This document shows positions 1-64,000 of a DNA stretch of 64,000 nt, one piece after another. The stretch is from Gemmatimonadaceae bacterium (GTDB taxonomy: Bacteria > Gemmatimonadota > Gemmatimonadetes > Gemmatimonadales > Gemmatimonadaceae), in contig JABAQJ010000002.1 of assembly GCA_019186945.1 (NCBI GenBank), forward strand, positions 1 through 64,000. The letters are read 5' to 3'. Under the pieces are notes generated by a model, which was not told where the DNA came from, searched no databases, and saw nothing but the letters and a program-made list of their open reading frames with translations. Positions within the stretch are counted from its first letter, which is position 1. The number at the start of each line of letters is the position of its first letter. The position numbers and the translations under genes were made by a program.

Positions 1-1473
1 GTGGCGGCACCGGTGGTCGCCTCGCTGACGAAGAACGACTCGCTCGTCCGCGCCGCGCAGGCCGAGCGAGCGGCGAACATGCTGGCGGCAATCGAAAAGG
101 CATCGCGGAACACGGACTCCACGAAGGAGCAATCCGGACGAACCGTGTCTTTGTATCGGTCTACGACGGGCCTCCGCCCTTCGGCGGAGCCGCCATCGAG
201 TTCCGAACGATCGGGAAACGCGCCGGTCAGCGTCGCACAATTGCTGGATAGCGCCGCGATGGCGCTGCCGGACACGACCAGGTTCAGGAAGTACGACTAT
301 GGCGTCAGCTTCCAGCCCGAGGCCATCTACCGGCCGAGTGTCGGCTACGCGCAGGACAATTTCGGACGGGGGCTCTACGGCGGAGCCGGTCTGGTGCTCG
401 CCGACATGCTCGGGAACAACCGTGTCATCGTAGCTGGACAGGTAAACGGCCGGTTCAGCGAGGCCTACGCACTCGCATCATATACCAACTTGGCCAGACG
501 CTTCCAGTACACGACGGGGTTCCAACAGACTCCGCTGTTCTTTGTCTCGAACTACAACGAAGAACCGCTTGGCGACGGCTCGCCGCGAGCGATCCAGACC
601 ATCGAGCTGGCGAGGTATATCATTCGCGAAGCGTTCGTCATCGGTATGCGACCGTCCAATCGCTTCACCCGGCTCGAAACGGGACTGACCGCCACGAACA
701 TTGCCGTGAGCACGGCATTCATCCGGCGTGGCGTCGACTACGGAGCCGGGTACGCTACCGACTTCTATACGGACAGCATCGCCAAGCTCCCCGGCCTCAA
801 CTACGTTGCGCCGTACGTAGCCTGGGTGTCGGACAACTCGCTGTTCGGCTACACGGGTCCGATCTCCGGACGACGCTATCGAGTTCAGGTACAACCATCT
901 ATCGGCGGACTGCGCTGGACGGAATACTCCGCCGACTACCGGCGCTACGTCCCGCTCCTGTTCAACTTCCTCACCGTCGCGACCAGAACCCAAGCCAGCA
1001 TCGGCATCGGGCGCGACGAGGAGCGTTTCCCGAAGTACATCGGCCGCGCGGACTTCGTGCGCGGATACGATCGCGAGCAGTTCCAGTCGGCGTTCTGCGG
1101 CGGAATCGCGAGCCAGCAAGCCTCCTGCTCGGTGACCGAACTGCTGGGCAGCCGGGTGGCAGTCGCCAACGCCGAGGTTCGCTTCCCCTTGATCCGGCGA
1201 TTCGACCTTGGCTTGCTCCCGATCTCCCTGCCGCCGCTCGACGGTCTCGTCTTCTATGACGCCGGAATCGCCTGGAGCGCCGGTCAGTCGGCATCGCTCA
1301 GGAAGCCAGACAACTACAACGATTCGAAACAGCGGTACGTGCTCCGAAGCTACGGCGCCGGCCTTCGCCTGAATCTGTTCGGCTTCGCTCTCCTCCGATG
1401 GGACTATGCGATCCCGCTCGATAGACCTTCACGCAGGGGATACTGGCAGTTCTCGCTCGGGCCGAGTTTCTAG
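1..1473 (+). CDS. C-terminal part of an outer-membrane beta-barrel (surface-antigen/BamA-like) protein, 5' truncated
   Basis: The frame is open from the first base, so the gene starts outside the window; the GTG at base 1 is probably internal. The visible 490 residues begin with a charged, low-complexity linker (about 1-95) and continue into repeated aromatic/glycine strands typical of an outer-membrane barrel. The end, RWDYAIPLDRP then a terminal Phe (LGPSF), matches the aromatic C-terminal residue recognised by the BAM machinery. Related proteins often carry an N-terminal TolB-like propeller followed by a D15/surface-antigen barrel; I infer the same here but cannot see that part. Substrate and role are unknown. 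A hairpin follows the stop codon. Confidence 0.75.
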   Translation: MAAPVVASLTKNDSLVRAAQAERAANMLAAIEKASRNTDSTKEQSGRTVSLYRSTTGLRPSAEPPSSSERSGNAPVSVAQLLDSAAMALPDTTRFRKYDYGVSFQPEAIYRPSVGYAQDNFGRGLYGGAGLVLADMLGNNRVIVAGQVNGRFSEAYALASYTNLARRFQYTTGFQQTPLFFVSNYNEEPLGDGSPRAIQTIELARYIIREAFVIGMRPSNRFTRLETGLTATNIAVSTAFIRRGVDYGAGYATDFYTDSIAKLPGLNYVAPYVAWVSDNSLFGYTGPISGRRYRVQVQPSIGGLRWTEYSADYRRYVPLLFNFLTVATRTQASIGIGRDEERFPKYIGRADFVRGYDREQFQSAFCGGIASQQASCSVTELLGSRVAVANAEVRFPLIRRFDLGLLPISLPPLDGLVFYDAGIAWSAGQSASLRKPDNYNDSKQRYVLRSYGAGLRLNLFGFALLRWDYAIPLDRPSRRGYWQFSLGPSF

Positions 1474-1508
1474 TTCCCAGGGCGCTGACCGTTGGTGACG
1501 AAGATCGC

Positions 1509-1534
1509 AGCGGGCGCCGGAAGCAGCGCCCGCT
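1509..1534 (+). terminator. GC-rich hairpin after the barrel gene, possible terminator
   Basis: A perfect 9-bp stem (AGCGGGCGC / GCGCCCGCT) with an 8-base loop lies 36 bases after the stop codon. It is followed only by GGCGTTTGCGG, a very weak T run, so intrinsic termination is plausible but not certain. The rest of the gap to 1590 holds no other recognisable signal. Confidence 0.4.
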
Positions 1535-1590
1535 GGCGTTTGCGGTATCTCGCTCTGTCATCGAAAATGCCGGGCGAATAGCTTTGTCGC

Positions 1591-3102
1591 GTGCGCATCC
1601 GCTGCTCCCTGCTGATCGGCGTCCTCGTCTCGCACGCATGCTCACGTGGAAACGATGACGATGCGAGCGGCGTCCGCCTCCCCGCCGGCGGGCCTGACCC
1701 TATCGTCGTGCGTGTTCCGACGGCTGGCGGGCCTGTGCGCGCCTATAGGTATCCGAACCTCGACTCGCTGGTGTGGCGGTCGTCGGAGCAGTCACCGGCG
1801 ATCGGGACGCTGCTGGGGTTTGATGCCGACAACGGGACCATGGCGTTCACCGATGCGGGCGGTATCCCTGGCTGGATCGACTTCCGCTCGGGAACCGTTA
1901 GGCAGCCGACGGCGAAACCGCTCTCCCTGATCGCATCGTCGCAGGGATTCGCGATCTTCGGCGTCAGCCACGAACGCAATGTCATCCGCTACACGCCGAC
2001 CGGCGACTGGAAACAGGAAACGGAGGCGCGCGTACGCCGCCTGTTCCCGCAACCTGACGGATCGTTGATCGCGCTTGCGCAGATCGACAAGGCGCAAGAC
2101 ATCGTCCTGCGGTATCGGCCACCAGAGCGAGGAGTCGTCGATTCGCTCCCTTTGTCGCCGCCGCAGCGCAGTGCGGGGACGCCACTTGGAGACCGGGTCT
2201 ATTTCGGAGTCGGGCGCGAACTCGTGGGGGTTCCGACCGGCGACTTCTCATCTCCGGCGCGGATCAAAGCCTCGGACGAAATCCTGGCCATCGCCCCAAC
2301 ACCTTCGGGCGACCGGGTCTATCTCGCGACCAAGGGCGCCAAGGCGCTGGATGTCGTCGATCGCTACAACGGTGCCGTTTCGGCTCGCGTGCGAATGGGC
2401 GGCTTCACGACGGAACTGCGCATGGACCCGTTGGGACGGTACCTGCTGGCCCGACCGGTCGAAGGCGACTCCGCGTGGGTGGTGGCCATCGCCACGGGTT
2501 CCATGGTCGGCACGGTGAAGACCGTGTGGCGCTCCGACCTTCCTGCGGTCGCTCCCGATGGAGCGATCGCGACGTTGCACGGACCTGACGTCGAATTCGT
2601 CGATCCTGTGCACGGCACGGTGCTGATCCGCGTTCCAAACGGCGGAAAGGATACCTGGAGCGTGGTGTGGTGGAACGGATTTCGACCCCGTGCCAAGGGA
2701 CTCGATCGAGCCGTGACCTTCCAGACGGAAGAGGACGATCAGGAGTTGGTGTCGGACTCTTCGGCCGCGCCAGTCACCCGCGACTCTACCGCGGCCAGCC
2801 CGCTACCCGTCGCACCACGCACCCCGGACGAGTCCGCTGTGCGCGATCCCGAGCCAGCTGGCGAGACACCGCGTGAACGCGGTTTCACGGTTTCGTTCGC
2901 GGCCGTGCTTGCCGAAGATCGAGCGCGTGAACTGGCCTCATCGATTCGGGTGGATGGGGTGTCGGCTCGAGTCGTGGCGTCGCGCACCGACGGCACGACC
3001 GTGTACCGGGTCGTGCTTGGCCCATACCGCACACGCGCGGAAGCGGACCGGGTGGGGCGCGAATCGAAGCATTCCTACTGGATTCTCGAGGGCCCACCCT
3101 GA
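1591..3102 (+). CDS. Secreted or lipid-anchored protein with repeat-rich body and C-terminal SPOR domain
   Basis: 503 residues from a GTG start. A hydrophobic N-terminus ending near Cys17 (context VSHAC) looks like a signal peptide with an imperfect lipobox. Residues about 45-360 contain repeated short beta-strand units reminiscent of a propeller (for example GDRVYFGVGR and GDRVYLATKG). A Pro/Ser/Thr-rich linker (about 375-425) leads to a C-terminal SPOR domain (about 430-503) with the typical YRVVLGPYRTRAEADR pattern. SPOR domains bind denuded septal peptidoglycan, so an envelope or division-site location is likely. It is the first of a tight operon: the stop at 3100-3102 touches the next SPOR gene, which is followed directly by smc. 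The precise role is not known. Confidence 0.75.
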   Translation: MRIRCSLLIGVLVSHACSRGNDDDASGVRLPAGGPDPIVVRVPTAGGPVRAYRYPNLDSLVWRSSEQSPAIGTLLGFDADNGTMAFTDAGGIPGWIDFRSGTVRQPTAKPLSLIASSQGFAIFGVSHERNVIRYTPTGDWKQETEARVRRLFPQPDGSLIALAQIDKAQDIVLRYRPPERGVVDSLPLSPPQRSAGTPLGDRVYFGVGRELVGVPTGDFSSPARIKASDEILAIAPTPSGDRVYLATKGAKALDVVDRYNGAVSARVRMGGFTTELRMDPLGRYLLARPVEGDSAWVVAIATGSMVGTVKTVWRSDLPAVAPDGAIATLHGPDVEFVDPVHGTVLIRVPNGGKDTWSVVWWNGFRPRAKGLDRAVTFQTEEDDQELVSDSSAAPVTRDSTAASPLPVAPRTPDESAVRDPEPAGETPRERGFTVSFAAVLAEDRARELASSIRVDGVSARVVASRTDGTTVYRVVLGPYRTRAEADRVGRESKHSYWILEGPP

Positions 3103-3155
3103 GCCAGGCCAGCGTCGGCGATTTTGCCTCGGTCTGGGAGACTGCCGGGCGCCGC

Positions 3156-4370
3156 ATGTCTGGGGCCCTGGACCAGTCGAGCGCAGTTGCCGTGCTTGGC
3201 GACGATCGCGTCGCGACGGCGGCCGCTGCGCTCGGCCTGGCGCGTGTCCAGGCCATGCAGCGTCGGGTTGTAATAGTCGACTTGTTAGGTGAAGGGAGCG
3301 ATCTGGCTGCGCTCGCTCCGGACTCGATGGCTCCGGGAATAACGGACATGCTCGAGTATGGAGCCTCGCTTCGCCGCGCGGCGTTCCCGGTGCCCGACCA
3401 GCCAAACCTGTACGTGATCCCGGGCGGAATCGAGACCCCGTTGCAACCCGTGTTCATCGAGCACCCACGGTGGGGTGCGATCGCCGAGGACTTTCGCGAT
3501 GCCGGCGCGTTGCTGCTCGTCGTCGCGCCAGCGCTCATCCCGAGCGCGGAGACGCTCCTGGAGCGCCTCGACGGCATAGTGGTCGTACGCGGTGCGATCG
3601 TTCCGGCGGTGCGCGTTCCTACGCTGGCCGATGTCCGCCTCTCCGCGCAATACCCGCCATCGATGAGGCGTACGCCGGCCATCGCGCGCTCCCGCATCGA
3701 CGTCGAAGCCCCGCGAAAGTCACGGGCCGTATTGTTCGCGTTAGGCGCCGTGACACTCGCCGCTCTGGCATGGTCCCTTTGGTACTTGCGCCCATGGTCC
3801 AGCTCTCCTTCGTCGCCGTCAACCCTCGCGCGCGAGGGCGGCGACATGGCCCTGCCGGAGCCCGCCCCGCCTCCATCCCTGGAGCGAGCAACCAGCGCCG
3901 GATGGGGAATCAGCCTCGCCAGTGTCAACAGCCGTCAGGGAGCCATGCTCCGGGTGGCGCAAGCGGTGGACTCTTTGCCCTCGCCGACGTACTCTCCTAT
4001 GCGTTCCACGCAGGGCGGCGCGTGGTGGTACCGTGTTGTCGTGGGAGCCTTCCCGGACAGCGCCGCGGCAGAATCGACGCTGGTAGCATGGCGTGCGAGC
4101 GGCGCGATCCCGGCCAACCTTGGCAACGCGGTACCGACGCCATTGACATTGCTGGTCGCCGACAGCATCCCCGAGTCCGACGCCGGCATCCAGGCGACGC
4201 AACTCCGGCAACGCGACGTGCCGGCCTATGCGCTGCGCGTGATGCCGGGCTGGGCACGGGTTTATGTCGGTGTCTTCGATACCGATTCTGCGTCGCGAGC
4301 GCTGTGGTCGACGCTCGACAGCTTGAACCTTCATGCGACTCTCGTTTCGAGAGTCGGGAGCGTGTTCTAG
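3156..4370 (+). CDS. Membrane protein with degenerate ParA/CpsD-like domain and C-terminal SPOR domain
   Basis: 404 residues from the ATG at 3156. Residues 1-150 resemble a MinD/ParA/CpsD-type NTPase fold (VVIVDLLGEG in place of a Walker B strand, LLLVVAPALIP, GIVVVRGA), but the expected glycine-rich P-loop with Lys-Ser/Thr is absent, so ATP hydrolysis is unlikely. A transmembrane helix lies at about 190-210 (FALGAVTLAALAWSLWYL), then a linker, then a SPOR domain (about 285-360, WYRVVVGAFPDSAAAES) and a second similar stretch (YALRVMPGWARVYVGVF). An alternative CTG start at 3099 overlaps the previous stop as CTGA and has GAGGG about 8 bases upstream, whereas the ATG has no clear ribosome site. 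The gene abuts smc. Confidence 0.7.
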   Translation: MSGALDQSSAVAVLGDDRVATAAAALGLARVQAMQRRVVIVDLLGEGSDLAALAPDSMAPGITDMLEYGASLRRAAFPVPDQPNLYVIPGGIETPLQPVFIEHPRWGAIAEDFRDAGALLLVVAPALIPSAETLLERLDGIVVVRGAIVPAVRVPTLADVRLSAQYPPSMRRTPAIARSRIDVEAPRKSRAVLFALGAVTLAALAWSLWYLRPWSSSPSSPSTLAREGGDMALPEPAPPPSLERATSAGWGISLASVNSRQGAMLRVAQAVDSLPSPTYSPMRSTQGGAWWYRVVVGAFPDSAAAESTLVAWRASGAIPANLGNAVPTPLTLLVADSIPESDAGIQATQLRQRDVPAYALRVMPGWARVYVGVFDTDSASRALWSTLDSLNLHATLVSRVGSVF

Positions 4371-7300
4371 GTGCGGTTGACGAAGCTGGAACTCCTGGGA
4401 TTCAAGTCGTTCGCGGATCAGACGCTGTTGCGCTTCGATCCCGGCGTCACGGCAATCGTAGGGCCGAACGGGTGTGGGAAGTCCAACGTCTCGGATGCCG
4501 TTCGGTGGGTGTTGGGCGAGCAGCGCGCGCGCATGCTGCGCGGGGCCAAGATGGAGGAAGTGATTTTCCAGGGTTCGTCGGCTCGGCGCGCGGTGAACGT
4601 AGCGGAAGTCTCGCTCCATTTCGATAACAGCGATGGCACCCTGCCGACGCCGTACCGCGAAGTAGTGATAACCCGGCGGCTGTCGCGGTCGGGCGAGAGC
4701 GACTACCTGCTGAATGGCGCCCTCTGCCGGCTGCGCGACATCCACGACCTTGTTCGTGGCACGGGACTCGGTGCGGACTCGGGCGTCGTCATCGAAGCGA
4801 GGATGATCGACGCGCTGCTCTCCGATCGACCGGACGAGCGCCGCGAGTTGTTCGAGGAAGCGGCAGGAGTCAGCCTCTACCGGGATCGTCGACGGAGCAC
4901 GGAGCGCCGCCTGGAAGAGACGACCCAGGACATTGCCCGCCTCGACGACCTCCTAAGTGAAGTCCAAAGCCAGGTCCGATCGCTCTCCAGGCAGCGCAAG
5001 CGCGCAGAGAAGCACAGCGAATTGATGACCCGCCGGTTCGCGGTGGACCTGACCTTGGCCTCGCGCGAGATGCAGTCGTGGCAGGAGGAGCTGGCAGGGC
5101 TGGAGGATCGGCTGGCAGCCCTTCGAGCCATGATGCCAGAAGACGAGGCACTTGTCGCGGCCGCGGCCACCGCACGAGATCACGCACACGAGCAGCGCGC
5201 CGCAGCCGAAGCACGGCGGAGCGAACTCGGCCGACTGACCGCCGTGCACTCCGCCAGTGTCCAGGAACTGCGTGGCGAAATTGCCGTCGCCGAGGAGAGA
5301 CACCGAAACGCCGAGCAACGGCGACAGCGCGCAGACGAGGAGCGCCGTGAAGGCGAGGCCTACGAGGAGCGCCTGCGACAGGATCGCGAGCGCGCAGCCA
5401 CCGAGCGCGACCTTCGCCAACAGGAACTGGGCGCCCTCGATATCGAGGGTCACGCTCACAGGCTGGAGGAGGAGAGTGCGCGCCAGTCCGTCGGAGATGC
5501 TCGACTTGCCGTGGAGGCCGCAGACCGGGACGCACGGTCGATTCGCGATCAGGCACGGGAACTGGAACTCGATCGGGACCGCGCTCAACGCGAGACGGTA
5601 GAGATCGTCGAGAGACTGCAGGCGCTCGAGGAAGTGCGGTCGTCGCTAACGGACGCCGAGCACTCGTTGCAACGCGAGATCGCGTCCTCGGACGAGGCGA
5701 TCGGAGTCGCACGTTCCAGGGCCGCAGCCGCAACGCTCGTGCTCGAAGGCGCGCGCACGACTGCTCGGGACGCGCGCGCGCGCGATGCCGAGGCGCGTGG
5801 CGAACTGAGTCAGGCAGTGGATGCGTTCACGCAGATCGAGGCGCGGGTTCACGCACTGGAAGGACTCGAACGCGAACGGGTAGGTCTTGCTCCGGCCGCC
5901 GCCCGCCTCCTTCGCGAGCGCGATCGGTTTGGCGACGGCGCTGTATTGGGCCCGCTCTCCGATTTCGTCACCGCGGACGCGAGCGCCGCGGCGTTGGTCG
6001 AACGATTCCTGGGCATGATTGTGCACGCAGTGGTCGTCCGGGACGCCGCGGCCGCTCACGCGATTCGCGAGTGGCATCACGCGACGAATCCTGGGCCGCT
6101 CCTGTTGCTGCCCGTCGATGCCGTGTCGGACGAGAACGGCGCGGCGGAACTTCTGGCACCAGTTCAGGCGGCCGCCCCCGCCGAGCGCTGGATCCGGACT
6201 CTGCTCAACCGGGTCCGCACGCTGGGCGATGGGGGCTTCATCGACGCCCGCGGGGCGGTGTGGCTTCCTGGCAGCGGAGGCGGTCCCGGTCCACTCCGTC
6301 GCCGTGCCGAGCTGTTCGCACTCCGCGGCGAGCTATCAGCCGCCGAAGCGAACAGGCGCCTGCTTGCCGAGAACGCGGATCGCGCGAGGGCCGACTTCGT
6401 TGCAGCGGAAACCGAAGTTTCGGCGGCGGCGGACGCGGCGGCCGCCGCCCACGACATGGATCGCCGGGCCACCGACGAACGGGCCGAGCTGGAACGGCGC
6501 CGCCTCCGCCTGGTTCGCGAACGGGAAGACGCGGCGGCACTCGCCGAGCGCCTGCGGTCGCGTCAGATCGATCTTGGTCGTCAGCTCGATCACGTCGAAG
6601 AGAGGGTTCGGGAGTTGATGGACTTGGCGGCCCAGCGGGAGCAGCAGGCGCATCAGCTTCGCGACGTCCTTGCCCAAGCCGAAGGTGCGCTTGAAGACGC
6701 ACGCGAGCGACGGGCTGCCGGGCAGGTAGCCCAAGCACAAGCACACGCTCGGCTGCAGGTCGCGCTCGACCGCGAGCGCCGTCTGGATGAAGAAGCATCG
6801 GGTGCGGCTACGCGTCTCACGTCGCTGCGGGATGAACTGGCGCTCCTGCACCAGTCGGATCGCGCCCTCGCGGAGCAGATGGCATCCTGGCAGGCTGACC
6901 TGACCACTCGCGTGGCAACGCTCGCCGACGTGCAGGGGCACCTGGCGCTCGCCGAAACTGCCGTTCGCGACGCGGACCGGAGCCTCGCGGACGCCGAGGA
7001 GGCGCTGGAGCGTGCTCGCCGCGACGCGCACGAGCACGAACAATCGTCGTATCACGCCGAGGTTAGATTCACCGAACTTGCCGGGCGTCGCACAGCCATC
7101 CGTGAGCGCCTCGAAACGGAGTGGCGCCGGCCGCTGGACGAACTGCTCGGCACGTTTGAGCCCGTGCTGCTGGATGACGATTCGTTGCGCACCGAGTCGG
7201 AGACTCTTAGGAATGAAGTCGAACGGCTGGGCCCGGTGAACCCGCTGGCCATTGAAGAGCACGACGAGGAGCAGAAGCGGCTCGAGTTCCTGACCGGGCA

Positions 7301-7889
7301 ACGCAACGACCTCGCAGAAGCCAGGAGCAAGCTTCAAGTCGCCATCCGGGAAATCGATGTCACTGCCCGTGAGCTGTTCATGGCGACATTTACGCAGGTG
7401 CGCGAGAACTTCCGACAGATTTTCATGACTCTGTTCGGCGGCGGCGAGTGCGACCTGCGGCTCGAGAGCCCCGATGCGCCGCTCGATTGCGACATCGAAA
7501 TCCATGCGTCGCCACGAGGCAAGCGAACACAGCGCATTCACTTGCTCTCCAGCGGCGAGCGCGCGCTGGTAGCGTTGTCGCTGCTGTTCGGCATCTTCCT
7601 CACCAAGCCGAGCCCGTTCTGCCTGCTGGATGAAGTCGACGCACCGCTGGACGACGCCAACATCGGTCGGTTCGTGCGAATGCTGAACGAGTTCAAGGCG
7701 AACACGCAGTTCATCGTCATCACTCACAACCCTCGCACGACGACGGAAGCGGCCGACGCAGTCTACGGCGTGACGATGCAGGAACCGGGCGTCTCGTCGA
7801 TCGTGAGCGTTCGGATGCGCGGAAACGCCGTTGACGACCCCGTCGAGGAGGACTTGGGTGTGAGCGAGGTACTGTCGGCCCCGGCGTGA
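4371..7889 (+). CDS. smc: Chromosome segregation protein SMC
   Basis: 1172 residues, normal length for bacterial SMC, from a GTG immediately after the preceding stop. Walker A (GPNGCGKSN) lies near residue 32, long coiled coils cover about 165-500 and 645-985, the hinge about 510-640 (PLSDFV..., then a glycine-rich GSGGGPGPL), the ABC signature LLSSGERALVAL near 1058 and Walker B CLLDEVDAPLD near 1085, followed by the D-loop and switch His (VITHN). It forms a dimeric ATP-driven DNA-loop extruder that condenses and segregates chromosomes with ScpAB; no scpA or scpB is in this window. The gene is translationally coupled to the SPOR genes upstream and overlaps the next gene by 4 bases (GTGA). 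Confidence 0.98.
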   Translation: MRLTKLELLGFKSFADQTLLRFDPGVTAIVGPNGCGKSNVSDAVRWVLGEQRARMLRGAKMEEVIFQGSSARRAVNVAEVSLHFDNSDGTLPTPYREVVITRRLSRSGESDYLLNGALCRLRDIHDLVRGTGLGADSGVVIEARMIDALLSDRPDERRELFEEAAGVSLYRDRRRSTERRLEETTQDIARLDDLLSEVQSQVRSLSRQRKRAEKHSELMTRRFAVDLTLASREMQSWQEELAGLEDRLAALRAMMPEDEALVAAAATARDHAHEQRAAAEARRSELGRLTAVHSASVQELRGEIAVAEERHRNAEQRRQRADEERREGEAYEERLRQDRERAATERDLRQQELGALDIEGHAHRLEEESARQSVGDARLAVEAADRDARSIRDQARELELDRDRAQRETVEIVERLQALEEVRSSLTDAEHSLQREIASSDEAIGVARSRAAAATLVLEGARTTARDARARDAEARGELSQAVDAFTQIEARVHALEGLERERVGLAPAAARLLRERDRFGDGAVLGPLSDFVTADASAAALVERFLGMIVHAVVVRDAAAAHAIREWHHATNPGPLLLLPVDAVSDENGAAELLAPVQAAAPAERWIRTLLNRVRTLGDGGFIDARGAVWLPGSGGGPGPLRRRAELFALRGELSAAEANRRLLAENADRARADFVAAETEVSAAADAAAAAHDMDRRATDERAELERRRLRLVREREDAAALAERLRSRQIDLGRQLDHVEERVRELMDLAAQREQQAHQLRDVLAQAEGALEDARERRAAGQVAQAQAHARLQVALDRERRLDEEASGAATRLTSLRDELALLHQSDRALAEQMASWQADLTTRVATLADVQGHLALAETAVRDADRSLADAEEALERARRDAHEHEQSSYHAEVRFTELAGRRTAIRERLETEWRRPLDELLGTFEPVLLDDDSLRTESETLRNEVERLGPVNPLAIEEHDEEQKRLEFLTGQRNDLAEARSKLQVAIREIDVTARELFMATFTQVRENFRQIFMTLFGGGECDLRLESPDAPLDCDIEIHASPRGKRTQRIHLLSSGERALVALSLLFGIFLTKPSPFCLLDEVDAPLDDANIGRFVRMLNEFKANTQFIVITHNPRTTTEAADAVYGVTMQEPGVSSIVSVRMRGNAVDDPVEEDLGVSEVLSAPA

Positions 7890-8920
7890 GGACGCGCTGG
7901 GCGCTGCTTGCGTTAGGCGTCACGGGAGGAGTACCGGGCGCCGTACCCGGTGGTGCCCTGCCCCAGCTCGTGGTCGTTGGGCCAACGGGAGACACGCTCC
8001 GGACCGTTACCCCGCAGTTCACCGTCAGGGCGAGCAACGTCGACGACGGGGATCGCCCACTGATGTTGACGCTGCAAGTCGACGATCGCGCGACCTTCGA
8101 TGCGCCACCGCTGTTCGAGAGCACGGGCGTCGGGGACTCGATGAAGGTGGCGATCGAGCGTCCACTTCCCGCTGCGACCCAGGTCTACTGGCGGGCCGTG
8201 GTGCGAACTGCCCGTGGGCAGGAAGCGGCGTCCGACGTGACCGGCCCTCGCGTGACCTCCCCGTGGGCCAGACTGGTAGAGCCCAATTCGTCGAGGGGCG
8301 TTACGCTCGACTCGCGACGACCGAGATTTACGTGGAGCCCCGCGCGCTTGCCGCCCGGATCGGGACCGTGGCGGTTCCGCCTGGATGTTGAGAACGTCGC
8401 TACACGACAGATTCTGAGCATCGGGCCAATGCTCGATACGTCGGCCGTGCCGACCGTCGATCTCGAAACGAACTCGTCGTATCGGTGGGCCGTCACCTCG
8501 TTCTTCCCCGCGGGTGACAGCGCCATGACGCGCAGCGACGCCAGCTTTGTCATCGTGGACGCCGCGTCGCCAACCGTCACCCTGCTCTACCAGAACTTCC
8601 CCAATCCCTTCCCCACGGCCGGGAGCGCCACGACCTGCATCTGGTTCGATCTGCACCGTTCCACGACTGTCCAGGTGACCGTCCATGATATTCGCGGGGG
8701 CCTCGTGCGCACGATCATACCGAATGAGGCGGTCCGCAACGATTTCTCTCCTGGCAGGTACGGCCGCGGCACCGTCGGCAGCAACACCGGCTGCGACATG
8801 CGATTCGTCTGGGACGGACGTGGCGACGATGGACAGCCAGCGCCGACAGGCGTCTATCTCATCCGCCTGAAGACCGACTACAGCGTCTCCTTCAAGCGCG
8901 CGCTTTACCGCGGTCGCTGA
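7886..8920 (+). CDS. Secreted protein with C-terminal FlgD/type-A sorting-like domain
   Basis: 344 residues from a GTG overlapping the smc stop (GTGA). The N-terminus (RTRWALLALGVTGGVPGAV) looks like a signal peptide. The body has beta-rich modules resembling Ig/fibronectin repeats (about 30-225). The last ~95 residues form a FlgD-like/type-A domain: they open with LLYQNFPNPF, include the VTVHDIRGGLVRTI strand and end WDGRGDDGQPAPTGVYLIRL before a basic tail. In Bacteroidota such domains direct type IX secretion and surface attachment; here only the domain resemblance is visible. The product is probably exported, with unknown ligand. It overlaps the next gene by one base. Confidence 0.7.
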   Translation: MRTRWALLALGVTGGVPGAVPGGALPQLVVVGPTGDTLRTVTPQFTVRASNVDDGDRPLMLTLQVDDRATFDAPPLFESTGVGDSMKVAIERPLPAATQVYWRAVVRTARGQEAASDVTGPRVTSPWARLVEPNSSRGVTLDSRRPRFTWSPARLPPGSGPWRFRLDVENVATRQILSIGPMLDTSAVPTVDLETNSSYRWAVTSFFPAGDSAMTRSDASFVIVDAASPTVTLLYQNFPNPFPTAGSATTCIWFDLHRSTTVQVTVHDIRGGLVRTIIPNEAVRNDFSPGRYGRGTVGSNTGCDMRFVWDGRGDDGQPAPTGVYLIRLKTDYSVSFKRALYRGR

Positions 8921-9678
8921 TGCGGATCGTCACAGTGGGTACCGGTACCGCCGCTCCACACGCCGATCGGGTGCAGAGCTGCGTATACGTCGAGGCTGGC
9001 AGTACGCGGATTCTCGTCGATTGCGGGAGCGGCAGCGTCTATCGGCTCGCCAAGCTGGGTCTCCCGTGGCAGGAAGTCACACACGTTGCGCTGACGCACT
9101 TTCACGCCGATCACACGTCGGACCTTGCGACGCTGTTCTTTGCGTGGCGGTGGGGGATGCTCCCGCCGCGCTCGATGCCGATTAGCGTGATCGGTCCCAC
9201 CGGAACGCAAGATCTGCTGTCGCGGCACGCGGCGGCGCTCGGATCGGGCATGCTCGAGGCTGTACCGGATACTCGGGTGCACGAAGTGCTGCCTCGAACG
9301 ATCCTCGCGCTCGATGAAACGGTCGCTGTCGAGGCTTGTAAGGTTCCGCACACGGATGAGAGCGTGGCATATTCCTTTACATCGGCCGGACATCGCGTTG
9401 TCGTTACCGGCGATACGTCATACGACCCGGAGCTGGGGGAGTGGGCGCAAGGATGCGACGTCCTCGTATGCGAGTGCTCGCTCCCGGACTCACTCGCGTC
9501 ACCGCTGCACCTGACGCCACGCGCGTGCGGGATGTTGGCGGGGATAGCGCGGCCGCGGTTGCTGGCGTTGACGCACTTTTACCCGCCAGTGGAAACGATC
9601 GACGTCATCAGCGAAGTTCGCGAACGATATGGCGGCGACGTTGTGATGTGCCACGACGGCTGGACACACGAAATCTGA
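8920..9678 (+). CDS. MBL-fold metallo-hydrolase (ribonuclease Z-like)
   Basis: 252 residues from an ATG that shares one base with the preceding TGA. The protein opens with the [12 protein letters not shown] strand typical of RNase Z/arylsulfatase-type MBL proteins and has the metal-binding motif [11 protein letters not shown] near 65-73, further His/Asp ligands at VPHTDES and VVTGDTSYD, and a C-terminal ALTHFYP. Family members are zinc phosphodiesterases or hydrolases. Compared with true RNase Z (about 300 residues) it is short and the exosite arm is not evident, so tRNA processing is only one possibility. It is cytoplasmic, with no signal peptide, and is followed 8 bases later by the DAHP synthase gene. 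Confidence 0.85.
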
Positions 9679-9686
9679 GGAAAGAC

Positions 9687-10739
9687 ATGCTGGTAGTCAT
9701 GCAGCACAAGGCAACCCAGGACGAGATCGACGTGGTGTGCGAGGCCATCGCGAAGATGGGGTACACTCCGTTGCCGATGCCAGGCGAGCAGCGCACGGCC
9801 ATCGGCCTCATCGGAAACGACGGCCGCGTGGACGATTCGCAGATCGTCGGGCTCGCCGGTGTCGCGCAGGTGATCCATGTATCGAAACCGTACAAGCAGG
9901 TGTCGCGCGAGTGGCGGAGTGGCAATACGCTGGTGACGATCGCGCCAGGCGTGACGGTGGGCGGTAACGAGATCGTGGTCATCGCTGGACCGTGTTCTGT
10001 GGAGAACGAAGAACAGATCGTCACCGCGGCGCGCGCGGTGCGGGCGGCTGGCGCCACGGCACTTCGCGGTGGCGCATTCAAGCCCCGTTCCTCACCCTAT
10101 TCCTTCCAGGGACTCGGACGAAAGGGATTGGAACTGCTGGCGGTGGCTCGCCGGGAAACCGGGTTGCCGATCGTGACGGAGGCAATGGACGAGGCCGGGG
10201 CGGAACAGGTCGCGGAAATCGCCGACTGCATCCAGATCGGCGCGCGCAACATGCAGAACTATTCCCTGCTAAAGTCGGTGGGAAGGCTCAACAAGCCGGT
10301 ACTTCTCAAGCGGGGGATGGCGGCAACGATCACGGAACTCCTGCTCTGCGCCGAGTACTTGCTGGCGGAAGGCAACAATCAGGTCATCCTCTGCGAGCGC
10401 GGAGTGCGGTCCTTCGATCCTGCGGCCCGCAACATGTTCGACCTGAACGCGATCCCGATAGTTCACCGCCTCTCGCACTTGCCGGTTATCGGCGATCCGA
10501 GCCATGGCACTGGAAGCCGCGATCAGGTAACGCCGATGGCGCGAGCCGCCGTTGCAGCTGGCGCTGACGGTCTGCTCGTGGAGGTGCATCCCGCGCCGGA
10601 CCGCGCACTCTCGGACGGAGCCCAGTCGCTGCATCCCGAGCAGTTCATCCGCTTGATGCAGGAAGTACGCGCAATCTCGCAGGCGATCGGCCGTTCCGTC
10701 TCGCCGAGTCCGGGAACCGCCGCCCTGCAGATCGGGTAG
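9687..10739 (+). CDS. aroF: 3-deoxy-7-phosphoheptulonate synthase (DAHP synthase, class I-beta)
   Basis: 350 residues. It condenses phosphoenolpyruvate with erythrose 4-phosphate, the first step of the shikimate pathway to aromatic amino acids. An N-terminal ferredoxin-like regulatory domain (about 1-70, [15 protein letters not shown]) precedes the TIM barrel, which shows [46 protein letters not shown] and [10 protein letters not shown], the usual substrate and metal-binding motifs. The frame is open upstream, but the ATG at 9687 has TGAGGAAAG just before it and matches the family N-terminus. The I-beta type often gains feedback control through the N-terminal domain; no attenuator or other upstream regulatory element is seen. 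Confidence 0.96.
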
Positions 10740-10764
10740 CAGGCCATCCCCAGGCTCCGTGCAT

Positions 10765-11403
10765 ATGCGTTTCGCGATCCTCGTAATGATCCTGCCGTCG
10801 TTGCTGCTGGCGCAAGATGGAGCAGGAAGGGCCATCGATCTTGCGGTTGCGTCCTACGCCACTATCCGCACCGCGCGGGCGACGTTCGAGCAGCAGGTTA
10901 CCAACCCGCTCACCGGTTCGACTCTCAGGTCCAAGGGCGAGTTCGAGCAGGCGCGGCCGGACCGATTCGTCTTCACGTTCTCCGATCCGAAAGGAGATGC
11001 GATCGTATCCGACGGCAAGTTCATCTGGGTCTACTTGCCGAGTTCCGCGCCGGGCCAGGTACTGCGCTCGCCGATGTCAGCGGAGGCAGCTGGCAGTCTG
11101 GATCTGATCGGCGAGTTCTTCTCCAACCCACGCAGCAGATACACGATTGGCGATGGCGGACGCGCCACGCTGGACGGTAGGGACGTCCGTGTCGTGTCGC
11201 TCACGCCGAAAGGCACGGCAGCGTTCACCAGAGCCAAGGTCTGGATCGACGCTGCTACGGGGACACTCCGGCAGTTCGAGGCAGAGGAAGCGTCCGGGAT
11301 CGTGCGCCTCGTAAAGATCGTCACGTTCACGCCTAACGCGAAAGTGGACGCGAGCGCGTTCACATTTTCTGTCCCGCGCGGCGTGCGCATCGTCGCTCGA
11401 TAG
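10765..11403 (+). CDS. lolA: Outer-membrane lipoprotein carrier protein LolA
   Basis: 212 residues from ATG 10765 (a GTG six bases upstream is an alternative). A short signal peptide (about 1-17, MRFAILVMILPSLLLAQ) is followed by the LolA fold: TARATFEQQV, KGEFEQARPDRFVFTF, DGKFIWVYLPS and a C-terminal FTPNAKVDASAFTFSVP. LolA is the periplasmic chaperone that takes lipoproteins from LolCDE to the outer membrane, consistent with the lipoproteins encoded nearby. The gene ends 25 bases before the convergent ctpA gene; that gap holds only a small hairpin (TCCGTT-GCG-AACGGA, 11410-11424). Confidence 0.9.
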   Translation: MRFAILVMILPSLLLAQDGAGRAIDLAVASYATIRTARATFEQQVTNPLTGSTLRSKGEFEQARPDRFVFTFSDPKGDAIVSDGKFIWVYLPSSAPGQVLRSPMSAEAAGSLDLIGEFFSNPRSRYTIGDGGRATLDGRDVRVVSLTPKGTAAFTRAKVWIDAATGTLRQFEAEEASGIVRLVKIVTFTPNAKVDASAFTFSVPRGVRIVAR

Positions 11404-11428
11404 CTTCGATCCGTTGCGAACGGAGTCA

Positions 11429-13009
11429 TTACTTCGCGACGGAGTTCCTGGCCGTTCCGCGTCGCAGTAGTTCGCCCGTCGTTGTGGCGCCGCGAAGAAG
11501 TTCCGCGGCGACAGAGATCACGTGGTCGTCGGCGATTGCCCGCTGCGCCTCAGCCGCCGGACCGAAGACGTAGCGCGCGATCTCCCTGGCCAGGAGTCGC
11601 GAGACGAGTCGCGATGCACCATCGTACGTGGCACGGTCCAGCGTCAACCCGCGCCGCTCCAGCCCACGCCACAGCTCGTCTCGCATTGGCTGCGTCACGA
11701 CGAAATCGCGCGAGCGAACCTCGCCGGACGTCTTGAGTCGGATAGCTTCGGCGGTCATCGCGTCCCGCAGATCCTCCACTCGATTCCCAAGCGCTGCTTC
11801 GAATGCCTGTTCCGCAGGCGCGAAAACCGTGTCGCCGGCAAGCACGTCTGGCGTGATGCCGCCTCCCCCGTAGATCGTTCGGCCACCGGTCGTCTCATAT
11901 TTCTGTCGCGCTTCGGATGCAACCGAGTCTTCGCCCTCAGCGGTGCTCCGCGGTCGATCAATCGAGCGTCCAAGCGGCGTATACCAGCGTGCGATCGTCA
12001 GCTTCAATGCACCACCGGTCGTAGTGGGAAACAGCGACTGCGCGCTCCCCTTCCCAAAGGTAGGACGCCCGACGACCAGTGCACGATCGTGGTCCTGCAG
12101 GGCACCAGCCACGATTTCCGACGCGCTCGCACTTCCTCCGTCGACAAGCAATACAAGAGGGAGATCGGGCCACCGCTGCGCTGTCTGATCGACGAACTGC
12201 TGGTTTACTCCCGGAGCACGACCGCGGATACTGACGATCAACTCCTTCGGATCGAGGAACAGATCGGCCACTCCCACGCCACGCGCGAGGATCCCGCCGG
12301 GATTCTGCCGAAGATCCAGAATCAACGAACGCATCCCGGCGGTCCGTAATGAATCGATCGTCCGGGAAAGCTCGACTTCCGCGGAATCCGAGAAAACATT
12401 GAGGTCCAGGTAACCAAGACCGTCGCCCATTAGCGCCGCGCGACCGACTGCTCGGCGGTGAATCTCGTCTCTCGGCACCGCGATGCTGATCGGACTGGCG
12501 GAGCCCGGACGCTCAAGCACCAGAGTCACACTCGTGCCCGGCTCTCCCCGAACCGCACGAATCGACTCATCCGTGGTCCATCCACGCGTCGATTTTCCGT
12601 CGATCTGCACGATGCGGTCGCCGCTCCGCAGTCCCATGTGCTCGGCGGGAGTGCCGGGGATAGTTCCGATTACCGTCGCCCAGCGGTCGCGGTTGTCGAT
12701 GAGCGCGCCGATACCTGCATAATTCCCGGATATGCGTTCCTCGAGGCGCTGAACGCGATCCGGCTTCAGGTACTGGGTGTGCGGGTCGTGGAGCTCCTGC
12801 AGCATCCCCACCATGGCCTTCTCGTACAAGTCGGCGTCCGAGATGGAGTCGACGTAGAACTGCTTCACGCGAGCCGCCACTGCACCGAAAAGCCGCGAAC
12901 CGTTCACCGCGGATGCGGCGTGCGCGGAAAGTCCCCGCTGCAGCAGCCATCCACCGCTGACAAAGACAGTGCCCAGAACTCCAACGACGATCGCGGCGCG
13001 TGTTCGCAT
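11429..13009 (-). CDS. ctpA: S41-family C-terminal processing peptidase with PDZ domain
   Basis: 526 residues from an ATG. The N-terminus has a signal/anchor helix (AIVVGVLGTVFVSGGWLL). A PDZ domain (about 95-175) carries GIGALIDNRD and MGLRSGDRIVQIDG. The S41 protease core shows GYLDLNVF, LILDLRQNPGG, the catalytic serine region GGSASASEIVAGALQDHD and the catalytic lysine in GRPTFGKGSAQ, giving the Ser-Lys dyad of the Ctp family. The C-terminal ~170 residues are family-variable. It acts in the periplasm on C-termini of envelope proteins. It is the last gene of the rpmE-prfA-prmC-ylbF-tmk chain, 16 bases after tmk. Confidence 0.93.
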   Translation of the reverse strand: MRTRAAIVVGVLGTVFVSGGWLLQRGLSAHAASAVNGSRLFGAVAARVKQFYVDSISDADLYEKAMVGMLQELHDPHTQYLKPDRVQRLEERISGNYAGIGALIDNRDRWATVIGTIPGTPAEHMGLRSGDRIVQIDGKSTRGWTTDESIRAVRGEPGTSVTLVLERPGSASPISIAVPRDEIHRRAVGRAALMGDGLGYLDLNVFSDSAEVELSRTIDSLRTAGMRSLILDLRQNPGGILARGVGVADLFLDPKELIVSIRGRAPGVNQQFVDQTAQRWPDLPLVLLVDGGSASASEIVAGALQDHDRALVVGRPTFGKGSAQSLFPTTTGGALKLTIARWYTPLGRSIDRPRSTAEGEDSVASEARQKYETTGGRTIYGGGGITPDVLAGDTVFAPAEQAFEAALGNRVEDLRDAMTAEAIRLKTSGEVRSRDFVVTQPMRDELWRGLERRGLTLDRATYDGASRLVSRLLAREIARYVFGPAAEAQRAIADDHVISVAAELLRGATTTGELLRRGTARNSVAK

Positions 13010-13025
13010 TCAGTGAAGGAATAGG

Positions 13026-13712
13026 CTACTGATTCGATCCCTTTTCTAACATTATGGCTGCTCGCAGCTCGATGTCCATGACGGCAAGTATTCGCTGAGT
13101 GACTTCCTCCTCGGTCCCAGCCGCCTCCACAGCCACGATTCGCCCTGCTTCCGGATGGTTGCTCTGCCATGCAGGGCGAACGAAGTCCCGAAAGGCTCGA
13201 GCAACACGCAAGTGAAATTCGGCGTCAGCCTGCTCGATGCGATCGGGACCGTTTCCCGGCCGGGCGCGCATTCGGGCCAGTGACTCCTCGATCGGAAGAG
13301 TCAGGAGAATCGTCAGGGCCGGAACCAGATCCGCCGTCGCCAGACGGTTGGCCGACCGTACCTCTGATTCAGGAAGTCCTCGTCCGAAAACCTGGTAGGC
13401 ATAGGTCGAGAGCAGGAACCGATCCGCAAGCACGAGCTCACCGCGGCCCAAAGCTGGTCGGATTACATCGGCAACGAGTTGTGCACGCGATGCCATGAAC
13501 AGTAGCGCCTCGGAACTGGGATCGATTCGATACTGGGAATCGAGCACAAGACGTCGCACCTCATCGCCTAGCTCCGTACCTCCTGGCTCCCGCACCTGAG
13601 TTGTCGCGATCCCCTGCCTCCTCAGACTGTCCGCCAATCTGCAGGCCTGAGTCGACTTGCCGACGCCTTCCGCCCCTTCAAGGACGACCAACGCGCCACG
13701 TTGCGCAGTCAC
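13026..13712 (-). CDS. tmk: Thymidylate kinase
   Basis: 228 residues from a GTG overlapping the ylbF stop (GTGA). It phosphorylates dTMP to dTDP. The P-loop GAEGVGKSTQA is near residues 13-23, the substrate motif REPGGTELGDEVRRL follows, and VLADRFLLST corresponds to the conserved DR(Y/F) segment; the lid region is around EQADAEFHLRVARAF. Length is slightly above the usual 205-215 because of an extended C-terminal tail. The tail contains one of the few TTA leucine codons in the window that is not followed by a GGC or GGT glycine codon (13047-13049). Confidence 0.95.
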   Translation of the reverse strand: MTAQRGALVVLEGAEGVGKSTQACRLADSLRRQGIATTQVREPGGTELGDEVRRLVLDSQYRIDPSSEALLFMASRAQLVADVIRPALGRGELVLADRFLLSTYAYQVFGRGLPESEVRSANRLATADLVPALTILLTLPIEESLARMRARPGNGPDRIEQADAEFHLRVARAFRDFVRPAWQSNHPEAGRIVAVEAAGTEEEVTQRILAVMDIELRAAIMLEKGSNQ

Positions 13713-14098
13713 CCGAGGGTGATGATCGAGCTGGTCGCGCCCGCCTTGATCCCCTCGCCGATCCAGTCGTTGACCTGCACCATCGTCTTCTCGTAGTTCT
13801 CCTGCGCCACGATCATGCGTTGATACGCCGGCAGCACCTGGACCTTGCCGAGAAGCTCATCCAGCTCGCGCTCCATTTCCTGGGTAGGTTCCTGGCCGCG
13901 CTCCATCAATGCCTGCGCCTGGACACGCAATTCCGTCATCCGGTTCAGGGCACTCACTGCGTCGCGATCGGCCTTGAGGCCGTCGTTGGCTCGCATGAAG
14001 GCTTGGTGCTCGGCGCTCTGGCCGATGAGCCGACCCAGTTCGCGGGCCTTGTGTTCCATCGCCGTGGCAGATCCATGCGTGACGAAAGGAGAAGTCAT
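13709..14098 (-). CDS. YlbF/YmcA-family protein
   Basis: 129 residues from the ATG at 14098; a GTG at 14134 would overlap prmC and is less likely. The protein is almost entirely helical and acidic, with the YlbF pattern of an early KARELGRLIGQSAEH segment, a mid DAVSALNRMTELR helix and late YQRMIVAQENYEKTM. In Bacillus the related YlbF-YmcA-YaaT complex modulates RNase Y-dependent mRNA maturation and competence; whether that role holds here is unknown. It sits between prmC and tmk in an overlapping operon, linking it to translation and nucleotide genes. Confidence 0.8.
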   Translation of the reverse strand: MTSPFVTHGSATAMEHKARELGRLIGQSAEHQAFMRANDGLKADRDAVSALNRMTELRVQAQALMERGQEPTQEMERELDELLGKVQVLPAYQRMIVAQENYEKTMVQVNDWIGEGIKAGATSSIITLG

Positions 14099-14109
14099 CG
14101 GTAGACTCG

Positions 14110-15033
14110 TCAATATGAAGTGTTGGCGCGGCACGCCGTGACAAATCTATCGCGGCCGGCGAGATCCTTGTGAATGCGAACTGCGTTCCATCCCCCCCGA
14201 TCAAGGACGGTCCTGGCGACGCGCTCTGCCCTCCGTTCATCGACCTCGATCGCGAGCACGCCGCCAGCCCGAACATGATGGGGAGCGAGGTCGATCAGTT
14301 GGCGCGTGATATCCAGACCATCTCCGCCGCACATCAGCGCCTCAGCGGGTTCCCAGTCTCGGACCGAGCGCGGCAGCGCCGGTGCCTCCTCGAATGCGAT
14401 ATACGGTGGGTTGGAGGCCAGGACGTCGAACTGCTCATTGCGTACCGGTGCGAACATCGAGCCCACGCGAAACTCGATCGGCGTACACAAAGCTCGGGCA
14501 TAGCGTGCGGCGTTATTGCGGGCAACATCCAGCGCACCGCACGACACGTCCGTCGCCACCACACGCCCGAAGTTCGCCTCCGAGGCCAGCGCGATTGCGA
14601 TCGCTCCCGAACCAGTGCCGATCTCGAGAACGTGGAGATCCGCGCGCCCGCGCACCATGGCTAGCACGTGGTCCACGAGCATTTCCGTCTCGGGACGAGG
14701 GATCAGCACCCGCTCGTCAACCGCGAGCGTCAGGTGTCGGAAGGCCGCACGCTGGACCGCATACGCGAACGGGGCGCCCGCCGCGCGGCGCTCTGCGGCA
14801 ATCCGCGCTGCGAGAATGACGCCTTCGCCAAGCGCTGCAGTCGGTTCGAGCACTGGCCAGAACCGCGGTGCCTCACAGACGGCCGCCACCAGATCGCGCG
14901 CTTCTGTTCGGCTCGCCGCGATTCCCGCACGCTCGAGTCGGACGGCCAGCTCGGCGACCAGCCTGCCGGCCGTAGCGTCTGGCTCAACGGAGCCTGTCGC
15001 GGCATTGACCTGGCGCGCGAGAGACGAACTCAC
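14110..15033 (-). CDS. prmC: Peptide chain release factor N5-glutamine methyltransferase PrmC
   Basis: 307 residues from a GTG overlapping the prfA stop (GTGA). It methylates the glutamine of the GGQ motif in release factors. The N-terminal helical domain (about 25-110) includes [13 protein letters not shown]. The SAM-binding domain shows [14 protein letters not shown] near 135, [18 protein letters not shown] and the catalytic NPPYI near 208. [12 protein letters not shown], the usual linker motif, is present ([15 protein letters not shown]). Its position directly behind prfA, which encodes its substrate, is the common conserved arrangement. Confidence 0.96.
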
Positions 15034-16103
15034 GAGACGCCGATCTCCAACTTCTCCTCGGTATCCGCCAGCTTCAGCGCTTCGACGAAACGCGCGATGT
15101 CGCCATCCATGATCGCCGACAAGTCGTACAGCGTGAGGTTGATACGATGGTCCGTCACGCGACTTTGCGGAAAGTTGTAGGTACGGATCTTTGCGGACCG
15201 ATCTCCAGTGCTTACCTGCGAGCGCCGCATGCGTGAACGGGCCGCCTCCTGTTCGGCGATCCGCAGGTCCAGAAGGCGGGAACGCAGGACTTCCATTGCC
15301 TTGGCCCGGTTCTGAATCTGCGAACGCTGGTCCTGCTGCTGGACGACGACTCCGGTCGGCAGGTGCGTGATGCGGACGGCTGAGTCGGTTGTGTTGACGC
15401 CCTGCCCACCAGGGCCCGATGCGCGGAACACGTCGATGCGGAGTTCCTTGTCGTCCAGAGCGACGTCGACTTCCTCGGCTTCAGGCAGAACCGCGACCGT
15501 TGCAGCCGACGTATGAATCCGGCCAGCACTCTCAGTGACGGGAACGCGCTGTACCCGATGCACTCCGGACTCCCAACGCAGGTCGCCATACGCACCCGGT
15601 CCGTTGACCTTGAACGAGGCATCCTTCACGCCGCCGAGCGCTCCCTCGGAGTACGAGATATCCTCGATTCTCCAACCGCGGCGTTCGATGTAGCGGCGGT
15701 ACATCCTGTAGAGGTCGGCGGCGAACAGCGCCGCTTCATCGCCTCCGGTACCAGCTCGCAGCTCGACAATCGCGGGGCGGTCGTCCAACGGATCGTGCGG
15801 TACGAGGAGCGGCTTGAGCTCCTGCAGGAGCGAAGCGATACTCGATTCGAGCCGAGGAACCTCTGCGCGTGCTTCGCCGGCAAGCTCGGCGTCATCGGCA
15901 GACACGAGTTCACGAGCTTCCGCAAGCTCCTGCTCGAGCTTTCCGAGCCGTGCGGCACGATCCACTACGACGGCAAGGCGCTGGTGCTCCCGGCCAAGGG
16001 AGGCGAGCGCCTTTGCGTCTTTCAGTGTCCGGGGATCGCCGAGCTCGCGCTCAACATCGCTCGCGCGAGCGACGGCTTCCGCAAGCCGGTCGCGTAGGCT
16101 CAG
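15030..16103 (-). CDS. prfA: Peptide chain release factor 1, probable CTG start
   Basis: The canonical-start frame begins at GTG 15965 (311 residues), but family RF1 proteins are about 355-360 residues. Reading upstream without a stop gives a normal RF1 N-terminus ([16 protein letters not shown], then [20 protein letters not shown]) back to a CTG at 16103-16101 that overlaps the rpmE stop as CTGA; the codon before it is TAA and no ATG, GTG or TTG exists between. GGAAAG sits 5 bases upstream of the CTG. The full protein is 357 residues. RF1 features are visible: the stop-codon recognition tripeptide PVT in RVPVTES, and the GGQ loop in [15 protein letters not shown]. It releases peptides at UAA/UAG. 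Confidence 0.93.
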
Positions 16104-16306
16104 TTACTCTTTCCGGCGTATTTCTGGCGGAAGCGTTCGACACGTCCCGCGGTATCCAGCAGCTTCTGCTTCCCGGTAAAGAATGGGTGGCAGTTGGAGC
16201 ACACGTCGAGATTCAGGGCGGGTACGGTTGACCGCGTTTGCCAACTATTGCCGCAGGCGCAGTGAACCGTCGCCGTTGCGTATTCTGGATGGATTTCGGG
16301 CTTCAC
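16100..16306 (-). CDS. rpmE: 50S ribosomal protein L31 (bL31, zinc-binding type)
   Basis: 68 residues from a GTG at 16306; the frame stays open upstream but the family N-terminus is VKPEIHPEY. Four cysteines, in the pairs CAC (residues 16 and 18) and CSNC (37 and 40), match the zinc-binding C+ form. The central [24 protein letters not shown] is cut here to its recognisable parts: HPFFTGKQ and [14 protein letters not shown] lies about 8 bases before the start. It is the first gene of the translation-termination operon and has a promoter about 30-60 bases upstream. The stop overlaps the CTG start of prfA. Confidence 0.95.
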
Positions 16307-16338
16307 GGGAGCCTCAGGTCTACGGTGGGAAGCTGTGT

Positions 16339-16368
16339 AATATACTGGGCTTACGGGACGCGTTTCAA
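16339..16368 (-). promoter_or_regulatory. Sigma-70-type promoter for the rpmE-prfA-prmC operon
   Basis: On the minus strand a TTGAAA (-35, 16368-16363) is separated by 18 bases from TATATT (-10, 16344-16339), or by 17 from GTATAT. It stands 33 bases ahead of the rpmE GTG and is notably AT-rich against the surrounding sequence. No other promoter of this quality is obvious before the operon. Confidence 0.55.
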
Positions 16369-16565
16369 CCGGCATGCGCAGGTGATGGTTTGGCGCCGAA
16401 CGAGGGCCGGTCTGACCGACTCTCGCTGCAAGCTGGGAAATGATGTGACGGGCGTTACGGGCGCCGAGCGTACCACGGCACGACAATACCGCGCGCATCG
16501 TGACCTCGGTATCCTGCGCGCGTCTTGCGTTACAGGGGGGTGCGCCCGGAATCCAACCTATCACC

Positions 16566-16580
16566 GAATCCGCCGGATTC
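16566..16580. promoter_or_regulatory. Perfect inverted repeat upstream of the Crp/Fnr gene, possible operator
   Basis: GAATCC-GCC-GGATTC is an exact 6+3+6 palindrome ending 15 bases before the Crp/Fnr start codon. A further half-site GGAATCC occurs at about 16549-16555. The position suggests a regulator-binding site, perhaps autoregulatory, but the sequence differs from the classical TGTGA/TCACA Crp site. Confidence 0.4.
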
Positions 16581-16595
16581 AGGTTTCTTAGATAA

Positions 16596-17270
16596 ATGGA
16601 AACTCCAAACTTCCTTCGGACGATCCCGCTCTTCTCACGCCTCGATGACGTCGAGTTGCAGCGATTCGCGGATCTTACGCGGGAGAAGAGCTATCCGAAG
16701 GGAAGCGTGATCGTGTTCGAGGACGATCCTGGCGACTCGTTGTTCATCGTCCGGGAAGGTCGCGTGAAGGTCGTGCTCATTGGGGAGGACGGTCGGGAGG
16801 TCATCCTGGGTGTCCTTGGCGTAGGTGAGCATTTCGGCGAGCTGTCACTCATAGACGACCAACCGCGGTCGGCGCACGTGATCGCGATGGAGGAAACGAA
16901 TCTCCTCGTGCTGCGGCGTGACGAGTTCCGCCGCCGCGTCGAAGCGAACCCTGCCGTTGCGTGGTCGCTTCTGGTCGAATTGGCCCGTCGTCTCCGTCGA
17001 GCCGATGCGAAGATTCATGGCTTGGCCCTGTTGGACGTGCCTGGACGCATCGCGAGATTGGTGCTCGACTTCGCCCAGGAGGGCGGGTCGGAGACGATCG
17101 AGAAACCGCTCACGCATCAGACCATCGCCCACATGATCGGCGCAAGCCGTGAGACTGTTTCGCGCACGATCCGGGACTTCCAGATTCAGGGGCTGATTCG
17201 TGTGGAGCGCCGCAGAATCTCGGTCGCGAATCGCTCGGCGTTGAAGCAGCTCGCCCAAGCGCGCCTGTAG
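16596..17270 (+). CDS. Crp/Fnr-family transcriptional regulator
   Basis: 224 residues from an ATG. The N-terminal cyclic-nucleotide-binding-like domain (about 5-120) shows [39 protein letters not shown] and the phosphate-binding-cassette-like [14 protein letters not shown], which retains the Arg-Ser that contacts cyclic nucleotide in CRP. The C-terminal winged helix (about 150-215) has [19 protein letters not shown]. There are no N-terminal cysteines for an Fe-S cluster, so it is CRP-like rather than FNR-like. A perfect palindrome lies just upstream. Targets are unknown. Confidence 0.92.
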
Positions 17271-17305
17271 CCTGTGGCGTGATCTGGGGCATCGCCGCCA
17301 CGACG

Positions 17306-17345
17306 CCGCTCCATTAGCTAGGACCCCGCTCCATTGGTTAGATAG
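17306..17345. repeat. Two tandem 20-bp imperfect repeats between crp-like and MBL genes
   Basis: CCGCTCCATT occurs at 17306-17315 and 17326-17335, exactly 20 bases apart, each followed by a related AT-richer tail (AGCTAGGACC and GGTTAGATAG). The repeat lies about 40 bases before the start of the MBL-fold gene, where a regulator site or promoter would be expected. No standard promoter is evident. Confidence 0.35.
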
Positions 17346-17383
17346 TTACTGAGCATTTCATCCTCGCTTGCCGGACAGGACGG

Positions 17384-18259
17384 ATGCGCCTTCGTTTTTG
17401 GGGAACTCGTGGATCGTGCCCGTCTCCCGGACCATCGACCAACCGTTACGGTGGGAACACGACCTGTCTGGAGGTTCGCACCGACGATGACGATCTCCTG
17501 ATATTCGATGCGGGGACTGGCATTCGGGAGCTTGGACTCGCCCTGATTCGAGGCGCGGACGGATCACCAATTCGCGGCGAGATCTTCTTCAGCCACGCGC
17601 ACTGGGATCACATTCAGGGGCTTCCTTTCTTCACCCCCGCGTTCCAGCACGGCAACGATTTCACGCTCTGGGGTTCGCCAACGCTGTTCGGCAGCCTGGG
17701 GGTCGTGCTCCGCCAGCAAATGAGTCCGGTCGTGTTCCCGGTGGGATTCGACGCACTGCGTGCACGGCTGGAGGTACGCGCGCTCGAGGGTCAGCGGCGC
17801 TCGGGGAGCGGATATGACGTCCGAACGATCGACGTGCGGCATCCGGGAGGTGCGTTGGGCTTTCGCGTCTCTGCGGCTGGGCAGCCGGGTAGATCGTTCG
17901 TGTTCATCCCGGACAACGAACTGGATCCCAGTTTCGACGAGCGCGATGGCCAGCCACGGCCGGCGTCTCGCGAGGCGCTCGTCGAATTCGCGAGGGGGGC
18001 GCAGGTGCTGATTCACGACGCCATGTACACTGGGACGGAATACATGGAACATCGTGGTTGGGGACACTCCTCGTATCGTGACGCGATCGAGTTTGCGCTG
18101 GCGGCGGACGTACAGACGCTGGTGCTGTTTCATCACGAGCCGGACCGCGAAGATACGGCGCTGGATTCGATGCTGCAGCTGTGTCACGAGATGGTTGCCG
18201 AGCGGGGCGGTTCGCTGGAGATCGTTGCTGCTGCAGAAGGGATGGAGATCGGCATCTAG
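17384..18259 (+). CDS. MBL-fold metal-dependent hydrolase (phosphodiesterase-like)
   Basis: 291 residues from an ATG. The opening MRLRFWGTRGSCPSPG and YGGNTTCLEV are typical of the MBL subfamily that includes PhnP-like and cyclic-nucleotide-type phosphodiesterases. The zinc motif FFSHAHWDHIQGLPFF (HxHxDH) is near residue 67, further ligands lie in LIHDAMYT and the C-terminal VLFHHEPDREDT. It is cytoplasmic, with no signal peptide. Its substrate is not evident. Standing next to a CRP-like regulator, a cyclic-nucleotide phosphodiesterase role is an attractive but unproven idea. A GC-rich hairpin follows 67 bases after the stop. Confidence 0.85.
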   Translation: MRLRFWGTRGSCPSPGPSTNRYGGNTTCLEVRTDDDDLLIFDAGTGIRELGLALIRGADGSPIRGEIFFSHAHWDHIQGLPFFTPAFQHGNDFTLWGSPTLFGSLGVVLRQQMSPVVFPVGFDALRARLEVRALEGQRRSGSGYDVRTIDVRHPGGALGFRVSAAGQPGRSFVFIPDNELDPSFDERDGQPRPASREALVEFARGAQVLIHDAMYTGTEYMEHRGWGHSSYRDAIEFALAADVQTLVLFHHEPDREDTALDSMLQLCHEMVAERGGSLEIVAAAEGMEIGI

Positions 18260-18587
18260 TCTGATGTCGCGGAGATTCGTCGAGCAGGTCGCTAGATCCT
18301 GTCGGGGGCGCTGTCGCGCTGTGGGCGGCCGGCGAAAGGGCCGGCCCGTTTCGTCGAAGTGAGTCGACCCGGCTTTTCGGGCACCTGGTTAGTGGAGTGC
18401 CAGATCGGCGAAGTCCGCGCCGGCTGCTTCTCACACGATGGGCTCCCACGCATCGTGCGCAGTCGTGCGCTAGCCCAAGGCACCGCGCCCGTTGGGTCGC
18501 CGCAGCTGACACTGCGCGCGTTCCCGGGCCCGAATGCTACTCGCGGGCAGCGATGTGCAGCGTATCGCTTGGTTGCGGAAGGAAGAC
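18260..18587. other. Intergenic region between convergent MBL and hyuB genes
   Basis: 328 bases containing the hairpin listed at 18327-18346. A 92-codon plus-strand frame (18359-18637) runs into the hyuB coding region and has no recognisable features, so I do not call it. Nothing else is seen. Confidence 0.5.
18327..18352 (+). terminator. Hairpin terminator candidate after the MBL gene
   Basis: GGCCGGC (18327-18333), loop GAAAGG, GCCGGCC (18340-18346), then CGTTTCG. The stem is perfect; the T run is short. It lies between two convergent genes and could serve either. Confidence 0.45.
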
Positions 18588-20135
18588 CTAACCGGCCGCT
18601 TGCCCCCAGCCGCCTCCACCGGGTGTCTCCACCGTAACGACATCCCCTGGCTGTAACAGCATGCGACACTTTGCCGGTATCGGAACGCCATTGAGCAGAT
18701 TACGTCCTGGCTGACCTGGGAATCCACCGTACGCGCCGGCCGGCGCGTGGCGTCGGCGTTCCGTCAGCAGAGTTACCGTGCAGGGTTCGAGCACGCGATA
18801 GCGCCGAACGACGCCGTCGCCGCCGCGATGCTTCCCGCCGCCTCCCGACTGGCGACGGATTGCGTACTCGTCGATGCGAAGCGGATACGCGAGTTCCAGC
18901 GATTCGATCGGCGTGTTGCGGGTGTTGCTCATGCCGACGTGCACGGCACTCGGTCCATCGCCGCACATACTCGCGCCCTGTCCGCCGCCTAACGTTTCAT
19001 AGAACGTCCATCCGGCGCCCCCGAACGTGATGTTGTTCATCGTCCCCTGTCCTTGCGCCGGCACTACCACGCCAGCGTCCGCGAATGCGGCGAACAGCGT
19101 GTCCGTGATGCGCTGGGACATCTCGACGTTCCCAGCGGCAACGGCTGACGGCCAGACGGCGTTGATCGCGCAGCCGTGCGGCACGATCAGGTCGATGGCG
19201 CGCGCGATCCCGTCGTTGGTCGGTACATCATCTTCCAGCATGGTGCGGAGCGCGAACACGCACGCCGCCCGGGTCACGGCCAATGGGCAGTTCACGTTGC
19301 CAGCCACCGCCGGCGCAGTTCCTGTGAAATCGATCCGCAGGCAATCGCCGTGCGCGGCGATCGCAACCGCCACGACAATGTCGGACTCGCTGACGCCATC
19401 TCCCTCCAGCTGGTCACGCGCCGAACCCGATGCGCCGTCAAGCCGCCGGATGGTCGCACGAGCCCGACGCTCCGTGTAGTCCAGCAGCGCGTCGCATGCC
19501 TCGACGAGCCTGGCGGCACCGAGGCGGGCACGGAGGGCCCGCCAGCCGTCTCGCCCGGCAGCACAGGCCGCGCGTTGCGCCTCCAGGTCGCCACGGCGCT
19601 CCTCGGGCGTGCGAACGTTCGCCAACACCAGCGCAAGCACGTCCGCTATCCATCCATCAGCTCCCGCCACCCGTATCGGCGGTATGACGATGCCTTCCTG
19701 CATGAGTTCGGTGGCACCCTGCGGCATGCTCCCCGGACTCATGCCGCCGACGTCGGCATGGTGAGCACGTACGGCCGCAAAGCCGATGACCGTGCCATCG
19801 TCAGCTCCAATCGCTTCGACCAGAGTGAGATCCGGCAGATGAGACCCGCCGCGAAACGGATCGTTCAGGAGGTACACGTCGCCGGCACGTGGCTGGCACT
19901 CGCGCACCGCGCGCACGGATTCCGGCATGGCGCCAAGGTGGACGGGAATGTGCGCCGCCTGCGCAATCATCCGTCCGTGCGCGTCGAACAGCGCGCACGA
20001 TGCGTCGCGTCGCTCGCGAATGTTCGGCGACAGCGCACCACGCTCGAGCAGCGTCCCCATCTCTTCCGCCACCATACTGACGGCGTGTCCAACGACGGAG
20101 AGAGCGAGCGGATCGAACTCCCTGGTCTCATTCAT
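18588..20135 (-). CDS. hyuB: Hydantoinase B/5-oxoprolinase family, HyuB-type subunit
   Basis: 515 residues from the ATG at 20135, 2 bases after the HyuA stop; the longer frame runs back into hyuA. Family features: DPLALSVVGHAVSMVAEEMG at the N-terminus, ERRDASCALFDAHGRMIAQA, AHIPVHLGAMPESVRAV, LNDPFRGGSHLPDLTL, HHADVGGMSPGSMP and a C-terminal GGGGKHRGGDGVVR and TPGGGGWG. With HyuA it forms an ATP-dependent amidohydrolase acting on hydantoins, 5-oxoproline or related cyclic amides, sometimes ketone carboxylation. The exact substrate cannot be read from sequence. It contains one GTTAGGC motif as Leu-Gly (18987-18993). Confidence 0.92.
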   Translation of the reverse strand: MNETREFDPLALSVVGHAVSMVAEEMGTLLERGALSPNIRERRDASCALFDAHGRMIAQAAHIPVHLGAMPESVRAVRECQPRAGDVYLLNDPFRGGSHLPDLTLVEAIGADDGTVIGFAAVRAHHADVGGMSPGSMPQGATELMQEGIVIPPIRVAGADGWIADVLALVLANVRTPEERRGDLEAQRAACAAGRDGWRALRARLGAARLVEACDALLDYTERRARATIRRLDGASGSARDQLEGDGVSESDIVVAVAIAAHGDCLRIDFTGTAPAVAGNVNCPLAVTRAACVFALRTMLEDDVPTNDGIARAIDLIVPHGCAINAVWPSAVAAGNVEMSQRITDTLFAAFADAGVVVPAQGQGTMNNITFGGAGWTFYETLGGGQGASMCGDGPSAVHVGMSNTRNTPIESLELAYPLRIDEYAIRRQSGGGGKHRGGDGVVRRYRVLEPCTVTLLTERRRHAPAGAYGGFPGQPGRNLLNGVPIPAKCRMLLQPGDVVTVETPGGGGWGQAAG

Positions 20136-20137
20136 GC

Positions 20138-22066
20138 TCAGCCTTCCTTCTCCACGAGCCACCCGCCAATGGGCAGGGCGCGCGCAGTCCATCCATCGGC
20201 TACCAGAAGTGTCGCGTTGGGGAGGGCGATGGTTGCACGCCCGACGACACGAGCATCGCTGGGGCCACCGTCGTCCGAAGCCGTAAGCGGATCCCAGCCG
20301 ATGCCATGCGTCCGGGCGAGGGCGACGGGGAGTGCGTCGTCAGACACGGTAGCGCGGACACTCACGACCACCGGATCCACGGAGAGGACGAAGCCGTACC
20401 GGCCGAAGTGTCGGTGACGAAATTGGCGGACGAGGCCGTCGATACCTTCCGCCGGATCGAACGGTATCTCCATTTCGTGGCCTTGGCCCTGGAAGCGCAT
20501 GCGGGCCACGGCGGCAAGGTGCCGACCCGGCGCCAAGTCGCACGTTGCAGCCAGCTCGGCAACCGTCCGGCGGAGTCGCTCGTCAGAAATCGCCGTGGAA
20601 GCGCGCATCATGCTTCGTGTTGCCGAACGACGAGCCGGCGCTACGGCAAGGCCAAGTGCGCTGAGGACTCCGGCATGGGGAGGAATGAGGATGCGTCGCA
20701 TGTCCAGGGCGTCTGCTAATCCACACGCGTGCAGCGGACCAGCTCCTCCGAACGCCACAAGGACACACCGGCGCGGATCGACACCGCGCTCCACGCTGAC
20801 GCGCCGGAGCGCGCGGGCCATGGCGGCATCGGCAGTGGCGATCATTGCCTGCGCCGTGCGTTCGGCCGAAGCTCCGAGAGGGCCAGCGAGTTCCTGTATC
20901 GCCTGACGCGCTCCGTGGACGTCGAGCGAAAGGTTGGCGCTGATGCGACTCGCTGAGATGTTCCCGAGGACTACGTGTGCATCGGTTACGGTAGGCTGCG
21001 TCCCTCCACGGCCGAACGCGACCGGACCCGGTACCGAGCCCGCGCTTCGCGGACCCACGCGGAGCGCGCCACCGTCATCGATCCAGCCAATGCTTCCGCC
21101 TCCCGCGGATACCGTTTCCACCAGCACTCGTGGCAACGCGATCGGGATGCCTGCAACTTCACCGCCGGCCTCGACCAGCGGTTCTCCATGGAGGATCAGA
21201 CCGACGTCGGCGCTGGTTCCCCCGATGTCGATACTGAGCGCGTCGTCGAAGCCCGCCAGTCGCGCCACCAGCGCAGCGCCGGAGACGCCACCGGCCGGCC
21301 CGGAGAGCGCCAACGACGCCGCTGCCTCGGCGGCGCGATCCGCCGGAACGATACCGCCACTCGACGACACGACTCCGGGCGCTGGCATCCCCAAGGCGCG
21401 GAGCCTCCCGGTGAGGCCGCTCAGGTATCGCGCTACGCGTGGGCGCGCGTACGCTTCGCAGCACGTCGTGGCCGTGCGCTCGTACTCACGAATCTCTGGA
21501 AGCACGTCAGACGAACACACGACGTCCACTCCCGGCAGCCTGGCTCGCACGTGAGTCGCCAGCAGCCGCTCGTGATCCGCAAAGGCGAACGCGTGGAGGA
21601 GTGCGATCGCCACGATGTCCGGGCGACGCTCCGCGACCATCTGGGCGACCTCGGCGGCGTGCGCCGCCGTGAGTTCGCGCACGACTCCTTCCGGCGCGAC
21701 ACGCTCGTCGGCAGCAACAACATCAGAGGGCGCGACGAGCGCGGGTGGGTGGTGCATCGAAAGGTCGTACAGCGACGCGCGATCCTGACGACGGAGTTCG
21801 AGCAGGTCAGTCGCGCCACGTGTCGCGCACAGGACCATGCGGGCTCCAGACCGTTCGAGGAGAAGGTTCGTGACTACCGTCGTCCCGTGGACGATACGGT
21901 TCACGCGTTCCGCCGACGGCGCGTGCGCTCGCAGTGCCTGTTCGACGCCTTCGCCCTGATCCGATGGTGTCGAGAGCACCTTGCCGGCGACCGCGTTACC
22001 CTGGACGTCTACCAGTACGATGTCCGTGAACGTACCGCCAACGTCGATCCCTATCGACACGCTCAT
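20138..22066 (-). CDS. hyuA: Hydantoinase/oxoprolinase family, HyuA-type ATP-binding subunit
   Basis: 642 residues from an ATG that overlaps the stop of the DUF4105 gene (ATGA). The N-terminal actin-like nucleotide-binding domain begins GIDVGGTFTDIVLVD; further motifs are RIVHGTTVVTNLLLER, LSGPAGGVSGA, SIDIGGTSADVGLI and VAFGGAGPLHACGLADAL. These are the phosphate-binding motifs shared by HyuA, OplA N-terminal half and acetone carboxylase subunit. It works with HyuB immediately downstream. Length is typical for stand-alone HyuA (about 640-690). Confidence 0.93.
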   Translation of the reverse strand: MSVSIGIDVGGTFTDIVLVDVQGNAVAGKVLSTPSDQGEGVEQALRAHAPSAERVNRIVHGTTVVTNLLLERSGARMVLCATRGATDLLELRRQDRASLYDLSMHHPPALVAPSDVVAADERVAPEGVVRELTAAHAAEVAQMVAERRPDIVAIALLHAFAFADHERLLATHVRARLPGVDVVCSSDVLPEIREYERTATTCCEAYARPRVARYLSGLTGRLRALGMPAPGVVSSSGGIVPADRAAEAAASLALSGPAGGVSGAALVARLAGFDDALSIDIGGTSADVGLILHGEPLVEAGGEVAGIPIALPRVLVETVSAGGGSIGWIDDGGALRVGPRSAGSVPGPVAFGRGGTQPTVTDAHVVLGNISASRISANLSLDVHGARQAIQELAGPLGASAERTAQAMIATADAAMARALRRVSVERGVDPRRCVLVAFGGAGPLHACGLADALDMRRILIPPHAGVLSALGLAVAPARRSATRSMMRASTAISDERLRRTVAELAATCDLAPGRHLAAVARMRFQGQGHEMEIPFDPAEGIDGLVRQFRHRHFGRYGFVLSVDPVVVSVRATVSDDALPVALARTHGIGWDPLTASDDGGPSDARVVGRATIALPNATLLVADGWTARALPIGGWLVEKEG

Positions 22067-23358
22067 GGCGTGGGCGCCTTCCCACCGGGAAAAACACGGG
22101 AAAGCGCAAACGCCACCGCAAGGTTGAGCGGAGCCGCAAGGGCTACCGGCGCACCGAAGCCCTGCCTGAGCGCCGGGAAGGCCAACGCCAGGAAACCCAG
22201 GATGCTCAGTGCTGCACCGACAGTAGCGCCGATGCGCGCGATCGAAGCCGCACTACTCGTGCGACTCCGGCGCCAGTGAACGGCCGCTACCGGAGTCGCG
22301 ATGGCCACCGCCAGCCACAACGGCTGGTAGTGCAGCAGGTTCATGTTGCGATACGCTGCCTGGTGCTCGGTCGCTGCCCAGAGCAGCGACAGGAGAACTC
22401 CCAGCAGACCGACCACCGAACTCCACACAACGCACCAGCCAACCGTTAGCACGCGCGCCCAGTACAACCCGCGACCAGCGCGGGTGCACAGAAGTACGAG
22501 GATGAGTCCAAGGCCGGCGCTGACCACGAACAACAGTGGGGCCCGGTTGGCAGGCCTGGCCGCCTCCGGCGCCCGTGTCGAGGAAAAGAGGACACGCTCG
22601 CTGCGGACCAGCGGTAGCTGCTCGCCCGTGCTCCAGGCTACTCGCACGTCGCGGATGCGCCGCTCGAGCGACATGGGGATGAACGTCTCCTGCCACGCAG
22701 TAAGCGGCCGGTCGGTTGGAAGTCCCAAACCGATGTCGATTCCGGTCGAGACAAGAAAATCGTCCTGCGTCAGCCGCAACGCATGATCGCGGTAGCTCAT
22801 GGCGGTCCGGACAGACCCCAGCTGTTCCTGCAGCGCTCCGCCAGTGGCGCGGTCGATCGCGTCGCGCGCGCGCGTGGAGCAATTGTCCCGGAAGTAGTCG
22901 TAACGATAGAACCTGTTCTCCTCGCGAGCGTTCCAGACGAGGAAATCCCTCAGAGCAAGGCGCGCTGAGGGCTCGATGTTCAGCTCCTGGATCGTGACCG
23001 AGCGATTCATGCCGATGTACGCGACAACGGTCTGCGCGGCATCGAACGCCGCCATCCAGTACATCATCTCTCCGCGCAGAAATCGCGGGAGGAAGCCTGG
23101 CTGGTCGAACGAGAACATCCCCCAGTTGTAGACGACATCCGTACCCGTGCGTTCGTCGCGCACCCCGACGGCGTTGTGCCCGAACTTCTCCCAAACGAGG
23201 TCACCCTGCCCCATCGTCATCAGGTAGATCGTCAGTTCCGATCCGGGACTTGGCGGCGGCTTGGGGATGCCACGCGACGCGGCGGGCTGTGCCGCCAGCA
23301 CTGCGGTGGCGAAGGCGCTGGCGAGCATGCACCGGCGCGCACACGCAACGACCGCCAT
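22063..23358 (-). CDS. DUF4105 (Lnb-like) membrane protein
   Basis: 431 residues from the ATG at 23358; the frame extends further but overlaps the oxidoreductase gene. A signal-like N-terminus (CMLASAFATAVLAAQPAAS) is followed by a DUF4105 domain (about 35-225) with MTMGQGDLVWEKFGHNAVGV, VYNWGMFSF, MYWMAAFDAAQTV and RYDYFRDNCSTRARDA; the conserved Cys in DNCSTR resembles papain-like/NlpC folds, and the FGHNA histidine could pair with it. Four to five transmembrane helices fill the C-terminal half (from LLFVVSAGLGLILVLL). The family is implicated in lipid or envelope chemistry but is uncharacterised. It overlaps hyuA. Confidence 0.8.
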   Translation of the reverse strand: MAVVACARRCMLASAFATAVLAAQPAASRGIPKPPPSPGSELTIYLMTMGQGDLVWEKFGHNAVGVRDERTGTDVVYNWGMFSFDQPGFLPRFLRGEMMYWMAAFDAAQTVVAYIGMNRSVTIQELNIEPSARLALRDFLVWNAREENRFYRYDYFRDNCSTRARDAIDRATGGALQEQLGSVRTAMSYRDHALRLTQDDFLVSTGIDIGLGLPTDRPLTAWQETFIPMSLERRIRDVRVAWSTGEQLPLVRSERVLFSSTRAPEAARPANRAPLLFVVSAGLGLILVLLCTRAGRGLYWARVLTVGWCVVWSSVVGLLGVLLSLLWAATEHQAAYRNMNLLHYQPLWLAVAIATPVAAVHWRRSRTSSAASIARIGATVGAALSILGFLALAFPALRQGFGAPVALAAPLNLAVAFALSRVFPGGKAPTP

Positions 23359-23366
23359 CCACAGCG

Positions 23367-24371
23367 TCACAGGCGAACTTCTCGCCCTTCGTCCGCCGAA
23401 CGATATGCCGCCTCGAGAACCCGCAGCAGAACGACCTGGTCGGTTGGTGCCTCGTACTCGATCTCGGCTCGTACGACAGATGTGAAATGAGCGAGTTCGG
23501 CGCGATATGACTGGAGGAACGCGCTCTCTCGCGCCGCTGCGCCGCTCGGCGACACATCGATTGGCGTCGAGTTGATTTCCTTCACCACACGCAGCGGGGC
23601 AAGACGCGCACTCCCTCTCGCGCAGAGCGCTTCGAACCACCAGCGCTCCTCGACGCCCGTGTAGTCAAGCGACACGTCGAAAACGAAAGCGGCTCCGTCG
23701 TTGCATTCGAGCGCGACTACGGCGCTGTCTTCCACGGTATTGGCCCCACGGCGTCTGTCCATGTGCGCCCAGATCCTCGTGGGTGGAGGAAAGTCCGCGA
23801 GCCACAAGGCCAGGTCGATCAGCGGGAGGCCGTGCTCCAGCAGTGCGCCGCCTCCGGACTCCTGGCGTCGTGTGCGCCACCCCTCGGCGCGTCCGCGCGG
23901 CCGATAGGCGCCGGCACGGATGCCCGCGAGTCGCCCCAATTCTCCGCCTCGCATGAAGCGGTCAAGACCCTGCACGTCGCTGCGAAACCGGTGGTTGTTC
24001 CCGACCAGCACCTTCCGGCCGCCACGGGTGGCGGCGGCCAGAATGCGCTCAACGCCTTTTGCCGACAGCGACAGGGGACGTTCGCAGAGCACATCGACGC
24101 CAGCCGCTAGTGAAGCCAGAACGTGCGGTTCGTGGAGGTGATTTGGCGTTGCAATGACGATCGCATCCAGACCTTCCACGCCGAGCGCGTCATCGATCTC
24201 CGTGAACGTGTACGGGACGCCAAATCGTTCGGCGATGGCGCGGGCCTTCGGTCGGTCGGCGTCGACCAGCGCCACGATCTGCACCCCCTTTGTCCTGGAC
24301 AGGACAGGAATGTGCACGAGTTGCGAAATCGCACCGACACCCACGACCGCGACCTGAAGATTCGGCTTCAT
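23367..24371 (-). CDS. Gfo/Idh/MocA-family oxidoreductase
   Basis: 334 residues from ATG 24371 (MKPNLQVAVVG); the longer frame overlaps the SpoIID-like gene. The Rossmann motif VGVGAISQLVHIPVL starts near residue 10, followed by VDADRPKARAIAERFG, the conserved IVIATPNHLHEPHV and CERPLSLSAKGVERI, in which Arg replaces the usual Lys of EKP (CEKP to CERP). VGNNHRFRSDVQ and a C-terminal GGGALLEHGLPLIDLALWL complete the fold. It should use NAD(P)H on a sugar- or inositol-like substrate. The Lys-to-Arg change at the catalytic/cofactor position is unusual and may alter activity. Confidence 0.87.
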   Translation of the reverse strand: MKPNLQVAVVGVGAISQLVHIPVLSRTKGVQIVALVDADRPKARAIAERFGVPYTFTEIDDALGVEGLDAIVIATPNHLHEPHVLASLAAGVDVLCERPLSLSAKGVERILAAATRGGRKVLVGNNHRFRSDVQGLDRFMRGGELGRLAGIRAGAYRPRGRAEGWRTRRQESGGGALLEHGLPLIDLALWLADFPPPTRIWAHMDRRRGANTVEDSAVVALECNDGAAFVFDVSLDYTGVEERWWFEALCARGSARLAPLRVVKEINSTPIDVSPSGAAARESAFLQSYRAELAHFTSVVRAEIEYEAPTDQVVLLRVLEAAYRSADEGREVRL

Positions 24372-24417
24372 CGGCACGCCCCGACGAGGAAAGGGATGAC
24401 CGGCTTCGGGATCATCG

Positions 24418-25704
24418 TCAGGTTCCCCGCGCCAGCTCGGCGACCGGGAAATACGCCCGCAGGATGGCCCGGACGTCCTGCCCGGCCCGCGCACGTCCGA
24501 TGGCTCCCCACTGACACATGCCGACCCCGTGACCATTTCCTCGCCCACGAACGGCAAGCTGCGTCAGCTTCCCGTCGCGACTGACGACGGGATCGAGCGA
24601 AAAATACGTGCTGGGCAGGAGATCGCCACCAATCCCGCGCAACACGTGTCTGATGTCGTTACCCGTCAGTCTGAACACGCCACCGTCGCTCGATACGGCC
24701 AGCGCGGCGACACGCCCTTCCGCGGTGCGGGCGACGACCTGAACGTCGAGCACATTGCCTGGGACTGAAGTACTTCCGGTCGCGTACCGTCGGAGATACA
24801 CCTTGGCGAGATCCCGCAGCGCCGCCGCGGTGAACTCCCGGTTCCAGTCGAATCGCGGCGCAATCTCGCAATACGAGCTGGCGGTCCCAGGGATCCGGTC
24901 GCTTGCCGAGCGCAAGTAGGGCACGCCGCCTGACGTCCACACGTCGGATGCTGCGGCCGTGCTTCCGCCGCACATGGCGTGGTACGGAGCACCGATTGCG
25001 TGGCCTGCATACGACATCACCAGATTCCGCGTGGCCGCAATGGCCGCATCGCCCTGCACGGTCTCGGCCGCGATGCCACCATAGACCTGATCCAGGTCCA
25101 GACTGGTGAGATCGTACTCTCGGCGTTGGTAGCTGTTCATGCGTTCGAACGCGAACGATCGCGCGACGATCGCCTGGGCCTCAACGGCCGCGCGATCCGA
25201 CGGTGGCCGAGCGCCGATCTCGAGCGACACGACCCCGCGCAGATAGGACTCCACGGCAACGACGTTGACGAGGAGCGTTGCGCTGTCTGTCGCGGCATAC
25301 AGCAGACTCCCCCGATAGCGGTGATCGTTGACGACGACGTTCGGCTCGCTTTGCCGCAGGACGAGCACAAGCGCGCTGTCCACCCATGGCGACGTGCGTC
25401 CTTCGGCGTGCACGGCTCGCAGGCGTCGCCCTCGACGTTCGACGGACCAGCCATCGCGTTTTGCGGGCCGCAGGACGTCGCGGCCCGCGAGATCCGTCAG
25501 GTGCCATTCGCCGTCATGCGTTAGGGCGACGAGTCCGGGCTCGGCTGCGATTGCGACGCGAATGTGGCGTTGCGGTACCTCGACCACGGGAAGCGCCGTC
25601 GAGCCGGCAGCCCGCGCGGCACAGCCGACGCCGAGCGCGATCACTAGCGGCGCCATGACAATCGGCAGATAGCGGCGCGCGAACAGGCGTGCGTCAGCGG
25701 CCAT
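24418..25704 (-). CDS. SpoIID/LytB domain protein, probable lipoprotein
   Basis: 428 residues from ATG 25704, overlapping the end of rimO by 11 bases. A hydrophobic N-terminus (LPIVMAPLVIALGVGC) suggests a lipoprotein signal with Cys near 28. The SpoIID domain (about 150-410) has VVAVESYLRGVVSLEIGARP, AQAIVARSFAFERMN, YHAMCGGSTAAASDVW and the final GRGNGHGVGMCQWGAIGRA. SpoIID in Bacillus is a lytic transglycosylase that cleaves denuded glycan strands; the conserved Glu in VVSLEIG corresponds to the expected catalytic position. In a non-sporulating Gram-negative it would act in septal or envelope peptidoglycan remodelling. Confidence 0.87.
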   Translation of the reverse strand: MAADARLFARRYLPIVMAPLVIALGVGCAARAAGSTALPVVEVPQRHIRVAIAAEPGLVALTHDGEWHLTDLAGRDVLRPAKRDGWSVERRGRRLRAVHAEGRTSPWVDSALVLVLRQSEPNVVVNDHRYRGSLLYAATDSATLLVNVVAVESYLRGVVSLEIGARPPSDRAAVEAQAIVARSFAFERMNSYQRREYDLTSLDLDQVYGGIAAETVQGDAAIAATRNLVMSYAGHAIGAPYHAMCGGSTAAASDVWTSGGVPYLRSASDRIPGTASSYCEIAPRFDWNREFTAAALRDLAKVYLRRYATGSTSVPGNVLDVQVVARTAEGRVAALAVSSDGGVFRLTGNDIRHVLRGIGGDLLPSTYFSLDPVVSRDGKLTQLAVRGRGNGHGVGMCQWGAIGRARAGQDVRAILRAYFPVAELARGT

Positions 25705-27076
25705 AGGTACCGATGGACGACCCGGCGATTGGCAGCGTGCGCAGACGCGGCGGCGCGCGCACTTCGTCGACTCTGGCGACCTCGGTGGCAACGAAATCGA
25801 AATCCTCAACCACGTCATCGAGGCGTACGTCGAGGAAGCTGCCGGCACGCGCCGACGTCCTTACGAACGTGACGCCATCGACGTCCTCGGCCTGGACGGC
25901 GGTACGAGCCACGGCAATGCCGTCCGCGTCCGATGACCGGTCCACGAGCGCGCGCACAGTCGTCCCGATGGCGCGATCGTATCGATCCGCGGTAATCAGT
26001 CGCTGGACTTCCATCACTCGCGCCAGACGGTCACGCTTGACCTCCTCGGGAACATCGTCCGGCAAATCGAACGCGCGTGTGCCCTCTTGCGCAGAGTAAG
26101 TGAAGACGCCCACGCGATCGAGTTGGACATCCTCCAGGAACTCCAGCAACTGCAGCACGTCGTCTTCTGTCTCTCCGGGAAATCCGACGATGACAGTGGT
26201 CCTGATGGTGACATCCGGCAGGATGGAACGGATCGCGCGAATAGTCTGGCGCTGGCGCGCTTGCCGTTCGGGGCGCCGCATCCGCTCCAGAACCCGATCG
26301 CTCGCGTGCTGCATCGGGATGTCCAGATACCGGAGGATCCGGGGTTCGCGTGCCATCAGCTCCAACATTCGCTGGTGGAGCCCAGCGCTGTAGATGTAGA
26401 GGAGTCGGTACCATGGAACGCCGGTCTCCCGTAGCAGCGTTTCGAGCAACTCCGCCAGGCCGCGCCCATCGCGCACATCGCGGCCGTAGTGTGCCAGATC
26501 CTGGGCAACGAGGTTGACTTCACGCGCGCCCTGCGCCTCCAGCAGCTGGGCCTCCCTCACCAGGTCATCGATCGAGAAGGACCGATGCCTGCCTCGCATG
26601 AGCGGGATCGCGCAGAACGCGCAACCGTGGTCGCACCCTTCGCTGATCTTCAGATAGCGCAAGTGGGGCATGTCGCCGGCGTGCACACGCACACCCGGAT
26701 GAGCCAGCATTGGCGTCGCGTCCAGTAGTCCCCACTCGCGCAGCATCGGGATCAGGCGGTCGCCCTCGGACGCCCCCAGGAAGTGGTCGACCTCGGGCAA
26801 GGCATCGCGCAGCTCGTCCCTGTGTCGTTCCACCATGCAACCGAGCGCTACCACGGCCTGGCATTGCCCGGCATCCTTGTGACGACTCGCCTCCAGCAGC
26901 GTGTCGATCGATTCCTTCTTGGCTTCGTCGATGAATCCGCAGGTATTCACGAGAATGACGTTTGCGTCGTCGGCATCGCGAGTGAAGGTTGCGCCGTACG
27001 ATTCGAGCTGGGCGATGTACCGCTCGCTGTCGACAGTGTTCTTGTCGCAGCCTAACGTCACCATCGCGAATCGCAT
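25694..27076 (-). CDS. rimO: Ribosomal protein S12 (uS12) methylthiotransferase RimO
   Basis: 460 residues from an ATG. Radical-SAM methylthiotransferase adding a methylthio group to the Asp of S12. The N-terminal MTTase domain has LGCDKNTVDSE (Cys10), VNTCGFIDEAK and ALGCMVER, the three cysteines of the auxiliary Fe-S cluster. The radical SAM motif CDHGCAFCAIP (CxxxCxxC) is near 150. VGFPGETEDD and a C-terminal TRAM domain (about 385-445) follow. The N-terminal MVTLGCDKN, RYLDIPMQHASDRVL and CGFIDEAKKES separate it from MiaB. Its Leu9-Gly10 pair is coded by the GTTAGGC motif (27050-27056). Confidence 0.95.
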   Translation of the reverse strand: MRFAMVTLGCDKNTVDSERYIAQLESYGATFTRDADDANVILVNTCGFIDEAKKESIDTLLEASRHKDAGQCQAVVALGCMVERHRDELRDALPEVDHFLGASEGDRLIPMLREWGLLDATPMLAHPGVRVHAGDMPHLRYLKISEGCDHGCAFCAIPLMRGRHRSFSIDDLVREAQLLEAQGAREVNLVAQDLAHYGRDVRDGRGLAELLETLLRETGVPWYRLLYIYSAGLHQRMLELMAREPRILRYLDIPMQHASDRVLERMRRPERQARQRQTIRAIRSILPDVTIRTTVIVGFPGETEDDVLQLLEFLEDVQLDRVGVFTYSAQEGTRAFDLPDDVPEEVKRDRLARVMEVQRLITADRYDRAIGTTVRALVDRSSDADGIAVARTAVQAEDVDGVTFVRTSARAGSFLDVRLDDVVEDFDFVATEVARVDEVRAPPRLRTLPIAGSSIGTYGR

Positions 27077-27081
27077 CTCGT

Positions 27082-28032
27082 TCAGTAGCCCCGCGCGCGG
27101 TCGACGAAGCCGATCGGGGTCGTACCCCGCTCTATGCTGGAAAGCGTGTCGAGGAAGCTGCCGGCTGCTCCGGCGACCGTCGTAAGGCCGGCCACGTGCG
27201 GGCTCAGTATGACGTCACGTCGGTCCCACAGCGGCGAACTCTCCGGGAGCGGTTCGGTTGCGAAGACATCGAGCGCCACACCGCGCAGCCACCCGGTATC
27301 GAGCGCGTGCGGCAGAATGGACTCGTCCACCACCAGCCCGCGCCCAACGTTGATCAGGATCGCCGAACGGCAGCGTGACAGGATTTCGCGTCCGACGAGA
27401 TGGTGCGTCGATGGCGTCAGCGGCACCGTGACCACGATGATCTGAGCGCTCTCCACAGCCTCCGCGAGCGCTTCGACCGAATCCACCCGCTCGAATCCTG
27501 GGCGTGCAGCCCCGGAGCGGGATGCACCAGCGACGGTGCAGCCAAGCGCTGCGAAACGCTGCGCTACTGCGGTTCCGATCTCCCCGGTGCCAATGACCAG
27601 AACACGGCTCCCGGCGAGCGTGCCGACCTGCTGCTGCTTCCAGATGCGCTCCCGCTGCTGCTGATCGAACTGACGAAGGCACTGCGTAAAGGCGAGAGCA
27701 CGACACACGACGTACTCGGCGATCTGGGGACCGAAAGGTTCTGACGTACGCGTCAGGAGGATTTCGTCCGGCAGCCCGTCGCCGACCAGGTAGGCATCGA
27801 CGCCAGCTCCGGTGCAGTGCACCCAGCGAATGTTCCCCCACGTTTCCGTGGGCGGTCGCTTGAAGCCAAGGTACGCCTCGCCCCAGAGGAGGTCATCAGC
27901 GGTGACGTCGGTGTGCGCGGCACCGCGCAGCTCGAGGTCTGGGCGGCGCTCGCTGATGTAGCTGCGCAATTCCTCGTGGGCGCGCGCGCCAATTACGATC
28001 CGGTGCGGTGCAGGCGAAAGTACGACGGGCAT
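27082..28032 (-). CDS. D-2-hydroxyacid dehydrogenase (NAD-dependent)
   Basis: 316 residues from an ATG. The nucleotide-binding motif VIGTGEIGTAVAQRF lies near 145; the catalytic Arg is in NVGRGLVVDESIL, the Glu in the following helix (FATEPLPESSPLW), and the His in LSPHVAG. The substrate-binding N-terminal half includes the helix TEYVVCRAL-like segment IAEYVVCRALAFTQ. It reduces 2-keto acids or oxidises D-2-hydroxy acids; the specific substrate cannot be assigned. The end lies 5 bases before rimO, so the two are probably cotranscribed. Confidence 0.9.
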   Translation of the reverse strand: MPVVLSPAPHRIVIGARAHEELRSYISERRPDLELRGAAHTDVTADDLLWGEAYLGFKRPPTETWGNIRWVHCTGAGVDAYLVGDGLPDEILLTRTSEPFGPQIAEYVVCRALAFTQCLRQFDQQQRERIWKQQQVGTLAGSRVLVIGTGEIGTAVAQRFAALGCTVAGASRSGAARPGFERVDSVEALAEAVESAQIIVVTVPLTPSTHHLVGREILSRCRSAILINVGRGLVVDESILPHALDTGWLRGVALDVFATEPLPESSPLWDRRDVILSPHVAGLTTVAGAAGSFLDTLSSIERGTTPIGFVDRARGY

Positions 28033-28471
28033 TCAAGATACGGGCGCAGAAGTAGGCTGGCCGGAAGCCGATGGCGGGCGAAAGGTAATCGGCCGGCCGG
28101 AAGCGCACATCGTGCATTCTGCCGCGTTCATGGCGTAATGCAACTGTGCCTTGCGCTCCAATCATGCGTCTGATCGAGTGCTGCCCGAGGCTGGTCGGTC
28201 AGAGTGTCAGGATGAGCCGCCGCACATGACCACACTTCCAGACGCGCTGTCCGCACCATCCCTTCGGTCCCTGCCTCCGCGCAGAACGGCATGCTGGCTG
28301 CACTCTGACCCCGCGCTGGTGCGATCCCCATTGCCTGGAGCGACCGATGCCGTTCGTCCGAAAACGTCCCCCGGTACTCGCGCGGTAGCTCGACCCGGAG
28401 TTCTCGCACGACTGCCCCACGGGCCGCGCGTCACGCCAAACGCGCGGCCCGTTTCTCGTGAGGCGAGGGCG
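28033..28471. other. 439-bp intergenic region with inverted and direct repeats
   Basis: The region contains a 10-bp direct repeat GGCCGGAAGC (28059-28068 and 28095-28104), an inverted repeat TGCATT...AATGCA (28113-28118 and 28137-28142) and the strong hairpin at 28421-28450. No tRNA, SRP RNA or RNase P core could be found. A 93-codon minus-strand frame (28128-28409) has no recognisable features and is not called. The promoter for the D-2-hydroxyacid dehydrogenase must lie here, but I see no clear -35/-10 pair. Confidence 0.5.
28421..28454. terminator. Ten-base-pair hairpin after yajQ
   Basis: GGGCCGCGCG (28421-28430), a 10-base loop, and the perfect complement CGCGCGGCCC (28441-28450), then GTTT. 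It lies just past the yajQ stop on the minus strand. The T run favours plus-strand transcripts, so its direction of use is uncertain. Confidence 0.5.
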
Positions 28472-28972
28472 TCAGCGATAGTTCCCGAACTTCAGCTCGA
28501 CGCCGAAGTCGGTCGAGCGCAGCAACGCAATCGCGAGCTGCAGTTCGTCCTTCGAGGGACTGCTGATGCGAACCTGATCGCCCTGAATCGCCGCCTGGAC
28601 ACGCTTGAGCTTCGCTTCCTTCACCGTCGCGGCAACCTTCTTTGCGACATCGCCGGAAAGCGACATCTTGAGCCCGATCTCCTTTCGGACCAGGTCACCG
28701 CCAGCTGGTTTGGTGTCGCCGAGCTCCAGGTTCCGGACCGGCACGCCGCGCTTTATCAGGCGAGACTGCAGAATATCGAGCAGCGCGCGCATCCGGAAAT
28801 CGGAGTCAGCCGTCAGAATGAGCTGGCCTTCGCCACGCCGGAACTCGATCGTGGCGGTGGCACCCTTGAAATCATAGCGGGTCGCAATCTCTTTCTGCGC
28901 CTGGTTGACCGCGTTGTCGACTTCCTGAAGATCGACGCTCGTGGTCACGTCGAACGAACTGGACTGTGCCAT
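28472..28972 (-). CDS. yajQ: YajQ-family nucleotide-binding protein
   Basis: 166 residues from an ATG, the normal family length. The characteristic ends are present: SSFDVTTSVDLQEVDNAVNQ at the start, ATRYDFKG, DSDFRMRALLDILQSRLIKR and the C-terminal LLRSTDFGVELKFGNYR, here cut to STDFGVELKFGNYR. Members bind nucleotides, and in Xanthomonas a homologue (XC_3703) is a c-di-GMP-responsive transcriptional cofactor. It is cytoplasmic. It lies downstream of rpoD and a DUF983 gene on the same strand, with 27 bases separating it from the latter. Confidence 0.95.
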   Translation of the reverse strand: MAQSSSFDVTTSVDLQEVDNAVNQAQKEIATRYDFKGATATIEFRRGEGQLILTADSDFRMRALLDILQSRLIKRGVPVRNLELGDTKPAGGDLVRKEIGLKMSLSGDVAKKVAATVKEAKLKRVQAAIQGDQVRISSPSKDELQLAIALLRSTDFGVELKFGNYR

Positions 28973-28999
28973 GCGAGTGGATGTGTGATACGCCGGCTG

Positions 29000-29455
29000 T
29001 CATGCTCCGGGCAACGACTCCGGCTTCGCCGCACGATTGGGGCGAAGCATCAAGTCGAATGCGAGCCAGAGAAGCTTGGACACGGGATAGAAGATCACAG
29101 GGGCAAGAACCATCCCGACGGGAAGTCCCACTTGGAGAACCTCCCAATCGACGTTGGGCCACGATGTCACCAGCACAACCACCAGTACCACGGTGAACAG
29201 CAGCTCGGCCACCGCCAGATTGAACATCATGGACCCTAGAAAGTAATCGCGCTCGCCGCGCTCCAGTAGCTGCCCGCACGCGCCGCATCGGTCGCGCAGT
29301 CGCCACCAGTGTCGCAGAGCCGAGCGGTGGCCGCACGCCGGACAGCGGAGGGTGCAGGCCCGAACGAGCATGACGAGCGCGGTGCGCAGTCGAACGGGTT
29401 CGAGTTCCAGATGCTCGTTGGCATCTCGCAGGTGATGCGCTTGCGGGGTCCTCAT
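29000..29455 (-). CDS. DUF983 membrane protein with zinc ribbon
   Basis: 151 residues. Two CxxC pairs (CPACG and CGACG) about 20 residues apart form a probable zinc ribbon near residues 38-62, followed by two transmembrane helices (about 75-98 and 105-130) around FTVVLVVVLVTSWP and MVLAPVIFYPVSKLLWLAF. This matches the DUF983 family, whose function is not known. The start is an ATG at 29455; an internal ATG before the zinc ribbon would give a shorter form. It lies 26 bases after rpoD. Confidence 0.75.
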   Translation of the reverse strand: MRTPQAHHLRDANEHLELEPVRLRTALVMLVRACTLRCPACGHRSALRHWWRLRDRCGACGQLLERGERDYFLGSMMFNLAVAELLFTVVLVVVLVTSWPNVDWEVLQVGLPVGMVLAPVIFYPVSKLLWLAFDLMLRPNRAAKPESLPGA

Positions 29456-29481
29456 GGACGCCCGGTACGCGACCTCATGCC

Positions 29482-30396
29482 CTAACCGAGGTAGCTTTCG
29501 AGCGCGCGCGCGCGGCTCACGTGGCGAAGGCGCGAGAGCGCCTTTTCCTTGATCTGGCGCACACGTTCTCGCGTGATCCCGAGCAGGGACCCGATCTGCT
29601 CGAGGGTCATCGGCTCCTCATCTTCCAGGCCGAAGTAGAGTCGAAGGATCTTCGCTTCACGTTCTTTCAGGCTGGCCAGCGCCTCCTCGATGGACTCCGT
29701 CAGTGCCTTCTCGAAGGTTTGCTCGTCCGGCGTCGGATTGAGGTTGTCCGGGAGATAGTCGAGGAGTTTGTTGTCCTCGCCAGGCGTGAGCGGCGCATCG
29801 AGCGAGAGGTGCGCCTGGGAGATGGACATCGTCTTGGCGACTTCCTCTTCCGTGATGTCCATGCCGTCGGCGATTTCCGCATGCGTCGCCTCGCGGCCAA
29901 GTTCCTGAAGGAGCGCGTTCGCGCGTTTGCCGATGCGGTGGAGCGTACCGGCACGATTGAGCGGAACGCGCACGATGCGCGACTGTTCGGCCAGCGCCTG
30001 AAGAATCGCCTGTCGGATCCACCACACCGCGTAGGAGATGAACTTTATCCCTTTCGTCTCGTCGAACTTGTGCGCTGCGCGGATCAAACCAAGGTTACCC
30101 TCGTTGATCAGATCGGAAAGCGAAACGCCCTGGTTCTGATACTTCTTGGCCACGGATACGACGAATCGCAGGTTGCTGCGCACCAGCTTGTCGAGCGCAT
30201 CCTGGTCGTCCTGGCGGATGCGGACCGCCAGATCGACCTCTTCCTCGCGCGTTATGAGCGGATAGACGCTGATGTCGCGGAGGTACTGATCGAGGGAACC
30301 TTCGTCGTAGGCGCTCCGTTTGCTGATGCGGGGTACGCCGACGGCGCGCGGCGTGCGGCGTGGGACGAGCGGGAGAATAGGGGGATTCGCGGTCAT
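29482..30396 (-). CDS. rpoD: RNA polymerase sigma factor RpoD/SigA (short, lacking region 1.1)
   Basis: 304 residues from ATG 30396; the frame continues upstream into lepB and is not used. Region 1.2 is YLRDISVYPLITREEEVDLA; region 2 contains NLRFVVSVAKKYQNQG, SDLINEGNLGLIRAAHKFD and the melting/recognition helix ISYAVWWIRQAILQAL; region 3 RIVRVPLNRAGTLHRI; region 4.2 LGITRERVRQIKEKAL. Compared with proteobacterial RpoD (about 600) it lacks region 1.1 and the non-conserved insert, as in Bacteroidota. Its sequence is that of a primary (group 1/2) sigma. It lies 5 bases after lepB. Confidence 0.9.
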   Translation of the reverse strand: MTANPPILPLVPRRTPRAVGVPRISKRSAYDEGSLDQYLRDISVYPLITREEEVDLAVRIRQDDQDALDKLVRSNLRFVVSVAKKYQNQGVSLSDLINEGNLGLIRAAHKFDETKGIKFISYAVWWIRQAILQALAEQSRIVRVPLNRAGTLHRIGKRANALLQELGREATHAEIADGMDITEEEVAKTMSISQAHLSLDAPLTPGEDNKLLDYLPDNLNPTPDEQTFEKALTESIEEALASLKEREAKILRLYFGLEDEEPMTLEQIGSLLGITRERVRQIKEKALSRLRHVSRARALESYLG

Positions 30397-30401
30397 GAGC
30401 C

Positions 30402-31181
30402 CTACTGAATGCGGGTGCCTAACCGCTGCCACCGTATGCGGGGTAGCAGCGGTGTGTGGGCGGCGGAGTCCGGTGCGTAGCTGAAGTAGACGAACATTGG
30501 CGTACCGCGCACGAGCGAATCGGCCACGAAACCCCAATACCTGCTATCCTGCGAATTATCGCGATTGTCGCCAAGCATGAAGTAGTGGTGACTTGGCACG
30601 ACGATCGGACCCCAGTTGTTCCGCGAAGGATGATACGCCACGGCGGCCTGCGCCGAGCGCACCAGGAAATCGCGCTGCCAGCGGAAATCCTCGCTCCGTG
30701 GATCGCCCTGCGGGTCGATATGGCGCGCGTACGGTTCATCCAGATCCCGTCCGTTCCGCCGCAGCAGGCCGTTGGTCATAGCCAGCGTATCGCCGGGAAG
30801 CCCAACCAGGCGCTTCACGAAGTTCTTCGTCGGATCCAGCGGATACTGAAAGACGACGACGTCGCCGCGCTCCGGTTCGCGCACGGCCGGCAGACGCAGC
30901 CCGGTGAACGGAACGGTCGCACCGTACACCACCTTGTTGACCAGCAGGAAGTCACCTACCTGCAGCGTGCCCTCCATACTCCCGCTCGGGATCTTGAACG
31001 CCTCGAACAGCAACGCCCGAACGAGCAGGAATACCAGAATCGCCAGCTGCAACGACTTGACCCACTCCCAGACGTAGCGCCACAAGCCGACCTTGCGCCG
31101 GTTCACCCGTCGCAGGGCATCCGCGCGCTGCTGCTCCGTGATTCCCGATGTCGAGACGGTCACCGTGGATAGGTCGCTCAT
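30402..31181 (-). CDS. lepB: Signal peptidase I
   Basis: 259 residues from an ATG overlapping the preceding stop (ATGA). An N-terminal transmembrane helix (LAILVFLLVRALLFEAF, about 45-63) anchors it with the catalytic domain outside. Box B with catalytic Ser is IPSGSMEGTLQVGDFLLVNK; the catalytic Lys is in NFVKRLVGLPGD; box E is LGDNRDNSQDSRYWGFV. It removes signal peptides of exported proteins. The C-terminal QRLGTRIQ uses a GTTAGGC Leu-Gly pair (30417-30423). Confidence 0.95.
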   Translation of the reverse strand: MSDLSTVTVSTSGITEQQRADALRRVNRRKVGLWRYVWEWVKSLQLAILVFLLVRALLFEAFKIPSGSMEGTLQVGDFLLVNKVVYGATVPFTGLRLPAVREPERGDVVVFQYPLDPTKNFVKRLVGLPGDTLAMTNGLLRRNGRDLDEPYARHIDPQGDPRSEDFRWQRDFLVRSAQAAVAYHPSRNNWGPIVVPSHHYFMLGDNRDNSQDSRYWGFVADSLVRGTPMFVYFSYAPDSAAHTPLLPRIRWQRLGTRIQ

Positions 31182-31561
31182 GCGGCCAGCTCGGCTGCTG
31201 ACATGCTGCTGGCCACGGCGCCGCCAGCTTCGTGGCAGACGGCGCGAACGGTGGCCTCATCCCCGGCTCGGACCCGTACGACACAGACCGTGTGGCGGCC
31301 GGCAGTTGCAACCCCCGACTCGATCACACGAACGCCGCGTGACTCCGCTTGCCGGCGTACGAGCGACGCGAAGTCAGGCCTGCACGCCGCGCTCATCACC
31401 ACGAGCACCTCCGGATCCTCGAAGGCGGAGCCTGACGAGTCGAGAAGCGAACACACCTCGTCGACCGTCGCGCGTATCGCATCCCGCGCAATGCGCCTTC
31501 CAGCGAGCTTGCGCTCGACCAGAGTCGTGAGAGCCACCCGATCATGATGCGACAACGCCAT
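31178..31561 (-). CDS. Uncharacterised small protein in the lepB-rpoD operon
   Basis: 127 residues from ATG 31561 (a TTG five codons upstream is possible). The N-terminal half is helical and basic (LTTLVERKLAGRRIARDAI); the C-terminal half alternates hydrophobic strands (VLVVMSAACRPDFASLV, HTVCVVRVRAGDEATV), suggesting an alpha/beta domain. No transmembrane segment or signal is seen and I do not recognise the family. It overlaps lepB by 4 bases and is the first gene of the lepB-rpoD operon. Confidence 0.6.
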   Translation of the reverse strand: MALSHHDRVALTTLVERKLAGRRIARDAIRATVDEVCSLLDSSGSAFEDPEVLVVMSAACRPDFASLVRRQAESRGVRVIESGVATAGRHTVCVVRVRAGDEATVRAVCHEAGGAVASSMSAAELAA

Positions 31562-31803
31562 CTGCACCTGCGTCAATTAATCCCGTGCCCGGAAGCCCCG
31601 CAAGTGAACGCGCTCAAGCCACCTCGCCACTCGCACATCGTCGTTCCGGAGTCCTTCTCGTTCTCACCGCCATCTGACCGACCGCCATCTCGTACTGCCG
31701 GCAACATACCTGATCGATCGCAGCTTTCGCCCCAGAGCAATGCACGTTGCCGCCATCGGTCGCACCCTGCCAAGCCTCAATTCCCGTGTCGCAGCTCACA
31801 TGG

Positions 31804-33297
31804 TCAGGCGTCGTACGTATCAATCTGGGCGCGCTGAAGTGCACCGGAATAATCGACGTAGCCCACTTTGGTCTCCGAGTAGAACTCATAGACCTCCCAG
31901 CCACCCTCTCGATGCCCATTCCCAGTCTGCTTGACGCCGCCGAAGGGAAGATGCGCCTCCGCGCCGATGGTCGGAGCGTTCACATAGGTGATTCCGTTGT
32001 CCAACACCTGCAGCGCTTCGAAAGCGAGGTTCACGTTGCTGGTGTAAAGCGACGATGAAAGGCCGTACTTCACACCATTATTCACACGAAATGCCTCGGC
32101 GGCGTCCCGCACCCGGATCACGGAAAGGACGGGGCCGAAGATCTCCTCCTGCTCCAGACGGGATCCTGGTCGCACGTCCGTGAAAATCGTTGGCTGGAAG
32201 AAGTAGCCCTTGGCAAGGTCGCCGTCGGTGGCTTGTGCGCCACCCAGCCGAAGCTCCGCCCCTTCCGATTTCCCGATCTCTACGTAAGACGCGACCTTCC
32301 GCCGAGACTTCTCGTGAATCAGCGGACCAACGTCCGTCCCAGCCGCGCGCCCGTCGCCCAAGCGCAGCGCCGCTGCGCGAGCCACGAGCAGATCGACAAA
32401 GCGATCATGGATCCCTTCCTGGAGGATCAGGCGGCTCGTCGCGGTGCAGCGTTGGCCGGTTGTCCCGAAAGCCCCCCACAGAACACCCTCGAGCGCAAGA
32501 TCGAGATCGGCATCGTCCAGAACGATCTGCGCATTCTTGCCTCCCATCTCGAGAGACAGGCGCTTGTGCATCCTCCCGCACGTTTCGCCAACTCGCCGGC
32601 CAGTGTCGGTGGATCCCGTGAAGGAGATCACCGGGACGTCCGGATGCCGGGCAAGCGCCGCGCCCACGACTTCGCCGGATCCGTGCACGAGCTGAATGAC
32701 GTCCGGAGGCAGGCCTGCCTCCAGCAGGATCTCCACCAGTACCGTTACGGTCAGCGGCACGTCCTCTGCCGGCTTGATCACAACCGAGTTCCCACACAGC
32801 AGCGCCGGGAACATCTTCCACGTCGGAATGGCCAGCGGGAAGTTGAACGGTGTGATGAGACCGCACACCCCGATGGGACGACGAAAGCTCATCGCCCACT
32901 TGTCACGAAGCTCGCTGGGTACCGTGTGCCCGAACAGGCGCCGGCCTTCGGTGGCGGCGTAATAGGCCGTGTCGATGCCTTCCTGGACATCCCCGCGCGT
33001 CTCCGCAAGCGGCTTCCCCATCTCCCGCGTCATCGAGTTCGCGATGTCTTCCTTTCGAGCGGCCATCATGTCGCCGACACGCCGAAGTACGTCACCACGC
33101 AGCGGGGCGGGCGTCTTCTTCCACAGATCGAACCCGCGCCGCGCGGATGCGACCGCGCGATCGACGTCGTCAACGGTCGAGAGCGGAAACGAGCCGATGA
33201 CGTCGGAAGTGTCAGCGGGATTGATATTCGGGAAGGTTGCCCCTGACGAAGAGGCAACCCACTCACCGGCGATGAAGTTCTTGAACGAAGCTGGCAT
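31804..33297 (-). CDS. Aldehyde dehydrogenase family protein
   Basis: 497 residues from an ATG, normal ALDH length. Motifs: cofactor region TPFNFPLAIPTWKMFPAL, FTGSTDTGRRVGE, general-base Glu in SLEMGGKNAQIV, catalytic Cys in GTTGQRCTATSRLI, and EEIFGPVLSVIRV near the C-terminus. It oxidises an aldehyde to the acid with NAD(P)+. Similarity of the motifs is to the ALDH groups that include aminoadipate/ketoglutarate semialdehyde dehydrogenases, but the substrate is not certain. It stands alone, with about 240 bases of noncoding sequence after it (31562-31803, nothing recognised). Confidence 0.93.
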   Translation of the reverse strand: MPASFKNFIAGEWVASSSGATFPNINPADTSDVIGSFPLSTVDDVDRAVASARRGFDLWKKTPAPLRGDVLRRVGDMMAARKEDIANSMTREMGKPLAETRGDVQEGIDTAYYAATEGRRLFGHTVPSELRDKWAMSFRRPIGVCGLITPFNFPLAIPTWKMFPALLCGNSVVIKPAEDVPLTVTVLVEILLEAGLPPDVIQLVHGSGEVVGAALARHPDVPVISFTGSTDTGRRVGETCGRMHKRLSLEMGGKNAQIVLDDADLDLALEGVLWGAFGTTGQRCTATSRLILQEGIHDRFVDLLVARAAALRLGDGRAAGTDVGPLIHEKSRRKVASYVEIGKSEGAELRLGGAQATDGDLAKGYFFQPTIFTDVRPGSRLEQEEIFGPVLSVIRVRDAAEAFRVNNGVKYGLSSSLYTSNVNLAFEALQVLDNGITYVNAPTIGAEAHLPFGGVKQTGNGHREGGWEVYEFYSETKVGYVDYSGALQRAQIDTYDA

Positions 33298-33395
33298 GAC
33301 CGTAGCGGTACCGTACGAAGGGGAACGTCGCCTCGCGATGCGGTCCGAAAGCTAGCGACTCGCGCGGCTGAGCCGGGAGCGGTGCTTTCGTGACG

Positions 33396-33845
33396 TCAGG
33401 AACACAGCCACTGCGCCGGTCTGGCCTCCGTCGGGATCGCATAGCCGACGCGAGGAAGGATCTCCCGCGCGCCAAGCATACCACCCCAGAGAACGATCAA
33501 CAGCGAAAGAAGGTGTGCTCGAACAGCGCGGTGCCTCCAGGACCAGACAGCGGACCACATCCCCGCGGCAACCATGATGCCCACCGCACCGAGATAGTAG
33601 AACAGGCCTGCGCCGCAGCGCGTGGCGTAAGGCCAGAACATCATTGCCACGCCAAGCGCAATCGACAGGAGCAACCGCAGGGCAACGCCGAGCGTGGACG
33701 TGGTTCGCTGGCGCGTCGCGTTCTCGGCACGTGCCGCGGGTGTGGGTGCATTCTTCGTCGGGAAAAGCGCCTCATCCGAAACGGATTCGAGCTGCTTGTC
33801 TATCTTGGCGAGTTCGCGTTCCCAATCTTTCGAGGCGGGCGACAT
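33396..33845 (-). CDS. Uncharacterised membrane protein
   Basis: 149 residues from an ATG. A charged N-terminal region (about 1-50, SKDWERELAKIDKQLESVSD) precedes three likely transmembrane helices at about 53-72, 80-98 and 106-125. The C-terminus contains a few conserved-looking residues but no family I recognise. It lies 30 bases downstream of the NtrC-type regulator and is probably cotranscribed. Confidence 0.65.
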   Translation of the reverse strand: MSPASKDWERELAKIDKQLESVSDEALFPTKNAPTPAARAENATRQRTTSTLGVALRLLLSIALGVAMMFWPYATRCGAGLFYYLGAVGIMVAAGMWSAVWSWRHRAVRAHLLSLLIVLWGGMLGAREILPRVGYAIPTEARPAQWLCS

Positions 33846-33875
33846 GGGTATCCGCTCAGGTCCGTAGTGATTCGG

Positions 33876-35240
33876 TCAGCTTTCGCGAGACAGTCTGTAG
33901 CGATCGATCTTCTTGTAGAGATTGGATCGCGGCATGTCCAGCCCGCGCGCCGTCTCCGAAACATTCCAGTCGTACTCCCGCAGCTTCGCGAGCAGAAACG
34001 CCCGTTCGGCCGCAGCCTTGAACTCCTCGAACGTCCGACACTCGAGCAGCGCACCGAGCGACCAAGCATCCACTGGGCGCGGGGCCGTCAGGCGCTCCAC
34101 GTCAGCGACCGTGATACGCGGGCCCGACGCCAGGATCAGCAACCGCTCAATCGTATTCCGCAGCTCGCGCACGTTCCCGGGCCAGTCCAGCGCCGACAAG
34201 GCGTCCAGTGCGCGCTGATCGACCTGGCGCGAGGGCGCACCGTCCTGCGTCGACAGCACGTTCACGAAGTGCTGTGCCAGCAAGGGGATGTCCTCGCGAC
34301 GGTCACGCAATGCCGGCACATGCAGCGGCACGACGTTCAATCGGTAGTACAGATCCTCGCGAAAGCGACCCGCTTCGATCTCCTCCTCGATGTCCTTGTT
34401 TGTCGCCGAGAGCACGCGCACATCGACCTTGATGCGCTTGTTGCCTCCGATTCGTGTGACCTCTCCATCTTGTAGCACACGTAACACCTTGGCCTGCGCG
34501 GCCAGGCTCATGTCGCCGACCTCGTCGAGGAACAGCGTCCCCTGATCTGCCTGCTCGAACTTTCCGGCGCGGTCTGCGGTCGCGCCGGTGAACGATCCCT
34601 TGATGTGACCGAACAGCTCGCTCTCGATCAACTCCGACGGAATCGCGGCGCAGTTGACTTCCACGAGCGGTTTCGTCGCCCGTGAAGACAACCGATGGAT
34701 CGCCCGCGCCACCAGTTCCTTCCCAGTCCCGTTCTCCCCGGTGATGAGGACGCGAGCCGCCGACGCTCCAACCTTCTCTATCTTGTCCATCAGCGTGTGG
34801 ATCGCGTACGAGCGGCCCACTATCTCGTATCGCGACTCAATCGACTGGCGAAGGCGGGCGTTTTCCTCCTGCAGATCCATGTGCTGCAGAGTGTTGCGCA
34901 GCAGGACGAGAATGCGATCGGTGTCGAGTGGTTTCTCGAGGATGTCGTATGCGCCCAGGTGCGTCGCCTCGACCGCGGTCTGGATCGTCGCATGCCCGCT
35001 GATCATGACAACGGTTGCACCACCATCCAGCTGCTTCAGTCTACGCAGCGCCTCCATGCCATCCATGCCCGCCATCTTCACGTCGAGAAACACGAGATGG
35101 GGCCGGAACTTCTCGTAGGTTTCCAGGGCTTCGCTCCCACTGGACGCCGACTTCACCTCGTAGCCCTCGTACTCGAGCAACTGTCCCAGCGCTGCCCGCA
35201 CACCTTGTTCGTCGTCCACGACCAGGATGCGCCGGCTCAT
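33876..35240 (-). CDS. NtrC-family sigma-54-dependent response regulator
   Basis: 454 residues from ATG 35240, which overlaps the preceding stop (ATGA). Receiver domain (about 1-120) with [20 protein letters not shown], phospho-acceptor Asp in [14 protein letters not shown] and Lys in [12 protein letters not shown]+ domain (about 140-375) with Walker [15 protein letters not shown] and Walker [13 protein letters not shown]; the sigma-54 contact loop reads GSFTGA instead of GAFTGA. C-terminal Fis-type helix-turn-helix: [17 protein letters not shown] then [10 protein letters not shown]. It activates sigma-54 promoters. No cognate sensor is adjacent; a NtrY-like kinase lies 21 kb away (56359-60393). 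Confidence 0.93.
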
Positions 35241-35881
35241 GGCACGTTGCGATAGACGGTAATCCTGCCCCTGGCTACGCGGACATCGCCCACCGTGCGC
35301 GGCACCGGAAACGCGATTGCGCCCGACGAGGCGTTCGGCGTCTTCACTCCCTGGCCGACGGCCTGCAGCAGCGTCGGGATGCCGGCGGTGGGAATAGGCA
35401 ACTGTCCGATACGCGCAGACGTCACGTGCCACTGCGCCGTCCCTGGATCTGCGATACTGAGAGTTCCTCCCAGCTCAAACGTCTCGCGCCTGTTGGCGAA
35501 TCCGGAGAACGGACCGAGAACGTCCAGGCCCTTGATATCGTCGAGATCGATCGAGGCCCGAACACGGACTTGATCGCCGACAACCGCTGCTTCCGCCGAA
35601 TGCACGGACGTTGGTAGCGCTCCGCCGGCTCCCGACAGCAGGATGCCGGCGAACTGCGCTGCCGTCAGATTCACGAATACGGGGCCATTCTTCCGACCTA
35701 ACGACTCGAGCGCGGCGGTAGCCTCCTTTCCTCCTTCCGGCGTGACCGGCGCCCACGTGGCCGAACCCGATGCGCGATCCCCGAATACCAGCGGCATCCA
35801 GCGATCGCGGAGCAGCCAGGCCGCGATCGCGATAGCCAGCACGATGCCGAGACATCCGAGACGCCGGAGACATCCAAACAT
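35237..35881 (-). CDS. Uncharacterised membrane-anchored protein
   Basis: 214 residues from an ATG. A single N-terminal transmembrane helix (CLGIVLAIAIAAWLL) is followed by an exported domain of about 180 residues, mostly beta strands (VRVRASIDLDDIKGL, FELGGTLSIADPGTAQW, GRITVYRNV). I do not recognise the family. Its GTTAGGT at 35699-35705 is another Leu-Gly pair. It overlaps the NtrC-type regulator by 4 bases, so it is likely connected to that regulator or its signal. Confidence 0.6.
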   Translation of the reverse strand: MFGCLRRLGCLGIVLAIAIAAWLLRDRWMPLVFGDRASGSATWAPVTPEGGKEATAALESLGRKNGPVFVNLTAAQFAGILLSGAGGALPTSVHSAEAAVVGDQVRVRASIDLDDIKGLDVLGPFSGFANRRETFELGGTLSIADPGTAQWHVTSARIGQLPIPTAGIPTLLQAVGQGVKTPNASSGAIAFPVPRTVGDVRVARGRITVYRNVP

Positions 35882-35909
35882 GTCGAGCGACCTTGGTGAG
35901 GAGTCGTGT

Positions 35910-36476
35910 TCAGCAGTGGTCCGCGCCCATGTGCGCCTGCGTGACGAGAGTATAAGCTCGCCCGCCGCGTTCCTGCGCGCTTTCCATCAGTTCTACCGAG
36001 CGCACGGGAAGTTCGCCGACATGGCCGACGCTCCGTGCCCAACCTGCAAGAACCGCCAGCTCCGCGTCCCGCAGGTCGCGATCCAGTCGACCGACGGTGA
36101 GGTGCGGCACGTACGGTCGCGCCTCGACAGGGATCCCCAGTCTTCCCAGGGCACGATCGAGTTCCGATGCGATCTTGACGATGAGCGGCTGTTGCACCCC
36201 CAGCCATACGACTCTGGGACGACGAAAGTTCGGAAATACTCCGGCACCCCCGACGGTACACGACAGTCGCGGCGACACGGCGGCCACGGAATGCAGCGCG
36301 ACACCGAGTTCCTGCGCCCGCTCGGCCGTGCAGTCCCCAACGAACTTCAGCGTAAGGTGGAATCGCTCGGCTGGGACCCAGCGGACCGATGGCAGCCGCT
36401 CCCGCGCAGGTGCGACTATCGTATCGACGAGGTCGCGCAACCCGTCAGGCAGGTTGATCGCAACGAAGAGACGCAT
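35910..36476 (-). CDS. thpR: RNA 2',3'-cyclic phosphodiesterase (2H family)
   Basis: 188 residues from ATG 36476. The two catalytic HxT motifs are HLTLKFVGD and HLTVGRLDRD, with MRLFVAINLPDGLRDLVD at the N-terminus as in ThpR/LigT. It hydrolyses 2',3'-cyclic phosphates or ligates tRNA half molecules in vitro; the biological substrate is unclear. It overlaps the small upstream gene by 32 bases. Confidence 0.93.
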   Translation of the reverse strand: MRLFVAINLPDGLRDLVDTIVAPARERLPSVRWVPAERFHLTLKFVGDCTAERAQELGVALHSVAAVSPRLSCTVGGAGVFPNFRRPRVVWLGVQQPLIVKIASELDRALGRLGIPVEARPYVPHLTVGRLDRDLRDAELAVLAGWARSVGHVGELPVRSVELMESAQERGGRAYTLVTQAHMGADHC

Positions 36477-36675
36477 GATCCGCGTCGATGATTTCGACGG
36501 AGACGTGTGTGAACCCGACGGAGCGGGCAATCTCTACCACCTCCTGGCGCACGCCAGAATCGTGAAACGCGGCGTCGCGTCCTCGGGGGATCAGAATGAG
36601 CTGCCGATCTCGAATCTCGATTTCGACGTCGAGGCTCAATTCGACCAGGCGCTCGCGAAGCGAGGCAATGGGCAT
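36445..36675 (-). CDS. Small uncharacterised protein between larE and thpR
   Basis: 76 residues from an ATG 2 bases after the larE stop. Strands such as LDVEIEIRDRQLILI and HVSVEIIDADHASL alternate with a helix (EVVEIARSVGFT), suggesting a compact alpha/beta fold. It is likely real because the frame, start spacing and overlap (32 bases with thpR) fit an operon. No family is recognised. It could be a partner of LarE. Confidence 0.55.
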   Translation of the reverse strand: MPIASLRERLVELSLDVEIEIRDRQLILIPRGRDAAFHDSGVRQEVVEIARSVGFTHVSVEIIDADHASLRCDQPA

Positions 36676-36677
36676 CG

Positions 36678-37586
36678 TTATGCTCTGACTCCGCCCAACA
36701 CGTTGAGCGAACCGGAACGGAACCCCCAGAGGTCGATCGCCACTCGCGTGTAACCGGCGCCGATGGCGGCCCGTCGAATCGCCTGTGCGCGTTCCGGTAT
36801 CAGCCAGCGTTCGAGTTCTGTCGAGCCCAGCTCGATGCGCGCCAGGTCGCCATGATGGCGAACGCGAAGATCCCCTCCGACACCCAACTCACGAATGGCC
36901 CGCTCGGCACGTTCGACCTGCGCCAACCGCTCTGCCGTCACGGCCGTGCCGTACGGAAGCCGGGACGCAAGACAGGGCGATGACGGCGCCGACCACGTGG
37001 GAATCCCACGCTGGGCGGACAATGCCCGGATATCAGTCTTGGAGAAACCGAGTTCCGCGAGCGGACTGCGAACCTCGCGCTCCCGCGCTGCCTGCGTCCC
37101 TGGTCGATGGCCCGCCGTGTCGTCCGCATTCGTGCCATCGCAGACGACCGCGAGTCCTCGTTCCTTCGCGACCGGCACGAGGACGCTCCAGAGTTCCTGT
37201 TTGCAGAAGTAGCAGCGATTGGCCGGATTGGCCACGTAACGCGGATCCGATGACTCGTGCGTGTCCAGCTCCAACACGGGGATTCCGAACTGGTCGGCAA
37301 TCGATCGTGCCCGCTGCCACTGCTCCAATGGGTACGACGCCGATCGTCCGATCACGGCCAGCACGCGACTCCGACCGAGCGTGCTCAACGCAAGGCAGGC
37401 GAGATACGTCGAGTCGACGCCGCCACTGAAACCGATGAGCACGGATCCAGCGTTGCGAAGCCAGTCGACCAGCGCCGATTCGCGGATTCGCGCTTCAGCG
37501 GAAGGAACCGCACTGGTGACGCCCTGCGAATCGACCTCAGCGTTGGCGCCGGCTTGCTGCGTGCCGATAGATGCCAGCGTGATCAT
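36678..37586 (-). CDS. larE: ATP-dependent sacrificial sulfur transferase LarE
   Basis: 302 residues from an ATG. PP-loop motif IGFSGGVDSTYLA near 55-67 binds ATP. Cysteines include CYFCK and the conserved SPCLASRLPYG motif, whose Cys supplies sulfur in Lactobacillus LarE. LarE converts pyridinium-3,5-biscarboxylic mononucleotide to the thio-acid in biosynthesis of the nickel-pincer cofactor of lactate racemase. The partners LarB and LarC are not in this window, so either they are elsewhere or this is a solo LarE with another sulfur-transfer role. Confidence 0.9.
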   Translation of the reverse strand: MITLASIGTQQAGANAEVDSQGVTSAVPSAEARIRESALVDWLRNAGSVLIGFSGGVDSTYLACLALSTLGRSRVLAVIGRSASYPLEQWQRARSIADQFGIPVLELDTHESSDPRYVANPANRCYFCKQELWSVLVPVAKERGLAVVCDGTNADDTAGHRPGTQAAREREVRSPLAELGFSKTDIRALSAQRGIPTWSAPSSPCLASRLPYGTAVTAERLAQVERAERAIRELGVGGDLRVRHHGDLARIELGSTELERWLIPERAQAIRRAAIGAGYTRVAIDLWGFRSGSLNVLGGVRA

Positions 37587-37597
37587 GCCGAGAGAAT

Positions 37598-39142
37598 CTA
37601 GCCGTCGGGTGCAGCGGCTGGCAGTCGATCGACAATACGAAACTGGAGCGCCTCACCGACGTGATGTGCCAGCACGGCGTCGTCACCATCCAGGTCGGCG
37701 ATGGTACGCGCTACCTTCAGGGCGCGATGGTAGCCGCGCGCGGAGAGATCGAGCCGCGTGGCGGCCGTCGACAGCAGTGTTCGCGCCTTGACGTCGATGG
37801 CCGTGTGCGAATCGAGCCACCGCCCGGCAACGTGCGCGTTGAGCGTGACGGTTCGGAGTCGCGCGAAACGCACATACTGGCGAGCCCGAGCCAGCGCCAC
37901 ACGCGCGCGCACGGCGGCGGAACGCTCGGCTGGTGGCGCCAAACCGAGGAGGCGGAGATCCACAGGCGGCACCTGGACACTCAGGTCCAGCCGATCCGCG
38001 AGCGGGCCTGAAATGCGAGAACGATGCCGTTCGAGATCCAGCGTCGAACACCGGCAGAGGTAGCCAGGCATGCCGGACTTGCCGCACGGACACGGATTCA
38101 TTGCGCCCACGAGCGTGAACTGGGCAGGGAAAACGACCGCGCACGCAGCACGTGCGATTATCACCCGACCTTCCTCGAGCGGTTGGCGAAGTGCGTCCAG
38201 GACGTTACGCGGGATCTCCTGGAGTTCGTCGAGAAACAGCACGCCGTGGTGTGCCAGGCTTACTTCGCCGGGACGCGGAGTGCTTCCACCTCCGATCAAC
38301 GCCGCCGCACTTAGCGAATGATGCGGTGCCCGGAACGGTCTTGTGGACGACGGTACGACGCCAGGCTCGACGAGTCCAGCAACAGAGTGTATGGCGACGA
38401 CATCGAGCGCTTCGGGTTCCGAGAGTGGAGGCAGGATGGTAGGCAACCTTCGCGCGAGCATCGTCTTACCCGTTCCCGGTGCTCCCACCATGAGCAGTGG
38501 GTGGCCACCAGCGGCAGCGATCTCGAGTGCTCGGCGCGCTGCATGTTGGCCGACGACGTCCGACAGATCCACCGGGTCGCGCTCCGACTCGACGAGCGCC
38601 TTGCCTTCGGCGGAGATCGTCAGGCTGTTCGTTCGTAGTTCGCTCGCCAGCTCCGCCAAGGTTGCCGGCGCGCTGAGCGGCAGTCCCGAGACCAGCGCGG
38701 CTTCCGGCACGTTTCCGCGAGGCAGGACGAGGGCGCGCACGCGCAATCCGCCTCGTGCCAGTCTGCGTGCGACCGATAGAACACCTCGGACGGGTCGGAT
38801 GGCGCCGTCGAGTCCCAGTTCGCCAAGGGCGGCGAGGCCTTCGATCGCCGCAAGCGGAAGCTGATTCGTTCCGACGAGCACACCAAGCGCAATCGGCAGG
38901 TCGAACGCCGTCCCTTCTTTCCGCACATCGGCCGGAGCGAGGTTGACCGTGATACGTCGCGACGGAATGGCAAATCCCGCGTTGGCCAGCGCCGCGCCCA
39001 CGCGCTCCCGGCTTTCCCGCACGGCGCTCGCCGCCAACCCGACGATCGTCCACTGGGGCAGGCCGCTCGCAACGTCGACCTCCACAGTCACATCATACGC
39101 ATCGATGCCGAGCACCGCGGCCGAACGCACGGAGGCAAGCAT
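37598..39142 (-). CDS. comM: YifB/ComM-family magnesium-chelatase-like AAA ATPase
   Basis: 514 residues from ATG 39142. The N-terminal domain (about 1-180) has LGIDAYDVTVEVDVASGLP and RITVNLAPADVRKEG; the AAA+ core shows MVGAPGTGKTMLARRLPTI and LFLDELQEI, with CPCGKSGMPGYLCRC supplying a cysteine cluster; the C-terminal Mg-chelatase domain ends with RGYHRALKVARTIADL. ComM is a hexameric helicase that drives branch migration during natural transformation. Presence suggests, but does not prove, competence or a recombination role. Confidence 0.93.
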   Translation of the reverse strand: MLASVRSAAVLGIDAYDVTVEVDVASGLPQWTIVGLAASAVRESRERVGAALANAGFAIPSRRITVNLAPADVRKEGTAFDLPIALGVLVGTNQLPLAAIEGLAALGELGLDGAIRPVRGVLSVARRLARGGLRVRALVLPRGNVPEAALVSGLPLSAPATLAELASELRTNSLTISAEGKALVESERDPVDLSDVVGQHAARRALEIAAAGGHPLLMVGAPGTGKTMLARRLPTILPPLSEPEALDVVAIHSVAGLVEPGVVPSSTRPFRAPHHSLSAAALIGGGSTPRPGEVSLAHHGVLFLDELQEIPRNVLDALRQPLEEGRVIIARAACAVVFPAQFTLVGAMNPCPCGKSGMPGYLCRCSTLDLERHRSRISGPLADRLDLSVQVPPVDLRLLGLAPPAERSAAVRARVALARARQYVRFARLRTVTLNAHVAGRWLDSHTAIDVKARTLLSTAATRLDLSARGYHRALKVARTIADLDGDDAVLAHHVGEALQFRIVDRLPAAAPDG

Positions 39143-39274
39143 GCACCAGCATGACAGCGACCTCGCGAACACACCGCATCATTTCCTTGCCGATTGTTGC
39201 GTTCCATTGCCTCGGCGCCGTCAGCGTGAATCCTTGCCTGCCGAGTGAGCTGGCGTCGCTTGCCCGCGCGACGT

Positions 39275-41131
39275 TCAGCCAGCGCCGCTGCCTGCTGGAG
39301 CCCCCCCAACGGGCATGTCGCTGGCTGCCGCATCCGGCAATTCCTCGCCAGGATTGACGAACCGGTCTATTTCGACGCCGTACTGCCGGTCGTGAAGTTC
39401 GCGGTAACGCCCGCCAGCAGCCATCAGTTCGGAGTGTGTGCCGCGTTCGACTATCCTGCCCTGCTCCATGACGAGGATTTGATCTGCGCTCTCGATCGTC
39501 GACAGGCGATGCGCAATCACGAACGTCGTGCGGCCGCGCCGCAGAGCCCGCAGGCCATCGCGGATCATCGCTTCGCTCTCGCTGTCCAAGCTCGACGTCG
39601 CCTCATCCAGGATGAGGATCCGCGGGTCCGCGAGGATTGCTCGAGCGATTGCCACGCGCTGCCGCTGGCCGCCCGACAGCTTCACACCTCGCTCTCCGAC
39701 GATCGTGTCGTACTGTTGCTCCCACGGTTCCACGAATTCGTGCACGTGAGCGACCCTGGCCACACGTTTCACCTCGTCGAGGGTCGCATCCGGGTTGGCA
39801 TACGCAATGTTGTCACGAATGGAGCCGTCGAACAGGAAATTGTCCTGCATGACGACGCCCAAGTGCGACCGATACTCATGCAGGCGAATGCTGTCGAGGT
39901 CACGACCATCGATGAGTACGCGGCCGCTCCCGGGCCGGTTGAAGGCCATGACCAGGCCGATCAGCGTGCTCTTGCCCGCTCCACTCGAGCCCACCAGCGC
40001 CGTCGTCGAGCCCGCCGGAGCACGGAAGGACACGCCGTTCAACACAGGTACGCCATCCACGTACTCGAAGGTCACGTCCTGGAACTCGACGTCACCGACG
40101 ACATCCTCGACCGTGGCGCGCGAAGCGTCGAACGCATCCTCACCGGGCATGTCGCGGATCTCGCGGATGCGATCGAGTCCGGCGAACGCTTCCGAGATCT
40201 GCGTGCCGATCGACGCCATGCCCACCAAGGGCGCCGCGACCATGCCGATGAAAAAGATGTAAGTGACGAACTCGCCCAGCGTCATCGCCCCGTCGATGAT
40301 CGAGCGGCCGCCCATGACGATCAGCAGCACGCCGATGGCGCCGACGATCACCGTCGTCCCGGCGCCCACCGCCGAAGTACCAGTGATCGTCTGCCGCACG
40401 TTGTCGAACAACCGCTCGGCGCCACTGCGGAAGATGGCATCCTCCCGCTCCTCCGCCGAATAGACCTTGACGACGCGCACACCGCCGATCGATTCGCCCA
40501 GGCGCCCGGTGACCTCGGCGTTGATCTCGCCACGCTTGCGGAATATCGGACGCAGGCGCTTGAACGCCACAGCCATCATGATTCCGAACGCCGCCAGCAT
40601 GACGATCGTGATCGACGTCAGGCGCCAGTTCAGGTAGAAAAGATAGCCTAACGCGAGAGCCGCCGTCAGGAAACCGCCGACGAGTTGCACTATGCCTGTC
40701 CCCACCAGGTTTCGCACCCCCTCGGCATCCGTCATGATCCGGCTGATGAGGATTCCCGTCTTGGTCGAATCGAAGTAGCTGACTGGCAGGCGCATGACGT
40801 GCCGCTGCACGTCGATTCGCATATCAGTGATGGCGCGCTGGGCAGCGATGCTGACCACCTGCGCGAGAAGGAAGGAGGTCACCGCGTTGACCACAGTGGC
40901 GGCCCCCACGCCGAGGGCGAGCGGCATCAACAGATCCACCCTCTGCTTGCCGAGCACCTCGTCGATAAGCCACTTGGAACTCGCTGGCAGCACCAGTCCC
41001 GCCAGGCGGCTCACGATCATCAGGGCGAAACCGATCGCGAGCGAACGACGGTGGCGCCACACCAGCGACCGTGTCTCCGCCCACGCCCGGGAAAAGTTGA
41101 TCTTCTTCGCTTTCTTCGCGCTCTCGGCCAT
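39275..41131 (-). CDS. ABC exporter (fused transmembrane and ATP-binding domains)
   Basis: 618 residues from ATG 41131 (TTG at 41149 possible). Six transmembrane helices within residues 30-310 (for example LAIGFALMIVSRLAGLVL and LTSITIVMLAAFGIMM), then the nucleotide-binding domain: Walker A GSSGAGKSTLIG, Q-loop VMQDNFLFDG, signature LSGGQRQRVAIARA, Walker B ILILDEATSSLD and H-loop FVIAHRLST. It is an MsbA/type IV half-transporter that acts as homodimer, exporting lipids or drugs. A C-terminal Gly/Pro-rich tail is present. Its L-G-Y segment uses GTTAGGC (40646-40652). Confidence 0.93.
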   Translation of the reverse strand: MAESAKKAKKINFSRAWAETRSLVWRHRRSLAIGFALMIVSRLAGLVLPASSKWLIDEVLGKQRVDLLMPLALGVGAATVVNAVTSFLLAQVVSIAAQRAITDMRIDVQRHVMRLPVSYFDSTKTGILISRIMTDAEGVRNLVGTGIVQLVGGFLTAALALGYLFYLNWRLTSITIVMLAAFGIMMAVAFKRLRPIFRKRGEINAEVTGRLGESIGGVRVVKVYSAEEREDAIFRSGAERLFDNVRQTITGTSAVGAGTTVIVGAIGVLLIVMGGRSIIDGAMTLGEFVTYIFFIGMVAAPLVGMASIGTQISEAFAGLDRIREIRDMPGEDAFDASRATVEDVVGDVEFQDVTFEYVDGVPVLNGVSFRAPAGSTTALVGSSGAGKSTLIGLVMAFNRPGSGRVLIDGRDLDSIRLHEYRSHLGVVMQDNFLFDGSIRDNIAYANPDATLDEVKRVARVAHVHEFVEPWEQQYDTIVGERGVKLSGGQRQRVAIARAILADPRILILDEATSSLDSESEAMIRDGLRALRRGRTTFVIAHRLSTIESADQILVMEQGRIVERGTHSELMAAGGRYRELHDRQYGVEIDRFVNPGEELPDAAASDMPVGGAPAGSGAG

Positions 41132-41276
41132 CGAAACGCTGCTCGTCAATCAGGCTGCGGAAGCTAACGCCGCGACAGCGATTCGGCGGGAGTCCGAGCC
41201 GCCATGGATGAGTGGAGAAACCTTGTCCAAACAAACTGCGTACGGGCGCGCACACCGGTGCGACGGAGACAGGGAC

Positions 41277-41657
41277 ATGTGGGCACTACTCAAATCGCTG
41301 CTCGCCAAGTGGGCGCTCTTCCAGGTTCTCCTCAGGGCGCTCGGATCGCTGGCATGGCTGATCCCCGTGGCGTTCATACTCAAGGCAATCGGCATTCCGG
41401 CGCTGCTGCTGCTCCTGTTCCTGGGAGCCCCGATCCTCATTGTTCTGGCGATCTTCGGGCTGCCATTGATCCTCGTGCTGGTGGCCGGCGGTGTCTTGAT
41501 CGCCGCAATCTTCGCGATCCTGGCAATCGGAGTGGCAGCTCTCAAGGTCGCGGTGCCGATCGTGCTCCTCATCTGGTTGGCAAACTGGCTCTTCCGGTCA
41601 CGCGAGAACCCAGCAGACGATCTCCCACCGACTGCACCGGATGCGCCACCAGCCTAG
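41277..41657 (+). CDS. Small hydrophobic membrane protein
   Basis: 126 residues from ATG 41277, preceded by GGAGACAGGG. Almost entirely hydrophobic from residue 10 to 107 with three to four possible transmembrane helices (LLLLLFLGAPILIVLAIFG, VLVAGGVLIAAIFAILAI, VAVPIVLLIWLANWLF), then a short polar tail. Much of the encompassing frame lies antisense to the ABC gene and is not used. I do not recognise the family. Confidence 0.65.
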   Translation: MWALLKSLLAKWALFQVLLRALGSLAWLIPVAFILKAIGIPALLLLLFLGAPILIVLAIFGLPLILVLVAGGVLIAAIFAILAIGVAALKVAVPIVLLIWLANWLFRSRENPADDLPPTAPDAPPA

Positions 41658-41713
41658 CGCTCTCGACGCCTCCTGCCGTCATGGGGATCCGAGCCAGTCG
41701 CCGCCCGACCGGC

Positions 41714-42247
41714 TCACACGCGCTGGCTGATCGTGGCAACCGACCGAGCGATCTGCGCCAGGTGTCGTCGCTCGTGAGCGCCAAGGAAATGAATCCATTG
41801 GTAGAGGTTCAGTTCGCCCAGAACGGGGTGCTCGGCCATGACCGTCGATACGTCGAACTCCCTCGCTATCGCTACCAACCGGTGGAGTGCGGCACGCGAA
41901 TTTTCCAGTCCGCCTAACACTTCGGCCGGCGACAACCCCTGGCCGGGACGGACGAAGTCCGGAGCACGTACCCTGACGTCCGGCAGGGGCACCACGTCCC
42001 CATGAGCCGTCGCCTCCGGGACTGACGATCCCAGGCCCGCCTCGCGGGCGCGTTGTAGCCGCCGATCGAGCAGTTTGACGGTACTTTCCTCGACCAGTCG
42101 GAGGTGCTCGAGCACCTCGAGCGGACTCCACGAATCGTCGTGGACAGCGACGCTGAGCCGAGCCGAGGGGAGTGCGCCGACGAAAGACATCAGGTCGGCG
42201 CGAGCGGCATCGGCTTCATGCAGGGCTGCTTCGATTCGTGTCATCAT
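41714..42247 (-). CDS. DinB-family (metal-dependent hydrolase-like) protein
   Basis: 177 residues from an ATG (adjacent ATG codons at 42247 and 42244). Four-helix-bundle pattern with DDSWSPLEVLEHLRLVEEST and the C-terminal FLGAHERRHLAQIARSV; the histidines in EHLRLVE and AHERRH match the DinB-fold metal site. DinB-type proteins are nickel/zinc thiol-dependent enzymes (bacillithiol S-transferases in some) of unknown activity here. This is unrelated to DNA polymerase IV (DinB) at 48163. It carries GTTAGGC at 41912-41918. Confidence 0.87.
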   Translation of the reverse strand: MMTRIEAALHEADAARADLMSFVGALPSARLSVAVHDDSWSPLEVLEHLRLVEESTVKLLDRRLQRAREAGLGSSVPEATAHGDVVPLPDVRVRAPDFVRPGQGLSPAEVLGGLENSRAALHRLVAIAREFDVSTVMAEHPVLGELNLYQWIHFLGAHERRHLAQIARSVATISQRV

Positions 42248-42428
42248 TGGCTTCGGGCGGAGTCCGCGTGCGGACGCGGATCAGGCGGAAAGTGTGGCTG
42301 GGTAACTCGGCGCGGAATGATGCGAACATGCGAACGGTAGCTGAAGAATGCGTCGCGACGTAGGATTAGGCGGCTTGCCGTTCGGATACTCGGTGCGCGT
42401 TGGAGCTATCGAACGCGCCACAACAGAC

Positions 42429-44138
42429 ATGCTCGTCCCGAAAAGCTTTACCACCCTAAGAACCTACGACCGGAAGCAGTTCACCGCCGACCTTACGGCC
42501 GGCGTGATCGTCGGCGTGGTCGCGTTGCCCCTCGCCATCGCGTTCGCGATCGCCAGCGGGGTCACCCCCGAACGCGGTCTGTACACGGCCATTGTGGCCG
42601 GTTTCCTGATTTCGGCATTTGGCGGTTCGCGCGTGCAGATCGGTGGTCCGACCGGCGCGTTCGTGGTAATCGTCTATGGCATCGTCCAGCGATACGGGTT
42701 GGCCGGATTGACAGCGGCGACGCTCATGGCCGGTGTCATGCTCATCCTGATGGGTGTCGCTCGCCTGGGACAGGTAATCAAGTTCATCCCTTCGCCGGTG
42801 GTCACCGGATTCACCAGCGGGATCGCGGTTGTGATCGCCTCGTCCCAGGTGCGCGACATGTTGGGACTCGAGTTGGACACTGTGCCGGCCAACTTCCTCG
42901 AGCGTCTGTACGCGCTTGGCGGCGCACTCCCCACGACGAGTCTGCCCGCAATCGGGGTTGGCATGAGTGCGCTCCTCATCATCACGCTCTGGCCGCGCGT
43001 GAGCCGGCGCGTTCCTGGTCCCTTCGTGGCCCTGATCGTCACCACGGCGATCGTGTGGTTGTTCAAGCTGCCGGTGGAGACCGTGGGCAGCAAATTCGGA
43101 ACGCTGCCATCATCGCTGCCACACCCGGTGCTGCCGCACCTGTCGCTGGACGACGCCACGCGCCTCGTGGGTCCCGCCTTCAGCATCGCCATGCTGGGCG
43201 CGATCGAGTCCCTGCTGAGTGCGGTTGTTGCCGATGGCATGATCGGTTCGCGACACCGGTCGAACATGGAACTCGTCGCGCAGGGGATCGCGAACATCGG
43301 TTCGGCGACGTTCGGCGGGATCCCCGCGACCGGCGCGATCGCGCGCACTGCCACCAATGTCAAGAACGGTGGTCGCACACCGATCGCGGGCATCGTGCAC
43401 TCGATCGTCCTGCTGGTCATCACGCTGTTCGTTGGCCAGCTGGCGGCCCTCATCCCGATGGCCACGCTGGCGGCAATCCTGTTCGTTGTCTCCTACCACA
43501 TGAGCGAGTGGCGTGTGTTCGTGGACGAACTCCGCGGGCCGCGCGCCGACGCCGCGGTCCTGATTACGGCGTTTCTGCTCACCGTGCTGGTGGATCTGAC
43601 GGTCGCCATCGAGGTGGGTATGGTCCTCGCTTCGTTCCTTTTCATGCACCGCATGGCCGAGGTGACCAACGTAAGTGCTCTCACGCGCGCCGTGCGCGAG
43701 GGCGACGGAGATGACCGCGGGAGCGACCTCGCTGGCCGCCGGATTCCCCAGGGTGTCGAGGTCTACGAAATCAGCGGGGCGTTCTTCTTCGGTGCTGCCG
43801 AGACGTTCAAGGACACGCTTGCGACAGTGGCGAAGAAACCGAAGGTGCTGATCATCCGCATGCGGGACGTGTCGTTTCTCGACTCGACTGGACTACGCGC
43901 CCTCCGGGACGTCGTGCGTCGCGGACAGCGCGATCGCACGCTCGTTCTGGTGGCGGAGATCCATGCGCAGCCGCTCCTCGTGGTCGAGCGTTCGCCGCTC
44001 TTCCAGGAACTGGGCGAACAGCGGATATTCACTTCCCTCGACGATGCACTCGACCACGCCGAGTTGCATCTGGCGGTACGCATCCCCACACCGCTTGCCA
44101 CTCCGGTCGGTGGTCCCGCCGAACAGCCGCAACGATAA
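42429..44138 (+). CDS. SulP-family inorganic anion transporter with STAS domain
   Basis: 569 residues from ATG 42429; an upstream in-frame ATG at 42348 would add 27 residues. The first motif DLTAGVIVGVVALPLAIAFA and IGGPTGAFVVIVYGI are SulP hallmarks, with 10-14 transmembrane helices to about residue 440. The C-terminal STAS domain (about 465-555) contains VYEISGAFFFGAAETF and MRDVSFLDSTGLRALRDV. SulP proteins exchange or import sulfate, bicarbonate or dicarboxylates; specificity cannot be told. A hairpin follows the stop. Confidence 0.93.
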   Translation: MLVPKSFTTLRTYDRKQFTADLTAGVIVGVVALPLAIAFAIASGVTPERGLYTAIVAGFLISAFGGSRVQIGGPTGAFVVIVYGIVQRYGLAGLTAATLMAGVMLILMGVARLGQVIKFIPSPVVTGFTSGIAVVIASSQVRDMLGLELDTVPANFLERLYALGGALPTTSLPAIGVGMSALLIITLWPRVSRRVPGPFVALIVTTAIVWLFKLPVETVGSKFGTLPSSLPHPVLPHLSLDDATRLVGPAFSIAMLGAIESLLSAVVADGMIGSRHRSNMELVAQGIANIGSATFGGIPATGAIARTATNVKNGGRTPIAGIVHSIVLLVITLFVGQLAALIPMATLAAILFVVSYHMSEWRVFVDELRGPRADAAVLITAFLLTVLVDLTVAIEVGMVLASFLFMHRMAEVTNVSALTRAVREGDGDDRGSDLAGRRIPQGVEVYEISGAFFFGAAETFKDTLATVAKKPKVLIIRMRDVSFLDSTGLRALRDVVRRGQRDRTLVLVAEIHAQPLLVVERSPLFQELGEQRIFTSLDDALDHAELHLAVRIPTPLATPVGGPAEQPQR

Positions 44139-44147
44139 GTCCAGGCC

Positions 44148-44184
44148 AAAAAAAAACAAAGGCCGGCTCCGAAGCCGGCCGTTT
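44148..44184 (-). terminator. Strong intrinsic terminator between convergent genes
   Basis: GGCCGGCT-CCGA-AGCCGGCC (44161-44180) is an 8-bp stem. On the minus strand it is followed by TTTGTTTTTTTTT, giving an excellent rho-independent terminator for the small membrane gene 44202-44483; on the plus strand the tail is only GTTTCG, usable by the SulP gene. It is the best terminator in the window. Confidence 0.85.
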
Positions 44185-44201
44185 CGCGATTCGAGCGCGG
44201 G

Positions 44202-44483
44202 TCAGATCCCGGGAGGCAGGCTCCGTCGAATCTCCGCCCGTCCCGCGGCCACGCCCATCCCCACGCTCAAGCCGAACGAGAGCGCCGTTCCGGTTGATAC
44301 CAGAGGCAGGAGACCAACGATCGGCATCGCCACGACGGCGGCACCGATGCCGGCAGCAATCGGGATCAGCGGATTATTGATGAAGTCGACGTACCGCAGC
44401 CGGGAGGAGACGAATCGGCGTGACTGCGAATAGCCGATGTACACAGCGACCGCGGTTACGGCAAAGGCAAGAAGCGTCAGCAT
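44202..44483 (-). CDS. Small membrane protein, unknown
   Basis: 93 residues from an ATG, with transmembrane helices at about 2-18 and 40-62 (FINNPLIPIAAGIGAAVVAM) and a third weaker one around SFGLSVGMGVAA. No family is recognised. It is a single-gene unit bounded by the strong terminator at 44148-44184 and the divergent quinone oxidoreductase gene. Confidence 0.65.
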   Translation of the reverse strand: MLTLLAFAVTAVAVYIGYSQSRRFVSSRLRYVDFINNPLIPIAAGIGAAVVAMPIVGLLPLVSTGTALSFGLSVGMGVAAGRAEIRRSLPPGI

Positions 44484-44612
44484 GGCGTGGTCCTGAAGAA
44501 ATGGGACTTGCTCTGCGTCATCCTACGGAACGAGACAAGAGTGGTTTCGCCCACCCCTCACGAATACACGCGGCCATCCACAGCTTGGTTGCTCATACTG
44601 ACCAAGTCGCCC

Positions 44613-45602
44613 ATGCGCGCTGTCGTCATCACACGTTACGGCGGACCGGAGGTCCTCGACGTCCGCGAGATCGAACCGCCGTCCCCGGGGCCGCGAGAAG
44701 TCCTCATTCGCGTGCGCGCGAGTGCGCTCAACCGCGCGGATATCCTCCAGCGCATGGGCCGTTATCCTGCACCGCCGGACGTGGCCAAAGACGTTTCGGG
44801 CATCGAGTTCGCTGGGGAGGTCGCAGCCATCGGCGCGGGATGCTCACTGTGGAGCAGCGGCGACCGCGTCATGGGGTTGGTGAGCGGGGGTGCGCATGCG
44901 GATTTTGTCGTCGTCAACGAGGCAACGCTGTTGAGGATCCCCGCGGGCTGGACGTGGGCCGAGGCGGCGGCCGCACCGGAAGCCTTCATAACGGCGTACG
45001 ACGCCCTGGTCACGCAGGCTGGCCTGCGATCTGGCGAGACCGTCCTGATTCATGCAGTAGGGAGCGGTGTAGGGCTGGCGGCGACGCAGCTCGTTCGGTC
45101 ATGGGGAGGGATTCCCTATGGCACTTCCAGGACTGGCCAGAAGATCGTTGCCGCCGTGTCGAGGGGGCTCGTGGATGGCGTTGCCGTCACCTCAGACATC
45201 GCAGCGGTAGTCACTTCGGCACGACGCTGGACGAGCGGGCGGGGTGTGGACATCGTCCTCGACCTCGTTGGTGGGCACTACGTGGCGGTGAGTATTGATG
45301 CACTCGCACGAATGGGACGGCTACTACTGGTGGGCACCATTGGCGGGCCGAGGGCTACGATAGAGCTTGGGCGAGTACTCGCGAAGCGCCTGACGATTCG
45401 CGGTACCGTCCTTCGATCGCGGAGCCTGGAAGAGAAGGTTCTTGTCACGAGAGCATTCGAAGGCGATGTAATGCCGAGGTTTGCGAATGGAGACCTGAAG
45501 CCGGACATCGATTCGGTCTATCCGATATCTGCCATCGCTGATGCTCATCGGCGGATGGAGTCGAACGCGAGCTGTGGAAAAGTCGTGCTACTGATGGACT
45601 GA
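44613..45602 (+). CDS. Zinc-independent quinone oxidoreductase (MDR family, PIG3-like)
   Basis: 329 residues from ATG 44613. The N-terminal GroES-like domain has MRAVVITRYGGPEVL and SALNRADILQRMGRYP; the Rossmann part is VLIHAVGSGVGLAATQLV, with VDIVLDLVGG and a final GKVVLLMD. The structural zinc cysteines of alcohol dehydrogenases are absent. It should reduce quinones or enones with NADPH. The long upstream frame is not used because the family N-terminus is MRAVVITR. The N-acetylglutamate synthase gene starts 28 bases later. Confidence 0.9.
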   Translation: MRAVVITRYGGPEVLDVREIEPPSPGPREVLIRVRASALNRADILQRMGRYPAPPDVAKDVSGIEFAGEVAAIGAGCSLWSSGDRVMGLVSGGAHADFVVVNEATLLRIPAGWTWAEAAAAPEAFITAYDALVTQAGLRSGETVLIHAVGSGVGLAATQLVRSWGGIPYGTSRTGQKIVAAVSRGLVDGVAVTSDIAAVVTSARRWTSGRGVDIVLDLVGGHYVAVSIDALARMGRLLLVGTIGGPRATIELGRVLAKRLTIRGTVLRSRSLEEKVLVTRAFEGDVMPRFANGDLKPDIDSVYPISAIADAHRRMESNASCGKVVLLMD

Positions 45603-45625
45603 GGCCTTGCACTCCAGCGGCAGGG

Positions 45626-45648
45626 TATTTATGCATTGCTTTATGCAT
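45626..45648 (+). promoter_or_regulatory. ARG-box-like repeat overlapping the start of the N-acetylglutamate synthase gene
   Basis: Two TTATGCAT octamers (45629-45636 and 45641-45648), each containing the palindrome ATGCAT, form TGCAT-N6-ATGCA. This resembles arginine-repressor operators, and it overlaps the start of an arginine-pathway gene. No ArgR is in the window. Confidence 0.4.
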
Positions 45649-46164
45649 GAAATGGCAGGATCGGCAGGCTCGGCGGAGCCTGGAGCACCGCACAGCCACG
45701 CGGCGTTTGACGTACGCCCGGCGGTGCCAGCGGATGCTTCGGATATCCACGCGCTCATCGAAACCTTTAGCACGACTGGCCACCTGCTACCGCGGAGCCT
45801 CGATCAAATCCGGTCGATGATCGAGCAGTACGTTGTCGTGGCCGACATGCACGACCGCGTTGTCGCGTGCGCCGCCCTGTTGGAGTACTCACCGTCGCTG
45901 GCAGAGGTTGGCTCGGTCGCCGTGCTCAGCGAGTTTCAGGGTCGGGGCGTGGGCACGATGGTCGTGAGGGCCGTCGAAGCCATGGCATCGCATCGCGGTA
46001 TCGATGAGCTGTTCGCGGTTTCCACGGCTGACGGTTTCTTCCGATCGCTGGGGTACGCGCGCACCGCACTGGGCCGGTATCCGGAAAAGCTGGCGAGGTA
46101 CGCGGCATCGGGGCATTCGATCACCACCGGCAGGAAGCCGTGCTTCCGGAAGATCGCGGCCTGA
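45631..46164 (+). CDS. N-acetylglutamate synthase-like GNAT acetyltransferase
   Basis: 177 residues from ATG 45631, preceded by CAGGG; later in-frame ATGs at 45643 and 45652 are possible starts. The GNAT fold starts FDVRPAVPADASDIHALI, then HLLPRSLDQIRSMI, VVACAALLEYSPSLAEVG, the acetyl-CoA loop SEFQGRGVGTMVVRAVE and the final SLGYARTALGRYPEK. The HLLPRS motif and overall pattern match single-domain ArgA/NAGS enzymes that make N-acetylglutamate for arginine synthesis. Other GNAT functions cannot be excluded. An ARG-box-like repeat overlaps the start. Confidence 0.8.
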   Translation: MHCFMHEMAGSAGSAEPGAPHSHAAFDVRPAVPADASDIHALIETFSTTGHLLPRSLDQIRSMIEQYVVVADMHDRVVACAALLEYSPSLAEVGSVAVLSEFQGRGVGTMVVRAVEAMASHRGIDELFAVSTADGFFRSLGYARTALGRYPEKLARYAASGHSITTGRKPCFRKIAA

Positions 46165-46498
46165 TCTGACGGCCCAAGCGGCGGACTCTGGGCGGTCAAC
46201 CCGTGTACGGCGGCCGGCGGCGTCCTTCGCACATTGCTGCGCGCCGCTTCGGGATATTCAGCAGGAGCGTTACTGCGACGGAAGGGCACGGGCAACGGCC
46301 GCCTCCTCCGCGAAAACGCGGCTGGCCGTCACCTGCAACATGGCATCGCTTCGAACCGGTGCTCGAGCGGGGGACGGCAGTGCGCGTCACTTCGCCAGTC
46401 GCTCGGCACTCTGCCACGCGATGTTGCGCCTTGCTGGGGAAGCCGCACGCTCCCAGTTTCCGGCGACCTGTCGGCCGACCCGCACCGGAGAGCCTGCC
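46165..46498. other. Intergenic region upstream of the acyl-CoA ligase gene
   Basis: 334 bases. It contains only a small hairpin (CCGCG-AAAA-CGCGG, 46308-46321) and no recognisable promoter, RNA or credible gene; open frames here are extensions of the ligase frame or its antisense. Confidence 0.45.
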
Positions 46499-48148
46499 AT
46501 GAACGGACTGATGATGGACGTCCCCCTGTCGACCTCTGGCATCGTTCGCCGAGCCCGCCAGCTCCACCCGGGCAAGCCGATCGTCAGCCGACGGGCGGAT
46601 CGGACGATTCACCGCACGACCTACGGCGAGTGCGTCGATCGCGCGGTGAAGCTGGCGGCAGCCCTCAGGCGTCTGGGCGTTCGCCGCGGCGATCGAGTCG
46701 CCACGCTGGCATGGAACCACTGGCGGCATCTCGAGATCTATTACGCCGTTCCCTCGTCAGGCGCGGTGCTGCACACATTGAATCTTCGGCTGCATCCCGA
46801 CGACATCGCCTACATCGCGAATCACGCCGAGGATAAGGTCATCCTGGTGGACAAGGTTCTGTGGCCTCTCTGGGAGAAGGTGGCGCCGCAGGTCCGTATC
46901 CGGCACACGATCGTGATGGCGGACGATGGCGAAGTTCCGTCGGGAACGCTGGATTACGAGGCGCTGATCGCGGCCGAGTCCGCGGGAGGCGAGTTCGCCG
47001 ACGTGCCGGAGCGCCGGGCGGCTGCCATGTGCTACACGTCAGGCACGACCGGCAAACCGAAGGGCGTCGTCTACTCGCATCGCTCGTTGATGCTTCATGC
47101 GATCGGGCTGGCGCTGACGGACGCTTTTCGTCTGGCTGAGCGCGACACGGTTCTCCCGGTAGTGCCGATGTTTCATGTCAATGCGTGGGGACTGCCGTTC
47201 GTGTGCGGAATGCTGGGCTGCGGACAGGTCCACCCCGGCCCGCACCTGGACCCCACCAGCCTGTTGGAGCTGCTGGCAGCCGAGCGGGTAACCCTGACGG
47301 CGGGCGTTCCGACTGTCTGGTTAGGCATCCTGCAGAAGCTGGACTCCGCACCGGCGGCTTTCGACCTCTCGGCGCTCCACTCCATGGTCGTGGGTGGCGC
47401 AGCGGCCCCGGAAGGAATGATGCGCGGCTTCAAGGAGCGGCACGGACTGACGGTCATCCACGCATGGGGTATGACGGAAACCTCGCCGCTAGGCACCATC
47501 TCGCGGCTGACGAGTCACATCGAGCAGCTGGACGATGCGACGCAGTGGGCGTATCGCGCCAAACAGGGACGCCCATCGCCGCTGGTGGAGATCCGCGCTC
47601 GCGGCGAGAAGGGACTCATTCCCTGGGACGGCACGGCGATGGGAGAGCTCGAGGTGCGCGGCCCCTGGATCGCCGGTGCGTACTACCACGCCGATGACGG
47701 CCGCGAGGCGTTTACCGAGGATGGCTGGTTTCGTACTGGCGACGTCGTATCGATCGACATCCACGGCTATGTCACGATCCAGGACCGAGCCAAGGATCTT
47801 GTCAAGTCAGGTGGCGAGTGGATCAGCTCCGTCGCTCTCGAAGGGGCGCTGATGGGGCATCCCGCAGTCGCCGAAGCAGCGGTGATCGCCGTGCCTCACG
47901 AGAAATGGGACGAGCGTCCACTGGCTGCCGTGGTGCTGAAGGAGGGCGCAACCGCCGACCCGGCGGAGCTCAGGTTCTATCTGATGGACAAGTTCTCGAA
48001 ATGGTGGATTCCGGACGAGGTAGTAATCGTGTCCGCGATTCCGAAATCGAGCGCGGGCAAGTTTCTTAAGTCGGCCCTCCGAGAGCAGTTTAGGGACCGC
48101 TACGGTCAGGCCAACCCATCGCTGCGCGGACTCAGCCGCTCATCCTGA
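46499..48148 (+). CDS. Acyl-CoA synthetase (AMP-forming, fatty-acid--CoA ligase type)
   Basis: 549 residues from ATG 46499 with CGGAGAG upstream; the longer frame into the preceding gap is not used. P-loop-like AMP-binding motif YTSGTTGKPKGVVYSH near residue 183, VVPMFHVNAWGLPF, AWGMTETSPLG, the Asp of GWFRTGDVVSID, RAKDLVKSGGEWIS and the catalytic Lys in SSAGKFLKSALR. It activates a fatty or other carboxylic acid with ATP and CoA. Chain length preference is unknown. It carries GTTAGGC at 47320-47326 (TTA-GGC). Confidence 0.93.
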   Translation: MNGLMMDVPLSTSGIVRRARQLHPGKPIVSRRADRTIHRTTYGECVDRAVKLAAALRRLGVRRGDRVATLAWNHWRHLEIYYAVPSSGAVLHTLNLRLHPDDIAYIANHAEDKVILVDKVLWPLWEKVAPQVRIRHTIVMADDGEVPSGTLDYEALIAAESAGGEFADVPERRAAAMCYTSGTTGKPKGVVYSHRSLMLHAIGLALTDAFRLAERDTVLPVVPMFHVNAWGLPFVCGMLGCGQVHPGPHLDPTSLLELLAAERVTLTAGVPTVWLGILQKLDSAPAAFDLSALHSMVVGGAAAPEGMMRGFKERHGLTVIHAWGMTETSPLGTISRLTSHIEQLDDATQWAYRAKQGRPSPLVEIRARGEKGLIPWDGTAMGELEVRGPWIAGAYYHADDGREAFTEDGWFRTGDVVSIDIHGYVTIQDRAKDLVKSGGEWISSVALEGALMGHPAVAEAAVIAVPHEKWDERPLAAVVLKEGATADPAELRFYLMDKFSKWWIPDEVVIVSAIPKSSAGKFLKSALREQFRDRYGQANPSLRGLSRSS

Positions 48149-48162
48149 AGAAGGGAGAGTCG

Positions 48163-49485
48163 ATGCAGACTGGAGGTCACCAGGCGACGCGACGCATCCT
48201 GCTCGTTGATGCCGACGCCTTCTTCGTCGCCGTGGCGCGTCTGGAAGATCCGGGAGGCGCGGGGAAGGCTGATCTTCTGATTGTGGGGGGCGCCCCGGGC
48301 AGTCGCGGCGTCGTATGTTCGGCGTCCTATGCCGCCAGAGCTCACGGGGTACGTTCCGCGATGTCGATCGCACAAGCCCTGCGGCTTTGTCCAAAGGCGA
48401 TGTGCGTCCCGGTGCCACGCGGGTCGTGCGGTCGAAAGAGCCGGGAGATCGCGAGAGTGCTCGGGCGCTTCGCGCCGCTCGTGGAGACCGCCAGCATCGA
48501 CGAGTGGTATCTCGATATGACGGGAACCGAGACGCTCTATCGCGGTGAGCCGCTGGACGCGACGGCTCATCGGATCCGGGACGGCGTACAGCGGGAGACC
48601 GGATTGGCGGTATCTATCGGCGGCGGGACCAATCGCCTGATCGCCAAGCTGGCCGTGGAGCACGCCAAGCCGAAGCCTGGCACCGGCGCCAATGGCGTCC
48701 GGATCGTTGCGGCTGGCGAAGAGGTCGCGTTCATGTCGCGCGTCGCGCTTGCCGAGATTCCGGGCATCGGTCCGCGATTCCATGAGCGGCTGGCGCGTCT
48801 GGGGTTCGTCCACGCGGCCGATGTGATGGCGACGACCGAAGCGGAGATCGTCCGTCGCTTCGGAGAGCGCGAAGGACGCTGGCTCCACCAGCGCGCGCGC
48901 GGCGTCGCGAGCGCGGAAGTCCGCGAGCGTGATCTCCAGAAGAGCGTGAGCCATGAGGAGACGTTCGATCGCGACATCGACGTCGACGACGAACTGGAGC
49001 GCGAACTGCTGCGACTGGTGACACGCGTAGCCAGCGACCTGCGGGCGAAGGATCTCGCAGCCGCGACGGTATCGATCAAGCTCCGCGACCGCGACTTCAG
49101 GACGCGTCATGCTTCGCGCACCCTGGACCAGCCGGTCATCGCCGATCGGGTGATCCTGAGCACGGCCCGGGCGCTACTCCGGAAGTTACGAGCCGCGCGA
49201 CGCGTACCGGCGCGGCTGCTTGGCGTAACCCTGTCCTCGCTCTCGCGGAGCGACGAACCGCTTCAGATACAGTTGTTTGACCCGGCGGCACGGGACGGCG
49301 AGACGACACGCGATCGGACGATCGCCGCCACGCTCGATCGGGTTCGAGACAGGTTCGGTCCGCAGGCGCTCGTCCCCGGCCGCCTGGCGCGCACCCGCGC
49401 CGCATCGACGGTCGAGGAAGCGGAAGCCGCGCCGCGGCAACGCGTGGGTTCGACAAACTCGCGTCCGGCGCCACGGAAGCGTTAG
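48163..49485 (+). CDS. dinB: DNA polymerase IV (Y-family)
   Basis: 440 residues from an ATG with AAGGGAGAG upstream. Y-family catalytic motifs: LLVDADAFFVAVARLEDP (first Asp), YAARAHGVRSAMS, and SIDEWYLDMTG (Asp-Glu pair). A helix-hairpin-helix (IPGIGPRFHERLARLG) and little-finger domain (about 255-365, SVSHEETFDRDI) follow. It copies damaged templates with low fidelity. A C-terminal basic tail (about 400-440) lacks the usual beta-clamp motif in a clear form, but QIQLFD at about 365 is a good clamp-binding match. The stop TAG lies in a GTTAGGC motif. Confidence 0.92.
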   Translation: MQTGGHQATRRILLVDADAFFVAVARLEDPGGAGKADLLIVGGAPGSRGVVCSASYAARAHGVRSAMSIAQALRLCPKAMCVPVPRGSCGRKSREIARVLGRFAPLVETASIDEWYLDMTGTETLYRGEPLDATAHRIRDGVQRETGLAVSIGGGTNRLIAKLAVEHAKPKPGTGANGVRIVAAGEEVAFMSRVALAEIPGIGPRFHERLARLGFVHAADVMATTEAEIVRRFGEREGRWLHQRARGVASAEVRERDLQKSVSHEETFDRDIDVDDELERELLRLVTRVASDLRAKDLAAATVSIKLRDRDFRTRHASRTLDQPVIADRVILSTARALLRKLRAARRVPARLLGVTLSSLSRSDEPLQIQLFDPAARDGETTRDRTIAATLDRVRDRFGPQALVPGRLARTRAASTVEEAEAAPRQRVGSTNSRPAPRKR

Positions 49486-50130
49486 GCGATACGATCCGGT
49501 CGCCCGGCCGGCATCGACCGACGGGCTTGCGGGCGTAGGCGCCCATCGGGTGCCGTTCACCCCTTCACCCAGAACCAGCTCTCGAAAACACCACCGGGCA
49601 TAGGGGGATCCGGTTGGCGCGATCACGTCCGTGCATGCGGAACTTGCACGTCCCTTCTGATCGCGCAGGCCGTTGCAGTTGAACCTGATGAGCACGCGCC
49701 CGAGGTGGCGGCTGAACGCCCGTATGAGATCGTTGACGCCATGCTGGGATACCCACATGACCGTCTGCGCCGAGTATTTCATCGCGCCAATCAGTGCCAG
49801 GACGGACCGGGAAGCAATCGACGAATCGTGCGCTTCGTACCAGAGGCTGACGACATGCGGTTGCGCACGCTGTATTGCGTAGTCAAGCGAGCGATTGAGC
49901 GTCATGTGGATGTCGTCGAGCGAGGCAATCGCGGCCTGCACGCCGACGACGTCATCGTGCTTCCAGGTGATTGCCCGGATGACGGTCAAGTCGAGGGTGT
50001 CCAGACCGGCGCCCGGTGAACCCGGGGGCCCTGCGATCCCGGCCGCACCACGACCGGGATCCTGGTGCAGGTCGCCGGATAACCCCGGTACGCGAATCGT
50101 AACCAGCCGCCTGGACTCCGCTGCCCGCAC
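49186..50130 (-). CDS. Uncharacterised protein overlapping the 3' end of dinB, end uncertain
   Basis: 314 residues in the open frame from a GTG at 50130, of which the segment at about 49560-50015 looks protein-like: third-position GC is high and residues such as VIRAITWKHDDVVGVQ, SLDYAIQRAQPHVVSLW and MWVSQHGVNDLIRAF are well composed. The C-terminal 100 residues run antisense through dinB and are basic/low-complexity, so they are probably not native. A shift of frame near 49545 would lead to a TAA at 49484-49482, between the genes. The gene could be frameshifted or decayed. No family is recognised. Confidence 0.4.
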   Translation of the reverse strand: MRAAESRRLVTIRVPGLSGDLHQDPGRGAAGIAGPPGSPGAGLDTLDLTVIRAITWKHDDVVGVQAAIASLDDIHMTLNRSLDYAIQRAQPHVVSLWYEAHDSSIASRSVLALIGAMKYSAQTVMWVSQHGVNDLIRAFSRHLGRVLIRFNCNGLRDQKGRASSACTDVIAPTGSPYARWCFRELVLGEGVNGTRWAPTPASPSVDAGRATGSYRLTLPWRRTRVCRTHALPRRGFRFLDRRCGAGARQAAGDERLRTEPVSNPIERGGDRPIACRLAVPCRRVKQLYLKRFVAPRERGQGYAKQPRRYASRGS

Positions 50131-50536
50131 ACGCGTGATGGCGGGCGGCGTCCAGTTCCCCTATCATGGGACGGATGCGCATGACGATCCCGTTAGGCGT
50201 AAGGCAACAGGCGCAGGGAAGCGACTGCGTCGGTGCCCGTACACGGGAGACACGCAGCGGAGACATCGTCGCCTGCACGTGGCAACAACGTGCGAGTGCG
50301 TGGCTTCCGGACGCATGAGCCTTTGGTTTCAAGATCGGCCCATGGGCCGCGGGATGCGGCCCTCGGTGCCGTGGCGACATGCATATGGATGAGCGCGCCT
50401 GTTCGGTCGACAGGTGCACTGTCGCGGCTCGTGACGGCGTGCTTGCCTGTCCCTGACCACCGGCATATTGTTGGCATCCAGTGCAGCATTTCCGTGCACG
50501 GTGACCGGATGCGTTGGAGCTGGATGGGTTCAGGTG
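50131..50536. other. Intergenic region, 406 bp
   Basis: No convincing gene on either strand. One GTTAGGC (50192-50198) lies here outside coding sequence. Long open frames across it (minus 49952-50704, plus 50233-50904) have poor composition. Confidence 0.4.
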
Positions 50537-50920
50537 ATGATGCACGCTACGACCGAGAGATCGACCGATTCGCCAACCCGGGCGCACGTTGGCGGGCGTT
50601 CGTCGGCCGCAGAATTCGAGAGTCGCCGCGTCCTCATCGTCTCCACCGTACGGCTGCTGCGCGAAGGGCTCGCCGAACTCGTCGAGCGCGGCGGGTGGTG
50701 TCACGCCATCGTCCGCGTGCAGACGCTCGACGATATCGAGACCAGTGCCGCATCGGAGCCAGCTATCGCGCTGATCGATGCGTCGGACGCTCAGGCCGTC
50801 GAGACGGTGCAGCGGCTGTCGCGTTTCCCCGTCCGGCGCGATGGCGACGCGAACGTCAGCGCGCTCGCGTACCTGACCATCGCCAAGCGTTGTGCCGCAA
50901 TTGAACCGTTGTGTCTATAG
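50537..50920 (+). CDS. Degenerate receiver-domain protein (pseudo-response regulator)
   Basis: 127 residues from ATG 50537 (two adjacent ATGs). Residues about 29-115 resemble a response-regulator receiver: SRRVLIVSTVRLLREGLAEL then PAIALIDASDAQAVETVQRL. The acidic pair that should follow the first strand is Ser-Thr, so phosphorylation is unlikely although ALIDASD keeps an Asp. There is no helix-turn-helix after the domain. It may be a stand-alone pseudo-receiver or the remnant of a NarL-type regulator. It precedes a second similar gene by 48 bases. Confidence 0.5.
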   Translation: MMHATTERSTDSPTRAHVGGRSSAAEFESRRVLIVSTVRLLREGLAELVERGGWCHAIVRVQTLDDIETSAASEPAIALIDASDAQAVETVQRLSRFPVRRDGDANVSALAYLTIAKRCAAIEPLCL

Positions 50921-50968
50921 TGCCGACGCCTGGCCGTCGATATCCATGTGCGCGTCCATTCGCCCCGC

Positions 50969-51319
50969 ATGGCGTCACGCCGCGTCCTCGTCGGTCCTCT
51001 TCCAGCTTTGCTCTCAGGCCTGGTCCAGCAACTCCGGTCGGACTCGGTGGGGCTGATCGGATTGCTCTCGTCGCGTGAGGCGGACATCGTGACCGTGGCA
51101 GTCGTCGACTGTGCTGACGTAATGCTGACTGCGCTCGATGACACGACGCCCGAGTTGTCACTCTCGCTGCACCGGCGGTTGCAACATGCAGCCATCGTAG
51201 CGATCGATGCGCGCGGACATTCGGCCGTGCGCTTCGTTGCCGGTACAGCGGCGACCCGCATCGACGATCTGTCGCCTCCCGGCCTGCGCAGTCTGATCGA
51301 CGATCGGACACACGCGTGA
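50969..51319 (+). CDS. Second degenerate receiver-like protein
   Basis: 116 residues from ATG 50969. Opens MASRRVLVGPLPALLSGLVQ, with VTVAVVDCADVMLTALDD and HAAIVAIDARGHSAVRF; the layout of strands matches a receiver-like Rossmann domain, but the acidic residues and Lys needed for phosphotransfer are not all present. No DNA-binding domain follows. The tandem arrangement with 50537-50920, both starting SRRVL, suggests duplication. It lies 45 bases before the phospholipase-D-like gene. Confidence 0.45.
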   Translation: MASRRVLVGPLPALLSGLVQQLRSDSVGLIGLLSSREADIVTVAVVDCADVMLTALDDTTPELSLSLHRRLQHAAIVAIDARGHSAVRFVAGTAATRIDDLSPPGLRSLIDDRTHA

Positions 51320-51364
51320 GCCGGACAAGTACGCTGGCACAACCCCCTTGCTTCGAGGATCCCG

Positions 51365-53026
51365 ATGCGCCGAAAGGAACAGGATGGTGATCTGACAGTT
51401 CAGGCGATCGCCGGAACGCACGTCGTGCTGCTGGGAATGAACGAACCGAGCGACAAGTGCCCGGGCCTGCTGGGGTTCGCGATCAGGCGACACGATCATG
51501 TCGAGGGCGAGATCTACTGGCTCAGCGGCTACAAGACCTTCGCCAGCGTCGAACCGCATCCGGCGCCGGGTGTCCTGTACGCCACGCGCGTCCATCCGGT
51601 CCAGGGTTTCACCTGGTCGGACTTCAGCGCCAAACCGGGTTACCGGTATACCTACGAGGTCGTGGCTCTTCGGGGCGATCCGCGCAAGCCGCAGGAATCC
51701 GAGCGTATACGAGTCGGCGTCAGAACGGAGCGCGAGAAGCTCCAGAAGAGCTTCCATCACGTGCACTTCAACCGCGGCGCAGCCGCGTCGCAGGAGTATA
51801 CGCGGCGTTTCGGCGACAACTCGCCCGATAAGGTCGGGCCCGCGGCGTTCGACTGGCTCTCGCGCGGTGCTGCCGAGTCCATCGTCAGCTTCATCGCTCG
51901 CGCGGTCGATGCCGACTGGGGACTGCGCGTGGGCGCCTATGAGTTCACGGACGATCGCGTCTTGCAGGCGCTCAAGGATGCGCACGAACGGAAGGCAGAC
52001 GTCCAGATCCTGTATCATGCCAGGAACGACGCGCAGAAGAAGTCGAACGAGACGAAGATCGCCAGGTTCGGGCTGGGAGCGCAGTGTCATCCGCGCGTCG
52101 CCAAGGGGCTCAAGCTGTCGCACAACAAGATCATCGTGCTGACCAGGAAGGGCATCGCACAGGCTGTACTCACCGGGTCGACGAACTTCAGCGTGGGAGG
52201 GATCTACGGCCACAGCAACGTGGTGCACATCAGCGAGGAGAACCGCCTGGCTAAACAGTACCTCTGGCTCTGGAGCGAGTTGAGGAAGAACGCGGGCGCC
52301 GACGTAGAGGCGCCGATCCTCGCCAAGGCCACGCCGCTGCCTGTCGACGACAGCGCGCCGGCCACCACTCCGATCTTCAGCCCTCGCCCGGGATTGGAAG
52401 CGCTCGAGTACTACGCACGGTGCGCGAAGGAGGCGAACGACGCCTTGTTCATGACGTTCGCCTTCGGGATGCATCCTCTCTTTCAGACTGCGTACGCAAG
52501 CGGTCGAGCGAGGCTTCGGTACGCCCTGATGGAGAAGATGAGCGGTCCTGCCCGGACCGAAGCTGAGCGCCTCCGTAACGAGGCGAAAATCGTCGCGCTC
52601 AGGAAGATGGTGCAGAACAAGTTCGCGGTCGGGGCCTACCTCAAGGCGGGCGCGTTCGACCATTGGCTGCGCGAGCGTCTGACCGGCCTCAATGTCAACG
52701 TCCGCTACCTGCACACGAAGTACATGCTCGTCGATCCCCTGGGGCCGAATCCGTTAGTGGTGACGGGATCGGCGAACTTCAGCGCCGCATCCACGCTGGG
52801 CAACGACGAGAACATGCTGGCGATTCGCGGCGATTCGCGCGTGGCGGACTGTTACCTGGGCGAGTTCATGCGCCTGTACAACCACTTCGCCTTCCGGGAC
52901 TTTCTCGCCAACGCGAAGAACCCGAGCCAGGCCAGGGTCTCGCACCTGGACGAGACGGACACGTGGTGGAAGCGCTACTTCGGGAACTCGTTCGCGTCCC
53001 GGCAGCGCGCCTATTTCGCCGGCTGA
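51365..53026 (+). CDS. Phospholipase D-like domain protein
   Basis: 553 residues from an ATG with CGAGGA about 6 bases upstream. Two PLD (HKD) half-sites are recognisable: the first, SHNKIIVLTRKG then LTGSTNFS (about 255-280), keeps His, Lys and the GSxN segment but has no Asp at the expected place; the second, HTKYMLVD then VTGSANFSAA (about 440-470), is complete. An N-terminal beta-rich domain (about 1-120, VHPVQGFTWSDFSAKPGYRY) is present. Members may be phosphodiesterases, nucleases or lipid-processing enzymes. No signal peptide is seen. The gene converges on a lipoprotein gene with a 16-base overlap. Confidence 0.87.
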   Translation: MRRKEQDGDLTVQAIAGTHVVLLGMNEPSDKCPGLLGFAIRRHDHVEGEIYWLSGYKTFASVEPHPAPGVLYATRVHPVQGFTWSDFSAKPGYRYTYEVVALRGDPRKPQESERIRVGVRTEREKLQKSFHHVHFNRGAAASQEYTRRFGDNSPDKVGPAAFDWLSRGAAESIVSFIARAVDADWGLRVGAYEFTDDRVLQALKDAHERKADVQILYHARNDAQKKSNETKIARFGLGAQCHPRVAKGLKLSHNKIIVLTRKGIAQAVLTGSTNFSVGGIYGHSNVVHISEENRLAKQYLWLWSELRKNAGADVEAPILAKATPLPVDDSAPATTPIFSPRPGLEALEYYARCAKEANDALFMTFAFGMHPLFQTAYASGRARLRYALMEKMSGPARTEAERLRNEAKIVALRKMVQNKFAVGAYLKAGAFDHWLRERLTGLNVNVRYLHTKYMLVDPLGPNPLVVTGSANFSAASTLGNDENMLAIRGDSRVADCYLGEFMRLYNHFAFRDFLANAKNPSQARVSHLDETDTWWKRYFGNSFASRQRAYFAG

Positions 53027-53601
53027 CGCGTTCCCTGCTCCCGGCGCCCCGGCGGCGGGTCCGGCGGCAGGCCGGCACCTAACGCATTGTCGATGCGTTC
53101 CGCCTGGCGCTCGTTGAGCGTCAGCACGATGGCCAAGAGGTTGATCGAGGTGACGAGCGTCGCAGGTTCCTTCCAATAGTGGCGCTTGTCCCGCGGCGAC
53201 ACGATTTCCGGATCCAGCAGTCTGCTATCCGCCTCGCGCGATCGCTGGTCCGGATAGATGAACACCTGAATCCTGGCAACCGGCGTCTCGTATTCGATGC
53301 CGGGCACGTGCAGGAAGTCGTACCGGACCGGAGCTTCCGTGCGGGTGAAGGTCAATCCCGAGCGGGCGAGCCTGTCCTCGACATTGCACGGCTCCCACTG
53401 GCCCCAGGTCGGGCACACCGTGCCACCGTCCATCGGCGGTGTCTGGACGGTTCCCGGCTGAGCCTGTGCAGCCGCCACGGCTGGCGAAGCTGCGGCTGCG
53501 GAGTCCCGGAGAGCCTGCCGATCTTCCCCGCCGCAACCAGCGATGTAGAGCGCGAGGGCCGGAAAGACGACCAGATGGGCAAGGTCAGGGCGTACCTGCA
53601 T
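53011..53601 (-). CDS. Uncharacterised lipoprotein
   Basis: 196 residues from an ATG. Clear lipobox LYIAGCGG with Cys23. A disordered Ala/Pro/Gln-rich linker (about 25-60) is followed by a domain of about 110 residues with two cysteines (CPTWGQWEPC) and ending in a Pro-rich tail. The function is unknown. Its GTTAGGT (53079-53085) encodes Leu-Gly. It overlaps the 3' end of the PLD gene by 16 bases, convergently. Confidence 0.7.
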   Translation of the reverse strand: MQVRPDLAHLVVFPALALYIAGCGGEDRQALRDSAAAASPAVAAAQAQPGTVQTPPMDGGTVCPTWGQWEPCNVEDRLARSGLTFTRTEAPVRYDFLHVPGIEYETPVARIQVFIYPDQRSREADSRLLDPEIVSPRDKRHYWKEPATLVTSINLLAIVLTLNERQAERIDNALGAGLPPDPPPGRREQGTRQPAK

Positions 53602-53757
53602 GGTACCGGAAGCTACCCGGGAGCGCCTGGCTCCGCGAGCTTGTCCCGTCCGATTGGCGGCGCGTCGATGTCACGAGCCGAGGGCCACCGACGGCGGGAC
53701 TACACAACTGGAGGGTCGCCGACTTGCTTTCTTTCCGACGATTCCTGGAGAGAGGCG

Positions 53758-54552
53758 ATGCGCGCGGACGAGATCGACTACAAAATCATCGGCGATGACC
53801 TGCAGGGTGTGATCATCACGCTCGACCCCGATGAAGCTGTGGTCGCCGAAGCAGGTGCCATGATGTTCATGCAGGACGGCATTCGCATGGCGACGACGAT
53901 CGACCAGACTGGCCGCGGTGGCGGACGCCTGCTGGACAAGCTGTTCGCGGCCGGCAAGCGCGTCCTCTCTGGCGACTCCTTCTTCGTAACGATTTTCGCC
54001 AACGAGGCAACCGTCCGCCGCGACGTCGCGTTCGCCTCGCCCTATCCCGGTAAGATCCAGCCCATCGATCTGAAAACATGGCGCGGCGAGATCATCGCCC
54101 AGAAGGATGCGTTCCTCTGCGGCGCCCGCGGATGCAACGTCAGCATCGCATTCGCCAAGCGTATCGGCGCCGGGTTCTTCGGCGGCGAGGGATTCATCCT
54201 GCAGCGTATCACCGGTGACGGGCTCGTCTTCCTCCATGCGTCCGGGACGCTGTACGAGACGACGCTGGCGACGGACGAGCGACTGCGGGTGGACACAGGG
54301 TGCCTCGTGGCCATGGAGCCATCGGTCCACTACGACATCCAGATGGTGCCGGGCGTCAAGACGGCGCTCTTCGGGGGCGAAGGACTATTCCTGGTGGAGC
54401 TGACCGGCCCGGGCCGGGTTGTCCTCCAAACGCTTCCGTTCTCGCGGTTGGCGGATCGGATCATTGCCGCATCGCCGCGTGCGGGCGGGGCGCGCCGCGA
54501 GGAAGGAAGCGTGCTTGGGGCGTTAGGCGGGATGCTCGACGGCGATCGGTAG
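53758..54552 (+). CDS. TIGR00266/AIM24-family protein
   Basis: 264 residues from ATG 53758 with GGAGAGAGG upstream. A single-domain beta-rich protein: DDLQGVIITLDPDEAVVAEAG, FFVTIFANEAT, GRGGGRLLDKLFAAGKRV, GFFGGEGFILQRITGDGLVFL and a C-terminal GPGRVVLQTLPFSRLADRI. These match the AIM24/TIGR00266 family, of unknown biochemical activity, with a TRAP-like beta fold. It is cytoplasmic. It lies 11 bases from the convergent kinase gene. Confidence 0.88.
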   Translation: MRADEIDYKIIGDDLQGVIITLDPDEAVVAEAGAMMFMQDGIRMATTIDQTGRGGGRLLDKLFAAGKRVLSGDSFFVTIFANEATVRRDVAFASPYPGKIQPIDLKTWRGEIIAQKDAFLCGARGCNVSIAFAKRIGAGFFGGEGFILQRITGDGLVFLHASGTLYETTLATDERLRVDTGCLVAMEPSVHYDIQMVPGVKTALFGGEGLFLVELTGPGRVVLQTLPFSRLADRIIAASPRAGGARREEGSVLGALGGMLDGDR

Positions 54553-54563
54553 CGGTAGCCGGA

Positions 54564-56345
54564 TCAACCGCGGTCGACGGCGAGCGGCGACCGCGGTCCC
54601 AGCAGACGCTCCCACCAGCTTTCTCCACGGCGGTCTTCCCTGTGTAGTGCCGACAGGACATCCCGCCATGCGGCGTTCATCTCGGCGGCATCGCGATAGC
54701 GCTCGCCGGAATCCGCCGTCAGGCCTCGGCGCAACCACGCACTGAGCGGCTCTGGAAACGGCGGAAGCTCAAGCCCACCAGCGAGCTGCTGCGCCAGAAT
54801 CGCCCGCACATCGCTACCGCTGAACGGCGGCTCGCCGGTCAGTACGAAAAACACGATGGCCGCCATGGCGAAGCAATCGACGGCCGCGGTTTGCCGTTCA
54901 CCCAGCAGCTGTTCGGGCGCCGCGAACGCCGGGGTCCCAGTGGCGCCGGCCGCCTCATCCTCCCCGCGCGCGATCCCGAAGTCGGTCACACGCCAGCGGC
55001 GGTAGCGATCGATGAGGATGTTCTCCGGTTTCAGGTCCCGGTGCACGATGCCGTGCGCATGCGCCGCCGCCAGCCCGTCGAGCACATTGGCCACCGAGCC
55101 GACTATCTCGTCCAGCTGGCGCGGGCCCGCTCCAGCGACAAGGTCCGCTACCGAGCCGCCTTCCGCCAGCTCCATCGTGTACCACGACACGCCACCGCGA
55201 GTGTCGAAATCGAAAATCGGAATGATCGCCGGGTGCGCGAGCTGTGCCGCCAGCCGCGCCTCGCGCCGGAACCGGGCCACGGCCAGCTCATCCTGGGCAA
55301 CGGTCGGATGCAGCACCTTGAGCGCCACCTCGCGTTCCAGCGACAGGTCGCGCACGCGCCAGACAGAGCCGAACGTGCCGCGACCGAGGAAGCCCAGCAC
55401 CTCATAGTCGTCGCCGACGGCCCATCGCAAGCGTGCCTCTTCCGAGTTGATCGCCGGCATCTCCGGCCCACTCACCATCACGTTGCGCGACCCGCTGGCG
55501 CGTTCCATCGCCCGCACCATCGCCGAAATCGTCGGAAACCGCTCGGCCGGATCGTCGCGCAGCCCGACGTCCAGTACCGATGCCAGCGCCCGCGGCGTTT
55601 CCGGACGCACGAGCTGCACCGGCGGCACATCCCTGTCCGGCGGCAATTCTCCCGTCAGCGCGAAGAAACAGCTCGCCGCCAGCTGCCACTGATCGGTCAT
55701 TGGCGTCGGCTGCCACGAACGCTGACGCAGTTCGGGGGGAACGGGCGTCCACTTCGCGTCCGGTCTGATGCCTGTCGGCACGTCACTCATCGGCACGGCC
55801 CACTGCCAGCCCAACATCCATATACGCCACGTCGGACTCGCTGAAACGGTCTCCGGCGACACCCCACCGTGTACCGTCCCTCCATCGTGCAGATAGGCCA
55901 GCGTGGAACCGACGGCGCGAAGCACCCGAAGCACGTTAGGCAGCGCCTCGGGTCCGGTTCGGCGGACTCGCGCCCCTATTGTCTCCGCCGTTATCCAGCG
56001 TCGCAGGTACCCAGGTCCGCGTCGCGAGTCGGGATGAAGGCTCCAGTAGTGATAGGTCGTCGGAATGGACGGGTGGTTCCGGTGCGCCAGGTGCCTGGCC
56101 TCCGCGGCCAGCCAATCGGTATGCCGGCTGTCCGGTGCCGATACCAGTGCCAGCGATCGCCCCAGCGCGTCTACAACCTCCTGTGAGTGCCGGAACTCCA
56201 TGGAGACACCCTCGCTCCCCCAGTTCCAGTCGGGAGGCAGGCGCCAAGCCGTCAAGTGTTCGGGCAACTCATACGTTACCCGGTTCAGGCGATCGGGACT
56301 CGACGTGCGCACGGCGCGCATGCCTTCGAAAGGAGATGCCGGCAT
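54564..56345 (-). CDS. Tandem pseudokinase-Ser/Thr protein kinase
   Basis: 593 residues from ATG 56345, 13 bases downstream of the NtrY-like gene stop. The N-terminal half (about 30-285) has the outline of a Hanks-type kinase but lacks catalytic motifs: VHGGVSPETV replaces HRDLKPEN and WMLGWQWA replaces DFG. The C-terminal half (about 313-575) is a complete kinase: GRGTFGSVWRVRD, VALKVLH, HRDLKPENILI and VTDFGIA, followed by PAFAAPEQLLGERQT as activation segment. No transmembrane helix or PASTA/sensor domain is seen. It is presumably cotranscribed with the sensor kinase upstream. Confidence 0.92.
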   Translation of the reverse strand: MPASPFEGMRAVRTSSPDRLNRVTYELPEHLTAWRLPPDWNWGSEGVSMEFRHSQEVVDALGRSLALVSAPDSRHTDWLAAEARHLAHRNHPSIPTTYHYWSLHPDSRRGPGYLRRWITAETIGARVRRTGPEALPNVLRVLRAVGSTLAYLHDGGTVHGGVSPETVSASPTWRIWMLGWQWAVPMSDVPTGIRPDAKWTPVPPELRQRSWQPTPMTDQWQLAASCFFALTGELPPDRDVPPVQLVRPETPRALASVLDVGLRDDPAERFPTISAMVRAMERASGSRNVMVSGPEMPAINSEEARLRWAVGDDYEVLGFLGRGTFGSVWRVRDLSLEREVALKVLHPTVAQDELAVARFRREARLAAQLAHPAIIPIFDFDTRGGVSWYTMELAEGGSVADLVAGAGPRQLDEIVGSVANVLDGLAAAHAHGIVHRDLKPENILIDRYRRWRVTDFGIARGEDEAAGATGTPAFAAPEQLLGERQTAAVDCFAMAAIVFFVLTGEPPFSGSDVRAILAQQLAGGLELPPFPEPLSAWLRRGLTADSGERYRDAAEMNAAWRDVLSALHREDRRGESWWERLLGPRSPLAVDRG

Positions 56346-56358
56346 GCCGAGAAAACTG

Positions 56359-59300
56359 CTACGCTCGCGGCGCCGCGACCAGCGCAAGCCGAACGGTGGT
56401 TCCCTCTCCGACGGTGCTCTGCACGCTCATCTCCCCGCCCCAGGAACGAACAAGCCCGCGGCAGATGGCCAGCCCGAGTCCGCTGCCGCTCGTCCGCGTG
56501 GAAAAATGGGGCTCGAAGATCCTCGGAAGGACTTCGGCAGGAATACCGACGCCGTCGTCACGAATGTCCACATGGGTTCGCTCTCCGCCCCCGAAAAGCT
56601 GAACCTCGACCGACGTTGCCTGAGCCAGCCGCGCGTTCTCGAACACGTTGAGGAAGACTTCACGAAGCTCGTCCGGCGTTGCCAGCACCGCATGGGGGCC
56701 GTCAAACCCGGTGAGGCGCCAGTCGATACCGCCCTCACCCATCCGCTCCAATTCCACCACGTCGTTCACCACGGCGGTCAGATCGACGGGATATGCGGGC
56801 AGTCGCTCCGCCGGTGCCATGCCGTAGTGGCTGAACGCGCGGGCGATTTCGTCGAGTCGGTCGATTTCCGCGAGTATTCGGCTCACGTTCTGCTCGAAGA
56901 TCCGCTCGAAGTCGATTCGCCGATCGAGTCGTGCCCGGCGCAGATGCTGCACTCCCAGTCGAATCGGCGTCAACGGGTTCTTGATCTCATGCGCAACCTG
57001 ACGGGCCATTTCCCCCCAGGCCAGCACGCGCTGCGCACGCGCCACTTCAGTCACGTCGTCCAGCGTCAGCACGGCTCCGCCAGTAGCCTTCGTCAGGCGC
57101 GTCAAGCTGCATCTCAGATGGCGTCCGCGCAGCTCGGCGTCGAAAGCAGCATATTCCTGATCGGACGCAAGGAAGGCACGGATCCTGGCGGCCAGCGTCG
57201 CCGGTGCGAGCGTATCCACGGAGCCGCCGATCGCCAGCGCTCGACCCAGCAACTGTTCGGCGCGCGGATTCACGACCATCACCCGACCGTCGCCGCCTGT
57301 AGCGATCACGCCCGAGGCTACGTTCCTCAACACGGTTTCCGTCCGTCGCTGGGCGGCCTCGAGCGCTTCGCGGCTCGCTGCGAGGTCGTCGTCCATGCGA
57401 CGGAACGCAGAGAAGACCGGTCCGAACTCCGCCGGTTGCCCGGACGTGATCACCGGGTGGCGCGCGCCCCGCGCAATGGCGAGCGCTGCCTCTCGGAGCG
57501 CACCGATCGGACGCTCGAGTTCTCCTGCCGCCAAGCCGCTCAACCAAAGCGCAGCCAATGCTCCCACCGCGACCGAAAACAGCACGAGCACGCCCAGATC
57601 CCGGCGCTGCCGATCCAGTTCTACTTCATTGATACGTGCCGGGGCCGCGAGCACCGCGCCGCGCGCCTCGCCGAACCCAAGGATGGCGCGGTAACCGAAC
57701 AGCCTTGGGCGCTGTCCCACGGCAACCCGTTCGCTGGCGTCGACTTCATCCTCGCTCATGAAAACGCGCGCGACTGACGGCGGCAGATAGCGGCCGACTG
57801 GTGACAGACGATCGTACAGCGGATCGCTGGTCGCTCGCAGCGACCCCGATGTGTACAGCAGCAACGGCGTCGACAGTCGGCCGCTCTCGTACGCCAGCGC
57901 CAGGGGATCGCCCGTGGCAACGATCGTTCGCAGCGTTTCGCGGATCAACAGCTCGCGCGACTGCCGGTCGCTGGATTGGAGCCGCAGGTACGACCACCAT
58001 GCAAAGACTATCGCGGGAAGAACGAAAAAGCTGAACAGGGTGAGCGTGAGCCTGGCGCGGTAGCTCCGGCCAAAGGCAGCTGCGCGCCGCCGCAGCCACC
58101 GGCCGAGGCCACCGTCAGCTGCGGCACTGAGCGTCCACAGCGCACTCAGGATGATGAGATCGAGCAGCACGATCAATGCCCCCCGTGGAACAAGGGCATC
58201 GAGCCCGCGAAGATCGACCTCGAGATGTACCCGCGACGGTCGTGTGGCCGCGGCCACGCTCGCGTCACCATGTAACCCGGTTCCTTCCCGTTGCCACCCG
58301 GGCCGTGATCCGAGCGCGGAGCGTTCGTCGAGCGTTGTAAGAGTGAGCTTGTATGGCGGCTCCGTCTCGCTGTCGCCGCCCAGCCCGAGCAGCGACATGT
58401 ATGGATCGTCCGGGATGAGCAGCGTCCGGGGAGCGACGACCACCGTCGTGACGCCGTCGTCGTCGTGGGGAACGGCGAGCGTCAGCTGTATCCCGTACGT
58501 GGTGGAGTCCTGGCGGATCAACGGCCGGCCGGCTGCCCGCGCATCGGTCACCAGTGTGCGCTCCTTCTCCCGCTCGTGCTCGAAGTTTGCGATGCGAAGC
58601 GAAGCATACGGCTGCGTTGCGCCCGGCAGCCAGCTGGAAAGTTCCACGGGATACTCGGCCGAGGCGAGATCCGACCGAACGTAGCGTTGCAGAAGATCTT
58701 CGCGCTCGATCGGCGCTGTCCGAATCGTCAGCTCGCGCGAAAGCCGTTCCATCAGCTGCAACGCCGTCGAATCGACGCGCGAGAGTCGTTCTATGTCCCG
58801 CTCGGCGAGTTCTACCCGCATCCTGGCGGCGGCTCCCCACACAAGCGTGGTGGCGCCGCACGCCGACACGATCGCCGCCGCCACGACCAATGCCCGCGTC
58901 CGCCGCGATAGCGCCAGCGCGCCCATCGCCAGCACCCATGGCACAGGGTACCAACCTGGCCACTGGCCGGGCGCCTGCCACAGTGGCGGCGCGAACAGAG
59001 CCGTCAGCGCCGCGATGGCGGGACCGACCCACGGCGACAGTCCGCGACGCGCACCCAGTGCAATTCGACCGGCGCTGGCCCCCGCCAGCAACAACGCGGA
59101 GCCCACCAGGAACAGCGCCACCTGCCACGCCAGCCAGAGCGTGGTCGTCACGCCACGCGGCGGCGGCGCGATGCCGCGCGCCAGATCGCGCAACAGGAAC
59201 GGGCCAAGCGAGGCCACCGCCAACACCACCACGATCGCCATCCATCGACGAGCCAGACTCAGACGGGATCGCTGAACGGCAAAGAACCCCACAAGCACCA

Positions 59301-60393
59301 AGCCACTTGTCAGGCTCAGTGCACCGACGCTCGCAGTTAGCGGGCCTCCAAAACTTGCGAAGTACACGCTGGCGTCGAAGAGCCTGGTCACATTGGAAAA
59401 AGACGGTAGCGGCAGGATCGCAATCGTCGCCACCACCGCCAGCAGCGATAGCAGCCGCTGACTCAGAGCCGCCGGTCGGCGCCACGCCGTCACCAGAAAA
59501 CAGACGAAGACTGCTACCAGTGCGATCGCCGCCACCAGCGCGAACCTCGCACGGATCCGCAGGCGTGCCTCCCCAGTCGAGAGGGCGAGCGGCCGAACAC
59601 TCACAGTCGACTGCCCCGCCACCGGCACTGCCACCCAGCCGTCAGTGTCGCGCCCGCCAGGAACGACATCGAAGTCCCGAATCCCGACACGCCCCGCAAC
59701 ATCTCGATCCAGCGCACGACCCAACGCGTTGCCTGGCGCCTCGGCGTGAAGCAACTCCACGGCGACCGCGCGCCGGCCCGAACGCTCGGCAACTGCGTAG
59801 AGCGTTGCATAAAACGTTGTGAAATCCACGCCCCCGCGACCGGGCAGCTGTTCGCTCGGACTGCGCATCACTCCAGCCCACGCCGTCGCCCGATTGTCTT
59901 CCAGGAGGACGACACCGCGCTCCCCTCCCCGCCTGCTGCCGGCCACCAGCGATCGCAATTCGGCGAACCGCCCGGTCGAGCCGGCAGGGACCGCCACCGC
60001 GCGGTCCGCAATCGACTGCAGATCACGCATGCTCCTCGACACCGCATCGGTCAGCTCGGCGACCGCGTCGGCCCGAAGGGCTCTGTCGAAGCCAACCGGA
60101 TCACGATCGAACGCCTCCTCGCGCGTCTGGCTAACAGATGCCAGTACGAGGAACACCGTCTGACCCGCCAGAAATGCCCAGCGCCAGGTTCTGCTCGGTT
60201 GCCGGCCTTCCACACCCCAGTGCCCCAGCCACGTCATCCCCAGCATGAGCGCTGTAGCGACAACGACGGCGGCTAAGTATGGTATCGACGGCGATCGGAG
60301 CCACCAGCCATCGCCAAACAGGGTCAGTGCCGCCAGCGTCAGCCACGTTGCCGACCGAGACCAGCGCCCTGAGGCCCCCTGGATAACTCGCAT
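56359..60393 (-). CDS. Large multi-pass sensor histidine kinase, NtrY-like
   Basis: 1344 residues from ATG 60393. The N-terminal region (about 15-550) has two transmembrane clusters with a large extracytoplasmic loop (about 90-260), and a second extracytoplasmic loop (about 540-750) precedes more helices near 750-800 and a further pair near 960. A HAMP-like linker, a PAS-like domain (about 1060-1130, TVLRNVASGVIATGGDGRVM), H-box MARQVAHEIKNPLTPIR and the HATPase: LNVFENARLAQA (N box), DDGVGIPAEVLPRIF (G1), GSGLGLAICRGLV (G2). The H-box type is that of NtrY/NtrB-class kinases, which pair with NtrC-class regulators. The start ATG overlaps that of the divergent creatininase-family gene. Confidence 0.9.
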   Translation of the reverse strand: MRVIQGASGRWSRSATWLTLAALTLFGDGWWLRSPSIPYLAAVVVATALMLGMTWLGHWGVEGRQPSRTWRWAFLAGQTVFLVLASVSQTREEAFDRDPVGFDRALRADAVAELTDAVSRSMRDLQSIADRAVAVPAGSTGRFAELRSLVAGSRRGGERGVVLLEDNRATAWAGVMRSPSEQLPGRGGVDFTTFYATLYAVAERSGRRAVAVELLHAEAPGNALGRALDRDVAGRVGIRDFDVVPGGRDTDGWVAVPVAGQSTVSVRPLALSTGEARLRIRARFALVAAIALVAVFVCFLVTAWRRPAALSQRLLSLLAVVATIAILPLPSFSNVTRLFDASVYFASFGGPLTASVGALSLTSGLVLVGFFAVQRSRLSLARRWMAIVVVLAVASLGPFLLRDLARGIAPPPRGVTTTLWLAWQVALFLVGSALLLAGASAGRIALGARRGLSPWVGPAIAALTALFAPPLWQAPGQWPGWYPVPWVLAMGALALSRRTRALVVAAAIVSACGATTLVWGAAARMRVELAERDIERLSRVDSTALQLMERLSRELTIRTAPIEREDLLQRYVRSDLASAEYPVELSSWLPGATQPYASLRIANFEHEREKERTLVTDARAAGRPLIRQDSTTYGIQLTLAVPHDDDGVTTVVVAPRTLLIPDDPYMSLLGLGGDSETEPPYKLTLTTLDERSALGSRPGWQREGTGLHGDASVAAATRPSRVHLEVDLRGLDALVPRGALIVLLDLIILSALWTLSAAADGGLGRWLRRRAAAFGRSYRARLTLTLFSFFVLPAIVFAWWSYLRLQSSDRQSRELLIRETLRTIVATGDPLALAYESGRLSTPLLLYTSGSLRATSDPLYDRLSPVGRYLPPSVARVFMSEDEVDASERVAVGQRPRLFGYRAILGFGEARGAVLAAPARINEVELDRQRRDLGVLVLFSVAVGALAALWLSGLAAGELERPIGALREAALAIARGARHPVITSGQPAEFGPVFSAFRRMDDDLAASREALEAAQRRTETVLRNVASGVIATGGDGRVMVVNPRAEQLLGRALAIGGSVDTLAPATLAARIRAFLASDQEYAAFDAELRGRHLRCSLTRLTKATGGAVLTLDDVTEVARAQRVLAWGEMARQVAHEIKNPLTPIRLGVQHLRRARLDRRIDFERIFEQNVSRILAEIDRLDEIARAFSHYGMAPAERLPAYPVDLTAVVNDVVELERMGEGGIDWRLTGFDGPHAVLATPDELREVFLNVFENARLAQATSVEVQLFGGGERTHVDIRDDGVGIPAEVLPRIFEPHFSTRTSGSGLGLAICRGLVRSWGGEMSVQSTVGEGTTVRLALVAAPRA

Positions 60394-61138
60394 GCCCAGC
60401 TCACCGACCGACACGCGAACCCCACTGCCACGTCGGCTGAAGGATCTCGTTCCCGAAGAAGTCCGGGAGTGTCTCGATCGCGATCCCAGGCTCATCGTCC
60501 CCGTGGGAACGTGCGAACAGCACGGACCTCACCTTCCGCTCGGATGCGATACGACAATCGTCGAACTGCTGGCGGACGATCTGTCCGCTGAGTTCGGCGT
60601 GCTGCGTGCCCCAACAGTCGAGTACGGCGTGAATACCGAGACCGACCGCGATGCCCCAGGCAATGCTTCGCTGCGCCGCCGGACGCTGCTTCGCCTCCTC
60701 AACGACCTGATCGACTCCTGGGAGGCCGACGGCGTACAGGAGTTCATCCTGCTCACGGCACACGGCCATGTCGGACATCAGGAGGCGCTGGCGACCGTGG
60801 TCACGAAGGGAGCACGAGTGCGCGTCGTCGACATCTTCTCCGTTCGCATCGATGACCTGCTGACCTCCCAGAAGGAAGCGCTCCACGGCGACGAAGCGGA
60901 CACGTCGCTCATGCTCTATCTTGCCCCTCACCTCGTCCGCATGGAACTGGCTGAGGATTATACGATTGCGTCTGCGGCCGAGCGACGTTTCAGACGGAAA
61001 TCGCTCCGCATACCCAGCACCACGTCCGGTTCGATCGGGAGCCCCTCTGTGGCCTCGGCCGAAAAGGGGTGCGCGATATACGCGCGCATTCGAGACAAGG
61101 TCCGCGAGCGGATCTTCCTCACGCCAGCTGTCGACTGA
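60392..61138 (+). CDS. Creatininase-family amidohydrolase
   Basis: 248 residues from ATG 60392; the longer frame runs antisense through the kinase. The motif VPVGTCEQHGPHLPLGCDTT (here at about 34-53) holds the metal-binding Glu and His of creatininase, with AHGHVGHQEAL and HGDEADTSLML supplying further ligands. Family members hydrolyse creatinine, or act in riboflavin/F420 and mycofactocin pathways. The substrate is unknown. Its ATG shares the palindrome CATG with the start codon of the divergent histidine kinase gene, leaving no intergenic promoter region. Confidence 0.9.
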   Translation: MPSSPTDTRTPLPRRLKDLVPEEVRECLDRDPRLIVPVGTCEQHGPHLPLGCDTTIVELLADDLSAEFGVLRAPTVEYGVNTETDRDAPGNASLRRRTLLRLLNDLIDSWEADGVQEFILLTAHGHVGHQEALATVVTKGARVRVVDIFSVRIDDLLTSQKEALHGDEADTSLMLYLAPHLVRMELAEDYTIASAAERRFRRKSLRIPSTTSGSIGSPSVASAEKGCAIYARIRDKVRERIFLTPAVD

Positions 61139-61223
61139 ACGGCGGTCGGCCAGCTCGGCGTCATTCGCCCGGTACTACGGAAGCAGGGTGAACGTCGCCC
61201 GAGAAACCGTGTAGCTTTCGATC

Positions 61224-61922
61224 ATGCGAACGCAGCCCCTCGTCCGTCGCCCCCTTTTTCTAGCCGTCTTCGTGGCGATCCCTTTGGCTTCACAGGCTCA
61301 GGGAGCAAAGACGATCGACGAAGGGAGTTTCACCATCACGGTGAACGGCCAGCGCGTTGGCCGGGAAGACTTCAGCATCGCTGGAACGCCGACTGGCCGT
61401 GGCACGGAATACATCGCCAAGGCGACGATCGTCATGGGCGATCGCCGGCTCATGCCCGCCATGCAGGCGGATTCCAGCGGCGCGCCCATGACGTACCAGA
61501 TTCAGACTCGCAGTGCATCGGATCAGGAGTGGTGGAGCGGTACGATCTCGAGGGGCCGGGTGGACGCGCGCATGCGAACGGCGAAGGGTGAAGCCCGGAA
61601 GGAATACATCGTAACGGATGGAGCGATCATCCTCGACGACGACGTTTTTCACCAGTACTTCTTCGTCGTTTCGCGCGTGCGGTCGGGGAGCATTCCGGTG
61701 GTCATCCCCCGCCGGAACACACAGCTAACGCTCGCAATTGCCTCCGCCGGACCGGACCGCGTCACGATCGCGGGGAAAGAACTCGACGCGACGCATTACG
61801 TACTGACCGAACCATCGGGTACGACGCGCGACCTGTGGGTGGACGGGCGCGGTCTGGTACTCAAGGTCGCCATTCCATCGCGGGGTGTCGTGGCGCTCCG
61901 TGACGACCCGCCGGCGGCGTAG
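61224..61922 (+). CDS. Uncharacterised secreted protein
   Basis: 232 residues from an ATG. A signal peptide (RRPLFLAVFVAIPLASQAQ, cleavage near 25) precedes a beta-rich domain with repeated strands: GSFTITVNGQRVGREDFSI, TEYIAKATIVMGDRRLM, GTISRGRVDARM and DLWVDGRGLVLKVAIPSRG. It resembles periplasmic proteins of unknown role found near efflux genes. A strong terminator follows 10 bases after the stop. Confidence 0.75.
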   Translation: MRTQPLVRRPLFLAVFVAIPLASQAQGAKTIDEGSFTITVNGQRVGREDFSIAGTPTGRGTEYIAKATIVMGDRRLMPAMQADSSGAPMTYQIQTRSASDQEWWSGTISRGRVDARMRTAKGEARKEYIVTDGAIILDDDVFHQYFFVVSRVRSGSIPVVIPRRNTQLTLAIASAGPDRVTIAGKELDATHYVLTEPSGTTRDLWVDGRGLVLKVAIPSRGVVALRDDPPAA

Positions 61923-61932
61923 TGTGCCACGC

Positions 61933-61962
61933 ACGCTCCGCCGAAACGCGGAGCGTTTTTTT
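61933..61962 (+). terminator. Rho-independent terminator
   Basis: ACGCTCCGC (61933-61941), loop CGAAAC, GCGGAGCGT (61948-61956), followed by a run of seven T (61956-61962). A classical terminator after the secreted-protein gene, separating it from the TolC operon. Confidence 0.9.
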
Positions 61963-62041
61963 CACGTGGGGCGCGATGAAACTCCTCGCTCGCGCGTCCC
62001 GTACGAGTCGCAGCTAACGCCAACGCCTGACAATTCATCCC

Positions 62042-63523
62042 ATGCGTATTCAAGGTTTACTCGCGGCGCTCGTCGTGGCCACAGCTTCGGCCGCGGCGCA
62101 GCCGCCGACGACGCAAGCCACAGGGCCCGTGCTCACGCTCGACGAAGCTGTCGCGCTCGCCGTACGCAATAATCCCCAGCACCTGCAGACGATGTCCGCC
62201 CGGTCTCGTGCCGGCGCCGCCCTGCGGAGCGCCTACGGGTCCATGCTTCCGTCGATCTCGACGGATTTCGGTACTCAGTATCGTGAAGGACGAAAGCAGC
62301 TCTTTGCCGGCCAGGCGTTCGGCTCCGAGTCCGACATCCTGTCGTCGTCGGCGAGCCTGAGCGTGAGCGCACAGCTCAGCATGAACTCCTTCATGGGCCC
62401 GAGGCAATCGCGAGCCAACCTCGACGCCGCCGAAGCGGATATCACGAGTTCCGCCTCCACGCTCCGCTCGACGGTCGTCCAGCAGTACCTCACGGCGCTT
62501 CAGGCGCAGGCTCGCGCGAATCTCCAGGACACGTTGCTCGTCGGCACACAGGCACAGCTTGATCTGGCGCGGGCGCGCCAGCAGGTAGGCGCCGGCACGA
62601 CACTCGACGTTCGCCGGGCAGAAGTGGCCGTCGGGCAGCAACGGGTAGCCGTCCTGCGCGAACGAAACAACGTGGAGATCGAGCTGTTGAAGCTCTTCCA
62701 GCAGATCGGCGTCGCCCAACCCGCTGGTGTCCGGTTGACCACATCGTTCCCGGTCGATGAGCCGAAGCTCCAGCTGTCCGAACTGCTCGACATGGCTCGA
62801 GCCGGAAATCCGGCACTCCTGGCGCTGCGCTCTCGCGAACGGTCGGCCGATGTCGGCGTATCGCGGGCGCGCTCGCAGTGGACGCCCACGCTATCGCTCC
62901 AGACTGGCATTGGCGGTTTTTCGCAGCAGTTGCGAGACCTGTCGGGAACGATCAACTCGGCGCGATCGCAGGCCGTCGCGCAACGCGGATCCTGCCTGAC
63001 AACCGACTCGATTCGCGTTGGCGCCGGCCTGCCATCGATTTTCGGGTTCTGCAACCAGATCGCCTTTTCGCCGGCCGACGAGGCAGCGATCCGCAGCGCG
63101 AACTCGCAGTTCCCGTTCAGCATGAGCCGGAATCCCATCACCTTTGGCGCGCAGCTGTCGTTCGACGTGTTCAACGGGTTCCAGCGGGAACAGGCCATCC
63201 AGGAAGCGTCGGCGGCACGGAACGACGCGCGCTACAACGTGCGGGCTCAGGAACTGCGGCTGACCGCAGACGTGACCGCGGCGTATTTGAATCTGACGAC
63301 GGCGTATCAGACGGTGAGGCTGCAGGAACAGAACCAGATCGCGGCACGCGAGGCGCTGACCTTGGCCGAGGAGCGCTTCCGCGTGGGTGCGAATACCTTT
63401 GTCGATGTCACGCAGTCGAGGAGCGAGTACGAGCGGGCCGGTACGGACCTGATCAACGCGATTTACGATTTCCACAGGGCGTTCGCCGTGCTCGAGAGTG
63501 CGGTCGGGCGTTCCCTTCGTTAG
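62042..63523 (+). CDS. TolC-family outer-membrane efflux protein
   Basis: 493 residues from an ATG with a signal peptide (LLAALVVATASAAAQ). Two repeats of the TolC fold: helical hairpins with LDEAVALAVRNNPQHLQTM near the N-terminus and the second coiled region with NARYNVRAQELRLTAD, RVGANTFVDVTQSRSEYERA. Beta-barrel strands lie near GAALRSAYGSMLPSISTDFG. The trimer forms the outer-membrane exit duct of tripartite efflux or type I secretion. It is followed 15 bases later by the adaptor gene. Confidence 0.92.
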   Translation: MRIQGLLAALVVATASAAAQPPTTQATGPVLTLDEAVALAVRNNPQHLQTMSARSRAGAALRSAYGSMLPSISTDFGTQYREGRKQLFAGQAFGSESDILSSSASLSVSAQLSMNSFMGPRQSRANLDAAEADITSSASTLRSTVVQQYLTALQAQARANLQDTLLVGTQAQLDLARARQQVGAGTTLDVRRAEVAVGQQRVAVLRERNNVEIELLKLFQQIGVAQPAGVRLTTSFPVDEPKLQLSELLDMARAGNPALLALRSRERSADVGVSRARSQWTPTLSLQTGIGGFSQQLRDLSGTINSARSQAVAQRGSCLTTDSIRVGAGLPSIFGFCNQIAFSPADEAAIRSANSQFPFSMSRNPITFGAQLSFDVFNGFQREQAIQEASAARNDARYNVRAQELRLTADVTAAYLNLTTAYQTVRLQEQNQIAAREALTLAEERFRVGANTFVDVTQSRSEYERAGTDLINAIYDFHRAFAVLESAVGRSLR

Positions 63524-63538
63524 CCGAGGATTTCATCG

Positions 63539-64000
63539 ATGAGCAAGCGCATGAAGTGGTCGCTGTTAGGCGTTGCGGTGCTCGGCGTGGCAGCGTACGC
63601 CGCGACGACCGCGTTCAATCGCGGCAACAAGGCGACGGAGGTTCGGATGGAGAACGTGCAGGCTCGGGACTTGGTTGCCTCGGTCACGGCCAGCGGTCAG
63701 GTGGAACCTCGGACGAAAGTGGACGTCGCTGCCGATATCAGCGGCCGCATCGTGCGGCTTGCCGTGAAGGAAGGCCAGGTTGTCAAGCGCGGCGACTTCC
63801 TGCTGCAGATTGACCCGGCGCAGTACGAGGCTGCGGTTCAGCGTGCGGAAGCGGCGCTCTCGTCGGCGAAGGCACAGGCCGCGCAGAGCCGCGCGAACCT
63901 CCTTCAGGCGGAGCGAAACTACGGTCGCTCGTCGGAAATGAAGAAAGCGAACGCTTCGCTCGTTTCCGACGAGCAGATGGAGCAACTCAAGACGCAGGTC
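63539..64000 (+). CDS. Efflux periplasmic adaptor (HlyD/RND/MacA type), 3' truncated by window end
   Basis: 154 residues are visible from ATG 63539. An N-terminal membrane anchor (MKWSLLGVAVLGVAAYAAT) precedes the barrel-sandwich start VTASGQVEPRTKVDVAADIS and the lipoyl-like VKEGQVVKRGDFLLQIDP, then an alpha-hairpin (about 100-154) with AAVQRAEAALSSAKAQAAQ. It should link the TolC channel to an inner-membrane ABC or RND pump lying beyond the window. GTTAGGC at 63565-63571 encodes Leu-Gly in the anchor. Confidence 0.9.
   Translation, partial: MSKRMKWSLLGVAVLGVAAYAATTAFNRGNKATEVRMENVQARDLVASVTASGQVEPRTKVDVAADISGRIVRLAVKEGQVVKRGDFLLQIDPAQYEAAVQRAEAALSSAKAQAAQSRANLLQAERNYGRSSEMKKANASLVSDEQMEQLKTQV

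Follow-up and report, generated by a model that had tools for sequence, protein, structure and literature searches.

A gene for a large sensor histidine kinase (HK) is followed directly by a gene in which a kinase fold that has lost its catalytic residues is joined to a Ser/Thr kinase that retains them. The question raised by this locus is whether the two products act as a signalling pair and what the dead fold contributes to it. The two genes are situated as follows in the window, which is the whole stretch of 64,000 nucleotides of DNA that was analysed.

56359 to 60393, minus strand: sensor histidine kinase (HK), 1344 residues; the reading frame is intact, with alternative upstream starts up to 60495
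54564 to 56345, minus strand: tandem pseudokinase-Ser/Thr kinase (the fusion), 593 residues, with no apparent transmembrane segment

The stop codon of the HK gene (TAG) occupies 56359-56361 and the ATG of the fusion lies at 56345, 13 bases further along the minus strand. The fusion could also start at TTG 56387 or ATG 56321, and the alternative starts make no substantive change to either gene. A sequence-only reading of this DNA had described an HK gene followed 13 bases later on the same strand by a gene for a 593-residue protein, and had asked for a search for the same neighbourhood in related genomes; both genes are real as described and their synteny is conserved. Of 91 orthologous loci, 65 have the HK gene directly upstream of the fusion in the same orientation; the median gap is 15 bp, and in 13 of the loci the two genes overlap by 4 bp. 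The set of loci counts some species twice, and contig ends truncate several of its members. Across these loci the gene that follows the fusion comes from 16 different families. Since the adjacency of HK is maintained while the downstream gene varies, the assignment of HK and fusion to a two-gene operon is well supported. The reading that we favour is that the two genes are transcriptionally, and often translationally, coupled and encode a signalling pair in which the dead fold regulates the live kinase and which responds to envelope or export stress. The chances of this composite reading are, in our judgement, evenly poised.

The domains of the fusion are arranged as follows.

55491 to 56282, minus strand: pseudokinase domain of the N-terminal half (residues about 22-285), with beta3 Lys replaced by Val, HRD by HGG and DFG by LGW, a degenerate Gly loop, and alphaC Glu82 retained
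54642 to 55433, minus strand: active Hanks-type kinase domain of the C-terminal half (residues about 305-568), with K343, E362, HRD435-437, N442 and DFG455-457

The loss of catalytic residues in the N-terminal half is a property of the whole family. The site of the beta3 Lys (position 68) is V or I in all the 89 readable rows of the 91 orthologues, and the alphaC Glu is retained in the same number (89/89). The site of the HRD Asp (position 161) is A, G, S or C in 86/91; the remaining 5/91 have Asp at this site, and none of these has the beta3 Lys or the DFG Asp. The DFG motif is lost throughout, with L, I, M or S in place of its Asp (position 178) and W in place of its Gly (position 180) in 91/91 orthologues. 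Pfam recognises the C-terminal half only and gives no match to the N-terminal half alone. The relationship of the latter to kinases is detected by a phmmer search of the PDB sequences with the single sequence, which matches PknA (E=2.3e-9), and by a profile of 12 orthologous N-terminal halves, which aligns most of the domain with PknA (E=1.8e-19). It is also linked by hhalign to its own C-terminal half with a probability of 97%. An AlphaFold2 model of the fusion (53-row alignment, mean pLDDT 88.5) has the full kinase order of strands and helices in both halves, with a pTM of 0.60 that makes the relative placement of the two halves uncertain. When the whole model is searched with Foldseek, the matches are kinases, PknB and PknA among them, and each alignment spans roughly a single domain.

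In the C-terminal half K343, E362, D437, N442, D455 and G457 are each kept in 90-91 of the 91 orthologues, and PF00069 is matched over residues 314-520 (8e-42). With all its catalytic residues in place, this half is classified by its sequence as an active Hanks-type Ser/Thr kinase. The only hydrophobic segment of the fusion is a core helix of this kinase (residues 486-504). The N-terminal half is, by its residues and its predicted fold, a pseudokinase, in which Lys, HRD Asp and DFG Asp are all three replaced in the protein of the window. The description of the protein as an inactive kinase fold joined to an active Ser/Thr kinase has thus held, both in the residues (HGG for HRD, LGW for DFG, Val for the beta3 Lys) and in the modelling proposed with it, where the N-terminal half gave a complete kinase fold.

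The absence of catalytic residues could also mean that the N-terminal half is a functionless duplicate in decay. The median dN/dS is 0.082 for the N-terminal half and 0.067 for the C-terminal half, as estimated by NG86 over close pairs that are not independent of each other, and strongly conserved motifs specific to the family, such as RRGPGYLRRWI and LPPxWxWG, are found in the N-terminal half. Decay is refuted by the dN/dS of 0.08, by retention of the domain throughout the order and by the invariance of the family motifs, and we regard it as practically untenable. The substitution pattern indicates that the pseudokinase half is under strong purifying selection.

Orthologues of the fusion share 56-67% identity across the Gemmatimonadaceae, and the fusion is therefore not a chance arrangement. 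Full-length matches to a profile of the tandem have been identified in about 80 of the 87 listed Gemmatimonadaceae genomes and in 48 of 58 from two further families of the order; these counts are approximate, and fragments at contig ends were counted by E-value. Elsewhere in the phylum, in a search of 249 of its genomes, the tandem profile gave no full-length match and only scores of the size expected of the kinase half. A scan for exact peptides in 84,980 species, which reaches close relatives only, finds relatives of the tandem in Gemmatimonadota only; tandems may also occur in other phyla. In the sister families the N-terminal half is degraded differently, with Lys replaced by Arg, HRD by VRR and DFG by DLR, and by analogy to the DYD family of pseudokinases this form, which keeps the DFG Asp, might still bind nucleotide. 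The Gemmatimonadaceae type and the sister-family type each form one clade in a midpoint-rooted tree (support 100/100), and few changes on this tree suffice to explain the HK-adjacent state. Judged from the sequences, the pseudokinase-kinase fusion is old, constrained and order-wide.

A second, long-branch paralogue of the fusion, about 47% identical, is encoded in some Gemmatimonadaceae (L129:5083-6984 in genome G025; also genome G113).

FHA domains read phosphothreonine. A protein with FHA-FHA-trypsin organisation is encoded next to the fusion gene in several sister-family genomes (L127:8916-11009; also L093, L095 and L128).

Bacterial pseudokinase families described before, namely ActPs1-3, GLW, CP1, DYD and DLHK (PMC12599244), have likewise lost catalytic motifs from a Hanks fold in a conserved manner. 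The losses differ from those found here, which are K to V, HRD to HGA or HGG and DFG to LGW in the Gemmatimonadaceae, and K to R, VRR and DLR in the sister families. The motifs of the N-terminal half do not fit three of these families. GLW pseudokinases have GLW in place of HRD and a C-terminal transmembrane segment, whereas this half has HG[AG] at the HRD site, LGW at the DFG site and no such segment. DYD pseudokinases have Arg for Lys, no alphaC Glu and a DYD motif; here Lys is replaced by Val or Ile and the alphaC Glu is retained. CP1 members carry a fused COG3899 ATPase domain that is absent from the 593-residue fusion. The DLHK family is marked by three arginines conserved at the nucleotide site. 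Matches to the PADLOC PD-T4-6 models have been rejected as a defence assignment, these being generic Ser/Thr-kinase models. The C-terminal half shares all the catalytic motifs of the PknB/PknA family of Hanks kinases, whose members are among its best structural matches; unlike them the fusion lacks transmembrane and PASTA domains and has a pseudokinase at its N-terminus. The text of the 2025 review on such families (PMC12599244) makes no mention of Gemmatimonadota, of tandems or of fusions. In the literature searched, which covered few subscription journals, we have found neither a bacterial fusion of a pseudokinase with an active kinase nor a study of this HK or this fusion.

The HK is comprised of two halves.

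57529 to 60393, minus strand: sensor half, about 955 residues, with three alpha/beta domains outside the cytoplasm (residues about 99-270, 542-727 and 807-920) and some 10 hydrophobic segments
56380 to 57513, minus strand: catalytic half; HAMP (weak), PAS (below the Pfam cut-off), HisKA and HATPase_c

Its H-box is VAHEIKNPLTPIR (HEIKNPLTPI), and H-box, N-box, G1 and G2 boxes are all found, each kept by 88-89 of the 91 rows of the HK family. Going by these boxes, the protein is a functional sensor histidine kinase. The sensor half, taken as 949 residues, has no match in Pfam or among the PDB sequences. Its AlphaFold2 model is confident (pLDDT 91.7, pTM 0.89) and opens with two helices, after which the first of the three extracytoplasmic alpha/beta domains is separated from the other two by a membrane block of several helices. 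From the predicted topology the three domains are read as Cache/PAS-like. The label NtrY-like given in the sequence-only reading fits the catalytic half, which shares the HAMP-PAS-HisKA-HATPase layout and the HEIKNPLTPI H-box of NtrY/NtrB-type kinases, and fails for the rest of the protein. NtrY_N (PF19312) is absent from the HK and from the whole genome in a search whose control does match in Caulobacter, the sensor half is much larger with its three extracytoplasmic domains, and no NtrX-type sigma-54 regulator is adjacent, so that the HK has been rejected as NtrY proper. In several lineages (L007, L017, L033 and others) the match to the HK is broken from about residue 1011 to about residue 1116 of the query, which suggests that the PAS domain has been lost or replaced there.

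A candidate target of the pair is encoded on the opposite side of the HK gene.

60392 to 64000, plus strand: divergent operon with a creatininase-like gene (60392-61138), DUF6134 (61224-61922), a TolC-like OEP (62042-63523) and a HlyD/MacA-like gene (from 63539 on)

The operon runs past the window (G000:C1 64001-70875, L146), with genes for an ABC ATPase and for three or more MacB-type permeases in a row. HK is divergent to this operon of creatininase, DUF6134, TolC, HlyD/MacA, ABC ATPase and MacB genes in the Gemmatimonadaceae. TolC, HlyD and ABC genes adjoin HK in the sister family also, and the HK-efflux neighbourhood is therefore probably older than the pairing of HK with the fusion. Among the local genes, this MacAB-TolC-like efflux operon would be the likeliest target of control. 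The HK and creatininase genes may start at two ATGs of one palindromic GCATGC (window 60391-60394); their 5' ends would then overlap, and the promoters would fall inside the opposite genes. Scans for sigma-70 and sigma-54 promoters gave nothing above chance.

No response regulator gene is adjacent to HK. The nearest receiver domain lies at a distance of about 21 kb, is the sole one within about 70 kb and belongs to the following gene.

33876 to 35240, minus strand: orphan NtrC-family sigma-54 response regulator, REC-sigma54-HTH, intact; candidate HK partner only

It is possible, though we consider it unlikely, that HK and this regulator form a sigma-54 pathway in which the Ser/Thr kinase is a modulator. 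Neither of the two has another partner adjacent, RpoN is encoded in the genome, and in relatives with both genes on one contig the regulator gene always lies 5-73 kb downstream in the same orientation. A MiaB-like control gene (window 25694-27064) is however equally colinear with HK, so that the linkage reflects general synteny and carries no information on pairing. Conserved linkage has accordingly been rejected as evidence for the pairing, and the connection to the distant NtrC-like regulator drawn in the sequence-only reading was not borne out. Against the pairing it also counts that 3/7 of the NtrC-type regulators of the genome lack an adjacent HisKA kinase, and that no sigma-54 site was found near the HK and fusion genes, or above chance anywhere in the window.

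Directly upstream of the orphan regulator gene are genes for a ComM-like protein, a NAD-synthase-like protein and a 214-residue unknown protein (window 33876-39142, minus strand), in an order that is kept in several relatives.

The two genes of the pair are separable. All three genomes of genus g30 (94-99% complete) encode the fusion without HK, and in genome G029 the fusion is directly beside the creatininase gene, HK being cleanly gone from between them. Conversely, HK is found without the fusion in all four genomes of genus g7 and in genome G033. Genomes G020 and G031 have both genes on different contigs with different neighbours, and in other families of the order the two genes are apart. 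Because g30 keeps the fusion alone, g7 keeps HK alone and the genes are unlinked in G020 and G031, the pair is a favoured association and not an obligate system. Co-evolution of HK and fusion beyond that expected from phylogeny gave no signal, the distances of the fusion correlating with those of TolC as well as with those of HK. A rival reading is an operon of convenience, in which two envelope-related genes are co-expressed and serve separate pathways with no shared substrates. The occurrence of each gene without the other, the unlinked fusions of the sister families, G020 and G031, and the lack of specific co-evolution are all in its favour. Their tight adjacency nevertheless survives much downstream rearrangement, and one rearranged clade too, in which HK and fusion are convergent, keeps them at most about 2 kb apart; we hold convenience to be a rather doubtful explanation. 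The earlier proposal of two phosphorylation types in one pathway, which would be His-Asp and Ser/Thr, is plausible at most, given that either gene can occur without the other, and a single obligatory pathway is not supported.

On the favoured reading of a signalling pair, the HK would sense envelope or export stress and the pair would respond. HK may phosphorylate a response regulator whose gene lies elsewhere; the orphan NtrC is no more than a possible candidate. The Ser/Thr kinase could phosphorylate HK, its regulator or other envelope targets, and the two kinds of phosphorylation would thereby be tuned together. Ser/Thr kinases that phosphorylate HKs or regulators include PknL-NarS, IreK-CroS and PrkC-WalR (PMC12189002). 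In Myxococcus the Ser/Thr kinase PktA5 is thought to share a pathway with the EspA histidine kinase system (PMC4320627); EspA is a hybrid HK, unlike that of the window. As each gene survives alone in some genera, the coupling would be advantageous and not obligatory.

The dead N-terminal fold would serve as regulatory domain of the live kinase, a position usually filled by PASTA or sensor domains. It may hold or release the C-terminal kinase by contact between the domains, as JH2 does for JH1 in JAKs, where this pseudokinase restrains the kinase (PMC5770812), and the Gemmatimonadaceae type would probably do so without binding ATP. In JAK/TYK2, as in the fusion, a single chain carries a pseudokinase ahead of an active kinase; JAK/TYK2 are tyrosine kinases with FERM-SH2, and the likeness is one of architecture, with no common tandem ancestry claimed. 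Alternatively the pseudokinase half could be no allosteric switch and instead a scaffold or docking platform that recruits substrates, perhaps HK, to the live kinase. The bacterial pseudokinases MviN and EssB/YukC act as scaffolds (PMC12599244), and the strongly conserved family motifs of the N-terminal half also speak for this role. The same motifs could however form the contact between the two halves, and control within the molecule is favoured by the covalent linkage of the pseudokinase to a live kinase that is its homologue; we treat the scaffold as a tentative option with some real weight. In a further variant, which appears improbable, the cytoplasmic part of HK would contact the pseudokinase half and so gate the attached Ser/Thr kinase, a direct relay with a JAK-like pseudokinase as receiver; HK would then not work through a response regulator alone.

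Bacterial pseudokinases are largely unstudied, and a constrained tandem retained throughout an order offers a soluble two-domain test case for the control of a live kinase by a dead fold. Its operonic union with HK in one family, together with the natural loss of either partner, makes phosphorylation cross-talk testable by comparison. The hosts of the HK-fusion operon are Gemmatimonadaceae of soil and freshwater.
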